This document shows, piece after piece, positions 1 to 64,000 of a DNA stretch of 64,000 bases. The stretch's first letter is position 1; the number at the start of each line of letters is the position of its first letter. The stretch lies in assembly GCA_027596035.1 (NCBI GenBank), contig JADGJA010000022.1, positions 1-64,000 on the forward strand, written 5' to 3'. Source of the stretch: Thoreauomyces humboldtii (Eukaryota; Chytridiomycota; Chytridiomycetes; Spizellomycetales; Powellomycetaceae). Under the pieces are notes generated by a model. That model saw only the letters and a program-made list of their open reading frames with translations, was not told the origin of the DNA and did no database searches. A program made the position numbers and the translations under genes.

Positions 1-280
1 CCCCCCTTCTTGGGCTCCCTCCTTCCCCCTTCCTCCTTCCATCTTCCCGGTTGCGAAGGTTCTGCAAGCACCGCCGCCGTTTATACAAGTCCGCTCTTGA
101 CAACGTGTGCGTGGGTATAGCTGCCTGTCACTGATATTGCACTTCTCCCACTGTCACCCAACCTACCTCTCTCAGCCGCTCCTTTCGTCTTTCTTCGTCT
201 TGAGGACTCTGTACGGGAAACTTCCATCAGCGCAAACCTCCCACTTACTCCGCTCTACCAACGGACCCCCCGCTCCCGCG

Positions 281-1826
281 ATGCTTCGCGTGTCTGCCGT
301 CGCTATCCTTGGGATCGTATTGCCTTCCTGTCTCGTCAATGCCCTCTGCGTCAACGTCGCAACTTCCACTTCTTGCCCGGAATGGACCGCTGGCGCAGGT
401 TCCGTGGTTCTCATCGACAACGCAGCTGCAAACTTCGTGCGCAACGCTTCGTCCGTCATCGACGGACCGACGTTCGACGCATGGATCGCCTCCCGGACAG
501 GCGACATCTGGTCGGCTCTCCAGTGCGATGCCCTCGTCGCCATGGGGGTGGCCAACGGCGTGACGTCCTATCAGTACGCTCAGAGTGTCGCCTGCCAGGC
601 CGCATTCGCGACCACCCCGACGTGTGCCGGAGCGACGAACGCTGCCGCCATGCCAAGGCTATGTCAGTCTACCTGCACCACCTTCCTCAACAGCATCGTG
701 GTGGGAGGCTTCAACACGGGACTCTGTACGGGCAACGATACCAGGAACGAGTGGCTCACCGCTGGAATGTCCACGTGCAACGCTCTGAACAACAGTTCCA
801 CCTGCTTGCCTGCCACGAGCGTCGAACAGGTCAACTGCGGTAAGCTTTCCACGGAACACTTCCCGGTGTGTGCGCTCAGACATCCCGACTAAGACCTTCC
901 TTTCAATCGAAAAAACAGGTACTGGATCCGGTGCAGCGGCCACGACCCACGCTCTCTCGCTCTGCTCTTCCACACCCGTCCCATCCTGCTGCGTCAACGT
1001 CACAGGCAGCGCCAACCACGTATCCGGCAGTCCTCTCACGACGATCCCCACCAACTCCGATCACATCGACCGGCTGCCGCTCATAGCGGGTCTCTGCGGC
1101 GGCTTCTTTTTTGGCTTCATCGCGCTCTTCTTCGCCCTCATCAAGCATATCGAGGAGAGTCCAGACAGCGGACACACCAGCAAAGCCAACGACCACCTCG
1201 AGTTCGCCGACCGAGCCACCTCCATCCACGCCCATCGCGCAGAGACGGGAGCCCGCGCCAGCGAGATGTGGCCGGGACAGGACCAGGAGGCGGGAGTCGC
1301 TGGGGGCGCGTTCGGAGCGGGTGCGGGTGCGGGTGCGGCGGGACGATGGAACGACGGTGGATACGGAAACGGGAACGGGAACGGGAGCAGGCCGGCGGCG
1401 GACGTCGACAACCGATTGTCGGATCACTCGACTGGATCCACCCTCCACGTCGGACCGGGTTCCTCTTCTTACGTCGACCTGCCGCCGACCAGCAACATGA
1501 ACCCTGTCGGTCGTAACCCGTCGCGTCACTCGATGCGTTCGGCTTCGTACGCCACTACCGAACGGCCATCGACGACCGCGCCATTCTCGCGCGCCGTCGT
1601 GAACGAAGGCTACGTCGGTGCCGAGGATGACGAGGTGACGCTACGAACGGGCGATGTCGTTCATGTTAAGCAGGTCTTTGACGATGGTGAGAGACTTTCG
1701 TGATTTTGCCGTGATTTTCGCAGGCGTTCGGTGCTAAACCGTTTTCCTTTAGGTTGGGCATGGGGAATCAACACCACATCTGGACAAGAGGGAGCTTTTC
1801 CGGTCGTATGTCTGAATCATCTATAG
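281..1826 (+). CDS. Single-pass membrane protein with Cys-rich ectodomain and C-terminal SH3 domain
   Basis: Three exons (281-839, 919-1686, 1753-1826) join in phase to give 466 residues. The first ATG is followed by a hydrophobic signal peptide (about residues 1-22). A Cys-rich, presumably secreted ectodomain follows to about residue 235. One transmembrane helix (about 238-262, GLCGGFFFGFIALFF) leads into a long Gly/Asn-rich cytoplasmic linker. The last 60 residues are an SH3 domain: the sequence before the second intron (EDDEVTLRTGDVV) and exon 3 (GWAWGINTTSGQEGAFPVV) give the ALYDY-like start, the Trp and the closing FP..V motif. The layout resembles fungal Fus1/Sho1-like membrane SH3 proteins, which tether signalling or actin regulators to the plasma membrane; that role is inferred. 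An open frame extends upstream of residue 1, but only from a GTG. Confidence 0.8.
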
Positions 1827-2167
1827 TAGAAGGAAAATATCTGGCGTATTTTAGAATGTACATACAACCCTGCGTCCAACCATATTAATGACAATGTCCT
1901 GATTCCTCGTTCGTGATCCTCGAAGTGAGGTCAACTTCGGGGGAGCAACGGGGTATCGTTAATCCAGACCCAGAACGCAGGAGCCAGAAGTAGTGTTTCC
2001 CGTCGCGACGAACCCCTCAGAGTTTCCCCTTCAATCAAACTCTACTTTCAGCGACACAATGGAACTCCATGTATTGAAACGATCTAATCCCAGCACAACA
2101 GGACACCCTCGAGGTGCACGCGAGATGCAAGAAGAAATCATCCCAGAATACACAAAGGGCAGCATCT
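1827..2167. other. Convergent 3' spacer between the SH3 gene and eL30
   Basis: This spacer separates two genes that point towards each other. It should hold both 3' UTRs. Short open frames here show no recognisable domain. I see no other feature. Confidence 0.5.
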
Positions 2168-2883
2168 TTAAGCGGACTCGGGCTTGGCGATGATGTCAGA
2201 GTCACCAGCATCGATGATGGACAGCACACCGACACGGAAGTACTTTCCGCAGGCGGTTCCGAGGTCGATGTTGTCTGGAAAGAAAAAGGGAAGCAAGTCA
2301 GTAAGAAAGGTCCCGCTGGCTCATGGTTCGAAGCGGGCTGGACCAGAGCACCGCTTCTCTAATGAGCTTGTGCAAAAAAGAAAGGACGGGCAGAAGAACG
2401 TACTTCCGGTGTAGTGGTGGACTCCGGTCTTGGACAACATGGCGTAGTACTCGAGCTCAGACTTGCGGAGAGGAGGGCAGTTTCCGGCAACAATGATGAG
2501 CTTGGACTTTCCCTGACGGAGCGTCTTGAGGGTCGACTTGTACCCGAGAAGGTACTTGCCGGACTTCATCACAAGCGCGAGGCGCGAGTTGATAGTCTCT
2601 GCATGGCCGTAAGGAATGTAAGGAACTCTGTTCCTGCGATTCGCAACAACTCCCAGCGATGACAGGTTCCAATCCGTCTTCATCGAGGTGCTCTTCAGTC
2701 CCGCTCCAATAACAACAGTGGCAAATGTCGAGGGCTCCAATTCGAAAGCCAAGCCCATTTGGTACATGGGTCCGAACCCCGTCCATCCATCCATCCACCC
2801 ATCCATCCATCCTGTACATTCGTGCCGATGGATTGCATACCGGACGAGTTCTTCTTGGACTTCTTGGTCGCGACGGGTGCCAT
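2168..2883 (-). CDS. RPL30: 60S ribosomal protein eL30
   Basis: Three exons on the minus strand (2883-2841, 2598-2404, 2274-2168) encode 114 residues, the usual eL30 length. The joined protein begins [20 protein letters not shown] and carries the family blocks [46 protein letters not shown] and [13 protein letters not shown], then [11 protein letters not shown] near the end. eL30 is a small RNA-binding protein of the large ribosomal subunit. Intron 1 (2599-2840) is long for this genome and holds a tetranucleotide repeat. Without splicing, the exon 1 frame would run into the repeat, which gives false open frames on both strands. The identification is near certain; only the junctions are hand-called. 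Confidence 0.96.
2782..2812. repeat. (CATC/GATG)n tetranucleotide repeat inside eL30 intron 1
   Basis: About seven copies of a 4-bp unit, with one interruption, lie inside the first intron of the eL30 gene. On the sense strand of that gene the unit reads GGAT, the same unit found upstream of uL2 at 24011-24053. Confidence 0.9.
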
Positions 2884-4858
2884 TGTTGCTGATTTGTTAC
2901 GAGAACCCTCCGTGGAAATGTGGGAGATTTGGCTGTGAGGAGAGAGAGAGAGGGGAAGAGCCTCGATGGGAGGACATGGTCGCTTGCATTGCAGGGTTTC
3001 CCGGTACCGTGGAATTGGAATCGGACTGTGTTACCTTGTACCATAGTACGGGTAAGCCCTGCGCAGTGCCAATTTCCTCGTACCGGTGAACTTGCTGAGG
3101 CGCAAGATCTTCCTGAACAGCGTGTGCATGTAGCGACTTATCGACCAATGTACAGTATCGAGCTCATACACGCCACTAACACGCACTCAGCTTCTGCAAC
3201 GGTCCCAGCTAAAAGGTGTTTTGGTAGTTTGAGGCAGCAATGCGTATGGCAGCAAGATGATGCTTTATATACTTTTAGTCATGGAGCTTGACGACGAAAT
3301 GCCCCATGAGCTATCCCAAATCATGCCAAGGGGTCCGACCGCCCCCCTCATTGACTACTGCCGGACAGACTAGCCCATCTGCGAGCCAGACGACGTGCAC
3401 CCGGCGGGGACAATGTGTGTACTTTCAATTAATCCACTTTGGGATTTACTGCAGCTTGCACAGCCTCTTTCCTGTCTTCCTTCCCTTTCCCCTTTCCCCA
3501 ATCGTTTTTTGCTGGTTGTGGACCCAATGCCCAAATGGGGGATGCACAAGGAAAATCTGTTCTCGTTTCCTTTTCGCTCTGCGGCGCAGGCGTGCTTGTG
3601 GGGGCACGATTTCGCTGGGGGGTTTGGGCACAGCAGCCAGAGCTCCTTGGTCCAGAGGTTCGGGACCGCAAAGGGAGCGGCCGCTAAAAACGCAGAAAGA
3701 CAAAAGTTGCAACGCAAAAGATGGACGGGGGGCGTGAAAGAGCACCGAGTGTGCAACGTGGGCGGAAGGTCCAGTCGCCCGTCCGCGGCTCTCCCCAACC
3801 GCTCTTGCGACCGGTTGAACAAAAAGCAAGGGTACCCTTGGAAGCCCCCGTCTTGCGCACCTTGCCGCTGAACAAGTCTCCGTTCGCCCGTTCCCGCTCG
3901 TTTTCGCACTGTTGGGAGTTTGACCTAGATCTCAACCCTCTGCAACCGACGCATCAGCGAACGTCTTCTTCTTCGGCCGTCCTTCCTGCCTTTCCCGTCT
4001 CCCCTCCTAGACGCATCCGTTTCCTCTGTGTTTCCCGCTGGCGGCAAAGGCAGGGAGGTTTGCTCAATAGAACAAGACTTTTATAGAGTATAGGTAAGCC
4101 TGCTCTTCTGCACCCACGTTCCAACCCGAAAGCTCTGGCGGGCTATTGGAAACCATACGGCGCGAAACCGAATGATCCCGACGACGACGCCCATGTGCCA
4201 AGCAAGGCTGGAAGCGCTGGTGGGCTCTCCAGCCCTCAGACGTGGCTACAGGATACCACCGCCACACGGAGCACCATGGGTCTCTTCTGCTGCGCTATCT
4301 CCTCCTGGCGGCAAGGCGAACCAACGGCGACGGCAATCTTCGGCAGCCCTTCTTCCCCCCCAATTCCCTTCCTTTTTCGGACACCTTTCGTTCCTGTTGC
4401 GTTTCACCTGAACCTCGGACGCCAAAAAAGGAAAAAAATACCACCCGCACCACCGCCAGCACCTCCACAGCCAGCCAGCATGCAAGGAGGAGGGAACGCG
4501 CAGTCTTCCTTCGCCCTTTTCTTGCTCACGTCGCTTCGCCCCCGCCCCTCTTCAGTCGGTCCTATAACGGCGCTTCCTCCCGTTCGCCACGCCGTCCCCC
4601 CGCCCAGAGCTTCACTCCTCCTCCTCCCCGCCATCCGCTCTTTCGCTCGGATCCCTGACCTTTTCCTACCTCGCAGACGTTGCTCCTCTCCTTTTTATTA
4701 GACAAAGAAAGCGTTGTCTGGGCAAAGCTTTCATTCTCAAAGGTGAGACAATGGCCTCCTTTGTTGCGCCCTTGCGCCCACCTTTTAGCTCCTTGCTGAT
4801 CTTCGAGTGTATATCGACTTTAGAACCTCTTCCCCACTTTCCGTTCTAGTTTCTTGCG
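2884..4858. promoter_or_regulatory. Long divergent intergenic region between eL30 and the GT2 gene
   Basis: About 2 kb separates the eL30 start codon (-) from the glycosyltransferase start codon (+). Open frames on both strands around 3.3-3.9 kb overlap one another, show no domain and are rich in low-complexity residues, so I treat them as non-coding. The half nearer the glycosyltransferase is pyrimidine-rich. A plausible 5' UTR intron lies at about 4743-4849 (GTGAGA donor, TTCTAG acceptor), ending nine bases before the ATG. A small unrecognised gene cannot be excluded. Confidence 0.45.
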
Positions 4859-7098
4859 ATGGGTCCCGTCCGACAGTACCTGGCCTCCGTGCCATGGAAG
4901 CCAATATTTCAACGCCTACCAGGAACACTCTTACTCTGCATGCTACCGTTCACTTTCCTCGGCCCCGTGTACACACCCATGCTCTTTGGCATCTACTACA
5001 TCCTCCTCCACACCGCCTTTTTCCTGAACAATGCCCGATCAGCGTACGGCATGTACATCGCCTATACCAACGCAAAGCTCACTTCCGTCACCGACTGGAC
5101 GGCAAAGTACTGCCACGATACGAACACGGTCGATGGTTTCGATACGCGCCACGACCTTCCGTTTGAGCACGTCACTCACGTGGTCATCCTTCCAAACTAC
5201 AAGGAGGAGATGGACACCTTGTGCGAAACTCTTGACGTCCTGGCGAGTCACAGCCGTGCTGTCACGCAGTACAAGGTACGGCCTTTCATCGCTGCCTGAC
5301 TCTGATACCTTGAGGCTAACAGACTGGTCATCGTTTCGCGCTTCAGATCTGCCTCGCAATGGAAGAGTCGGAACAGGGTGCTCCGGACAAGGCAGCAGTC
5401 CTGATGAAGATGTACGCTGACTCGTTCTTCGAGATCACATATACCCTGCATCCGGTCGGCCGCCCAGGCGAGATCCGTGGAAAGTCTTCCAACGTCGCAT
5501 GGGCCGCTTCTCAGATGGCGCTACGATCCGGAGGCGGTCTTGCCGGTCGTCACGAGCATGAGATCATCACAGTCATGGACGCGGACACGTGTTTTGCCGA
5601 GGACTTCTTCTCGGCCGTAGCATACCACTACACTACCGCCTCGCCAGCACAACGCAGGATCATGATGTTCGCACCATGCACAGTTTTTGACCGGTACGCA
5701 ACCTTCGTTGGAATTTCGAAGGGGTTCAGTGGCTGAATCTGTTCATCCATTTCCAGAAATTCGAAGAATGTGCCCGTGTTTGTTCGCGTAACGGACATGT
5801 TCTGGTCTATCGGCGTGATCTCCAACCTGTACCCTTCCTCTTCCATCAAGGTTCCGTGCTCCGCTTATGCGGTCTCTATGGACTTGGCGCTGGCCGTCAA
5901 CTTCTGGGACGCGGGACCAGAAGCCATCGGAGAAGACATGCACATGTACCTCAAGTGCTTCTTCGCCACCGAAGGGCGTGTCATCGTCAAATCCATCTTC
6001 TCCCCTGCCTCCCAATGCAACGTTGAAGGAGCCGGCAGCGGAATCAGCGGGTGGATGGGCGGCATGTTCGCTCGCTACGACCAAGCCAAACGGCACCTTT
6101 GGGGATCTCTAGACACTGGATACGCCCTTCGCCGGGTTCTCATGTCGTACATTGCCCCGAACTACGAGGCCACGATACCACAGAAGAACGTCGAGAAGGC
6201 AAAGTACGGCGGCAAGGAAGAGATGCCAAGCAAGCTACGATACAACCCATGGCTGATCCTGGAGCTCGTGCACCGCCTCCTCGAGTCCCACATCCTTATG
6301 GGTCATCTTTTCTGCATGATTATCATCTCGGCCATCATCCTGCCCATCCGATCATCCTTCAGCTACCCGCTTGCCACTTTCTTCTGGGGATATCTTTCGG
6401 ATGATCCCGTACACCCATACGTCGAGCTGGCACTCAACGTATCGTTCTGGATCCGCATGTCCATCGTGATTCCCAACGTTGTCATGATCTGGTACTACGA
6501 AAAGTACCACTCGTGGGTCGGGTTCGAGCGATGGGCCCTCCAGGATGCCCAGATGCGAGAGACTTCCTCGCTCGCCGCCGCCGGCCGTACCGACTCTGCC
6601 ATGGACCTGAGCTCCGAGAGCAAGAACGGTCTTCGCCAAGTCCCCGGTGCGTCCACTGGCGCGACCACCTCCTCGCAGGTACCCCGCGTGCAGCACCTCG
6701 GCAAGCGTTCCCAGCTGGCTTCGGAGCGCCAGTACCCTCGTAACCTTTTCGACTGGTTCACCATCCCCGTCGCCGGTTTCCTCTTCTACGTTCTCCCCCA
6801 GTTCCACGCCCAGGTCTCGCACCTCTTCACCGACCGGTTGGATTACAAGGTGGCCGCGAAACCCACGCTCAACAACCCTCACAAGCTGCAGCTGGACCTT
6901 CCATCGACCGTGCAGGACGCCAACCATCCTCACATGTCCGGGACGCTCGCTCCCGACGTCAAGACTCCCTTTCTCATGACCCACGTCAAGGTCGTTCACT
7001 CGACGGAACATGACTCGAGGAGCGTCAAGACACAAGACTCGGGCTTCTTCGAAGAGTACGTTGGAGGACACGGCGTGGAGAGGAGCGTCGCCGTGTAG
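4859..7098 (+). CDS. Multi-pass membrane glycosyltransferase, family 2 (GT-A fold)
   Basis: Three exons (4859-5275, 5347-5693, 5757-7098) join in phase to give 701 residues. Two membrane segments lie near the N terminus (about residues 24-57). A cytosolic GT2 catalytic domain follows: HVVILPNYKE at the nucleotide-binding start, the metal-binding DAD of VMDADTCF at about residues 217-219, and the acceptor-side acidic motif EDMHMYLK. Further on, RYDQAKRHLWG stands where processive GT2 enzymes have Q-x-x-R-W; here the Trp is shifted by two, so processivity is uncertain. At least three hydrophobic segments follow (around LFCMIIISAIILPI, MSIVIPNVVMIWYY and IPVAGFLFYVLPQF). The likely role is transfer of a sugar from a nucleotide sugar to a surface polysaccharide or lipid. 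The substrate is unknown, and this is not a typical chitin synthase (no QRRRW block). Confidence 0.82.
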
Positions 7099-7368
7099 GA
7101 TGCCATATTCCACGGGCATGAGCCTTCCCGCTTATAGTTTGCAGCAACCACTCCTCGACTTGGACCCGGCGTTGAGTAAAAACCTCTTTCTTTTTCTTAC
7201 GTTTAATGAAGCTCTCCTGTGTCGTCGAATCTCAAAGTCCCTCCTTAGCACGAACCTGAACAACTCTTGCGCAGCGTGTTTTCTGTTTGCAATCTTCAAC
7301 TCCCATCTCGCTAGAACAACTTATAGGATTCTTTACGTTGCTCGCTTTCAAGACACGGTCGATGCGGC

Positions 7369-8427
7369 ATGTCCACCGCCATATCACGGGCGAGGGCAAA
7401 GCTGGCTCCTCTCTTTGACCATTTGTCGCCTTTCCTGTCCCCAACGAATCTGCATAACTTATCCCATGCGTACACGGTGCCGCGTCACACGACGTTCCGC
7501 CTCAACACGCTGAAAGCCGCAACGATCCCGGCAACCCGGCAGGTCTTGAGCGATGTCGAGACTGCCTTGTCCGCTTTGAAGAAGAAACCTCCCGCACGCG
7601 TGCTCCCTTGCCCATGGTCCCGGTCAGCCTTTATGGTCTCCAACGCGACCGTGGCCGTCAGACACCTCGGCGCGCTTCCCGTCCACAAGGCAGGTCAGAT
7701 CCACTTCCAGTCCTGGAGTTCCATGCTAGCGCCCCTCTGTCTCGCCCCAAATCCGGGAGATCGCGTCCTCGACATGTGTGCTGCTCCGGGAGGCAAGTCC
7801 TGCATGCTGGCGGAAGCCGTGGGTCGTCACGGTACCGTCTTCGCCAACGAGATTGACCCTGAACGTGCGAAACGGTTGAAGAAGAACGTCGAGACCCTCC
7901 TTCCACCCATCATCAAAGCCGTGGTTCATGTGACGGTATCGGATGCTCGTAAGCTGAACCTTGCCAAGGAAGGGTTCACGAACGTACCCTTCGATGCCAT
8001 CCTTCTCGATGCGCCATGCAGCGGGGAGGGCATCATCAACATGTCGGAACCATCATCCTACAAACACTGGTCGCTGGCATGGGTGGAGAAGCACGCGCGA
8101 CTCCAATCGCAACTCCTCGCCGCCGCTCACCCCCTCCTTCGACCGGGAGGTCACATGGTGTACTCGACCTGCACACTCTCCCCCGAGGAGAACGAAGTCG
8201 TGGTGTCCAGGTTCCTCGCAGAGTTCGCGGACATGGAGATCGTGGACCTGGCCGTCCCGTTCAGGTCGCCGGACTGGGCGTCTCAATACGCCAACTTTGG
8301 ACCGGGACTCACCGCTTACGGAGACGAACCGCTGCATCCGGAACTGGGAATGGCCTTGCGCGTCTTTCCTACGGAAATATACGAAGGGTTCTTTGTCGTC
8401 AGGATGAGGAAACGAGTAAACTTGTGA
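7369..8427 (+). CDS. RsmB/NOP2/Sun-family RNA (cytosine-5) methyltransferase
   Basis: Uninterrupted 352-residue frame from ATG 7369. The S-adenosylmethionine site is VLDMCAAPGGKSCML (about 134-147), followed by the acidic motif ANEID (159-163). The two cysteines of this family are both present: Cys217 in DAPCSGEG (motif IV, product release) and Cys268 in YSTCTL (motif VI, covalent attack on C5). The C terminus ends with the family's GFFVVRMRK. The enzyme should methylate C5 of cytosine in rRNA or tRNA. The short N-terminal region (FRLNTLK motif, no PUA domain seen) is closer to compact RsmF/archaeal-type members than to full-length Nop2. It is one of only two intronless genes here. Start choice is simple: an upstream ATG at 7361 is out of frame. 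Confidence 0.9.
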   Translation: MSTAISRARAKLAPLFDHLSPFLSPTNLHNLSHAYTVPRHTTFRLNTLKAATIPATRQVLSDVETALSALKKKPPARVLPCPWSRSAFMVSNATVAVRHLGALPVHKAGQIHFQSWSSMLAPLCLAPNPGDRVLDMCAAPGGKSCMLAEAVGRHGTVFANEIDPERAKRLKKNVETLLPPIIKAVVHVTVSDARKLNLAKEGFTNVPFDAILLDAPCSGEGIINMSEPSSYKHWSLAWVEKHARLQSQLLAAAHPLLRPGGHMVYSTCTLSPEENEVVVSRFLAEFADMEIVDLAVPFRSPDWASQYANFGPGLTAYGDEPLHPELGMALRVFPTEIYEGFFVVRMRKRVNL

Positions 8428-8929
8428 TGCAGAACAAGGTCGGTTGCTTTCCGGATCAAAGGGCGCCAAGCTCGCCGACAAAATCCATAACGGCTCGTGG
8501 AGAAGTCTCGTTCGACGGTGACAACTTGGTTCATTGCAATCAATTTATTCGTGGCTGGACTGCCTGAAATACGACCAGTGAGAGTCAATCTGAACTTGCC
8601 TGGATTTGCGCTGAAATTGCCAATCGGTCAAACCGGTGCGAAGCAAGGACGTACTATCCTCTTGCAATTCGGATGGCAATAGTGGAACTTCATGAAACCT
8701 GCGCTGGTCATGTGGACTAAAGCCTACAAAGGCACTAGATTGATAGGATTTATAGACTCCTCTAGCAACATTATTTTTGCCATCATTAAATTATATATTG
8801 GTCCTCAGTTTGATCTGGACGATTCGCATACTATGACCCCCTGGACAAGCGTGGACTTCCATGACTTGGTGATTCCATGAATTCCTCCTGTGAGACGCTG
8901 AGAAAAATCGCTTGTGCGCGAAGCTTTCC
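8428..8929. other. Convergent 3' spacer
   Basis: About 500 bp lie between the stop codons of the RNA methyltransferase (+) and the DNHD1-like dynein (-). The middle part (8750-8880) is AT-richer than its surroundings, as expected for 3' UTR and terminator sequence. I see no gene here. Confidence 0.5.
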
Positions 8930-11900
8930 TCAAACCTCACAAACCAGACACACTCCGCTTCGTATCATGACCTGCGGGTGCTCGGCAGGTAGTTCCACCG
9001 TTCCTATCCGATAAGTTTGCCCTGTGGAACCGTCAGGCGCATGTATGTACACGGGACACGCAGTCTTGTCCACACTACTGCCGCTACGACGGGAGCTTGA
9101 CGAAGTCGCCACCGAAGATGTCGAAGAGAACGAGGCGTTCGTACGAGAGCTTGGTTGAAGCCATATCTATCGACGAATCAGAAAAAGATGATGAGATGAC
9201 AGTGTGTTGCAGAAACTGAGAGAGGATCGTAAAAACTCACGCAAGGAATGGAAGCCGTTTGATCTCCCGCTCGGAGTTCTTTGAGCCCCGGAAGCCCTTT
9301 ATCCCAAGCGGCGCCGACCAGAACGAGGCCCGAGGCGTAGACTCCCAGTTCGGGTCGGGTGGGCTGTTTCGCTGAGACGACCAACCCCTCCAATTGAACA
9401 TGAGTGCCGGTTGGGCGGTGGGCCAGAGGAACTATATTGGCAACCACTGTAGTTGTTGAAGTGGGGAAGAAGAGCATTAAGAGACTGCGAGTATTCGAAC
9501 AGCTCAATTTACGAAGCCTTACATTGGAAAAGCGCTTGAGGCGCCCAGAGCTTGGTAATATCGTGAACCACGAGCCCCTTTCCACCGTCTTCTCCTTCCG
9601 CATTCGCCATCGCGTACCAGTGCTTGATGTATGCTAGCCTTCCAATCAAATCGTCAGTCCACCTTCCCACATCCATTCGCGTGGGCGGAAACAATTCGGC
9701 CCAGGCTCTTGGAATCTGGTTCGCGGTGATAGCTGACGACAGATCCTGCGCATGGAAGGATGCATTGTCGGGAGTTGAGCAGAGGAGTACGAGGAATCTC
9801 GCCACCGCGTAGCGATAAAGTCGGATGTTATCGAGGAGAAGGGATGCGAGGAGGATGGCTGTCGGAGACGCATTTGCTGACATCGGCAGGACCTCCACAT
9901 CGAACATTGCTGGGTCCAGGACGCTGCCGGTGACCACGCCATGGATCCGGTTCATGAAAGTTGCGACGAATTGCGTAATAGCCGGTTTTGTGTCGGAGAG
10001 GTATTGTGGTGTCCGATGGTACCTTCTGATTGAAGCTTTGATATCCTCACTGATAGCGAGATTTCTTTTGACGAATACAACGGGCCCAAGACAAAGCGCA
10101 TGCGAGGTTGCTAACGCCGTGGCGGGGATTTCCCTCACTGCTCCGATGAAGGCGGCTACGTCTCCTCTCATCAGCGCCGAAGCCGCTGGCTGTAGCGCTT
10201 TAAGAATCGGATCTTCCATGTTCCAGTCAGTGTTGACAAGCCCATCGAACAAGGCCAACATTAGTCTTCTATCCGAAGGGTCGGGAAATAGTGGACCGTA
10301 TATCGTATCCGCGACTCCGACGACACGCTTGATAGCGGAACGCTCGTTTCTAGATCGCGCGAACAATGTCCTGAGCATGCGGGCTGCTAAGTAAAGGGTA
10401 ACACTTGGAACGTCGAAGCGAACTGAAAAGTCCGACCAGGCAAGGTCAGCGCGAACAGCAAGGCAAGAGTGAAAGTATAGCAGCTTAAGGAGCGTCGCTC
10501 GATACACGGCATGGTGTTTGAACTCGAATGGGGTGATATTGGCTTCGAGCAAGGGCCTGGCCATGAGAAGGGAGCGCTTGACGTCGCTATCGGAGTCGAC
10601 GAGCTTGTATATCGTGGATGTGTATGTGGAACGTGGTGTAAACTGCGACGTGCTGCTGCAGGTCACCCACACACGGAAGTTCTTGTGGGCGGGACGTTCG
10701 CGAGGAGCCAGTGCGCGTTCGAGAGCGGTAAAATGAGCAATTGGGGCTGCGATGGCGTGGATCAATACCCATCGACCCTTTTCGACGGCTTGATCGATTG
10801 CTTCCGTTGCGGCAGCAATATCGGCGGCGTTCCCGCCCAGGAAGACGATGGTAACCGTCACTTTCTTCTTTTCCGTGAGAGCACGAACTAGGGTGTTTGG
10901 ATCGTCCCCGTTCGGATCTATGTGAAGAAGTTGAGACCCACCTCCGCCTTCCCATGCTGAGATGACAGCAGATGGGTCCCCTTCAAGAACTGCTTCACCT
11001 AGCACTTTTGCAGAATAATCCTCCATCCATCTTCCAAGAGTATCAGGACGGATGCATGTGAGTAGCAGCATCCTATCGATGGGCCCAAGAAGCCCATTCC
11101 ATTTGCCAGGTAGTAAGCACCTCCAAGGTTCTTGAGAGCGAAATACATCTTCGAAGCTCTCACCCTCCAAAGAAGAGGAAGGTCCACTTCGATTGGCCAA
11201 GCGCACGAAGTCAGCAACGAGGCGTTCTCGCCTGAAAAGAGGAATCCTTGCTCCTAGGGACAGCAGTCGCTGCCATCGGGAGTCCTCTAGCCACTGCGGA
11301 GATGGGTTCCGTGGCAGCTTTACTTCGAGTGTCGTTGCCGGATTTTTCATGGGATTTGAAGTTGACTGTCGCAGCAACAGGAAATCCAGCTGATCTTCCG
11401 AAATGATGTATCCGGCGTTCTCGACTCCTTCCTGATTGGCAAGCTCCGCGGCTATGAGAAATCCGAGCAAAACCCTCGCTTGGCTCGCCAAACCCTTGAT
11501 TGATAATGTTTGGAGTAAGACAGTAACAAAGTTTCTGCGCGCAATCGCCCAGGTCGCAGTGTCGTTCAGAGGTAGTCGGCCAAGGCATGACCTTGCTGAC
11601 TCCATTATCGCAGTAAGGGGCACTATGAGCTCCCGCTCCACGCGCCCGGCGTTTACTACCATTAATGCGATCCGAGCAGCTGAGATCGCCACCTCCCGCA
11701 ACCACTCAATCTGAGTACGGAATGCATTGTCTATTTCGAGTGTTGCTGGAGGGATCTTATTGACAGCTTTGAGTTGCTCTTCGAGTCCGAGAATGTTTGC
11801 GCAGAGATTCCCGTTGAAGAACGTGGGATCCGATAAATCCATCTCCAGCACAAAGTCTTTGGCCTTTCTGGACAGCGACCTTGCAGTGCTCCGACGTGCC

Positions 11901-14900
11901 ATGGCTTCGAAATCCATTCGACTGCGTTCTTCTTTGTAATTCTTGCCTCCGCTTGCTTCCAGTAGGTTGTCGAGGATCCGTTCGGTAAGAAGAGATAAGG
12001 CGGGTTCGTTGTTGATCGAATGACAGGTGCGACGCCATTCGATAGGCACATCCTGGCTGTCATGATCCAGTAAGAGAACGATGTAAAGGCGGAATCCATC
12101 TGATGATTGGGAAACGTCTGCTTCTCGATGACTTCTCGCAATAAAGCGTTCGAGTACTGCGCTCATCTTTGCAATTCGTAATTTCACTACTAGAGGTAGA
12201 CCTTTTGTCATTGCGGCCGCCAATGCCTCCTCCACGATCACATCGTCCGCCAAACCATCCAAAGACACATAAGTCTTGAGCTTCTCTGCCGCTTTCATCC
12301 ATGTGCAGAACTGGTCCAATGGGTCAAAGATGAGGGGTATCTTGTGCGCCCACTTTGCGATTAGCGCATTATCGCAGCTGAATCGATCAGGGGGCAGGCC
12401 CCAAGTGATAAAAGAGTCTTCCACTTTCTCGTTGCAGAGGAAGTTGCAGAGTGAGAAGGGATGATTTGCGAAGCGCTCAATGGGCAATCCCGCAGCCTGA
12501 AAGTGGCCTTCCCATTGACGCCATATGGTTTGGCGTGCAATTTCGTCGTGATCACCAAGATAAGCTAGAAGGAGAAATTGAAAACTGAGTTTCTTTCACA
12601 GGATATACTATCGGCATGAAATGCTCACCAATAGTCCAAGCAGCCATGATTGCCTCCGACGGCAGCACTGCCCTCTTTCCCTGCATTTCGATTCGTTCCT
12701 CACTCCATAGCCGTACCAAGAACGTCAAGGTGCTTTTCAGGCCGCCCATTTCCGTATTTCTTCTCTCCGCAAGCTTATACTGAGCGGCAACATGCTCCTT
12801 CTCCTTGATCTTGGCATCGAATGAGCTCCTCATTCCTGAAAGCTTGACTTCCAATTGTGCATAAAGTTGTCGCTCCTGCTCGACGGCCTTCTCCTTCTCC
12901 TTTACTCTTTTAGCAAGACTCTCCGCAGCTGTCCTTCGAGGTTGCAGAATCTGGTATGTCGCGTGATGTTCGCAAACCGACGAGATCCAGTCTGCGATGG
13001 CGCCCAATGGTCGGGAAATGGCGTGGATTGCCCGAGTCTCGGAATTGTCCATGCATTCCTGAATGCGAGTCATCTGCGCTCCGGTCACAGTCGTAGGATC
13101 AAGGGCTGAGACCAACTGCTGCAGCCGTTCCCCGAAAAGCAGACGCTGAGTGGCGTCCCAGATCGATTCCTGTGATTTGACTTCAACGCGGAGAAGGACC
13201 ATCAGAGCCTCGCAGAGTTGCAATGTGCCCGGAGATGGATTCAGCATGGACTTGATCTGCGGTCGTCACGATAAGGATGCAGAAACTGAGAGCACCAAGT
13301 TCACGCGCGAGCGCACAAACCTCGTAGATATCCGCTTTGGAAAATCTTTCGACGGCGTTTCGTGCTGCAAGCACCGCAGGACCGACGACACTCAAGCCCT
13401 GGTCGACCTCGATGAGGACTTCGCTGAGCTGCTCCTCCAATTTGCCAACCAAATCTACGTCGCGCGTAAGGTCCATCTTGACCTTGTCGAATGCTGCGCG
13501 GAATAGGAATACATATTAGGGACGATTTGTATAATCTTTCTGTTGCAAAATTTTGTACCTTCGCGTTCATCCTCTATGGTCTTCAGATACTCTTGCGTGC
13601 GACTCGTTGAATCCCTAAACTTCTCCTTACAGTCTAGAAACGCTAGATCTGCGTTCTTAATAGTCACAAACGCCGCGTCGAGTCTCCCTATAGAGTCATC
13701 GAGGAGCGCGAGATCATGCTGCAAAGCGCTTTGTTTTTCGAAGTATATGTCGCAAAGAGAAGCGATCGCGGTTTCCAGTTGCGAGGTGTGCACCATGTCG
13801 GTTGTGCTTACGGTATGTGGCACAGAACAGAACAAGTCTCCAATGGCATCCAGGTAAGGCAGAGATGCTTGGCCAGCCGGCGTACGATGATTTACGAGAT
13901 GCCGTATGCTCGCAGGGGACTTCTCATTCACCAGGAGAGTTGAGCAAGCATGCAAGTATGCCGAAAAGTGCAATTGACTCGAGGTCCAGAGGCGCTGAGG
14001 AGAATCTAAGTCGGCAACGATGACAATATGGACCAGACTTCGGAGGTGAATCGCCGCCGCGGCCTTCGTGTCGACGTCTTCGAACGTGTTATCCAGTTTT
14101 GCACGCTTCTTGAGGAGCACAACGGTCGTATCGTCGAGGAGCATCTCAAGTAGCAAGTCAGATGAACCCCACTTGATGTAGGAAAGCAGAGCCTGGTGAT
14201 GCTCGGTGGTGAGGTTATGCCAACGAGCACACAGAAGGACAGGCTTCCAGGTATGTAGTGCGTTGCGTGAAGCTTTCACAAAATCATCTGACAGGTCAGA
14301 AGATGGAGGCAGTGCAAGAGACATGAAGTCTGCGTCCAAAATCCACGCAGCGAGCTGGACAGTGGTCTCAACGTCTCGATCAACGGTACCAATTACAATG
14401 GATGCAGAATCCAGGCGCGCCGCGTGACACAAATTCAGGGCCGCAAAGATTGCATCGGGATGCAATACATTCGACCGGCCTAACATCTCCGGTAGCTTCG
14501 TTTTCAAGTGTGCCGCGTATTCTCGAGGATTTCTCAATGGTGTCCAGAATGCGCGAGATCCGGACACAGCACGATCAGGCACGTACACGATCGGGGCATC
14601 TCCCACAAACACATCAGAATACCGAAGCGTCCCGAAGGCGGTATCAACCAGGTCTCGGAAAGCAGCGTCGTATTGTGGTAAGTCGGACCGGAGCAAAGAA
14701 TCGCGTACACCGCGATGCCATCCATGGGCCCAGATGCTGACGACTGTGGTGCTCAGGGTCTTGTCTGCAGCGTGAAGAGCTGTACGGAGAGCATTGACGG
14801 CATGAGTAAGCGAGAAGGCATAGTGAGGCGTCGGGATGGTAGCGCGGAACGTGTTCTGAATCGTTGCAAGGAATCTCGCGGATGCCTTCACGAGATCACT

Positions 14901-17900
14901 AGCAAGTTGAGCAGGTCCTATAGTGTCGTGGAGAGCCCTCGTCAGGGCAGGCAGTACCAGTTCATTAAGCCTCTTCTCCACGTCGGCCTCGAGTGCCAGA
15001 GCGATGAAGTGCCGGAGGAATCGCGGGGAGCTAGAGCCAGGTGATGAAGCAGTGCCGCTGTCAAACGTAGCAATAACGGCCAGATCCTCGACAGCGATCC
15101 ATTCGCTTGTGTTGGATGAACTGCCATACCATCCCCCAGACTCCAGCAGCCCACGCCACAGTTCGAGACTAGGGTTTGCGGTTTCAGATCTATACACAGA
15201 CATGTTTAGATCGTCAAGATGCGCTACGGCTTGTTTTCCACTGAGACAACCGAGTGCGCCTCTTCTTTTTTCAGTTAGCCCCGCGCGGATACGGGCTCGG
15301 ATAGATTTAGGATCCGCGTGGACAGCTTGAGAGATATGGATAGGCTTTCCTGAGCACGCAGAAATAGTGCGCATATTTATCGCGCTATTCGCACACGTGG
15401 TCTTTCCAGATCCACGAGGCCCGCAGAACATCGGACGGTGTCCTCGAGGAACTAGGAGCTGCACAAAGTATGCCGTGCGCGTGACATCCGTCGTTGTAAT
15501 GAAATCGGTGCTGTATCCAGAGGCCAGTTCTCCTCGCTCTGCGCTCAGCTTCTCCCACGGCGTCCATACGAGAAGGCGTGAATCGAAGTAGCAGTCATAG
15601 ACTTGCATCTGCTTGAAGGTACCTAGTGGAGCGATGTCTTCCTTGGACACCTGGCAGATTCGGAGAAGCGCTGCATTTATCTTATCTGAAGCTAAAAGGC
15701 CTTGTAGGTGAGCACTGAAGAGCTCGCGCTCTTTGGGAGCAGAGTAGCATCCAACTACCCAAGCGACGGCAAATGCGTACGTAGTCAATAGCCAGCACTT
15801 TTGTTCCGCGGTCGTGAAGCGCAAGAATCCAGCTGGAGTTAGATCTTTCACGGAAGCTGCGAAGAGATCGAATGTATGGCAAGCAAGAATGGTATCGGTT
15901 GTTGGAGGGCTTCGCGCAGGTAACCGTTGTGTCGCAAATTTCAGCATTGGATGGAGGATGTAGGTCTGCGCGGCATGGACAATATGAAAATGCTCCTGTA
16001 TGGACGGAAGGTGCTGCTTGAGCCGTACAGTCAACATCGCATCAAGACTTCCCAGAGCCCCGAGCCTGGAATCCATGTGAACAATGCTAGCATTGGTGAG
16101 TAGTTCCGGCTGTACTGACTCTAGCGAATCGGTCTCCACCACGAATCTCGTCGTGCTGGGAACATGGATAGCCTGGCCAAGGGCAGTAAAAGTCGATGTA
16201 CTGCAGTCAGTCAAAGGTTTCAGGAGTTCCAGCATGCTTGGCGTCAGTGAACCATCCAAGACTATCCATGATGTGCCATGGATAGGCTGGTTTTTGGCAT
16301 CGAACGCTCCGGCAATTTCCCGAATGGTGAGAGGCAGGATTCCCTCAATTAGCGAGCCGGTTATGGGGTCAAGGGATCCAACCATATCCGCTTCATCAAG
16401 CGCGGACACGTAGATACGATGAATATATACGTCCTGAAGTGCGGCTTGCAGGAGCTCCATAGCAGTGCTTTTTCCAGCCATCACATCTCCAATCACGATC
16501 ACAGGGCCAGTATGGCTGCACAGAGCATCGTAGAGGTCCCCAATCTTAGCGAGCATGTAGTCGTTGACAGCCATGTGCCTCAACCGTGCAATAGTAGTGA
16601 CCCTCTCGAACAGATCTATAAGCCTGGGAACTACGGCCCTACGGGCGTCAAAGACGACCCGAACGGCGTCGCTGAACGTCTGTCGGTCGCATAAAGACAG
16701 TTGTGATCCGTAGACAGCCTCGCATGCGTCCGCAACCGCATCTGTCTCGGTGATTGTCTCCCGGTCGCTCTGCAGTATGGCGGCAGCCGTGCGGGCCACG
16801 GCTTCAGGGCGATTGAAATCGTACTTCCTTAAAGCGAGGGTGTTCGCCATGTTCTGCAACAACGCCGCAAGCTTGCGCGCGAGCCCCGGAGCCCCAGAAA
16901 ATCCACGAGCATATAGAGAAGTCTCTAGAAGAGCGCGAAGGTCGGGTCGCGAAAGACATATCGGACGGAAGAGCGTCCTGACCGCGTGAGGAAGCAGAGG
17001 AGTTGCTTGTAGTGCAGAGAAGCTAGCGAACACGGCCGATGTCTTCAAGGTTAGGAACTGTTGATTCTCGTAACTGAATGACGAGACCCTGGTCTTAACA
17101 GCGTTCGTAAAGGCGCGGACTGCTGCGCTAATGTGATGTGCAGAGGCAGCAAGGATCTCGGCGGGGAGTGTGTCAAAGTTTTTGAAGCACAACCAGGCAC
17201 CAGTCCCAAATGTGCCACTAAGGGTACGCTGCAGGGCTCCTGGCTGCCACCCGCGAGAGCAGTCCAAATTCACGCATCGAACTCCGAAGATGTCCGCCAG
17301 ATCCTGCACCATACTTGAAGCTCGGTCACCCTTCACCATCGGGCACAGACCGTATTTGAGCAAAGTAGCTGTTTGACCCATCGCCCGGTTGATTTCCGGA
17401 GCCGAGGGCAGACGAGGCACTGACGCAAACTCAAAGCCATACGGTACCGTGTGATGCATCACATGCACGTCGATGGACTCGTCAGTCAGGGTAAAGCGGA
17501 ACCGGGCAGCAATCTCGTCATACGGCAAACGCGCTGTCTCGGTGGTGTAAAGTAGTCCCGCGATGAGAGTCTCGATTGACATTCTTTGCGCGGGCGGCAG
17601 ATTGGCATTCTGCAACGACTGAATGCAGTCCTGCAGCGTCGCGATGAGGTGCCGTGGGGGTGCATCTGCATGATCATGCTGCCGAGCGATGATGTATCGA
17701 TTCCATAAAACCTGTCCAACAACTGCAAGAACCTGCGCAGAGAGGCTTTTGACTGCTGTCGGCACCACCAGCTTTTTCCTCTCAACCACCGCAGCCACAA
17801 CCTGCCTTCGGAGAGTGTTTCGAATGGCAAGCTCGAGCTGGGCAAGCCACGTTTCTAGCGCGGTGGTGGCTGTCACCGGGTCGTCGAGTATGAGCTCCTG

Positions 17901-20900
17901 CCCATCAAAAGCTCTGACTCCGACGATTTTGATGACGACGCTGCCATCGCTTGTAAGTTGAAAGCGTGGTCGAGAAAAGCCTTCGACAGCGTCCGCTGAT
18001 CCGGCATCAACTGCTGGGGACCCTGAAGAGGAAACTGATGAACGAGCGAAAAGCTTGTCTGAAGCCTTGTCTGCCACAGAGAGACGAAGTGGGGAAGCGG
18101 TTTCCGTTGCATATGAGCTCACTGATGGGCGTCCGCCTACTGAATCCCGTCCTTCCAATGGCTGCCGGATGACGCCGTTATCGCGTGTAGAAAGACGAGC
18201 TGCAGACTTCTCGAGGACCGATTGTCGGACCGTCCCTGGTAGTACTTTGACAGCCGAAGAACGCAACGACGACTCAGCGTCCAACTCCCCAACAACGTCG
18301 CCTTCCTCCCTTAAAATCAGACTTTGCAGGTTGTCGAAACAGAACACCAAGAACGGATCGATGGCGTCGACAGCTGGTAGTGCTGCAAAGACGTCCAGCA
18401 TCTGATCGTTAGTGAGAAAGTAGAACCTCGGGAATGTCGCTCGCTTTGACTCGACCAGCCGGACAACTCCTTCTGAGATAGCGTCCAGTCGCCCTGTAGC
18501 GCCCGCAATCATCTCATGGAGATCTCCTCGTAGTAACAGAAGACTCAGTCGGGGGTTCCGTGTGACAATGTCGGACAGGATATTCATGATCTTTGTCACG
18601 GCTGTGAAATTGTCAGCCTGTTCACGAGGGAGCGTGGAAGCTTCGCCCGAAAGGGCAAGAAGCGGGTAAAGTCTTACGAACACGGTCTGGAAGCTCTTCC
18701 AGGCTTCCAGAGTGATTTGACCGGCTTGTAAACGACGTACCCAAGTGTCGAGACGGACCGCAATGCCGTCCGAGGAGTGAGATTTCGAAGCTAGAGCGGC
18801 TGTGCGAATAAGGAGATCGTCGAAAACTGACAGGGCGTCGGAAAAGTTCTGGATGGTGTACATGTCCTGGGTCGCGTATGGTGCCACTTTGAAGGATTCG
18901 GAAGAGAGCTCTGCGAACAGAGCTTGCAGTGTAGTCTCAATTTCATGCTCGTTACTGGCTTCACGAGAAATTTCTGCTATAATATCTTGCACTAGCTCCA
19001 GGTCTAGTTCCATGGCCTTTAAAAAATGCCAGAATGATTAGCCAGAGATGTTCAAGAACGGACTCGAACGCTACACGTACCTGACGCAATGTCAGCCCGG
19101 TGACATCTTGCAGTGTAAGTCCCACAAGTTTACTCATCTCTGCCCAGTGTTTCTCCTTCAAGGCTGGATTCCGCAAACTGGCGATGACGCCAGTGAAACG
19201 ATCGAACTCGGCAATCTCCTCGATCATCCTCCCGATCACTAGGCTTGGACCCCTCATGTCCGTCAGGACAACTACGAGACGGTCAGCGTCCATCTTCCAC
19301 TTCGTAACGGCATTGCTGACGGCCGGACCGTCCAGGTCTGTAAAGTACGTGTCAAGCCACTTTGCGATGCTGGTGCGTGTGGATTGCACCAGGGTCCAAA
19401 GGGTTTCGTGAGGTTCGAAAGCGGACTCTGTCGACATTAGAAGAGTGAGCGGAGTAGGTGGGATCCCGATAAGGTGTTCGCGGGCAGGAATGGAGCGGCA
19501 TAGGCGTTTGACGCGCTCGAGACGGTCGCGTAAGTAGATGATGCGTGGGGTAAGTTCTATGCAGTTGTTGATGTCTTGAGCCGATGCAAGATGAGCAATT
19601 TCTGCTCGATACGCTTCCAAAGAGGAAAGGACAAATTCGCGGTCAATGTCGAGCTGCAAAATATCGACCAATCAGAAACGGGCGTTCAGGAGGTTCCAAA
19701 AGGAAAAAAGTTGAAAACCTGGCTCATTATCTGCTGCTGCGAATCTTCCATGCGCTCCCATGCACGTCCTATTTCTGCCTCCAGTTTCACGGGCCAAGCA
19801 CAAGTGGTCCAGTACAGATCGTTCACGTCATCTTCCAAGCCAAGCTCAAATTCATATAACAGCTGCCACAGTTCCTTGAGTCTGTCCAGCTAAATCATAC
19901 CCTGTGAATAAAGCGCGGAACCCTGAAGAAATCCTCTCAACTCACCTGAGAATTGTGATAGCGTATCTGAGCGGAACATGTGTCTACTGCCTGTTGTAAA
20001 GTATGCAAGCACTGCGCGTCCTGACCCGGGTCTGCTACAATTTGAGCGTAAAGTATCGTGTAAGCCTCGCACAGTTCATCGCAGGTACCCTTGAGTCGTC
20101 CCTGCAGGGCCTCTCGAAACACGCTCAAAGCTCGACGCGTAGCGGTGTCATACAGTTTTTGAATTCCGGTGCAGGAGACGGTAAAGGGGGGAATATAAAC
20201 GAAGGGTAGGGACAGAGCAAGATTGGTTTTCACTGCATCCCGATATTTTGAAAGGGATTCTCGCAGAAGAGGAATGTCTATGACATCGGCGGTCCATAGT
20301 GATGCTGACGGGGCAGTTCGAATCAGAAAATCTCGGGATGCATATGTTTGGAGTAAGGTTTCAATGGCCGCCGATGCAGTGCGAACAACGTCGATGACGG
20401 CGCCGATACCGGCTTCTACAAGACTGGGATCGTGTGTCGCTGGAGAGATCCAGGCTTCGGCTTCTGGGAAATGGAGAGCGGTCATAGCCAAGACTTCGAT
20501 GCGGGGAACGGCGCGGATGGTATGAGTTGCGGGAAGATTTATGATATTTCGAAGCGTTGCTTCGACCTCATCTAGGCTGGGGTCCAGTACCACGCATGCA
20601 GCTGTGTCCGGAAGAGTATGATCGAGGTTGATGGGTTCCCCGTTTTCGGCTACGACCATCATGTGTAGAGTAAAGAGTACGGGCACTGCGGTATGATCGG
20701 TGAGAGGAGAATGAACTTTACACACTTCCGGGTGCTCCAGGTGTGGTGCTGGGTAGGTAAAGTACACCCCGAAGATCCCAACTGCGTGCTTCAATCCATC
20801 CAAAAGGGTCTCTGCTAGTTGAGTCGCCATAAGTGCATCAACAAGGTGCAGGAGCATCTTTAGGCGCGACGACTTGTAAACCGCCATATTTCCGTTACGA

Positions 20901-23535
20901 AAGTCGAACGAATCAGTCAGTGTTTCGTGAAGTATTTCGCAGATCTTCCGAGGCCAGTCGTACGACAGCTTCGCGGCCACCCATGCAGTATTGGCGTGGA
21001 CCCGATCTCTGAAGGCCGCAAACGGGATGGGTAGTCCGTGATTCTTACGGAAAAAGGCGTCCTTGCTGTGCAAAACTGAGCGGAGCGCAGCAAGGACCTG
21101 TACGAGGGCTTTCTGGACGGCGGTATTTGCGTAGAACATGTAGGTAGACAGACTTTCCGTGGCCATCGCCACAGTGTTGAACAGTCGGCCGTCCTGGTCG
21201 TCAGTCCCTGCACCTGATTGAAGAAGAGCTGAAGCCACCCAATTTCTTGCTTTTCCCGTCAGAAGTGTAAGAGCTTCGGCCGCAGTCCCGTCGCGAAATT
21301 CTTTATCGGCTCTTTTCATCGCAAAAAGGAATTCGTCCTCTACTTCCTTTACACAGGTAGCCAAAATCGCCGGCTACAAGGAGAGAATATTAGAACGCTC
21401 GCTGACTTAACCGCTGTATCTACTTCTGCTAACCTGATCCCGTCTCACAAACGTTCCTATCCGGCCGATGATTGCCTTTCGGAAAGCCATTGGCAATTGT
21501 GGCACTCCTTGCCCGCTCATTTCTCCGACGGCATCTGCATATCTTTTATCTTCCATAACCGCAGCTCGAGTTCGAAAAGCATTTTCGATCCGATCATAGA
21601 AAGCTTCTCGACTCTCGCCTTCGAACAAAAGATTTAGTCTTTTGACGAGCTTCTGGGGCCCTGACGGATGCCAAGAAATAGTGTACAAGTCTGTTACAGA
21701 GTCGTGAGACAGTACGTCACACTTGAGCCAGGTCCAGTCTGCCGAGGTGTCGGTAGGACTGTCGACCGCCTCGGAGTCCGGGTATTTGAAGTATCGGCTA
21801 TAAGCCAAAGTATAAGGAGTTCCGCGAGAAGGACCAAGCAACAGCCATTCGCCTGGCGTCTTGATCTGTTGACGCAGCTAGTTTGTTAGCATGCGCAATC
21901 GACCGATGAATGAGCCACTAAGCAACTAACCTCACCTCAAACTCGGGATCGTCAAAGCATTCTAAAGGCACCGTAGCAGGAGTATTGTTACGGTTCGGCG
22001 CACGATAGGGGTCGCGAAATGCGGAATCAAGTACGTGCCGTGAACTATATGGCTTTTGTGCGACTTCCGGAGCGAGACTAGCCTCTTCAGCAATCTCTGC
22101 CCGAGCTTCGAGAATCATCAGCTCTTTAGTCAGATCTAGTCCATGTGAAGACTTTGAAACACTGAATCCGGAACGGTACTTGATTAGCATCCTGAAGGGC
22201 GACACCAAGTCAAGCACTTACGTTAGTGGGAAACGATGCGGTGTAATCACTTTTGTAGATGGTCTGCTCGATTGCGGTCTTTCACCTTGCGGTCTGCCCG
22301 ACAGCGGCCGAGCGGTTGGAGGAGGTCTGCTAGATTGAGGTCTAGCTGGGAAACCATGAGGAACCCTAATGTGTGTTTCCTCCGCCTCAGGAAGCGGGAC
22401 CCATGTCGGTCCGCTTGCCACACCTTTCTCTCGAGGTTGAGCGGATGTTGGTTTACTGTCTAGATATGGAACCCTCTCGGTGTCGAGACTAGCAGAACTG
22501 TTCCATCCCAAAGCGGCAGTGCCTCGCCGGCTAGCTGTCGCAGGACGACTTCCAACGGCAGTGCTGGTAGTCGTGATCGCCGAGGTGGGACGAGCGGTGT
22601 GTGTCCTGACTGTAGAAGCGCGATTTCCAGTGGACGGTCTCGTTCCCGGCTTACTCGACGAGGGCCGGGATGCATCGGGCACCGACGATGCGAGTGGATG
22701 TCGAGCGCGAGCCGACGGCGCTCTCGAGACAGGCAGGCTAGCTGACCCCGGTGCCCTCCAGGCCCGAATGGGTTCTGCAGGAAATCTAATATCCATATCA
22801 GCCGTTTCCGTGGAGGACGGGTCTTCCGGAGCCAGTTCGATGAGCTCGTTTTCGGCAGCGGAAGCAGACCCGACCTGTACGCAGTCTGCCTGGTCCATTG
22901 CGAAAAGAACTCTGGTCACAGCCTGGGGGTCGTAGTGAAACTCTCGTCGCATAGTTGGCAGAAGAGCGCTCTGCGGCCTTCCAAGTCGATTGGACGGCAA
23001 CGCGGCTGAATACTTTTTTGCTTTTTTTTGGATTGACTTCCGTGCTGCTGCAGCTGAAGCGCATCTTCGGACACGCTTTTCCGGTTGAGCAGCTTCAACT
23101 TCGGATCTCTGAAACTGGGGAGGCGCCGGAGCTGGGGAGGGGACCGGATGATCTTTGATCAAGACCTCCAGTTCTTGGTATGCTCGACGAATATCTTCTT
23201 CTGCTTTGATGTAAGCAGGGTCGTGGAGGAGCGATCCGAGAGGATCTGGACCTAAATCTGAGCCCTCAATGTGTTCTGGGTCCTCCCAGAGCGTTAGGGG
23301 CCAAGTGTCACGATCTGTGGTTAGGTCCCCGTCCTCGGCAAACATGAGTTGGACCAAAGGCGGAGCATGGGAAAGATGACGGTGCCGTTGAGACCGAGGG
23401 CTGAGAGAACTTGTTTGAAAGTCATCTTCGAGGTCGTCTGTCCCCAAGCCGTTGAACATATCTAGAGGAAACCTATCAGGCCCAGTTCCAAGTTTGCCAG
23501 CATTCACAGATAAGCATACTTGACGCCACGGCCAT
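8930..23535 (-). CDS. Divergent dynein heavy chain with degenerate AAA1 (DNHD1-like)
   Basis: Thirteen exons join in phase to about 4,610 residues: 23535-23520, 23461-22222, 22161-21936, 21877-21434, 21373-19946, 19889-19719, 19653-19081, 19016-13559, 13493-13321, 13256-12629, 12564-9523, 9446-9241, 9166-8930. Order: disordered Ser/Arg/Pro-rich N terminus, tail, linker (FPRFYFLTND near 18.4 kb), six AAA modules, stalk and microtubule-binding region (13.5-12.6 kb), and C-terminal domain (GVYASGLVLVGAAWDKG, then CPVY). AAA1 has lost its motor site: GDRASSM replaces GPAGTGKTE (about 17330-17310) and CFKNFD replaces CFDEFN (about 17189-17172). AAA2 keeps GDVMAGKST (16490-16464). AAA3 keeps GPRGSGKTT (15422-15396) and LDDLNM. 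AAA4 (GTVDRDVETT) is degenerate. Family knowledge: DNHD1 is a dynein-like protein needed for sperm flagella. A structural rather than motor role is inferred. An unspliced alternative N terminus would start at 23894. Confidence 0.85.
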
Positions 23536-24421
23536 CGTGTTAAGAATTTGAGGTTGCGTAAGCAGTGCTCTGGATCGTAAGATATGCAGAGATTGGGAGG
23601 GATCTTGGGAGGGATCTTGGGAGGACCGACTGGGTGAATGTCTTCGAGTGTGTATACGAGTGTATCATACTTGTGTAGGACCCGTCGCGTCGAGCCTCGC
23701 GTCTCGCGTTTGCAAGTGGGGTCCGAGCCGCTCGGACAAGGGTTGCTTACCAGAATCCCGAGGTAGGCACCGGTCGCCCGGTTCTCGGTCATCCATCTGC
23801 TTGTGCGACGCTGCGGGTCCGTCGCTTCCCACTTCTGGCCGGCCCACCGCGTAGAGAGCTCCCGCTTCCTACACATCGAAAACAGCTGCGACATTCCCGT
23901 GGTTCTTCGTCACTCCTCTACTTGATCAATAAGGTGAGGACGCCCACACTTCTACGACTCGTTCACCTGTCAGGCCATAGCGTCGCATCAGAGAAACCAC
24001 CTTCGCAGCCGGATGGATGGATGGATGGATGGATGGATGGATGGATGGATGGACAGCCGGATGCTACTGGCCACGGAAATGTCGGAATGCACCGCCCATT
24101 CTGTGCGTTTCCACAGTAATCCTGGAGCTTCGCCGAACATCCGTGCCGTCCGAGCGGGGCAATGGGATCCGTGTTCGATCGGATCCTTCTCCAACACTTG
24201 AAGACTGCTATTGAGGGGATTCTCGTGATTCCTCTCCGACGCTCCCGCGGCGAGTCCCCGTCGGGCTTTGCCCTTTGTTTTACGGTGGACGTTGACCCGC
24301 GGGCCGCCTTTCCTCGCCTCGCTGCATGCGCTGGAGAGAGCTTTACCGATCTGGCACGGCAGGATGGTCCGTGATGCGGAGAGCGCTAACAGAGCTCTCC
24401 GTCTTCTTTTCCGTAGTCAAT
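23536..24421. promoter_or_regulatory. Divergent promoter region between the DNHD1-like gene and uL2
   Basis: This region separates two genes transcribed away from each other. It holds the alternative upstream frame of the dynein (from ATG 23894), a GGAT microsatellite, and a pyrimidine-rich stretch just before the uL2 start codon. CCGTAG at 24411-24416, five bases before the uL2 ATG, could be the acceptor of a 5' UTR intron, as is common in fungal ribosomal protein genes. Confidence 0.5.
24011..24053. repeat. (GGAT)n microsatellite, about 10.75 perfect copies
   Basis: A perfect 43-bp tetranucleotide array lies about 370 bp upstream of the uL2 start codon. It opens in all three frames on each strand, which produces false short open frames such as repeated Met-Asp-Gly-Trp. 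Confidence 0.98.
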
Positions 24422-25314
24422 ATGGGTCGCGTTATTCGTGCTCAACGTAAGGGTGCGGGTGGTATCTTCAAGTCCCACACCAAGCACCGCAAGGGAGCGG
24501 CTCGCCACCGTGTCAACGACTTTGCTGAGAGGTGTGTTTTTTATCTCGCGTTTATACACGATTGTGAAAATCCTGTTAACCACGATTGATTATAGGCACG
24601 GTTACATCCGCGGCATCGTGAAGGAGATCATCCACGACCCCGGACGTGGTGCTCCCCTTGCCCGCGTTGTCTTCCGCGACCCCTACCGCTTCAAGCAGCG
24701 TGAGGAGACCTTTGTCGCCACCGAGGGCATGTTCACCGGACAGTTCATTTACTGCGGAAAGAAGGGTACGCCGGTTGTCAGAATTTTTCAGTCAAGCGCG
24801 CGGGCTAATGATCTGCTATTCGCCTGCAGCTGCTCTTACTGTCGGCAACGTCCTTCCCCTTGGCTCCATGCCCGAGGGTACCATCATCTGCAACTTGGAG
24901 GAGAAGATTGGGGACCGTGGATCCATTGCCCGTACCGCTGGAAACTACGCAACCGTCATCGGCCACAACGTTGACGAGGGCAAGACTCGTGTCAAGCTCC
25001 CCTCCGGCGCCAAGAAGGTCCTTCACTCGGCTTGCCGCGCTGCCGTCGGTGTCATCGCTTCCGGTGGCATCATTGACAAGCCCCTGCTCAAGGCTGGTCG
25101 TGCTCACTTCAAGTACCGTGCCAAGCGCAACTCTTGGCCCAAGACTCGTGGTGTTGCCATGAACCCCGTGGATCACCCCCACGGTGGTGGTAACCACCAG
25201 CACATCGGTCACGCTTCCACCCTTGCCCGTGGAGCTCCCCCCGGTCAGAAGGTCGGTCTCATTGCTGCTCGTCGTACCGGTCTCATCCGCGGTACCAAGA
25301 AGCTCAACGAATAG
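24422..25314 (+). CDS. RPL2: 60S ribosomal protein uL2 (yeast L2 / human L8)
   Basis: Three exons (24422-24531, 24596-24765, 24830-25314) give 254 residues, exactly the usual eukaryotic length. The protein starts [13 protein letters not shown] and contains [63 protein letters not shown] and [20 protein letters not shown]. The last block includes the histidine loop that lies near the peptidyl-transferase centre. uL2 binds 25S rRNA and helps shape the catalytic core of the large subunit. Codon choice is strongly biased to C-ending codons, as expected for a highly expressed gene. The long antisense frame across the gene is a shadow of that bias. Confidence 0.98.
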
Positions 25315-25634
25315 ACCAACGGAGTACCTTTGGGAGTGGGAATTGTATTTTTTCAAATTGTCATACAGTTCTGCTCAAGCTTTCTGCTCGCCTTGCCCAG
25401 TTGTGTAAAATAAAAACATGCCATTACCATCATGGATTCGGTGTATTCGCCAGGAAAAGTTGATTCCCGACTTTGTTCGTGTCTCGAGCGCTCGAGCACT
25501 CGAGCACGTCAACTATTATAGAGGTCAGCAATACAATAGGAACATGGGAATTCACTATCAACGTGGAGAGAGAGCTCCGCCAAAAATGTGTCTATGATCT
25601 AAGAAGGCTACGCCAAGGGGGGTTCCCGCAGATA
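25315..25634. terminator. Convergent 3' region with poly(A) signal and triple XhoI-like palindrome
   Basis: AATAAA at 25409-25414, about 95 bp after the uL2 stop codon, is a likely polyadenylation signal for uL2. Three CTCGAG palindromes spaced exactly 8 bp apart follow at 25483, 25491 and 25499. Transcription from the opposite gene also ends in this region. Confidence 0.6.
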
Positions 25635-26786
25635 TCAGGCTACGGACGACTTGACGCCAAAGATGGCTGCCAGTTCCTCGAGAACGTGGTTGACGGCCTT
25701 GTTCCCGTTCTGGTGCCAGATGCACGAACGACCTCCCGTCACCTTGCGGGTGAGACTGCCTGCGGCGACGTCGATGTCGTAGTCGGGGACGGAACCGCCT
25801 GCGAGACTCAGCAGCAGATCTCCATAGTAGTCGAGGGTCACGCCCATGGCCTCGAAGTCGGTGGGAGGTTGAGGACCGGGTCTCGCTCCCGCTCGTCGTT
25901 GGTGACGATCGATGAACAGGTTCATGAAGGCACCCTGATCGTCGGCAAAGTCGGAGCGGTCGAGGTCGTAGGCGTCGCGGACGTACTCGCGCAGGTGCTT
26001 GACGGTGCCGATGACCGTGCCCGCGTTGAGGTAACGATGCTCGGACTTTGCCGTCGGGCGGGACTTTGGCGGGGAAGGGACCTCAGGGTGTCTCCACCAG
26101 AGTCCACCGTCGGGCCAGCAGTAGGGTTCGGACATGAAGACGACGGGGACGTTGAAGGCGCGGAAGGCGTCGACGATGTCGGTCTCGAAGCATCGCGGGG
26201 CGACCATGACATCGTCGGCGTCCGAGAGGACGGCGATCGAGTCGTCAGGAAGGGTGAGGAGGTAGTCGTGGTACAACCTCATCCGCTTGCCGAAACCGTG
26301 CCAGGGGTCGGCGAAGCCGATCACAGCTACGGCGATGTCTTTGCTCGCCAGCTGGGACACGAGACGCTCCGCGCCGGCTGAGCAGCCAGTTGACATTGTG
26401 ACCCACACGAAGGGACAGTCGACGGCTGACGCGCATGTGCCGTCTTGCCAGGGCTTCTCGCCCCGACTGCGGTTGTCGGTCAATCCGATCTCGGTCACCC
26501 GTCTATCGACCACATGGTCTGTGAACGTGGCTGGACACACGGGAGTCTCGCCGAGCCATGACGGCTTCCTGAAACCGAGCGCACTGGCGCCATAGAAGAG
26601 GTGGTCTGTGAACGTAGGAGGCACCGAATGGAGCGGTCGCAAGGGGCTCGTCGGGTGCGTTGCCGACTTTATGCCTGTCAGAGTGACGACAGCTAGGGCA
26701 AAGAAGACGGCAGCGGTGATGAGGGCAAGGGTGCGGACGAGCTTGCGTCGGCCACTGCCAGCTCGCATTCGTAACAGCAGTGCCAT
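25635..26786 (-). CDS. Type II membrane glycosyltransferase of PLOD / procollagen-glucosyl/galactosyltransferase type
   Basis: Single-exon frame of 383 residues. I use the ATG at 26786; three more codons upstream depend on a TTG start. A basic N terminus and one signal-anchor helix (about residues 16-36) point to a Golgi or ER lumenal enzyme. The catalytic core shows FVWVTMSTG, a glycine/proline turn, VLSDADDVMV (DADD at about 189-192, the metal-binding motif), EHRYLNAGTVIG and DDQGAFM, and ends with a WHQNGNK motif. This order (SDADD, LNAG.xIG, DDQ, H.NG) is that of the glycosyltransferase domain of lysyl hydroxylase/PLOD proteins. No hydroxylase (Fe/2-oxoglutarate) domain is attached. The acceptor is unknown; collagen-like proteins are only a guess. 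The gene is intronless. Confidence 0.75.
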   Translation of the reverse strand: MALLLRMRAGSGRRKLVRTLALITAAVFFALAVVTLTGIKSATHPTSPLRPLHSVPPTFTDHLFYGASALGFRKPSWLGETPVCPATFTDHVVDRRVTEIGLTDNRSRGEKPWQDGTCASAVDCPFVWVTMSTGCSAGAERLVSQLASKDIAVAVIGFADPWHGFGKRMRLYHDYLLTLPDDSIAVLSDADDVMVAPRCFETDIVDAFRAFNVPVVFMSEPYCWPDGGLWWRHPEVPSPPKSRPTAKSEHRYLNAGTVIGTVKHLREYVRDAYDLDRSDFADDQGAFMNLFIDRHQRRAGARPGPQPPTDFEAMGVTLDYYGDLLLSLAGGSVPDYDIDVAAGSLTRKVTGGRSCIWHQNGNKAVNHVLEELAAIFGVKSSVA

Positions 26787-27277
26787 AGGGAACAAGAAAT
26801 GGCGAAGAAATATGCTGGCACTGTTAGGGGGAAAACACGATTGAGGCTGTCCACGTCAGACGTCGGGGGTTGTGTGTTGTACGAGCGAGTGGGGACGGGA
26901 GCCGAGCGACTTGGGGGAAGGATGGGGATGAGAAGTGGATAACGGCGGGGGTTGCAAGAAAAATGCGGTGAAAACGCGGAGAGACAGCAGCGCTGCAGCA
27001 GGAAAAAAACAAAGCAACAGAAACGAAACATGCTTGCAACTTCTTCCTTGTGTTACAGCTGCCGCACCCTCACCCAGCGGCCTTTAAATTAGTTTGAATG
27101 GCAGTGTACTACTGCTGACAAAACAGGTCGTTCTCTCGAGGACGTCGCAGGAGCACATACAGTAGCATTGCAACGCGGCCAGCGGATAGGAGCGAAGGGG
27201 CTACCACCAAAAGTCGCTGCCTCATCATCCTCAACAGGTCCCACCGCCATTCCTGAGCGAACCGATTCTTTTCCCAA
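26787..27277. other. Spacer between two minus-strand genes
   Basis: About 490 bp upstream of the PLOD-like gene and downstream of the Rsc4-like gene. It should contain the promoter and 5' UTR of the former. Short frames on the minus strand are Ser/Pro/Phe-rich without any domain. I see no gene. Confidence 0.5.
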
Positions 27278-29844
27278 TCACACTCGGTTCATGTAGAGCG
27301 TGACGGTCTGCTCCATGACGCCCTTTGCCTGCTGTTGCTGCTGCTGCTGTCCCATGACCGGATCCCCTGCGGGTGGCAGGGATCCCGGTAGACTCCCCAC
27401 GACCAGAAAGTCGAAGACGTTCACTCCTTCGTCGACGGTGACGAGACAGTCCCAGACCGTCTTGCCGGCCGTCTTGAAGGGCAGATCCTTGCGTCTCGGT
27501 CCCGGAGCCGTGGCGACCACCGACTGCTGCTGTCCCCTGACCGTGTAGGTAAGCGGGGAGGCCAGGAGGAGGAGTCGGAGATTGAGCGACTTGACGCGAT
27601 GGGGGATCGTGAGGGAATGATGTGTCGTGCAGGTGGCGAGGGGCAGGATGAGGCGGATGTGGTCGTCGTTGGACACCAGGCCCAGAGATATGACCAGAGA
27701 CGGGGCTGTTGGAAAAGCGAGTAGAGCTAAGTCACCTCTTGTTCCCTCAACCAACACCACATGGCACGAGATGAAGTGACACTTACGCGAGGCTTGTACT
27801 GTCGTTGCAGGTCCAGCTGGCGGTGGTACGGCTCGCGGTGGTCGTGGGATGGAAGAAGATGATGTTGCTCCGGGCTTCCCTCCCATTGCCCCGGAATTCC
27901 TGCCGCTACGGGCACCTACGTCAACGCCGTCCATGGCATCGCCCTTCGCTTCGCTGTCGTCGCCCGAGATATCCTCGATATCGATAAACGCGTCCGCAGT
28001 CCCTAGCGTGCTAGGCTTTGCATGTCGTGGAAGCCGTTTCCCGGCACCGGGAGTGTCCTGCATCGGACCTGGTCGATCCGGCGCGACTGCGGACGTACTG
28101 GAAGGCGGGATCCGGATTTTGACCTTCTGAGAGTCGGCCTATTCATTTGAGCATTGAGCAACTCATTTGCTTCCCCCGTCTCGTTCGTCACGGGATAGCA
28201 ACTATTTACCTCGGGGTGTAAAACCAATTTCACTGAAGGAGCGGATACGGGAGCTCCGCTGCTTCCTCTTCGCCCACTCCGCCGAGTGGCAATCCCGGCG
28301 CCGTCTGACTCCCCACCATCGTCGCCTGTCTTTTTTCGCTTTCCTCCGGTTTTCGCAGGGGCCTTGCTTTCAATGCCCTACGGACCCAGTTTGTGGTTTA
28401 CTGACTGATCTGAATCCTTCCAGTACAGGGTCTTCTCGACCTTACTTACCTCTGCAAAAATCTCGCCCCACCTGGGGTCATCCGGTTCAGCGATCATGTC
28501 CTTGGCCGTCTGACCTCCCAGGTTAACGAAGGAAAGATCGGCGTGATATTTTTGAATGAGCATCTCGCACATTTCAAGGTTACCGCTGTATGCAGCCCAG
28601 CCCAACGGTTTCTGAGGCAAAAACCAGTCAGCCTTGAAGATAAAAATTGCATGTAGTCCTATGGTCCTCGTCTCCGGCATGCCCTACCGAGTGATACCAC
28701 GTGTCGGATGCCTCGACGTCAGCGCCCTTCGTAATCAGCAGTTCCACAATGTCTTTGTTTCCAAAGTAAGCAGCTGCGTGGAGTGGCGTCCAAGTAAAGT
28801 CCGCGCCAAAGAGATTGGTTTCGATGAGGGCGTTGATATCCGTCACGGATTCCAGGAGAGGCTCAAGAGCTGCGATGTCACTGGCTTCGATGGCGCCTAA
28901 GATCTTATCGAGAAGGTCCTTTCCTATTACGGCCGCGGGAGTCAGCGCAAAGACGGAAAGCAGAAATGCCCTTCTGAGTTGATGTGCTCACTTTGGGCCG
29001 CTTCCTTGTCAATCTTTATGGGTTTTCGACCGGTAGAAACATTCGCGGTGGCCAGCGCTGGGGCCTTCGTCGTCTTTCCAGCTGTTTTTGGCGGGATCGA
29101 AGCAGATACCTCTGCTCCATCGTTCTCGTTATCCTCCGGGTCCTGACTCTGACTGTCTGCTCGGATCTCTGCTTGGATAGCACGCATTTCCTTGTTGAGT
29201 CTTTGCTGAAAGTGAGAGAACGAGGCGTTTGTCGGTCTTGAAAGGTACCCGAGGACTGCACTGGAAACTCAACTCACCTTGAGCAGGTTCGCATCCTTCC
29301 AGATGCGGCTCTTCTCGAGGTTGTAGGCCATTGCGTTGTCAAATACTAGCTCCAGGTCCGCCATGACCTGCTCGACCGATTTGTACTTTCCACCCACGTC
29401 CAGCCTCGCTTGTATGGAGTTCAGCGCCATGGGTTTAGAGATGATGGTGTCATAGTCTGGGAACTGGGCGCGGGGAGGGAGTGCGAGGAAAGGTTCGGCG
29501 AGGGCGCGGTGGATGGCTGGGTCGGTGTGATGCCTTACGGCTATGAAGAGACGGCGACCGAGCGTTGCGACCGAGAGCCGCTGTCGGAGGGCCAGGATGT
29601 GTCAGTGTCAAAAACATCAGGTAGCTCGAGGAAGAGACACAGAGAGAGAGAAACAGAGAGAGAGAGAAGTGTTTACGTTTGCGTCGTCGGGCGTAGGCGA
29701 GGTAGGGGTGGGCTTCGCGCGTTTGCTGCTCTCTCCACTCCCGTGTCCTCCTCTGCCAGATCTTGGCGAATCCTGCAAAGGTGGGGATGATGGCTCATGG
29801 GCAGCCCCTCCCGCTGCTGCTCCTCTCTTTCTCTTTGAGGACAT
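27278..29844 (-). CDS. Bromodomain-ankyrin chromatin protein with Rsc4-like C-terminal domain
   Basis: Eight exons join in phase to 679 residues: 29844-29677, 29580-29278, 29205-28992, 28923-28688, 28611-28450, 28377-28210, 28126-27787, 27726-27278. Basic nuclear-type N terminus (MSSKRKRGAAAGG). Bromodomain at about 65-157: FLALPPRAQFPDYDTIISKP, then RLDVGGKYKSVEQV, then NAMAYN with the acetyl-lysine-reading Asn. Two ankyrin repeats at about 270-340 (TPLHAAAYFGNKDIVELLI and PLGWAAYSGNLEMCEMLI). A Lys/Arg/Gly-rich linker leads to a C-terminal beta-type domain ending in VNVFDFLVVGS and EQTVTLYMNR, with a glutamine run between. That tail recalls the domain after the bromodomains of Rsc4-type RSC subunits (inference). 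Two neighbouring frames look like separate genes, but a GTAAGT donor at 28449 and phase-matched acceptors link them. If unspliced there, the first part would stop at 28378. Confidence 0.7.
29637..29668. repeat. GA/CT-rich microsatellite in intron 1 of the bromodomain gene
   Basis: An imperfect AG dinucleotide tract, CT on the sense strand of the gene, lies just inside the donor of the first intron (29581-29676). Confidence 0.8.
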
Positions 29845-30079
29845 ATGGAACTTCATAGGACGGCGGAGTGTGTGTAGAGAGGATGGAGTCGAGGTGCTAA
29901 GGCACCGTGTGCGAGGAAGAACGGTCCCAGCCCTCTCAGTCCTCGAATGTCCGAAGTGTCCGACCGGCCACGCGTGTTTCCAAACCTCTGTTTCTCTTGC
30001 CCACGCAGGCGCTCCTTCCGGTCGGCTCGCGTTGCATCGTAGACGGGAGCACACTTGGGCTCGCAACGCACCGCAAACA
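29845..30079. promoter_or_regulatory. 235-bp bidirectional promoter
   Basis: The start codons of the bromodomain-ankyrin gene (-) and the PB1-SAM gene (+) are only 235 bp apart and point away from each other, so both must start transcription from this segment. I could not place a TATA box with confidence. Confidence 0.6.
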
Positions 30080-31300
30080 ATGATCATCAAGGTCTTGTAT
30101 CGAAAGGCCTGCAGACGATTTACACTTGAACAAGCAGACGAGCGATCTTTTGGAGTCATCACTGAAAAGGTCCGTTTGGACAGCCACTGCGAAGCGTCTA
30201 CATCCAGCTAGAACGCTTTGCCTTTTCCCGGACATCGCAGATCCGCAACCTTTTTGATCTCGATGCTCGAGAATCTCTCATCCTTCGATGTCGAGACTTT
30301 GAAGGAGACCTGGTCACGGTCGCAACCGGAGAGGAGATGGCTGTCGTCTGTGAGTTTCGATCAGACAGCGAAAGGCTTTGGAGTGCTTCTCACTGAAAGC
30401 TTGTAGTGGCCAACGATGCGACTTTGCCCGATCAGACAATCAAGCTGTATGTTTCAAAAGCGGGAGAACAAGACACGGTGCCCTCTTCCACTGCAGTTTC
30501 CACAGCCGATGCAGGAGGCGTGGACGCAGGGATAACGAAGCGCGAAGTAATCGACATGTTGCGAGATATAAGTCTTTACATCAGCTGTACAGGTGCAGAC
30601 AGAAGGGCAGCAGTCGACTGAGCTCCGAGGAAATATCGAGCTGACTTGTGTGCATCTTTGCATTGAAAGACCCTGGGACGGTAACTACATGGGTATCCGC
30701 GGAGCGCAATCTCATCAGTGAGTTGTTGTTGCTTGACCCCGGCCGGCTCGTTGCAGATTCCGACCACATCTTCTTCCTCCTTCGTTGCAGCTCCCGACAC
30801 CCCACGAGCAGCCGAAGTTGGAAACCCACAAAGATTTGCACGCGGTCGACCATCCCCCGGATCAACATCCGGTACCATCCACTTGCTATTCTCCTTTAAC
30901 GATATTTGGAAAGTTGCATGCTCATAAACTCTCGATCGACAGATCCGCTGTCGATCTGGACAGTTGACCGTGTGTGTGCCTGGCTAGAAACGGTTGGGTT
31001 CGAGGACGCCGTGGCGTCTTTTGCTGGTAAGAAACATCCAGATGTAAAGTGCAGGCCGAACTCAACCCGACGCTGAATTTGTGCTTTCAGAGAACGACAT
31101 TACGGGCGAGGTCCTGCTAGCTTTGAGCAGTGACGCGTTGAAGGAGATGGTATGAAACAAACGCTTTCAGTTGTCCCAGTGACATGACGGCGTCTAACAG
31201 TTCGCAGGGAATATTGTCTACGGGGAAGCGCATCAAGCTCTTGAAGCATATCAGTGCACTCAAAACGACCGATGTCGAAACGGCCACCACAACGTCATGA
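30080..31300 (+). CDS. Small PB1-SAM adaptor protein
   Basis: Eight short exons (30080-30169, 30241-30349, 30407-30592, 30670-30717, 30791-30871, 30943-31026, 31091-31149, 31208-31300) join in phase to 183 residues. Residues 1-75 read as a PB1 (ubiquitin-fold) domain: MIIKVLYRKACRRFTL, IRNLFDLDARESLILRCRD and then GDLVTVATGEEMAVVL, with the basic strand 1 and the acidic DxEGD cluster that let PB1 domains pair head to tail. Residues about 122-172 form a SAM domain (WTVDRVCAWLETVGF, FAENDITGEVLLAL, LKEMGILSTGKRIKLLKHI). Both are protein-interaction modules, so the likely role is a scaffold or adaptor, for example in a MAP-kinase pathway as Ste50 (SAM plus a ubiquitin-fold RA domain) is; partners are unknown. 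The acceptor for exon 5 could also be 30757, but that frame stops early. Confidence 0.72.
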
Positions 31301-31508
31301 TACAAGAGATAGAAGAAATCACTGAATCGGAGAACCGGTTCTGGAGGCTTGACAGTGAGCAGTCAATCAACTAGATTTTTATGGGGAGGTTCGAGGGTGG
31401 AGATACCAACTATATGAGAACGAGTCTAAGAGCTCTACGTAAACACCAAGTTGAAACCAGAAGCTGTAGAGTCTGTACGCTCAGTCGACTTTCCAAAAGG
31501 ATGTCACA

Positions 31509-32676
31509 TTACGCCTTCTTGACGGTCTTGGAGGCTCGCATGACCTTCCTGCGTTGCGCTGCCATATGCCCCATCATTGTGTAGAGACCTGCAGGAAGAG
31601 GCGTGAGGGGTGTTCCACGTTCGTACCCGACATATAGAGGCACGTACCCGGGGGATACGTGCAGGCGATGACGATATAGACGTAATAGAGGATAGGGTTA
31701 AAGCTCTTTGCAAAGGGGAGGGATAGCAGCAGCAAGATCCATTCGCTTCCGGCGCCGACCGGATACAAGACATAGAAGAAGTTGTATCTGCGACGAAGAA
31801 GCACGAAGTAGAAATTCCAAAAAGTTTAGGTATGTTTGGACCGCCAACTTCGTCAGGTTTCGAAGGATTATAGCAGGCTTTATCATACCTGCACCAAACG
31901 AGGAACGAGGGAACCGATCCAACCAAGCTGAAGGTGTAGAACAGGTATCGAACAATTTCTGCCACGCACCAGGCCGAGATCATAGAGGTCACGGCCCAGT
32001 GTTGCCGCACCTACGCAGAAGCAAGGTAAAGAGACCGATCAGACGCCAGGACGCAAGGGAGTACACGGAGCACTCGCGTACCGCAGACACATCAAATGGA
32101 TACAGGACGCCCCAGACGAGAAGCAAGCGCGATGAAACCTGGATCACGGTAGTCACAACAGGCGTTTTGACCAGACCTTCGTTAAGGACACCGTTAGTAT
32201 TGGTCGGAGGAGCGAAGCGGCAAGTTTGCACTCACCGAAGAGTGCATGGAAAATCTTTCAGGCACCAGAAAGAGTATCAGTCACATTGAGCCAGTATGTT
32301 CAGCGGCACGGTTCTGTCTGCATGCAAGTCCTTGATGCGGCTTTCCGAGGGCTCTTGAAAGAGCCGAGACTCACTTCCAATACGGCGAAGCTCTGTACTA
32401 CAGTTACAAGCCAACCAGCGGCTCCATATGACTTTCTCGTGTCGCCACCAGAGCTCAGCAGCTGCGATCCCAAGACAAGCAGAACATAAGCCCAGGCGGC
32501 GGCTGATGCAACGTTGTAAAGGACAAGGTAAAGCTGGATAACGCCAAAGCCTGCTTGGGACAACGTGGAAGTTAGTGAAGTTCACCACATGCACTTGCGT
32601 CTTGAGAACGATTGGCATTTGCAGTCGTACCTGATGACGCTGGAGCCTTGCGCTGAGTAGTTGAGGGGCGTGCCAT
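31509..32676 (-). CDS. PHS1: Very-long-chain (3R)-3-hydroxyacyl-CoA dehydratase (PHS1/HACD family)
   Basis: Seven exons (32676-32631, 32550-32375, 32254-32236, 32176-32082, 32010-31889, 31787-31648, 31588-31509) join in phase to 225 residues, close to yeast Phs1. The enzyme removes water from 3-hydroxyacyl-CoA, the third step of fatty-acid elongation for sphingolipids, in the ER membrane. Conserved blocks are visible: FHALFGLVKTPVVTTVIQVS, WAVTSMISAWCVAEIVRYLF, FVLYPxGxxxE-type active site and PFAKSFNPILYYVYIVIACT. The catalytic pair is Tyr161 in YVLYPVGAGSE and Glu168, seven residues apart as in yeast (Tyr149/Glu156). Several hydrophobic segments fit a six-helix membrane protein. The C terminus is basic (KTVKKA). 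Exon 3 has only 19 nt. Confidence 0.95.
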
Positions 32677-32894
32677 GGCTGGTTTGGGTCCGTTGATGGT
32701 ACCGGTAATGGATTCATACCGGTCTCGTATAACATGCTTCGGCAGTGCCGATGAAAAGCCACTGAGTGTCCGAACAGTCTGGACTTGGAGAGGTCCGATA
32801 CGACGACCTGCTTGACGACCTGCTGCTCCGGCAATCTTCTGGAACTCAGTCGTGGCTTGGAGCCTGCGTCGCATAGCTTCTCTCCGATCTGAAG
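32677..32894. promoter_or_regulatory. 218-bp bidirectional promoter of PHS1 and the gene at 32895
   Basis: The two start codons lie back to back 218 bp apart, the tightest head-to-head pair in the window, so a shared promoter is likely. No specific factor site was recognised. Confidence 0.6.
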
Positions 32895-33956
32895 ATGCCT
32901 CCTACTCGATCACCGTCGCCGTTTCCCGTTCCACGCTCGTCCCCCGTTACCGTCATGTCAAGCGGCGGATTGAACATTGCCAGATTCAAGCCTACCATGA
33001 TTGGACAATGTTCAGGAACGAGCCGCCGCACCTCATCACCCATCCCCGCAAGTCCGCAGCCGTTGGTCACACGGCCCGATACGAGCCCAGCATCGCGTAG
33101 CTTGCCGGCTAGCACCGAGCTTGTTCGGACAACAGGTAGGCATCGGGGGCAGAGTACCCTCGTGGGAATCTCGTGTTTTCGACTGCTTACTTCGGGGGGA
33201 ACGCCAAAGGAAACAAAATTGCAGGTGTCAAGCGTGCTCGCAGCGATATAAGCGAGGACAATGGAGCGCACGGCAGCGGTAATCATCCTGTGACATTACT
33301 TCACGGAACAACTAAAACCTTTGGGATGCGCTACACGGGCGAGATTGGGTCGTGGTCCCGCGATGAGGCTGTCGATCACGATCGTCACGCAAGCGAAGCA
33401 ATGTTTCTGTCGTCTCAGAGAGTATCGGACGATTCGCAGGCATCGGAGCACCAGGGTCTCTCCGAGCGTGGCGATCTTCAGCCGGCTTCCCACTTGGACG
33501 AACAGATCTTTTCGCCTCCGTACCACTCCAATTCATCCCACGTCGAGGAATCAGGAGGAGAAGCAGGACCTCCCTTGGCGGAGGTTTACTCCTCTGAGGA
33601 GATCAAGGAAAAGATGGCTGGTAGGACAGCATATCGTCATGTGCTGAGGTCCATAACCCTGCGCTGATGGCATGTGCCGTGGTTTGCCAGTCCTCGCGAA
33701 CAAGATAATTGACAAGATGTCGGTTCTGGGAAAGATGCCCGAGTATCCTAGTCATCACCACAGCACATGTTTTCCATCGCGACATGCGCTGATGGTAGCT
33801 ATTTACAGTAAACACAGCGAGCTCCGCGACAGCATGCTGCAGGAATTGAAGGCCTACAAAGACGTCATGAAAGCACGCGAGGTGGCACTGAACGATCGCA
33901 AGCAGTCGCTAAGGGAGCAGTTCCGAGGTTTCGAGACTGTATGCGCACCCAACTGA
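32895..33956 (+). CDS. Unrecognised disordered protein with C-terminal coiled coil
   Basis: Three exons (32895-33135, 33225-33620, 33691-33956) join in phase to 300 residues. I do not recognise the family. The first 200 residues are rich in Ser, Pro, Thr and charged residues and look disordered, with a basic patch (GVKRARSD) at the first junction. Residues about 195-215 (SSEEIKEKMAVLANKIIDKM) and about 245-295 (SELRDSMLQELKAYKDVMKA, then REVALNDRKQ) are helical, with heptad-like spacing. Its start is head to head with PHS1, but no shared function can be read from that. The last exon is the least certain: the stretch with EYPSHHHSTCF may hide another intron. Confidence 0.5.
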
Positions 33957-34265
33957 TCGACCGACGTGAACGAAGCAGATTTTATTTGAAAAATCTGGAA
34001 GCTTGCTATCATCTGGGGTGACGAGGATGTATATAGCAGTCGTGATGCAGGTGCCTTACACGACACCATCAGCTTGTCTGTTTAGGCAGGCATTGTGAAT
34101 AGCATGCAAATCAGAATAGACCTGCCCATGTTGAGTAATGATGGTCGGAATGTGCATACGTGAATGCACGATGTGATGACGGCGCGCGACACACTCAATA
34201 GTGATCAGCACGACAATGGTGAAAGATGCATGGCGTCGGCGAGCAAGAACTTGCAGCTTGAATCT
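33957..34265. other. Convergent 3' spacer
   Basis: About 310 bp between the stop codons of the unknown gene (+) and XPA (-). It should contain both 3' UTRs. I see nothing else in it. Confidence 0.5.
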
Positions 34266-35449
34266 TCAAAACGACTCGAAAGTCTGGGAAACGCCGCACA
34301 CTGTGCAGGCCTGCTTGTACCTGATCAGAACATCGTGTGAGCCTGGATGGGCAACGACGTAGGCGCCCAAAGTCCTTACTCATCTGTTCCGGGGATCTGT
34401 ACGCTTTCCCCGTATGTGTGCGTATGCTGCTCCTCCACTTTACGATTCCAAGTACTTGTCCTCGTTTTCTTGCGGAGCTCTTAAAAATAAATCAAATCCG
34501 TCAAACTATGTTTATGACACTGGCCGCTTCCCGTTAGAGATATTGCGGTACATACCGGAAACCTTTGCTAGGTATTTCTTTTCCTTCCGCTCCTTTTTCT
34601 CGTCTTCCCTTCTCTGAAATTCTGCGTCGAGGCCCTCCTCACCTCCCCACTTTTTCCAGGCAAATGCCTCGAGGTGACAGCGGAGGTACAGGAGCATGTT
34701 GCTATACGTAGATTTATGGGGGTTTGGTTTCTCCCAGGTTGGAAGGTGCTCGGAATCCTTAAGCTCGCCTGCGATTGAACACATGTTGAGCTATGTGAAG
34801 AGATGTATCAGAAGCCAAACCTTACTCACTGTCCGTCAAGAGGTAGTCTGTCCGAGCTTCCGTTTTTGTGAGAAGACTGTACTTGTTCGCCAGCTCCTCT
34901 TTGTCCTTGCAAGCCTTGCATACTTTCACTTTGAAGTGTGCATAATACCGCAGGTCCACATCGATGGACTTGCACTCCTGGCATTGAGGGTTGTTTTCCA
35001 AGATGAGATCGATTGCTGAAAAGCGTTTACTGTCTCAGTGTCCTATTCTTTCAGGAAAATCACGAGCCTTCACTTACGAGGCTCGTAAATGGGCGTCCTT
35101 TCGACCTGCTTCTGCTTTTTGGGATCCACGGCTTGCTCTTGGTACAAGAAGCCGCCTCGGGTATCCTTCATAGTACTAAGGTCAAACTCGCCTACAGCGT
35201 CACTTCAGTATACACCGTTGGTCCAATCTCCTAGTTTTCCAACTCAGAAGGCTTACAGTAGGTGAGGTCGATAGCCTTCCGTTTCCTTGCCATACTGCTT
35301 GGCTTGTCGGCGCCGGGAGCTGCCTCGAGCGACTCGACCGTTGGCCGAGCCTGATCAATCCGAGCTTTTGCAGCATGTCTGTTTGCTTCTATACGGACAA
35401 GGTCGGCAGCCGAAAGCGTTGTTGAAGAACCAGTTGGCGGTTGAAACAT
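34266..35449 (-). CDS. RAD14: DNA damage recognition protein XPA/Rad14 (nucleotide excision repair)
   Basis: Six exons (35449-35257, 35191-35078, 35015-34830, 34768-34556, 34479-34380, 34320-34266) join in phase to 286 residues (human XPA has 273). The zinc finger is C114-x2-C117-x17-C135-x2-C138, the classic XPA spacing, preceded by CEFDLSTMKDTRGGF. The DNA-binding region follows: SEHLPTWEKPNPHKSTYSN, MLLYLRCHLEAFAWKKWGG and a long basic helix (EFQRREDEKKERKEKKYL). The C terminus carries a second Cys pair in ACTVCGVSQTFESF, the region that contacts TFIIH. XPA checks the damaged strand and assembles the incision complex in the nucleus. The last two exons were found only by phase and family match, since the open frame of exon 4 reads on into intron sequence. 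Confidence 0.95.
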
Positions 35450-35625
35450 GGTCCAAACCAAACAGGAAAGCTTTTGGGGATTTTCCGGAAGTCCGTGAGA
35501 AGTGATTATTGGTAAACACTTCTCGGACACTCGGACACACGGGAATTTACATTTCCGTCATCCACTGCAATCAATCGCGAGAAATGTCGATGCAGATTAA
35601 ACAATGATAATATCCAACCAGCCCC

Positions 35626-37391
35626 CTACGAACGGAATCGTCCAATGGCCTCGCCAACCTGAACCTTCTGCCCGGCCTCCAGAGTAAACTCGAACTCGGA
35701 GGGCGCCTCGAACACAAGAACGACCGTGCTTCCAAGCTTGAAACCTCCCATTTCGTCGCCCTTCTTCAGTTGCTTTCCAGTGGGATAAGTTCGTTCATCG
35801 TAAGTGCCCGGAGCGTGCTTGAGCTGACGGCGTCCTAGGTTCGTGCGAAGTTCCTGAATGCAAAAGACGTGAGAGGGCTGTTCTCGTAAAAAATCGAACA
35901 ACACAAAGAAACTCACCGGGTCGAAATCTATCTTGATGCTTCCAACGTTCGTGGCGCCCACCGGGATCATGCTGAAAAATCCGTGCTCCCAATCTCCCAT
36001 CAAAACCACACGTTCGTTTAGTACGAACAGGTTCTTGATCATGTTGACCGCCAGCGGAGAGACGGAGTAAAGCTCGCCCGAGAAATGTCTGCGTCGCTCC
36101 GCGATCCAGTCAGCGGGCGAATGGAATCGGTGATAGTCTCCAGGTGCAAGGTAGATGACGGCAAAGAACAAGGCGTTTCCTGGTCGGAGGACGTGCCCGC
36201 CATATGCGTTCGGAACTCGAGCGGTGGTGTTCGCAAGGTTCGTCTCGCCAACTTGAGGATGATCTTCGCCCAAAATGCGGTCCAGTGAGTAGTCGATCGA
36301 GTTTATGTCTGCGAACTTCGTGTCAGATACGACACTCGCGGAGTGAGTCTTATGCGCTAGCGCGAGCGCTTCGGTGGTGAGCGCTGGATCCGGGTGATGT
36401 ACATTCTTCCCGTCGGTATTTTCAACTTTGTGACGGCCGAGTAGAGCGTCTAGGGAGTATGTGACCCCCTTGATCTGCTCAACCGTGCGTTCACCCGTGA
36501 TTAGGCCAAAGTGTAAAACTCGACCGTCCGCTGGACTGACCTGCAAGCGGTCAGTAACGCGGCCTGTCTACATGCATGCGAAACGTAGACTCACCAAAGG
36601 AGCTTTGGTCTCGATCGGTCGGGCGCCAGGAACCAGCGTCCTATAGAAGAATGCACCCAAGTTTGCGTAGTTTTCCAATATTGGATCCTCCATTTCCTCA
36701 AGATTGCAGCCGAACATGGATGCATAGGTTCGGTACAGAGGACCTCGGAGCCAAACGGGAACAGTTAGGTCGTTGCCCCAGCCCCAGAGACGAGACATTC
36801 CGCGAAGTGGCAGGGCCGCGTACACGTGGACCTGAGGACAAGCGCTTGCATCGGTTTCTGGCTCCGTTTGCGCAGACGCCCAACCTCAAGCAGTTTCACT
36901 CACATGCCATGGCCCTTCGATCTTGACGAGCTTGCCGCTTCCGTCAGCGGCTTCTTCGTCGCGCCGCGAGACACGGATGAGGTGCACGAGAGCAATGCAA
37001 ACGAGACCGAGGGCGATGGGAATGGGCTTCCAGACGAGACCCGTCTTCTTCTTCGTCTTCTTTTGCTCCTGCTGCCTAGGCGGCTGTGAGGGGAATGACT
37101 TTGGGTGTTCTGCGAATAGAATTTGGAGATCAGTCTAACCTGGCGGCCAAGCTTCGACGAGGTTGCGTCAAAAGGAGTACCTTTATGGAGCCACTCCTTT
37201 GGCTGCTGCTGCTCTCCATGGAACTGGCTGCTGTGAAAGGACCTGGCGTTGCGGAGAGCTGTGGCGGTGGGTCGATAGGCAGCGGCGGGGAGGCGTGCTG
37301 CCGGGTGCTGTTGTGCGAAAGGCGAGAGACGGGTGGCAGCCCTCGCCACCGCACGACGCATGCCGAGACGAGTGCCGAAGCGGTAGTTCAT
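35626..37391 (-). CDS. PSD1: Mitochondrial phosphatidylserine decarboxylase proenzyme
   Basis: Five exons (37391-37181, 37109-36904, 36831-36595, 36540-35917, 35853-35626) join in phase to 501 residues. It makes phosphatidylethanolamine from phosphatidylserine at the inner mitochondrial membrane. The N terminus is Arg/Ala-rich with almost no acidic residues (matrix presequence), followed by one membrane helix (PIPIALGLVCIALVHLI). Family motifs: WGWGNDLTVPVWLRG, VSPADGRVLHFG, GDYHRFHSPADW with the catalytic His, and GGFKLGSTVVLVFE. In the last, LGST (about 466-469) is the self-cleavage site that turns Ser into the pyruvoyl group. The stop codon lies only 176 bp upstream of the XPA start on the same strand. 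Confidence 0.96.
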
Positions 37392-37833
37392 GGCTGGTGT
37401 GCTGAGAGCTGTGGGTTGGGACTTCAGGAATGTCACTCCTGAGCCTTTGACTTTGCCGGGGGGAAGGCGCACGCGAGGAGTATCAGGACAGGGCCGCAAC
37501 GGGAGAAGAACAGGGCAGCAGGAAAAAGAAGGTTGCAGGAGAAGCGGTCGTGTGTCCCCGTCATGGCCTTTTCCCTCCTGAGGGACGGGCCAGACGGGGG
37601 CAGGTTTTCCACCAAAAAGTTGACCTCAGGCTCTCCGCAGTTGCCCTTTCCGATTCTCTGAGCACGAACATCATTCCCAGGACCGACGCAGCAATCGCAT
37701 CAGCTTCGGCTTGCAGCATCCGCAAAGCGAACGCATACGGCAGGGTAACCTCATTGTCGCTCAGGGGATCAGAGGCTTGACTCGTCACCGGAAACACGGC
37801 TACTTCTCTCGGCAGCTGCCTGGCTTCCCTTGC
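37392..37833. promoter_or_regulatory. Divergent promoter region of PSD1 and the RhoGEF gene
   Basis: About 440 bp separate the two start codons. The frames that cross it on both strands (for example 37561-38016 minus) are rich in Arg, Ser and Ala with no domain. I treat them as non-coding. Confidence 0.5.
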
Positions 37834-40800
37834 ATGACGGACTCTTTCCTTCGACGACGCAGTGCGGTTCATCCCAAACCCTCGGAAGAACCTTGTGGAG
37901 ACGCATCGCTGAAAGTTCCATGTCCTCCCGAAGAACCAGCCATCCAAAACGACAGGTGAGAGTGTTGCTGCGCTTTCGAGGTCGCTTTTCACCTGCTCAA
38001 GACACATCAATCCCAAAGTTCTGCGGAGCGACCAAAACGAGCTCGTTCAGCGTACTTGTCCGATGACATCCTACTACGTGAGACCTATGGCGACACCGGG
38101 GCCAGACGGGCCTCTTACGTTGCCCCGTCGGTTGCCTCGCGGCCTGCGACTTTCGCTGCGCGGAGCTCTCGTCTTTCTAGGATCGGTCGATCGACGGGAT
38201 CGCTTGCTCTCGGGGACTCGGCTGGAAAGTTCACGCCCTTCGGGAGATCCCAGAAAAGTCTGTCTCCTTATGCCACGGTCGGCGCTCAATCGCAAAACAA
38301 TAAGCCGCTATCACCATATCCATCCTTGGCGAGCTTTCACAGCCGAACCGACTCTTCCCATGCTAGCTTCTCGTCGGAAGATTTGATATTTACCACGCCA
38401 AGCAGTCGAAACAGCACGGTCGATGCGAGCGGAAACGTCGATTTGATGGACGTGTCTATGGAATCTTCAAGTACCGCGGCTTTCAGTCTCAACCCGAGCT
38501 TCTCCATATCGCGAGCGCCATCTTTGGATAGTCCCCAATCCGGAGTGGTCAGCAGGAGAGTGATGATCGCGAAAGAGATTATGGACAGCGAGCGGCGTTA
38601 CGTGGACAGCCTGCTCCAATTGCAGAAGGTGTGCATCCGGCGCACCGTGTATGTTTTCAGAGAAGTTCGCGACTGAACCTTTCCTTCTCAGTCTTTCTTG
38701 CAACCACTGATGGCAGTCGCGGGGACTCAGTCAGAAATCTTGCCGAGGAAAACAATTCAGGGAATGTTCTCAGAACTCCCCGGACTCATCAATGTGAATG
38801 CGGAGCTGCGCAAGCAACTGGATTGCCGTCTCGAGGGAAATCAGTGGAACCCGGTGGATGGTTGTCTTGGGGACATCTTTTTGAATCTTGTAAGCCTGCG
38901 ACGCGTCCTTGCATGCCATTGCGTTCTCAGTTCTAAGCAATGTGCTGCCTCGCAGGCCCCCTATTTGAAGATGTACTCCTCGTACGTTAAGAACTTTAAC
39001 AACGCCCTCTCGATCGTATCGGACAATATTACGAGAAACGCACCATTCGCTCAGTTCGTTGCGGTAGGTGGTACGTTCATAGAGATATGGTGTATCATTG
39101 CTGATGTTTTTCGGCGCTTTCAGAAACAGAACGCTGACCCGAATTTGAAGGGTTTGCCTTTGGAGGCATACCTCATCTTGCCAGTGCAACGAATACCTCG
39201 GTGGGACTCCTTATTCCTTGTCGGCGTTGACTGAGATTCCTTACTGAACTCTCCTCACTATTTGCCAGATACAAGATGCTTCTCGAGGTTGGTGATTTAT
39301 CAACTCAATGCGCGTATGAATGCTCTCTTATCCCCTTTTCTTTATGTAGGATCTTCTCAAAAATACCGGAACGGATCATCCTGACCGCATCACTCTAGAA
39401 AAGTCGTTAGCGAGAATAGCTGAAGGTGCATCACCGTTCTCGATTGGACTATTTCGAAATTGCTGCTTGACCTATTCTTTTGTCAGTTGCTGTGTTTGTC
39501 AACGAGAGCATCCGCGAGCACGAGATGATCCAAGAACTTATCGAAGTGCAAAAATCCCTTCACGGTTTAGACGAGGTACCTGAAAACAAAATGGATTTTT
39601 TTTTGTTACATTCACTCACGGTTTCGATAGGATCTTGTCTCGCCTGGTCGTCGGCTTATCCGCCGTGGGAAAGTTCAGAAGGTATGTGCGAAGGTTCGTT
39701 CGTTTCTGTAGCTAGATATCTTGCTGATCGCGCTACAGATTTCGCGTCGTAGACATCATGCTCGATACTTGATATTGTTATCAGATTTCCTCATCTATGC
39801 TAGGTATGAGTTGTTTTCCTTTAAGCAGCGCAACGCTTGTTTACACCCGTGCCTGTAGCCCGGGGCTTCTTGAAGAGCATTACACCTTTCATCGCAAGCT
39901 CGATCTCGAGCTCTGTGAGGCTGTTGATGTGCCTGACACGAAAGGTTAGTGGCGGGCGGGCGTTAGGCAGTTGTGCCGAGGATATTTATTGAAACAAGGA
40001 AATGTAGACATGCGGCATATATTCCAAATCGTAAGCACGGAAAAGTCCTTTGCCATGTACGCAGAGTCGGCAAAGGATAAAGCCAACTGGCTCAAAGATA
40101 TCAACACCGCTGCTCGGGAGCTGCGATTGAATCGAAGCACTTTGCAAAACGAACAAGGCGGTGAAGAGTTTGCGGTGTGGCAAAAGCGGCGAAAGATGCA
40201 TGACTATAGCGCCCCTGTATGGATGCCCGACGACAGCACGAGCCGCTGCACGCTGTGTGCCCAAGATTTCTCGATGATGACACGGAAGCATCACTGTCGA
40301 GCCTGCGGAAAGATAGTATGCTACGCCTGCTCGACCAGATCATTCATGATACCGGGCTTGCTACGCGACGTTCCTGCTCGTGCGTGCGATCCGTGTTTCG
40401 AGCGTATTTCCCATGAAGGGAAGCTTCAAGTTGTTACTTCTCCATCACCAACTGCGACTCGCTACTCTTTCGATTACCCTTCTCCATCCCGCGCCGCTCC
40501 TGCGCTTCCCGACTCACCCGTGTCCGCTGCCTCCGATACGTCTGTTCGGCCGCCCCCTAGACGGGTACGACCTGTCTCTATGGCCCCGCAGCTTTGGAAT
40601 ATGTTCAGCAAGAACTCTGCAGAGGATTTGAAAGCCGGACGGGGCCTGACACCAATAACGCCTGATATAAGGAGACAGTCTGTAAGTATTGATTAGCGTC
40701 CATCTGACCCGCCTTCTTGAGATGCTTTGACTAATATTACCATCAGGCTCCTGCTTCGGCTTCATCTTCCTCGTGCTCCTTATGCAATGCTACCTTTTCG

Positions 40801-41068
40801 TGGATGAGATGGAAGGTACGTTCGAAGTTGCCTTGAAGTAAACTCGAAAATGCTAAACGCTTACCTGAAATCATAGTATCACTGCAAGTCGTGTGGCCGT
40901 ATTGTGTGCGCGGGCTGTACGCCAAAGACAGGCCAAAATGACACGTGCGACCCCTGTCATCGCGGCGTCGACCCGCAGGACATTTTGGTAGACCCTCATG
41001 GAGGAGGCTGGAGCGCTTCCCCCGCTGAAATGATGGACGTGGACTCTATGTTGCCGGACTCTCAATAA
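37834..41068 (+). CDS. Rho-family guanine nucleotide exchange factor, DH-PH-FYVE-FYVE (FGD-like)
   Basis: Fourteen exons (37834-37955, 38019-38628, 38692-38889, 38956-39063, 39124-39200, 39269-39287, 39350-39425, 39487-39575, 39631-39681, 39739-39803, 39859-39944, 39999-40681, 40747-40815, 40877-41068) join in phase to 814 residues. A Ser-rich N terminus leads to a DH domain (about 226-430: MIAKEIMDSERRYVDSLLQL, YLILPVQRIPRYKMLLEDLL). A PH domain follows (about 434-540, HARYLILLSDFLIYA), then a FYVE finger (about 575-634) with WMPD, RKHHCRACG and a CxxC end. A second, shorter finger (738-775: CSLC, YHCKSCGRIVCAGC, CDPC) lacks the WxxD and RR/KHHCR phosphoinositide-binding features. DH-PH activates Rho/Cdc42 GTPases and FYVE targets PI3P endosomes, as in animal FGD1-4. 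The first exon is the least certain, because no ATG lies in frame within exon 2. Confidence 0.85.
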
Positions 41069-41332
41069 CTTTTAGCGGGGTCTTTCTTGGATTTTTTTTT
41101 TACACACTCCCTTACCCCGTTTTTTTTTTTGTTACGATCATCCACTCCACTCTTGTTGTACATAGTAAACCCTTACATCTACCACCACTAATCATATCAT
41201 TGTTCCGTCTCTCGCCTGCTTTCTCTCCCAATAGGCAGCATTTTGAACGATATATATTTGATAAATCGCACTAATGGCGAAATTTATGAACAATTGAGAA
41301 TGGTATGAAAGACAGCTCGGTGCCGCCGAGAA

Positions 41333-44300
41333 TTACTCGTTAAGCTGACAGAGCAGCGCTACACCCTTCGAAATCCAGTAGTCGGATGGACGGTCCGTCG
41401 GGATGTTGAGGGGCACAACGAAGTTAGTTGAGTGTCCCGTAGTTGACAGCGTTCCAGCTCGCGCGGACGTCTTGTATAGTGGGCAGATGTAAAGTCCCGG
41501 TCCAGCCTGAGTTGCTTGCGTTGGAACAAAGCGGATCAGTGGCATGGTCTGTTCAAAGGAGTGAAGGTTAGCATGGGTAACCTCAAGAAATTCTGACGCA
41601 AAGATTGGTGCGTACCGAAAACATCTCCATCGGGAACGAATCCTGCAAAAGTCGCTTCTCTCGATCCCACCGTGCTCCTTCCATGTACAGTCCGTGAACG
41701 AGCACACCGTCCTGGTCCGATAAAGGTGCCGTAACGGGTCGCGAGTCCATTTCCGACCCCCTCGTGGGCGCCCGGGACGAGACGGAGCTATCGGCCGTGC
41801 CAGGTGCGCCGGACGCGAGGGCGCGAGGGTCGCCAGCGTCATAATCGAGAACTTTGAAGGCGAACGCCAACGTGTCGATGGGAATGTTGTATCGACGCGC
41901 ATGATTCTGCAGCACGCCGGTGAGGAATCCTTGAGGGAAGAAGAAGCCTGGAAGCCAGAACGAGGTCGGCTGGCCGTTGTCGGCCCAGTCTCGGATGAAA
42001 GTCATGCGCTTGTGGAAGTCCTTGACCCATGATGCGAGAGGCTTTAGGGACGGGTACGCGTGACTGGACCATGCAGTGGGGACCTAGAGGTGTCTGCATA
42101 AGCCGCTTGTTCAAGTGATAGCATAAATTCCGGGGACCTCACCTCGTTGTTGAGTAGACTTTTGTACACCAGTTCTAGCTCTGCGCTCATGACCACCAAA
42201 CCCTTTACGGCCTTCACAAGGTTGTCGAGCGAGTTCCGAACGATGTTGTTCAGCTTGTTGAACCGGGCCGCTTCCTGAGATAGCACCGTGCTGAGCGAGT
42301 TGAGCATGCGACCCGTCTCATCTTTCTTGAAGAGCTCCAGGAGCACGGAGCTAGGAGGCTCCTCGTTTGTGCTGCCTCCTGACGCAGAACCAGTGAAGCG
42401 CGCTGACTTTGGACGTTCAGGTGGTATTTCGAGGATGAGCAAAGGCGGCCAATCAGCCAGGATGGTAGTTGCCAGCGACGTGACAATCTCCTCACTCGAC
42501 TTGCCACCGCCAGCGGTGACGAGTCGAGGTTGGACTTCCAGGATGGATCGGAGAAGTCGGCGTGTCTCCTGAACCTGGAAGCTGATGTCTGCGTTCTCGT
42601 GCATTCCAAACACGGAAGGCTCTTCGGTAAAGGGTAGCTTGTCGATGTAGCTTCGGAAGCTGGCGAGCTCTCCATCCGGTGGTGCATAGTACACGCCCGA
42701 TGGGGAGAACTTGTATGAGTCGTCGAGGATATGCGGCGTGTAGAATCTGTTCAGAATTGAACGCAGTGATCTTCGGTCCCAGTCGTCCGTTACTCGGCCA
42801 CCGAATGTGATCTCGCCGGTCAGGTAAGACAGGGCGTCCCAGGGAATCGTTTTGTACTCTTGCAGCATGTTTTTGAGGATGGTAATGGACACTTCGAGGT
42901 CCGAGTTGCTCCAGTCGTACAGGATGTTCCATCCAAGGGGGCCATACTTTTTGCGCTCCTGAATGACGGCGTTGAAAAAGCAGACTCCGAAAAGTAGCTT
43001 GCGGAATTTTCCTCCCTGTGGTGGATGGTCGTCGAAGAGATCCCTTGAAACGTCGGCGAAACTGCGCGCAACGTTAGCACGTAATCCTTTGGGGGGCTCA
43101 TTGGTGACTTTGACTCCGTCCTGCAGGACAGCAATCGGGAACACCTTGGACGGCATCGATGACAAGAACATCCGGAAGTTCTCGTGTATCTCTGTCTCCG
43201 GAAGGGAGAACTCTTTGACGATTGCCTCAAGCCGGTTCATCCATGATGCGGCAAGATGACAGTTCTGTAAGAAGACCCAGTCACCGGAAACGATGGCTCG
43301 GCGCAAGAGCTGCTCGGCAATCGGTCCCTGACCTTGACCCAGCGAGATCATATGGAGACGCTCTTGCATGTTGATCTCTTTGGACGCAGCAAACTTCATT
43401 AGCGCCGAGACTGGATCAGATCCGGTCGACAAGATGAAGATGAAGGGAGTTCGGTTGTCGATGTCTTTGTAAGCCACCGCAAGGTCCAGCGGCGGAATAT
43501 CGATGTATTCCGATCCCATGTTCTTCTTGACGAAGTCAACACACGCAGAGACTAGCTTTTCCTCTCGGAGTACTTTGATGAGGAGAAGACGCTGAAAGTC
43601 GGTCAGCTGGCCTCCTGTTTCGCCTGGCACCGTGCAAGAATATGGCGTATCTGACTCGACGATGGTCTCCCATTCCATCGTGTACATCTGCATGTGCTCG
43701 ATCGTGTAGCCGAAATCGGGAATCGTCTTGGCCAGGTCGCACAGATTTTCCCACATCGTGCTCGAAAGCCAGCGGACGTTAGGCTTTGTCGGTAGCTCGG
43801 CTCCGAGCGTGGGTGTCCCGCCTCGCAAAAGGAAGTTCCACTCATAGTCATCGATGGACTTTTTCTCGCGCATGATCTGGATGCATATCATGAACGAATA
43901 GGTCATCTTGTGCTGTTCGAAAAGTCCTCGAGAGACGTTCGCAAAAGTGCTGTAAGTAGTATTTTTGCAGAGGATCTCGATGCGACGCTGGAGATCGTCT
44001 GCCTTCTCGGAGTGTTGGATGCAGGTGCTGAACAGATTCTTAAAGTACTTGAGCGAGAACTGGTACATCGAGTCAATGCCAGCGAGATCTGCGATGACGA
44101 AGTAAAGTACCGAGCCCCGGATTGCGACAGGGCGGTATCGCTCTCGCGCGGTATTGATCTCTTTTTCGGTCATCTCAGCTTGAGCCACACGCTCTTTGAT
44201 CGCTGCTGAGGTGACCTTTGACTGGTTCAGAGTATTGATCAGCTCCTCGTCATCGAGAATGTTGCCTTCGGAATTGAAAAGAAGCTTGAGAATTCTCTCT

Positions 44301-47300
44301 TCGATGTCCTTCAAAGCCTTCCGATCGGCAGCAATATTGATAATCAAAGAGTTTCGCTGTTCTTCGAGCTCGGGGCGCTCGAGCCGCACGACGTCTGCGA
44401 GCAGCTGGCCTTCAAGACCCACTTGCGTCACAGTAAAGTTGATAATGGTCACCTTGATACAGACCTCGGGAAGGTAGTGTGGGTTCGAAAGCTTCGTCGT
44501 GATATAGAGCTTGAAATTTCGGTCGTACTCGACGAACGAGTCTCCGAGTTTCATCAAGAGACGTCCGCCTTGTCGTACAGTTTGCTTGAGAAGCAATGGT
44601 TCGAGCGAGGGATCCAGTTGTTCTCCCACATCTTCCATGAGCACAGGTTGACCCGTGCGCACGGCGTTTTCCAGCGAACGAAGAAATTTGGGATCGCTGA
44701 GCTTAACGATCTTGAGATCGTTGCCTTCCATAGCTTTGATCCAGCGGTTTGCTTGTCCTTGCGGGTCGATCATCAGCGGCCATCTTCTGCCTCGGGTAAC
44801 CAAGATTCCGTTTTCAATTGATAGAGGGTCGGCGGGCAAGCCTTGGATGTTCCAATCTCGAACAACGGCCGGGTCTGCAAGGTTGTCGAAGAGATTGAAG
44901 TTTTCCGACACCGGGATGCCGATTTCTTGACAACGTTTGATCCAGCCGCGCACAAGCTCAGCTCGGAAGGTAGAGGTAAAAGCACCAAAGTAAGCGACGC
45001 AAGCAGCGCTGAGAAAGATGTTGCCGACCAAGTCGTCGATTTGCTGATTGAGTCGCTCCACGGACTCGGCCCATCGAATTTGCTCGTCGGCTAATGCCGT
45101 CGTCAGTTTGCCGGCTCGTGCAAGGCGGCGAGTGGTTTCTTCCATTTTGTCGGCCAGTTCTCGTTTGCTGGAAATGGATTGCTCGTACTGAGATTTGAGT
45201 TTGCCGAGCTGCGATTCTACTTCGGCCAATGCCGCCGCTTTCTCGGCGAGCTTAGCCCGAGTGGACTCCAGCGCAACGGCTGCCTCCTCGAGTTTGCGCC
45301 TCTTTGGTGCAACCTCTTTGTTGACCCGCGAGTACATGTCCATGGCAATGACCCACATACACATACTTTTGCAGGCTTTTGAAACCTTCTCTACAGCATC
45401 TGGGTTGAAGTTTGGATTTTCGATGTACTTCTTGAGCTTCTTCGTCACGGACTCAGGAATATTGTCTTTGTCGAATTCTGCCATTTTCTTCATGAACTGA
45501 GGGTCCGAGAGAAGCTTCTTGGAACTGTCCCAGTCCGGCTTGGACTTGAAAAGCGTGCAAATGGCCTCAAGAACCATCAACACCGCTTCAGGAGGCTTAC
45601 TAAACACCTTCAATTCAGCGATGTCTTTCTTATCGAGGGAGTCCAAAGCTTTATAAGCGGCGTTCAGAGCCGGGAGAGCTTCATCGAGATCTCGCTGTGC
45701 TTCTGCAGCAATTGCCTCGGTCTCTGTTGCCTTCGCTCGTACAATGATCTCTTCCTCGGAAACCACTTTCCGCACTCCATCAGCCGTTTCCTGGTCTTTC
45801 CCGATTTTGACCATGAGAACTTCCGTGTCTTGTGCACGCTGTTTTAGTTCAGGTCCAAGGAGCTCGAGCTCGACTTGCATCTTGGCCACCAGCTCGTTGG
45901 TTTCGAGTAGCTTGTTTAGACCGTTCCTAAGACGATCGCGAGAGGACCCTAGTTCCTTCCGCTTCTCTTGCAGCATAGAGATATAGAGATTGATGAGCTC
46001 AAGATACGACGTTGGTGTCGTGTAATAGCGTCTCCGCAGCTCGGCCCAGAACTTTTCTGCCAGTACTCCAACTGACTCGTGAATCTCGACACACATCTCT
46101 GCGATCTTGTCCTTCATTACGTCTGACCCAAGGTCAACGAACTCCAGGAACCGACGTGACACTGCCAGCAATGCCTCTCGAGGCCAAGCATCGAACCAGT
46201 CGATGGTGCAACAGTTGACGAGCGAGGGGAACATACGGCAACGTGTTCGGAAAGTCTCGCCAACGGGACTAGTTGCGAACACGATGTGGAGATTGTCCCG
46301 AACACGATTGATGAAGAATTGGTAGACGCTGTCGCGATCCTCTGGGAGGCCTTTTTCACGACACACTGAGCGAAGATCGCCCAGTATCTTTTCGCGCTCA
46401 TCGAACTCAAAGAGATTCGGGACTTCTCCCGAGTTCAGGATATTGTTTACGTCCTCCAAGAATGTCTCGGTTTTGATTTGAGTGTCCGAGAGAAGGAATA
46501 CAGTGTTCTTCCCTTCTTGTCCGGCAAGGCGATACAGTCGTTTAATGTCCTCGCGCCATTCCACGTGTCCGTAAGTTCGGGTAAGCTCGATTTGAATGCA
46601 CTGATAGTCGGAAATATGACATGCTAGCCGCGTAAGCGATTGCTTTCCTGTTCCGCCAACACCCACAAGCAAAGCATTGCCACGCGGTTGCCGGATGATA
46701 CGATTAATTCGTGTGATGTGCTGCTTAGCGTCCATAAAGAAAATGAGCCTGACGTCTTTGTTGTTTGTCACGTTGTACTCCTCGAGATACTCTTCCAGTA
46801 GCGTGTTCATCACTTTCATGTCGCCCATCTCGACGTACAGTCTCTCATCCTGTGGGACTCCGCGCTTTCCGAAGTCCCCGAACATGATCGGCTTTTGGCT
46901 CAGCGTTTCTTTCGGAATGCTGACTCCGAAGTTCTTTTCGACCAGCTCGGAGAGCAAGCTATTAAAGTACGTGCGATCCGTATCATCGATCAGCCGATCG
47001 TGAAAGATGCGTGAGGATTCATGACAAAAGAGCTTCACAATGTCCATCTTGGCTTGCACGACTTGCGGCCGTGCCTGACAGACTCCCTGCACCACGCGAG
47101 ACAGGTCACGCAAGTTGAAGGTGTAGTGGGATTTTGCTGGCGTAGGAAGCAGTTCCGTGCACATGCGATGGTAGATTTCGATAGAGGAATTGACGATCGG
47201 GTCGCTGACACCTTTGACCTCGGCTGTAAATCCATTGCGAAGGAAGCCTTCGACGATGGCTCGGAAGATCTTTCCAAGCGATACCTCGCTGGGAGCGGGA

Positions 47301-50300
47301 ATGTTGAAGAGGTTGAAATGTCGCAGCAAACGAGGAGTTACATGGTTACGTCCACCGCCCGGAGGTGCGCAAGCAGAGACGATCTCGATATCCTCAACAG
47401 CTTTCCAGGTAAGCTTTTCCCGATCGTAGAATCCGTGGAAGTCAAGGTACTGACGAAGCAGTTCAATGGGAGGCTGAGAACCGTAGGTGTCAAGTTTGGG
47501 CATGTTGAGGTCGTCGACGAAAAGGATGATTTTGTTGAACCCAGTTGGAGCACCCATAATGTTTTTGCGTTTCTTTTCCAGCTTGATCTCCATGATCTGC
47601 TGCGTTTGAGCGCTGTTCGTTTGTGCCGAGAAGTTGAGGGCCACGGGTACCCATCCATACGTTTTGCAGCATCTGTTCAGCATGTTCTGAATGATGATAG
47701 ACTTTCCGACACCGGTGTTTCCGGTAAAGAGAGTTGGGAAGCCGTTGAGAGTCAGAGCCTCGAGGAAGTATTCGTACTTGACAGTGTCGCTGGTGGGAAC
47801 CATCATTTGGAAAAACGGCACATCTGCCGTGTACTTGAAAGCAGGCACGAGGTCATCCCATAGCGCAAAGGTTTTTGACTTCAAGTCAATGTAATAACAG
47901 AACATGTTGTTTGCCGAGGGTAGCTGAACATCGGGAATTGGACTGCCGTCGAGTAAGTCACGCACAAAGGTGTCAAAGGCGTCCTGATAACCGTCTGCAA
48001 GATTTCCTCCCAGCGCCCAGATGTAGGAAAAGACGAAAAGGTGGGAGAAGAGTGGTTTCAGATCGCCAATAGCGCGAGTAAGGTCAACTTCTTTCTTGTT
48101 GATGAAAGTCTGAAGGAGTTTGCACAGCGATTCGACCAAATTCAGGTCCACTGAACGAACGTACTCCTGACATTGTTTACGAACGAATCGTAGTCCGGGG
48201 TCGATGTACGTATCGAAGTAAAGCCACAATTGGTCCTTGAGCTCTTGCGGCATGCCGCGCGGCAGCTCGCGCGTCCATTTCTTGACAAACGCGCGCCAAC
48301 CGAGATTCGAAGGATCCATGTAGACCATTCCACAACGACTGACGGTAGCGGGAGAAGCTACCGCTAGATCCGCTACTTCGAAAAGCATGTGCATTGTGTT
48401 GCTCATTTTGATACGCTCGCCGTTGATCAAAGTCAAGAGTTTGTTGTCGTCGAGAACGGTATTCATGTTTTCAATCCAGAGCGCATCGACTGGACCGTCA
48501 CATACGGTCCACTTTTCATCCAGGCTGTTATCCTGTACTTGCTGACGAAAGACGTAGCCAATCAAACCGTCTTTCCATTCCATCGTCGCGAGGTTGAACT
48601 CGCCGTAAAGTTCCATCATCGAGATGCACTTGGGATTAAGGACCCATGTTTTGATTGCTTGGAAGTCTTCATGACCGCGCTCTTTCAGTTTGGTGCAAGC
48701 CTCTTGAAGCACCTGGTAACAGGCAGTCTTTCCTCCCCCTGTTGGGCCAACCAGCATTACCCCGTGACGAATTTTGTTCGTTTCGTATAGCTGGCAGATG
48801 CGAGTCACGAAGCTTTCCTCCACTTCCATCTTCTTTTCCAGGATGATTTCTTTAATGGTAGCGACCAGCGCTCCATAATCCTGTTCCTTGATTCCTACTC
48901 CAGGGAACAAGTCCGAGAGAATTCCCCGGAAGAGGCCGATATCTTCGGCCAAAAACTTGGGCAAGTTGGAGTCACGGAGAGCTCGAATAAGTACCATCTC
49001 CTCGCTGAGCTCTTGGTTATTGCGCTTGAGTGCCCCAGCCATTGTGAGCACCGACTTCACTGCACGCATGCCGAAATCGTAGTGATCTTGCTGAGAGAGT
49101 TGCTCGGAACAGAGCTTGTAAAGGTTGACGACCTTTCCTGCCAGCACGCGTGCGTTTTCAAAGCCTTCGGAGAAAAGCATAATCTCAGCAATCAAGCCGT
49201 AGTCTATCCGAGAGTAAAGACGTCAGTATACTGGAAAACAAAATCAACATTGCGATTCGCCATACCTGGAATCATCATAGCAATTGGCCTGAAAAGAGCT
49301 TTCAAGTTGTCGGGCAACTCTTGTCGACCAGCATAACCAGGGTTCATGGTGATGAAGGCCGTGCATGTGTCAATGAGCCTGATTTCTCGACCCTCGAACA
49401 TGAATCTGCTGGCCTTCATGTCTTTTGCGTTTTTGATGGTCAACAGCTGCTGGGCGATGACAGAGAGTACCTCGATGTCGATTCGGTTGAATTCATCGAA
49501 GCAGCACCATGCGCCAGACTGCGCAAGTCCAGCAAACATCTTGCCCATCATTTTGTAGTCCATTCCGTCGGAGCAGTTGTAGACCACACATTGCCGTGCC
49601 AGCGCCTTGGCAAGATCCTTGACCGTTTCAGTCTTGCCCGTTCCTGCCGGGCCGAGAGGGGATCCTCCCAGGTTTAGCTGCATCGCTCCGGTGAGAGTGA
49701 GGTAACACCGATCCGTGAGGGGTGTGATGACTAGTCGCGCTGAGCAACCGAGATATTCGTATCCGTATACGAAGGTGGACGTCGACATGCGAACAAGGCA
49801 TGTGTCGGAGTCAACGTCCCAGTAGTACCGCTGCTGCTTCGTCCACTCGAAGTCTCCAAGACCGGTAATCTTTGAGTCCATGAGATTCTGCACGATATCT
49901 CGGTTGTGCACGTCCATGGTGATCAAGGCTCCAAGAATTGCACGCTGTATCTTGGTGAGATCACCGCGGACCAGAGCAGCGACTCCGGCAAGATTCTGAG
50001 ACGAACTATCAGATTAGTATTGCTCACAGTCAACCTTTCGCGAATTCATAAGTCTCACCTTTGCACACTTGTCTTTGAAGGTATGAAGAGCTCGAATTGG
50101 ATCTGCTAATTTGAGGCAGTCGCTGACGTCTCGACACCACAGGACTTGGTTTCCGGTGAGCACGACTTGACCGACGTGCTCTCTGACCCAGTCAGAACGT
50201 TTCGAGTCTTCAAACTCGGCTAAAGCCTGCTTGATGAGGCGGCGGAGGACCGCCACCATTCCTTCTTCAACGCTTCCCAGCCAAGCTTCCACGTTTCCGC

Positions 50301-53300
50301 GAGCTTTAATGGTCTTCACAAATGGTACCCGTTCTCCTTCGGGACTGATCATAGCCACGATGTCGATGCTCTTCGGATCCGCTGACGAGAATTCGAGACT
50401 TTTGATGGCATCGAAGCATTTGCTGAGATGAGGTTGAACAGCTTGTGGGTTGCGCGTCTGGGAGAGAATCTCAAGAAGTTCCTCGTTGGAAAGGAAGTAG
50501 AATCGTGGGAACAGAAGTCGCTTGCTTTCCAAGTAATCTTCGAGACATTTCTGTATCTGATCAAGTAGGACGTTGTTCTGTTGCATGGTTTCCAGCAACC
50601 CAGGAGCTGTTCCCGCCTTCATGGCGTTGGGATTGCGGTGGACTTTGCGCATGGTATCTTTCCAGCTTCGATCCACTTGGGCAAACATACGTGCCTCATC
50701 AGGCAGTTGGCGTTGGATGTCGGGAGCCGAGAAGATACTCTCCAGGTAAAGCCAATTACGCTGACACGTAAGCCAGGCATCCAAAGTCTCGGAAAACAGA
50801 CCGAGCTGTTTGTCCCATCGATCCACTTCGGTGCGAATGGGGCCGATGAACCTCGAGCCTTTGATCGTTGCAACTGTGACCTGACTGTCTTCCAGTAATG
50901 TCTGGACATCTTCGACAGAGCCGAGGATGAAAACGTCCTTTGCGTCGCGATATGCGGCCACCACAAACTCTGCTTCACTCCAGGTCTTGACGACCTTGCC
51001 CAGCATTTCTTCGAGAGCCGACTCGGAACCCGCTTGGCTCGAAATGTTGCTGATTTCGTCCTTGAAATCGAATACTCTCAGCTCCATGAGCTTGTCGAGA
51101 GTGAATGTTTCGTCTCGAAGAAGAGCTTTGCCGAGAGCATCCTGGATCTTCTCCCAGTGGCGTGGCTTGAGAGCAGGGTTGCGAAGATCGACAATCGTAC
51201 TGTACATGGTCCGATATTCGTCGACCATTGCTTTGAGCTTGGGTACGACTTCGTTCGGTGGAAGCCCCTTGTCGAGGTTATAGACGATCTTGACATAAGC
51301 CTGGATCTGCGTGTTCATCTCTTCGGTATTGAGTGTATCGAAGGAGCCCTCACGCCAAGCTCTGTGACAGAGTGTAAGTGACAACTTATCGTGTGACAAT
51401 AGCGGCACAGAAAAATGAGTATAACATACCGAGTGATGCCATCCCAGTCCTTCAAGCTCATCCAAAGGGTTCGCTTCATGTCCACTTCCGATTTCGTATC
51501 CTCAAGCTCACCCGTCTTCGCAGGCTGAGCAGCGAGTTGGGCCTGCTTGGCAGCCGGATCACCAGCGGCCGCTTTCTGCATCGCGGCGACGCTGCCACCG
51601 CTCTTGAACAGAACACCCCATTGCTCGTACCGTCCTTTGGTGGAATCGATCTTCTCGAGCTGGGTACGGAGGTCTTCGAGGAACTTGATGACGAGCTCGC
51701 TCTTGGCTCCCACGTTGAGGACCATCGGATCCTGTGCCCGGTTTCGGATGTCCGAGACTTCGGTCATGAGGTCGTTGAGAGCCTTGTCGAGCTCCACTGA
51801 GAACTTAGAGATGTTCTCGTCTTTCGTGTCGGAGGCCATGTCGACCACTTCTTTGAGTTGACGCAGGGTAGGGCCGAGTGTCTGGTATAGAGCGAGGTCG
51901 GTAGGCTGAATAGTGATCTTGTATTGGTCCATGTGCTTGTATAGTCGAGAGACTTCGTCGTAGAGCTGTTCTACCAATGGCATGGATTCCTTGACTATGA
52001 GCGGGAAATAGTTAGCTCAGCGTTCGGATTGGCGAAACATTTACATGTAACTCACCCTTCTCTAGCCACTCAAGATATTCTACGAAGCCCTCAACATTCG
52101 ACGGTTGAGTGTTGAGTATACGAACCCAGGCTTGAACCTCGTTCAAGAGGAGCTCGTTCTTGTCTCGCGACAGTCCGGGCAGAATGCGCGCAACCTCGGC
52201 AAAACATCGCTCAGGGCTCGGTACAAGAATACTCTTGAGCGTTGTGGTGTCGATGAGCAAGTTGTTGATGGTCGACGTGATAGGGATTGCTGCCATCGTT
52301 TGTCTTTGCAGCGAGAACTTGGCGAGATGCTGCTCAAAGAACTCGACGACAGGCGAAAAGGTAGAGCCATCCTCGCGAGAAACGATAGTGGAGCTCAAGT
52401 CAAGGATGGTAGGTTCGACGACGGGCGAGCCACCTTCGGGATCAGCTTCCGTGGTGGGCTGACCATCTGCCGGCACGACGCTCTCGAGTCGCTTTGCGTG
52501 TGCGGCTTGGAGGGCTGCCGGCAGTCCCCCTTCGGAGGGATTTTCTCCGGACGTCGCCAGTAAGACTGCGATCGGACCGGCAGCCATTTCGAGGGCGGTC
52601 AAAGCACTGAACTCTTCGTTCTCGACCCACATCGCGCGAACCTCTTCCCACGTTTTCATCCAAGCGCTCGCGTTGGTGAAAATCCCGACCAGGGCTCCTC
52701 GCGTTCGACCGCATAGCTCGCGGAAGTAGGCCCCTTCCGCGATGATGGTGGTCACTTGAGGACCTTCGCTGTATTCAGCTTCCTCCAGTCCGCGAACGGA
52801 CGAGTATGCTCCTCCTGCGACGTTTGCAGGGTCCAGATATGCGATTGTGTTGGTCAGCAGACCGACCTTTTCGACCGCGCCGAGGTAGACCTTGAATAAT
52901 ATGTCTACTGCAGTCAAAAGGTCCGAAAGCGATGGTGCGAAATAAAGGTTGCGTAAAGCGGACGAGAGCTGCAGCAATAGCTCGGTGCGGAAAAGAGGAA
53001 TGAACGCAGGAACTTTGTCGGCAGCTGTAGTCGTGGCTCCGATAGACTGATTGCCTTTACGTATACCGTCCCCCGGATCACCCGGACCACCTTTCTTTCC
53101 CGACTTGTCGGGAACAATCGATTCGCTCAAATCCAGGTCGAGCAAGTCATCCATAGAGGGTATAGGTCCGTTCTCTTCGATGACCTCAACCAAGTCCATA
53201 TGAGGCATCGTTTGACGGATGATTCTGCTGAGAATGCCGAAGAAGCCATCGAATGCAGCATCGACGATTTCGGTGGTGCCGATGTCTTCACCCACCACCA

Positions 53301-55228
53301 CTCCTCCGACTTGCACGACCCCTCCAACGCCAACTCCGAAGAAATCGCTGGTGTTTCCAGAGTTTGTGCGTTCGAGCGCCGGCCGTCCTTGGTTGGGGTC
53401 AGACACGTCCGAAAGGGCGTTTTCGCCGAGCATTGCGGGATCCGTGATGGTAATGGCGCCGCCAGCTGAGGAGTCAACGTGGACGTCGTCGTCGATGCAA
53501 CCGCGGAAGACGAAACGCAGCAGATCGCGAACGCTTTCAATCGTGAGCATGTGGAGAGTCGAGACGATCATGTAATCAGCCAGCTTGACGAACCGCTGAA
53601 GTCTGCGACACTCTGTTCGTCGTGCTGCTTGTTCGGTGTAAGTCAGTTTCCGGGGTTCTGTGCTCTCGACTCTGGGTATCGCGCTCAGCGAACGACTAGC
53701 TGGTCCAGCAGCCGTGCCGTCCTCGATCGTGACCAAATCGGAACCGGGTTCAGCTCCCTCCATGGCGAGCGCTGGTTCTGCTTCCGCTGAGGATTCTTCT
53801 TCCCACTCCATTTCGAAGCCTTTTTCGCGCAAGCAGGCGATTCCGGCTCTCTCGACGAGCTTCCTGACGCCGTCTTCCCAGTCTTTGAGTGCGCCGGAGC
53901 TGATCTCTTCGACCCAAGCTTTCTGTTCGCGGACAAAGTCTCCGAGCTCGTAACTCTTTCCGCTCTGGATGTTGACGAGTCGCTTTGTTGTCAGTACGGT
54001 CACGCAGCGCGAGCGGATCTCGAGCAGGGCGGTACGCAGGATAGGATGTACGACGAAAAGGTTCTTTGAGAGCTGCCGTCGATTCTGCGCGATCTTGGTG
54101 TGGAGCACTGTCCGCTTCCACAATGAGAAGCATTTCCATAGCCGGTACTGGGCGAAGAATGTGATCTTGAGAAGCGAATGGAAAAGCTGGTATTCTCGCA
54201 GCCATTGCGGGAGAGGAGTGAAGTCCCCGTGGCTTTGAGCGTCGAAGTGAGTGACCCCCTGATTGACAGGATGATTTAGTATCTCTGTTTGCAGTAAGAC
54301 AAGATCAACATCTTTTGCTTACCGTAGCACTCAGTGTATAGTATCCACCAAGCTTGTCGACATCAGCGTAGTCCACAATCTCCAGGTTGTACGGATTGAA
54401 GGTAGGTTGACCCCGCTTCACCGAGAGCTTCACAGGATTGAGATAAAGGAACTCTTTTGATTGTGGATGTGCTTCAAGATGCTTGATGAATGCAAAGAGC
54501 TCCTTCGTTGTCTTGCTTTGTGATTTGCTCTTGTCCGCAATTTGGACCGTCTGTTCATTGTCCGCCGGTTCTGCTGCGATGGGCGCCTCGGGAGCACGCA
54601 ACTGCTTGACCTCTGCCGCAGTTGTGTGTTCGAGAAAACGCTGTGATGGGTCTATCGGTGGGATGACAGACTTTGGACTGCGTTTCGTCGGACTGAGGGC
54701 CTCAGTGTTTTTGTTGTTGTTCGCTTTGAGCAGATGGTTCAATCCGACGATTCCTTTCTGCGGTAGCTGTCGACGGGCCGAATGTGAGCGGAACGAGCTC
54801 GCAGGCACGATTTCTGGTTTCTTTGCGTGAAGGAAGGATGGCGGTTGCGCGGGAGGCGTGGGGTGATGACGCGGTAGGGGTTCACCGGTGGCAGGGTTCA
54901 GGGTTGGAACGCTGTGGACGTTGAAGTCTGGCACATGTTCGTCGTCATCTGTCCCCGTGTACATGCGTGTAGAAAGGGACCGCATCTGTATCCGTGAACC
55001 ATCGCTCGGTCCGTGGTGGAATACATAGTCGCGAGATTTCCGGCGAGCACCGGGAACGTTGTTGACGAGGAGGTCAGCGGGATGGATGCGACTGTTGGAT
55101 CGGTTGTAGCCGAAGTTGGCAGAACCTTTTCCTCCTCCCGATCTGGGCTGCGTGGGAGGAGAAGGGCTTTGGTCGTTGGTATAAGGTGGTTGCTGAGGCG
55201 GTGGCCGCCGAGACCCTGCATCGAGCAT
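41333..55228 (-). CDS. Axonemal dynein heavy chain, inner-arm type (DNAH6-like)
   Basis: Eight exons (55228-54323, 54258-52056, 51994-51430, 51361-50059, 49995-49266, 49203-42143, 42083-41616, 41548-41333) join in phase to 4,483 residues. A disordered Pro/Ser-rich N terminus of about 200 residues precedes the tail ([28 protein letters not shown]). All motor parts are present: linker [19 protein letters not shown]1 [16 protein letters not shown] and CFDEFNRI (near 49.6-49.5 kb); AAA2 [17 protein letters not shown]3 [13 protein letters not shown] with [13 protein letters not shown]4 [13 protein letters not shown]; coiled-coil stalk (45.9-45.1 kb); AAA5-6; and the C-terminal [12 protein letters not shown] and [15 protein letters not shown]. 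It drives flagellar beating by ATP-powered steps on doublet microtubules. The subtype is from remembered similarity ([21 protein letters not shown]) and is tentative; the family is certain. Confidence 0.93.
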
Positions 55229-55330
55229 GGCTTTTGAGTCTGAATTTGTACACGGATGGGACCAGCCCAGCCCTAAAGATTAAGATGTAGAAAGGAGATG
55301 CACGATGGAAACTCCAAGAAAGAGTTGGAG

Positions 55331-55373
55331 GAGAGAGCGAGAGAGAGAGAGAGAGAGAGAGACAGAGAAAAAG
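55331..55373. repeat. (GA)n microsatellite, left of the gap
   Basis: An almost pure GA dinucleotide run with one CG and one AC interruption. Confidence 0.95.
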
Positions 55374-55404
55374 CTGAGAGAAACAGGGGAAGGAACCAAA
55401 AACA

Positions 55405-55414
55405 NNNNNNNNNN
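55405..55414. other. Assembly gap (10 N)
   Basis: Ten ambiguous bases sit between two GA arrays, which suggests that sequencing or assembly failed on the repeat. The true length is unknown. Confidence 0.99.
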
Positions 55415-55436
55415 AACCACTATACAGTTGGTGTTG

Positions 55437-55440
<4 letters not shown>

Positions 55441-55468
<28 letters not shown>
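55441..55468. repeat. (GA)n microsatellite, right of the gap
   Basis: A pure AG dinucleotide run of 14 units. Confidence 0.95.
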
Positions 55469-55471
<3 letters not shown>

Positions 55472-55757
55472 AAGCGGAGAGGAAGAGGGGAGGGACCCCA
55501 AAACTCCGCTGGTTTCCCCAGGATTACATAATCTAGCTTCGACAGCCAAAGTACTGTCCGAAAGAGTTGAGACTTCTTGCACGACTCGACGGAATGGACA
55601 GGTAAGTTCATCCCATCGAGGAATTCCGGAATTCATACCAGGTAGGATTCCGGTATCCCTCCTAGACCATGCACACCGCGCGAACGAACGATGAAGGGAC
55701 CAGAGTGATGATGATGACGATGATAAATAAAGAAATTTAAAGCAGGTTCCCAATGAC

Positions 55758-57164
55758 TCACGCCTTGCTGCGCTCCTTCCTGGCCGACTTTGCCACCTTC
55801 GCGGCCTGCGCGACCTTGGCAGCAGGTGTCACCTTCTTTGCCGACGTTGCCTTCTTGGCAGCTGGAGTCGCCTTTTTGCTCGATGGGGTCGCCGCGACGG
55901 GAGCGGGCGTGATGACATCCTTCCCCTTCTTCACCTCCTTCTTTGGCGTTGTCGCAGCAGCCTTCTTACCCGGGGACTTGTTCGCTGGGGACTTCTTCGT
56001 CGGAGCCTTGACGGCCTTCTCCTTCTCCTCCGTCACCTCCATCGTGTCGTCCACTTTCACCTCCGCCTCAACCTCTTCCTCCTTCTTTCCGCCTTCCGCC
56101 TCAACTTCGGGTTCGACGGGAGCGTCCGGCAAGGACGCGTAGATCGGGAGCGAGCTGGACCCATTCAGCTTGATGACGATGGAGTGAATGTTGGCCCACT
56201 TCTTTGGCAGCTTCGCGATGATTTCGGGAGTCGCAGTGATGATGTTTTCGACGACCTGCTCGGCCGTGTGCGCGGTGGTGGCTATCCGGACGTCGCTAAA
56301 AAGACGCGGAAAAGCCAGGTGAGTTCATTGGACAGTGACAGCGGAGCAGACCGGCCCGACTCACTTGCAAACACCGAGGTTCCTGCGCAGAAACGTGCTC
56401 TGCAAGATCTTCGCGAACTCGGACTTCAAGTCCTTCCTCTTCAGGTCCACGGAAACGGGAAGTCTTTGCAACGAACCGACGCGTCAGTCCTGATCATTCT
56501 GGCGTGTGAGTTCGACCCGTCACGCCACTCACTTCTTCGTAGCAAAAAACTTCTTTCCAAGAACCTTGGGGAGGAGAGGCAGAATGCGATCGTCGGCGAT
56601 GAAGAGGTCGAACTTGCTCACAAGTTGTCGACGGGCTTCGTAAGGCTTGAACTTTGCGCGGAGGTTCGAGTAATCGATGACCTTGTTGATGCCCGTGACG
56701 CCTTGCGTCGCGAGAAGGTCCTTGTACTCTCGCTGTGGGTCCTTCGTGATCAGACAGACATCTGCGCCGGTGTACAACGGGTTGGGGAGGTGACTGAAAG
56801 CGACAGAAAAAGAGTGTACACCGTTTAGTTTTCGATCGTTCCGACCGTCCCGTTCCCAACCAATCCCGGGGCTGGTGGTGTGTGGTGTCTCACATTCGCA
56901 CAGGGTTGACCTGCAACTTTTCGGGCATCCTCTTTGTGGTGACCTGGATGTGGAAGTTCAAGACGCTGTCCTCGTCCAAAAGCTGGTCCTCCCTGGGCTT
57001 CAGGTTCTTCTGCCATGCGAACAGCGCGCCGACTGCCCTCTCAACCTGAAAGGGATCCCGAGAGAAAAACGTTAGATTGATCGCTCCTATTCTTCCACAG
57101 CCTGCCTGGAATGTGAAAAAGGTCGCACCAGTTTCTGGTCTAGCTGGGGGTCCGAGACGGGCAT
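55758..57164 (-). CDS. Ribosomal L1-domain nucleolar protein (RSL1D1 / Utp30-Cic1 type)
   Basis: Five exons (57164-57129, 57045-56894, 56793-56533, 56463-56365, 56295-55758) join in phase to 361 residues. Residues about 10-235 form a ribosomal-L1 fold: LDQKLVERAVGALFAWQ, FHIQVTTKRMPEKLQVNPVR, HLPNPLYTGADVCLITKDPQ, FDLFIADDRILPLLPKVLGK and NIITATPEIIAKLPKKW. The KDPQREYKD and LFIADDRI blocks match the RSL1D1/Utp30 group rather than ribosomal uL1 itself. A long acidic patch and then Lys/Ala/Pro repeats (AAKK, PAKK-type) end the protein, as in many nucleolar proteins. It probably helps assemble pre-ribosomes. Exon 1 is only 36 nt; its ATG starts MPVSDPQLDQKL, which fits the family N terminus. 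Confidence 0.85.
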
Positions 57165-57851
57165 TGCGAGTGTTGAGTGAGGGATGGCGTGCGTTGGGTG
57201 GGTGGGAATGCCGAAGTTCTACGTTGTGTCGAAGGGATCCTTCGCCGGTATTATATACTTGGGAGGAATGAAAGACTGGTTCTGTGATCTGCTGTACGCT
57301 CTGTGCTGGCTGCACGGTCGGTTTATCTTACACGACAAGCGAGGTGAACGAGGAATGGAGGAAAAGGGGGCAAAAAGAAAAGAAAATGGAGAAAAGAAGA
57401 CGAAGGAGAAGGAAGGCTCCGCTTTCGGACATCCCCTTTCGGACAGGCATGCCCGCTCTGGTCACACAACGATGAAAGTTACAGTACGACGTTATCATAG
57501 ATGCAGAACATAGGCACGTATATTGATGCAGAACAGAAGCACGTATAGAGTAGACTGGCTAAAGATTATGCTGATATGGGGTCGCCTCAGTCTTGGGCGA
57601 CTGCCTCGACGAGTGTGCCGCGAGTCTACTTCATGATGACTCGCGCCAAGGAAAAGCCCCCCCTTCTTCAGTCATGCTGAGGCTGGCAAGGGTGCCAGCA
57701 GGCAGACAGGTATCAGGATGCGTTCGTTCCTAGGCCCGTTGTGGTGATGGGCTCTTTGAATATCAGTTCCCATCCCCCTCTCCTCTTTCTTCTTTCCCTT
57801 TCTTCGTCTACCTTCCTTCGGGCCACGCCTACACTTCCTCCACCGTGCCCG
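57165..57851. promoter_or_regulatory. Divergent promoter region
   Basis: About 690 bp separate the L1-domain gene (-) from the next plus-strand gene. Short frames here are Lys- or Arg-rich without domains. A pyrimidine-rich tract at 57775-57850 just precedes the chosen ATG. An in-frame ATG at 57747 would add 35 mostly hydrophobic or Ser/Pro residues, which I take to be UTR. Confidence 0.5.
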
Positions 57852-59067
57852 ATGCAGGACTCCGCACAGCAAAGCGGGGTCCCCCAAACCTCCAAGTGGA
57901 ACAAATTCGTTGCACAGACTCCTCCCAGCCTCCTCCTTCATCCAGCAGTCAAGAACCTACCCGTGGGAGATGGGAACATGCATCGAAGCGGTAACAGCTT
58001 CCGTCCCGGCTCTTCGAGGACCCCAAGCTACGCATCGGCATTCTCAGGACGACCCACCCTTCGCGGCGGTCCCTCACCTGCAAAGGGTTCCGCCAAGCCT
58101 CCGATCGCTAACCTCAACCTGAGCGATCCGAAGTTCAAGGCGGACCTCAAGGCCTACAAGGCCAGCGTCGTGCTTGAAGGTCCACGTCCAGGGTCCGCGT
58201 TCATCGACAGAAAACTCGTTAGCCAGGAAACTGCGGTTCCTGCACGCGAAGGCAAGCCTGTCTCGACAATCAACGCTCCCCCAGCGATGCCTGCACCTTC
58301 CGCAACTCGAACCGTCCAACGAGCTGTCCAATCCGTCGATCCCACACACCCCCGCTCGGAACCGAGACGCAGCACGACAGGGAACGAAGACGAGCGTAAC
58401 AATATTCCGCAGATTCCAGGGATCCCGCGGATTGAGTCGGAGGTCACGCCAGCAGTTGCCGCAGAGTCAGATGTCGAAGGAGTTGTTCGGCGGATCGACT
58501 GTCAGCCGAGAGTCCTGGCTGCTCCAAGCGAGACCCAAAGATCTAAAGAAGAAGTTGATTCTCCATCGAAAGCTACTACGTCGGCGTCGAGACCTGCTAC
58601 CGGTGGAACCACGCAACTTTCCGGCGCGTCCACCGCTCCTGCTTCTGTCGGAGATCACAAAGCAACCACGCAAACGGACCAGAACGCTTCCTCAGCGGCC
58701 GCAGAACCAGTCGTGTCTCGTAAAGACTCGTCTATTTTCACGTGCGACGAGACTGAGGAATTCGTTAGCTTTGATTCTGATGCCGGACCCGACCCGAGCA
58801 CAGCCGGCGGCCTCGACAGCAGCGAAGCATCGGAAGTCGCCGACGCCATCGAGCGGTAATGGGGACTCATTCGCAAGCGATGCCGAGTGGGATGTGCCGG
58901 CAGACTCCAGGACGGTCATGTCCAGCTTCTGGAACCAGGCAACCTTCTTTCCAACCGCCGTGAAGAACCAGAAACCCGCAGTCGAACCCGAACCCCCGGC
59001 AGCAAATCCGAGCAAGATGTTCTGGGCAGGCGTGAATTTCGAACCATCTCCGTGGAAATCAAAGTAG
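57852..59067 (+). CDS. Unrecognised, mostly disordered protein with conserved-looking aromatic tail
   Basis: Best model: 57852-58763 joined to 58804-59067, giving 391 residues. I do not recognise the family. The body is rich in Ser, Pro, Ala and Thr with only a short structured-looking stretch (NLNLSDPKFKADLKAYKASV). Two frames overlap near 58.8 kb. Frame 1 ends with EFVSFDSDAGPD and stops at 58859. Frame 3 ends with MSSFWNQATFFPTAVKNQK and MFWAGVNFEPSPWKSK, whose Trp/Phe motifs look like binding motifs and too regular to be chance. A 40-nt GTTAGC..CACAG intron joins them in phase, but 40 nt is short for this genome. A longer intron, or a stop at 58859, remains possible. Confidence 0.5.
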
Positions 59068-59613
59068 AAGCCTTGCACGTTCCCTCTGCCTTTGCTTTCA
59101 TTACTAGCCAGCGTACGCTTTTTACGTAAATTCCAATGGTCGCATTGCCGTCGATCGGATCTGACGTGATAATGGGGATGTCGTCGAAACTGGCTTTGCT
59201 GTTAGAATATAACGACCCTGTGAATCTCGGAAGTTCAGAAATATCACCGGATGTGCAGTCAAGCGTAGAAAGTGAGCGGACTCGCACAAAGCGTTGCTTT
59301 CCCACCCCGCCAAAATCTCGAAATCATGCCTGCAGAAAAACCACAACTTCTTGTACGAGTCCGTTCACTTTCTACATGTACGCTTCACTGTACTGGTGTC
59401 AGCGTCATCGAACGAGTGTAAAAGGGCTTTTGTAAAAGGGTCGTTCCCTAATACCGGTACTAGTACGGTACTGTCTAAAACGGCCGAGGCTGCACGCACG
59501 CACTCCGCTTTCGCCCTCCGTCGCGGGCATGGCCTTCTTCGGCTTCTTTTCGACGTCTCAACTCGGAAATTTTGGAGCAGAGAGCTGAATATTGTAGATA
59601 CCATTTCGGAACA
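59068..59613. promoter_or_regulatory. Spacer upstream of the WD40 gene
   Basis: About 550 bp with no recognisable coding sequence. It should contain the promoter and 5' UTR of the WD40-repeat gene. The frame just upstream of the chosen ATG opens only from a TTG. Confidence 0.5.
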
Positions 59614-62600
59614 ATGCCAAAGCAATATGATGATCCACTCGAGCCGACTTCATCCGAGCACTCCCGCCTCGACATTCCTGCCAGCCTCGCTAGCCAGTCC
59701 AATGCCGGTTCCATATCTCTCAGCTCCCTCGGCCTCAGCACTGCCAGTCTGGACTCTGATGTCTCCGACGATCTCCCTCCATCCGAAGCCCTCATCCTTC
59801 CCTGGCGACACATCCTGAAAAAGGTCCGAGCGCGGGCCTCATCCTCTCACCACGCGGCCACCGCGAGCGTCCTTCCTACCACCATCCCGCACGGCTTCCA
59901 GATATCTCGCAACCTACCCCACCCGAGACCAACTCTTCGTTCCGCGATCTATATACCAGGCATCCAGGATCGCATCGCCAGCGTCGATTCGCATTTCGTA
60001 CATCTGTGGCGAAATTCGACAAAGGTCTCCAGCACGCCGCTGGCATCGAATGCGAAGGGTCCGAGACCGGCTATCAGTGGAATGTGCCAGTGGGTGTTCT
60101 GCGCGGATCTCAAGGTGCTCTTCATTGCAACGGCGCATCTGGAGATCAAGGTGGGTGAACCGATTGCTCAGACTTGTAATGTTGTGCTTGGAGCGAATTT
60201 GAACTCTGGACAACCGCTTCGCCAGCTGCTCAGTCCTACATTCGAGGAGTTGACCCTGGTATCAAGTCCCAAGCCCGTGCTCAGGTACTTCTTTGCTTGA
60301 CACATCTTGTTGCTTCTGCTCTCCGCCATGAGTCTTGTCTTACATTCGAGTTCGACAGCCTTGAGTTCTTGGAAGAGGCCAGCGAGCTGGTCGCTGGCGG
60401 GGCCGGGAATATAAGGGTAAGAGGCCCTCTCGACTGAAGTTTAACTGTTACGCTGAGCTGATCTACGCACTCATTCAGATATGGAAAATCAAACGAAGTC
60501 CAGATTTGTGAGTTTGGTTCCTGGAATATCCCATTCCGGCAATTGCCCCTCTGACAAATTCGCATAGGGCCTGTCCGCTTCGATTTGACGGCTGCCGACT
60601 GACGATCGAAGACCTCCATGACGAGGACTGGGTCTCGCAGACAATCTACAGTGCGCAGGCAGATCAACTGTTCGCAGCTGTCGGGAACGACGTTTACGTG
60701 GGTTTTCATCGTAGATGCGCAAAGCCAGCAATGTCGAGTCTTTCATCTGACTTGATGGCTCCGCGAATACTTAGATATATGATTATCAGACGGGAGAACG
60801 AGTCGAAACGATCCGGGAAGCTCACGAACTGTCCATTACCGCCATGCTCATCTTTGAGCCCTTCGGGTACCTTATCACGGCATCCCGAGACTCCACAAGT
60901 ATGCGGAACCATTAGACAGCTACGACTTCACTACTGCCGGACGTTGACGCAATGTTCTTATTTTTTTTCCACACAGTCAAGATCTTCAACCGACAGAACA
61001 ATCTGATTCACAGATTGCATGATCACACGCACGCGGTCACGGGGCTGGCCATCATACCTCCTCCCGAAGGCAACAAGCAGAGTGGGAACAAGAGTCTGGC
61101 CGCTCTATCCGCTACGCCGTTCTTTCTTTCTTGCTCGCTGGACGGGACGGTGAGAATGTGGAATGCCGACAGCGGGGTGTGTGTATACTGGTGAGCCTGA
61201 GACAGCTCAAGGGCCCGTTGACGCGCATGATTCTGAACTACAGTTGCTCAAGTCTGCAGACACCTAACGAATGCTTGGGCGTGGAATGGATGAAAGGCGA
61301 CACATTCATGCATTGGGCAAAGGACCACATAACCGTGTGGAGCCTCAATAGGTTCTTCTCCACATTCACGCACACTCGGTAAATGAACTCTGATCTTACT
61401 ACACCGGAACATATGAGCGAGCGCTGATTTCCACTTGCGTCAGATCCGCAATAACGACACTGCAACGGTTGGAGATACCTGGGTACCCTGCTCGTGTTCT
61501 CGCCGCAGCCGAAGACGGATCCTTGCGCATCGTGTCGCCGGTCACTGGCGTGGTTCTGACTATTGGATTCCCGGTCATGAACGACATGATCACAAGGGCT
61601 GCTCTCTATGACATCACGCAAAGTAAGAGTTTGAGTCGTTAGACGCATGTCCAGTCAACATATTTTTGAAGTTCCGGTGCGTTTCCACTTGCAGATCGAG
61701 CGTGGCTTCTGCTTGACAACGGGGATCTTGCTGCCTACAGCACTGCCACTAACCCGTGCGAGATTGTGGCGGAGACCACACATACACGTAGGAAAACTTT
61801 TAATCAGGATCTCCTTTTTATGAGCGAAGTACTTATGCTTCTTTTTAGCCGGTAGAGCGCGGATCTGTTGCATGGCTCCACTGTCTCCAGTCCCTCCCGC
61901 ACCCTACCCGTTCAGCACGGCCCGGCCGCCACCAACCGTGTACGGACTTTGGGGAGGTTGCGATGCCGGGCAGATTGTCCTTGTCGACGTAAGGGATGCG
62001 GCTCGTCAGGAAATCGTCATGCAGGTCAGAATGGGTTTCCGGTTGGTTCCGTCTGAGCAAGCTCTGAAGTCTAAGGGACTCACTAGGGCCATGCCGGGGA
62101 AATCGTCAGTATTTTATGGGATGCCTGCAATCAGAGGCTTTTTACCAGCGGGATGGGTAAGTCATATGAGCTTGTTATATCGATTGGGCATGGACTTACA
62201 TACAATGCTAGATCGCGTCATCAAGGTCTGGACCATTGCATTCCCTACGGCCTCTGCACTCAATGTTTCCGTCGATCCAACAGCGGACGCTTTGGTCGTA
62301 TGGACGGCTCTCTCGGCTCCCGCAACCGTCACGTTAACACTCGTATGCTGTATCAGCGTTCCGTACGGTTATGCAACGCACATGAGTTGGTGCCAGTCCA
62401 AGAGCATCTTGGCGCTCGCAACAAACGAGTTTCGTCTTTGTACGGTCCCTCTCGGTGCAGATGGCGTCGCTAGCGGTAAGACCAAGGAGGAGCTGAGGTG
62501 GACGTGCTGTCGGGAACATTTAGAAATTCTAAAAACAAGTTTATGACGGTCAAGCAGGTACACCTAAAAGCCACTCGCGAGACGATGACCACACTCGTAG

Positions 62601-64000
62601 CGTCACGGATTTGACTGCATGTAGTGGCACAGGCATCATCGCCTCGGGGAGCACGGACGGCACTGTAAAGATCTGGGATGCAAGCGAAAGTCATCTTTTG
62701 AGGTAAGAGATCGACTAAAAAGCCCAACACCATCCCGATGTTTGAAGCTGACTGCATAATGATTGTCGCCTCAGGGAGATACAGTTTAATTATGCCGTGT
62801 CTAGCGTTACATTTGCCAATCCGCGAGGCGACCTTCTGATTGGCCTTCCTGAGGAAATCGTTCTCGTTCGCGTGCAGGACTACCTGCCTCCAGCTCTCTT
62901 GCGTGTGCTTCTCGATAAACAACCCTGGATTGATGACGTGGTCGAAGACCCCACGACCTTTGATTCGGGTCTGGACTTTTGGGGTCTATATCGCGGAGGA
63001 GAGGACAAGGACGGAGTACCATGGCATGTCGGAAGAAAGTATATTCTTCTTCTTATGTATCCTTGCAGTTCAAACAACCGGAGCTTACAAAGGCATAACA
63101 CAGAGAGGTCGAAGAGGATCAAAGTGATGTTGAGCGAAACATGGAGGATGTTGAGAGGAGACTTGGAGAGCACGTGGAGGTATGAAGTTTGCTGCTGCAC
63201 AGTCGCAAGTCGCAGAACTCTATTCGGACTAATGTGTCCCCCTCTCAGGCCCAGGAGCATCACAACCATCTCCTGCAGGTAGAGATGTCGACAACAGCAC
63301 AGTTCCGTCCCGCCCCCGTCACCATGCCCGCCACTCCTCTTGAAGCTGGAGGAACGTCCCGTAGAGTTTCTCGAGATCTATCTTACTTCCGCCACGCTTC
63401 GTTTGCCACCACGTTTGTGGAAGTTTGGCAAGAAAGTATTGATCGACGGAACAGTTATCTGATGGAACAAGAGCGTAAAAACGCTTCCATGATCAAGGAC
63501 GTGCATGACTGGGGCGATGGACGGCCAAAGATGGTAGAGTGACATATCGGAAAAGTTGCGCCTTGTATGTGTCTCTATTCTGCGTTTCTAATCGAGGAGT
63601 TGATTCGCCAGCTTTTCAACAAACCGAAGGTCAAAATTGATTAGGAATTGCATTGAAAATTTAACGAGTGCTCATCACCTGCGTTCCGATACATTAGGCT
63701 GCTCCCCTTGTCCAGGCGCCACCTAAGCACCCTCGCGATGCTCTGACTGACTTCAAGGAAGCCACCACTGAGACTCGCCGAGGCTCCCTCTCTTCCAGGC
63801 ATGAAGACGGTGCTAGTACTTCTAAGGTTTCTTGGTCGTTCAGGGAAGGTTGTGACGTTGCGTGGATCCGAAACTTACATGTTACATTCCAGGTTACAAA
63901 GCCTCTCCGACCTCGGCGCAAGATTAATGACGGGGAGATGGCAACTTTGGTCGACGAAGATGAAGAAGTGTGTGCATAGCGCTTAGACTGTCCATGAAGG
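59614..64000 (+). CDS. WD40-repeat protein, possibly cilium-associated (WDR87/97-like), 3' end outside the window
   Basis: Eighteen exons join in phase for 1,033 residues before the window ends: 59614-60284, 60359-60416, 60479-60507, 60568-60697, 60775-60898, 60977-61190, 61244-61378, 61444-61622, 61695-61787, 61849-62024, 62087-62156, 62212-62475, 62558-62702, 62775-63038, 63104-63179, 63249-63533, 63716-63826, 63893-63967 (GTGTGT donor follows). WD repeats are clear: LVAGGAGNIRIWKI, YLITASRDSTIKIFNRQ, FLSCSLDGTVRMWNADSG, HAGEIVSILWDACNQRLFTS with GMDRVIKVWTI, and IIASGSTDGTVKIWDAS. An EF-rich coiled stretch (exon 15) and a charged tail follow. The pattern of two propellers and then GDLLIGLPEEIVLVRVQDYL recalls large ciliary WD proteins, but that assignment is from memory and tentative. 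The first 100 residues are disordered. Confidence 0.75.

What the first reader, a model, noticed from the sequence alone, without database searches (positions are those of the whole stretch)
8930..23535. A full-size dynein heavy chain that has lost its main ATPase site
The gene keeps the whole dynein plan (tail, linker, six AAA modules, stalk, C-terminal domain) over about 4,600 residues, yet AAA1 has no Walker A lysine (GDRASSM) and no Walker B acid (CFKNFD). AAA4 is also degenerate, while AAA2 and AAA3 keep perfect P-loops. AAA1 powers stepping in all known dynein motors, so this protein should not walk. Human DNHD1 is the nearest precedent; finding the type in a fungus would mean an ancient non-motor dynein kept wherever flagella are kept.
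Basis: partly seen in the sequence, partly recalled or inferred. Interest (0 to 1): 0.85.

Follow-up and report, generated by a model that had tools for sequence, protein, structure and literature searches.

The report
Chytrid dynein with a dead motor
Several swimming chytrid fungi carry a full-length relative of the flagellar motor dynein whose main fuel-burning site has been lost, so it probably serves as a structural or braking part rather than a walking motor.

Summary
On the minus strand (about 23459 to 8930) the window, Thoreauomyces humboldtii, encodes a full-length dynein heavy chain of about 4,600 residues. AAA1 has neither Walker motif (VKGDRASSM; CFKNFD), AAA4 has none, and AAA2 and AAA3 keep theirs. 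All 11 other heavy chains found in the genome keep GPAGTGKT and CFDEFN. AAA1 lies inside one uninterrupted exon.

The protein belongs to a family found in eight chytrid species. The AAA1 lysine is lost in 7 of 8 (Quaeritorhiza keeps it), the catalytic glutamate in 8 of 8; AAA2 and AAA3 lysines are kept in 8 of 8.

It is probably not a DNHD1 orthologue. Its tail matches single-headed inner-arm dyneins (DNAH1 / algal DHC6 type), DNHD1's matches DNAH6. Tails reject a common clade (p-AU 1.5e-5) and the linker tree agrees. AAA-ring trees do join the two; I read that as long-branch attraction.

Most likely it is a former inner-arm motor turned into a non-walking axonemal scaffold or ATP-insensitive cross-bridge; that role is inferred, untested. 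Dead-AAA1 dyneins seem to have arisen repeatedly.

The parts
8930..23459 (-). dynein heavy chain gene with a degenerate AAA1 (12 exons; the ORF is open up to 23909, so the first Met is uncertain)
   Evidence: same gene as P0001 HKX48_003468
21614..21802 (-). tail motif YSRYF...W..C.V...VKRLNLLF, of the DHC6 / DNAH1 type
17406..19401 (-). linker (DHC_N2) up to the start of AAA1; intron 19080-19017 lies inside
   Evidence: (6.4e-15 and 9.3e-40 on the two exons)
13559..19016 (-). single uninterrupted exon: most of the linker, AAA1-AAA4, start of stalk
17310..17336 (-). AAA1 Walker A position, VKGDRASSM: lysine lost
17172..17198 (-). AAA1 Walker B position, AWLCFKNFD: Asp-Glu lost
16467..16490 (-). 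AAA2 P-loop GDVMAGKS, intact
16251..16268 (-). AAA2 Walker B WIVLDG, Asp kept
15399..15422 (-). AAA3 P-loop GPRGSGKT, intact
15204..15230 (-). AAA3 Walker B AVAHLDDLN, Asp-Asp kept
14367..14396 (-). AAA4 P-loop position VIGTVDRDVE, degenerate
12554..13757 (-). stalk coiled coils and microtubule-binding domain (MTBD about 13332-12918)
   Evidence: (PF12777, 2e-5)
9524..12340 (-). AAA5, AAA6 and start of the C-terminal domain
8930..9446 (-). last two exons of the C-terminal domain, ending ...RSGVCLVCEV
41335..54300 (-). second dynein heavy chain of the window (span of detected homology), DNAH6 class, AAA1 intact (GPAGTGKT / CFDEFN): internal control

Best explanation
This is a member of a chytrid family of axonemal-type dynein heavy chains that descends from the single-headed inner-arm dyneins (the DNAH1 / DNAH3-7-12 / algal DHC6 group) and has lost the AAA1 site for nucleotide binding and hydrolysis, and the site at AAA4. 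The tail and linker, which place and brace an inner-arm dynein on its doublet, are now mostly the best-conserved modules. The stalk and microtubule-binding domain and the AAA2 and AAA3 nucleotide sites are kept. Proposed mechanism (inferred): the protein docks in the flagellum through its tail; AAA2 and AAA3 nucleotide holds the ring together; the head cannot take the ATP-driven step that releases the stalk, so it acts as a permanent scaffold, spacer or ATP-insensitive cross-bridge (brake) between doublets, not as a force generator. Shown here: the anatomy, the shared loss in eight species, the class of the tail and linker, and the shift of conservation. Inferred: location in the axoneme, and the scaffold or brake role.
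For: AAA1 lysine kept in 1 of 8 species, catalytic Glu in 0 of 8, AAA2 and AAA3 lysines in 8 of 8; 9 of 72 near-invariant AAA1 columns kept in all eight. 11 of 11 other heavy chains of the genome have an intact AAA1 and by FastTree cover two cytoplasmic, DNAH9-, DNAH5/8-, DNAH10-, DNAH2-, DNAH6-, DNAH1- and three DNAH3/7/12-type genes, so this is an extra gene and not the genome's only member of a class. Tail profiles (E for a set of 225 tails): family rows in the DHC6 profile 3e-56 to 4e-70, in the DNAH1 profile 3e-17 to 8e-29; DNHD1 in the family profile at best 0.018. Linker tree puts it within the DNAH1/3/7/12 group, SH-aLRT 99. Conservation is inverted: in five family pairs tail 33-58%, linker 33-63%, AAA1 29-47%, AAA4 16-34%; in six canonical pairs AAA1 73-84% and tail 27-58%. 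Stalk/MTBD keeps 60-87% of its near-invariant columns (n = 15), against 36-51% for AAA1 (n = 72) and 0-39% for AAA4 (n = 18). AAA1 still folds like a dynein AAA1-AAA2 pair in a moderate-confidence model (pLDDT 74, pTM 0.57; the 50 PDB matches shown, of 1,382, are dynein-containing entries). A review states that AAA1 is the principal hydrolysis site, that ATP binding there releases the stalk from the microtubule, and that the tail anchors axonemal heavy chains (PMC7215579, passages).
Against: No expression, proteomic or localisation data were available: a flagellar location rests on class and on the organisms being zoosporic. Motor-ring trees with DNHD1 present place the family with DNHD1, and there the inner-arm grouping is rejected at p = 0.021. 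Without DNHD1 the ring leaves it at an unresolved fork with DNAH2 and the single-headed inner-arm dyneins; grouping with DNAH1/3/7/12 is then not rejected (p = 0.133) but with DNAH3/7/12 alone it is (p = 0.030). One family tail (Spizellomyces) also matches the DNAH6 profile weakly (E 3e-4). In one of five family pairs (Spizellomyces-Quaeritorhiza) the stalk, not tail or linker, is best conserved. Quaeritorhiza keeps AAA1 Walker A, so nucleotide may still bind there. Window neighbours are ordinary genes, apart from the DNAH6-type gene, and give no hint of function. Whether the stalk still binds microtubules was not tested.
Confidence: 0.55

Rival explanations
1. It is the fungal orthologue of DNHD1, one ancient opisthokont non-motor dynein.
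For: AAA-ring trees join the two (SH-aLRT 98; 97 with only three family rows and one DNHD1 row), and each alone goes to the same unresolved fork. Both have lost AAA1 Walker B and kept AAA2 and AAA3. In the linker alone a joint clade is not rejected (p = 0.18).
Against: Tails reject it: log-likelihood 98 lower, p-AU 1.5e-5. Tail profiles pair DNHD1 with DNAH6 (6e-30) and the DNAH6-sister rows (4e-54), and this family with DHC6/DNAH1. The linker tree splits them with support 96 and 99. Both are among the longest branches, the setting for long-branch attraction. DNHD1 keeps the AAA1 Walker A lysine, 4 of 4 rows.
Confidence: 0.1
2. It still moves: AAA3 (with AAA2) has taken over as the driving ATPase, so the protein is a motor of a new kind.
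For: AAA3 Walker A and Asp-Asp, near-invariant AAA3 arginines, and stalk and linker are kept.
Against: AAA3 of the inner-arm relatives already reads [VI]DD[LV]N, so the family keeps only the ancestral site. The AAA1 module, whose gap closure drives the linker, has lost 16 of 72 near-invariant residues in all eight species, the catalytic Glu among them.
Confidence: 0.07
3. It is a passive head paired with an active dynein, or a subunit used in assembly or transport of dyneins, rather than a docked axonemal cross-bridge.
For: Dimerisation or cytoplasmic roles cannot be excluded from sequence; human DNHD1 variants go with broad axonemal disorganisation (PMC9916431, passages).
Against: The tail is of the single-headed inner-arm type; Pfam gives no DHC_N1 (PF08385) for the nine family proteins.
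Confidence: 0.2
4. Pseudogene or gene-model artefact.
For: Fast evolution; public model and mine differ at both ends (4,080 aa against 4,602).
Against: Open over more than 4,000 codons in six genera, the other species at 26-46% identity to this protein, with AAA2, AAA3, linker and stalk selectively kept.
Confidence: 0.03

Closest known systems
DNAH1 / algal DHC6-type and DNAH3-7-12 single-headed inner-arm dynein heavy chains
   Same: Tail type, linker, six AAA modules, stalk and C-terminal domain; AAA3 Asp-Asp Walker B.
   Different: The rows shown have GPAGTGKT and CFDEFN in AAA1 and a G-S-G-R loop in AAA4; this family has neither, except that Quaeritorhiza keeps an AAA1 Walker A. It has a very long ring branch and inverted conservation.
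[quoted passage not shown]
   Same: Full-length heavy chain with a dead AAA1 Walker B, and AAA2 and AAA3 P-loops kept.
   Different: Tail and linker of the DNAH6 type; AAA1 Walker A lysine kept; no inverted conservation. I read it as a parallel case and not an orthologue. P0093 and P0096 carry no DNHD1 name in the database; I count them as DNHD1 from the trees.
Other AAA1-degenerate heavy chains met here: Saprolegnia diclina SDRG_00412 (P0124), unassigned contigs P0126, P0127, P0006, P0125, P0091, P0088, Xenopus P0092, sawfly DNAH7-like P0033/P0048
   Same: AAA1 Walker A or B, or both, altered; AAA2 GK[ST] kept in all of these, AAA3 GK[ST] in all but P0088.
   Different: In the linker tree (nine of these ten were in it, P0048 was not) they fall with the beta outer-arm, DNAH6 and inner-arm groups, apart from the family. 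Several are single gene models and may be artefacts.

Membership tests
Dynein heavy chain | Linker (DHC_N2), AAA ring, stalk, C-terminal domain in order | tested here: met
   Pfam gives no family-specific match for AAA2 and AAA4 in this gene, those modules are placed by alignment only
Working dynein motor | AAA1 Walker A lysine and Walker B Asp-Glu | tested here: not met
   lysine 1 of 8 species (not this one), catalytic Glu 0 of 8
Working dynein motor | ATP-driven microtubule movement | not testable with these tools
   needs purified protein
Single-headed inner-arm dyneins (DNAH1/3/7/12 group) | Class-specific tail | tested here: met
   family rows in the DHC6 profile to 4e-70, DHC6 in the family profile 1e-54; tail tree, support 100 against the DNAH6/DNHD1 side
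Single-headed inner-arm dyneins (DNAH1/3/7/12 group) | Linker and AAA-ring phylogeny inside the group | tested here: inconclusive
   linker met, support 99; ring not resolved (p-AU 0.133 without DNHD1, 0.021 with it)
Single-headed inner-arm dyneins (DNAH1/3/7/12 group) | One head, p28 or centrin and actin bound, place on the 96-nm repeat | not testable with these tools
   no biochemical or structural data
DNHD1 | Tail shared with animal DNHD1 (DNAH6-like) | tested here: not met
   no significant profile match; joint clade rejected, p-AU 1.5e-5
DNHD1 | AAA1 with Walker A lysine kept and Walker B lost | tested here: not met
   this gene lost both; only Quaeritorhiza in the family looks so
DNHD1 | AAA-ring phylogeny with DNHD1 | tested here: inconclusive
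   joined, both left at the base unresolved; all with long-branch warnings

The most novel reading that the evidence does not exclude
Dynein heavy chains have repeatedly, in separate classes and lineages, turned into 'pseudo-motors' by losing AAA1 while keeping the nucleotide loop at AAA2 and almost always at AAA3. The chytrid family is the best-sampled case: a standing axonemal cross-bridge or scaffold made from an inner-arm motor, with Quaeritorhiza (Walker A kept, Glu lost) as a surviving halfway state. The AAA2 and AAA3 sites would then be what a dynein ring needs merely to be a ring.
Probability: 0.35. Interest if true: 0.85.

Novelty: new variant of a known kind. Interest (0 to 1): 0.7.

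Why it matters
Dyneins are usually treated as motors. One paper states that P-loop 1, GPAGTGKT, is identical in all other dyneins (PMC10556659, passages). A family in six genera that has dropped the working AAA1 site but kept the tail, linker, stalk, AAA2 and AAA3 separates what dynein needs to step from what it needs to be an axonemal part. It can be tested, because Spizellomyces punctatus carries the gene (P0128) and can be transformed (PMC7213984, PMC10267658; search listing with starts of abstracts). It also gives an apparently independent parallel to DNHD1, whose variants go with deformed sperm flagella in men (PMC9916431, passages).

Tried and rejected
DNHD1 orthology: tested by tail, linker and ring trees and rejected on tails; the ring trees disagree and are reported as such. 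A separate ancient class at the base of axonemal dyneins: ring trees leave it open, tail and linker speak against it. Alternative exon restoring AAA1: excluded by the single exon. Common origin with the Saprolegnia and P0126/P0127 dead dyneins: the FastTree put P0126 beside the family (0.978, long branches), but the tail tree (P0127 not in it) and the linker tree do not join any of them to the family. In the linker tree P0124 sits beside DNHD1, while its tail profile is DHC6-like, so its place is open. Flagellar gene neighbourhood: 20 neighbouring ORFs scanned against Pfam gave only ordinary domains or none. Literature searches for a printed account of AAA1-dead or chytrid non-motor dyneins showed none in the listings, which were partial for (30 of 131; 20 of 84; 10 of 11; 15 of 173). 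The key dynein census (Kollmar 2016, recalled) is not held, and I recall that it defines additional dynein classes of restricted distribution, so this family may already be counted there. Tan 2022 on DNHD1 is not held.

Limits: the trees are FastTree or the 'quick' method with SH-aLRT only. The 209 'intact' rows were chosen after leaving out 27 named degenerate rows and rows with many gaps, so their 202 of 202 AAA1 lysines (7 gaps) is partly by selection. The unselected counts are: 112 of 139 rows passed (27 flagged: 6 family rows, 5 DNHD1, 4 lacking part or all of the region, 12 others; the ray DNHD1 P0089 passed only because its Walker B stretch happens to hold 'DE'); and 103 of 112 new rows passed (9 flagged: 4 family, 5 lacking the region). 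The other heavy chains of the genome were read as chained ORF pieces, without exact splice sites.


Full report
WHAT IS THERE. The gene runs on the minus strand. Translation of the open frames and choice of eleven short GT-AG introns give a continuous protein ending ...RSGVCLVCEV at 8930; the Met at 23459 is the likeliest start, but this is not certain. A protein search returns the same gene from Thoreauomyces humboldtii, HKX48_003468, annotated 'hypothetical protein' on a 73,828-base contig, the length of the window's contig C135; the species is a chytrid of the Spizellomycetales. Pfam recognises linker, AAA1, AAA3, AAA5, AAA6, a lid, C-terminal domain and, just over its cut-off, the stalk. 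Intact inner-arm rows have Arg, not Lys, in the AAA4 loop, so AAA4's decay is a smaller step than AAA1's.

CONTROLS. The assembly (20.7 Mb) holds 12 heavy-chain genes by my grouping of the Pfam matches. Eleven of eleven others, including the DNAH6-type gene about 18 kb upstream in the same window, keep GPAGTGKT and CFDEFN. By a FastTree of 135 rows they are DYNC1, DYNC2, DNAH9-, DNAH5/8-, DNAH10-, DNAH2-, DNAH6- and DNAH1-type, plus three of the DNAH3/7/12 group. The finding is therefore a twelfth, extra gene. AAA1 sits in one exon that also holds most of the linker and AAA2-AAA4, so no other exon can restore it.

THE FAMILY. Three searches give nine proteins of eight species in six genera as named in the database: Thoreauomyces humboldtii, Powellomyces hirtus, Geranomyces variabilis (two), G. 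michiganensis, Spizellomyces punctatus, S. 'palustris', Phlyctochytrium arcticum and Quaeritorhiza haematococci. In the last search the family ends at 336 bits and the next protein has 183; 120 of 466 matches were listed. AAA1 in the family: Walker A is lost in all but Quaeritorhiza (GPSGQGKT). Walker B Asp-Glu becomes KN, GS, AN, EH, DQ or DK, never DE. AAA2 and AAA3 lysines are kept in 8 of 8 and the AAA2 Walker B Asp in 8 of 8, the AAA3 Asp-Asp in 8 of 8; no near-invariant AAA4 column is kept in all eight. Quaeritorhiza and Phlyctochytrium (Glu to Gln) look like earlier stages of the loss, but this is an inference from living species.

WHERE CONSERVATION WENT. In five family pairs the tail has 33-58% identity, the linker 33-63%, AAA1 29-47% and AAA4 16-34%; tail and linker are the two best-conserved modules in four of the five, while in Spizellomyces-Quaeritorhiza the stalk (36%) exceeds them (33%). 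In six canonical pairs of DNAH1, DNAH6 and DHC6 type AAA1 is at or near the top (73-84%) and the tail lowest (27-58%). Two DNHD1 pairs have 29-33% in AAA1 and 27-28% in the tail, so DNHD1 does not show the inversion. In the family the stalk/MTBD keeps 60-87% of 15 near-invariant columns, AAA3 56-75% of 16, AAA1 36-51% of 72 and AAA4 0-39% of 18.

WHAT IT DESCENDS FROM. AAA-ring trees are pulled by long branches. With DNHD1 present the family joins it (SH-aLRT 97-98) or both lie unresolved at the base of the axonemal dyneins; without DNHD1 it lies at an unresolved fork with DNAH2 and the single-headed inner-arm dyneins, and DNHD1 without the family goes to the same fork. Two other parts of the protein speak more clearly. 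Family tails score 3e-56 to 4e-70 in a DHC6-type profile and 3e-17 to 8e-29 in a DNAH1 profile; their best score in a DNAH6 profile is 3e-4, and DNHD1 rows reach at best 0.018 in the family profile. DNHD1 tails match DNAH6 (to 6e-30) and rows P0047, P0057 and P0062, which I call the DNAH6 sister (to 4e-54 in the DNHD1 profile), and not DNAH1, DHC6 or this family (E-values for 225 tails). Profiles of different inner-arm classes do overlap weakly, so it is the size of the difference that counts. The tail tree splits the two with support 100, and a joint clade is rejected, p-AU 1.5e-5. The linker tree puts the family inside DNAH1/3/7/12 (99) and DNHD1 with DNAH6 (96), though it does not by itself reject a joint clade, p 0.18. 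Against this stands p 0.021 for the inner-arm grouping in the ring with DNHD1 present; without DNHD1 that p is 0.133, and 0.030 for DNAH3/7/12 alone. I conclude two parallel losses, with moderate to good confidence.

A WIDER PATTERN. Among the fetched heavy chains other rows have an altered AAA1: DNHD1, Saprolegnia diclina SDRG_00412, unassigned contigs, a Xenopus outer-arm-like protein, two sawfly DNAH7-like proteins. In every altered row listed the AAA2 GK[ST] is kept, and the AAA3 GK[ST] in all but P0088. On the linker tree the fewest changes between intact and dead are seven, with long rows and single gene models as caveats. This suggests that AAA2 and AAA3 serve the ring itself.

HOW IT MIGHT WORK. 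Established knowledge (PMC7215579, passages): hydrolysis is principally at AAA1, ATP there releases the stalk from the microtubule and moves the linker, and the tail anchors the chain on the A-tubule. A protein with that tail, linker and stalk but no AAA1 site should dock and hold without stepping. A moderate-confidence model of AAA1-AAA2 keeps the dynein fold (pLDDT 74, pTM 0.57; best PDB match a dynein, E 1.8e-24, and all 50 shown of 1,382 are dynein-containing entries). So the best reading is a scaffold or ATP-insensitive cross-bridge of the zoospore axoneme; location and role are inferred.

IN PRINT. A 2026 atlas of fungal flagellar proteins maps 394 reference proteins, mainly human and Chlamydomonas, onto 184 fungal proteomes; its main text does not hold 'DNHD1' or 'Walker' (PMC13358043, abstract and passages; supplements not seen). 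The searches named under Tried and rejected showed no account of such a family; Kollmar 2016 could not be read.

VERDICT. Real, conserved, non-motor by its primary site; not a DNHD1 orthologue by tail; not shown to be universal in flagellated fungi. A new variant of a known kind.

Noticed in passing
window 41335-54300 (-): A second, intact dynein heavy chain of DNAH6 class lies about 18 kb upstream on the same strand; whether the pairing is conserved was not checked.
   Followed up: partly
P0124 (Saprolegnia diclina SDRG_00412), P0126, P0127: Other heavy chains without AAA1 Walker motifs, from an oomycete and unassigned contigs; the tails of P0124 and P0126 match the DHC6 type, that of P0127 only marginally.
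   Followed up: partly
P0092 (Xenopus laevis 'dynein beta chain'), P0125, P0091: Outer-arm beta-like heavy chains with altered AAA1 Walker motifs and AAA2 and AAA3 P-loops kept.
   Followed up: partly
P0033, P0048 (sawfly DNAH7-like): AAA1 Walker A kept but Walker B Glu changed (CLDDFD, CLDNFH), a possible early stage of the same loss in insects.
   Followed up: no
window 5737-8427, 24622-25311, 25638-26855, 31507-32010, 35629-36567, 39950-40693: Neighbouring genes are ordinary: glycosyltransferase-like, RsmB/F-type methyltransferase, ribosomal protein L2, PLOD-type glycosyltransferase domain, PTPLA-like, phosphatidylserine decarboxylase, FYVE finger.
   Followed up: partly
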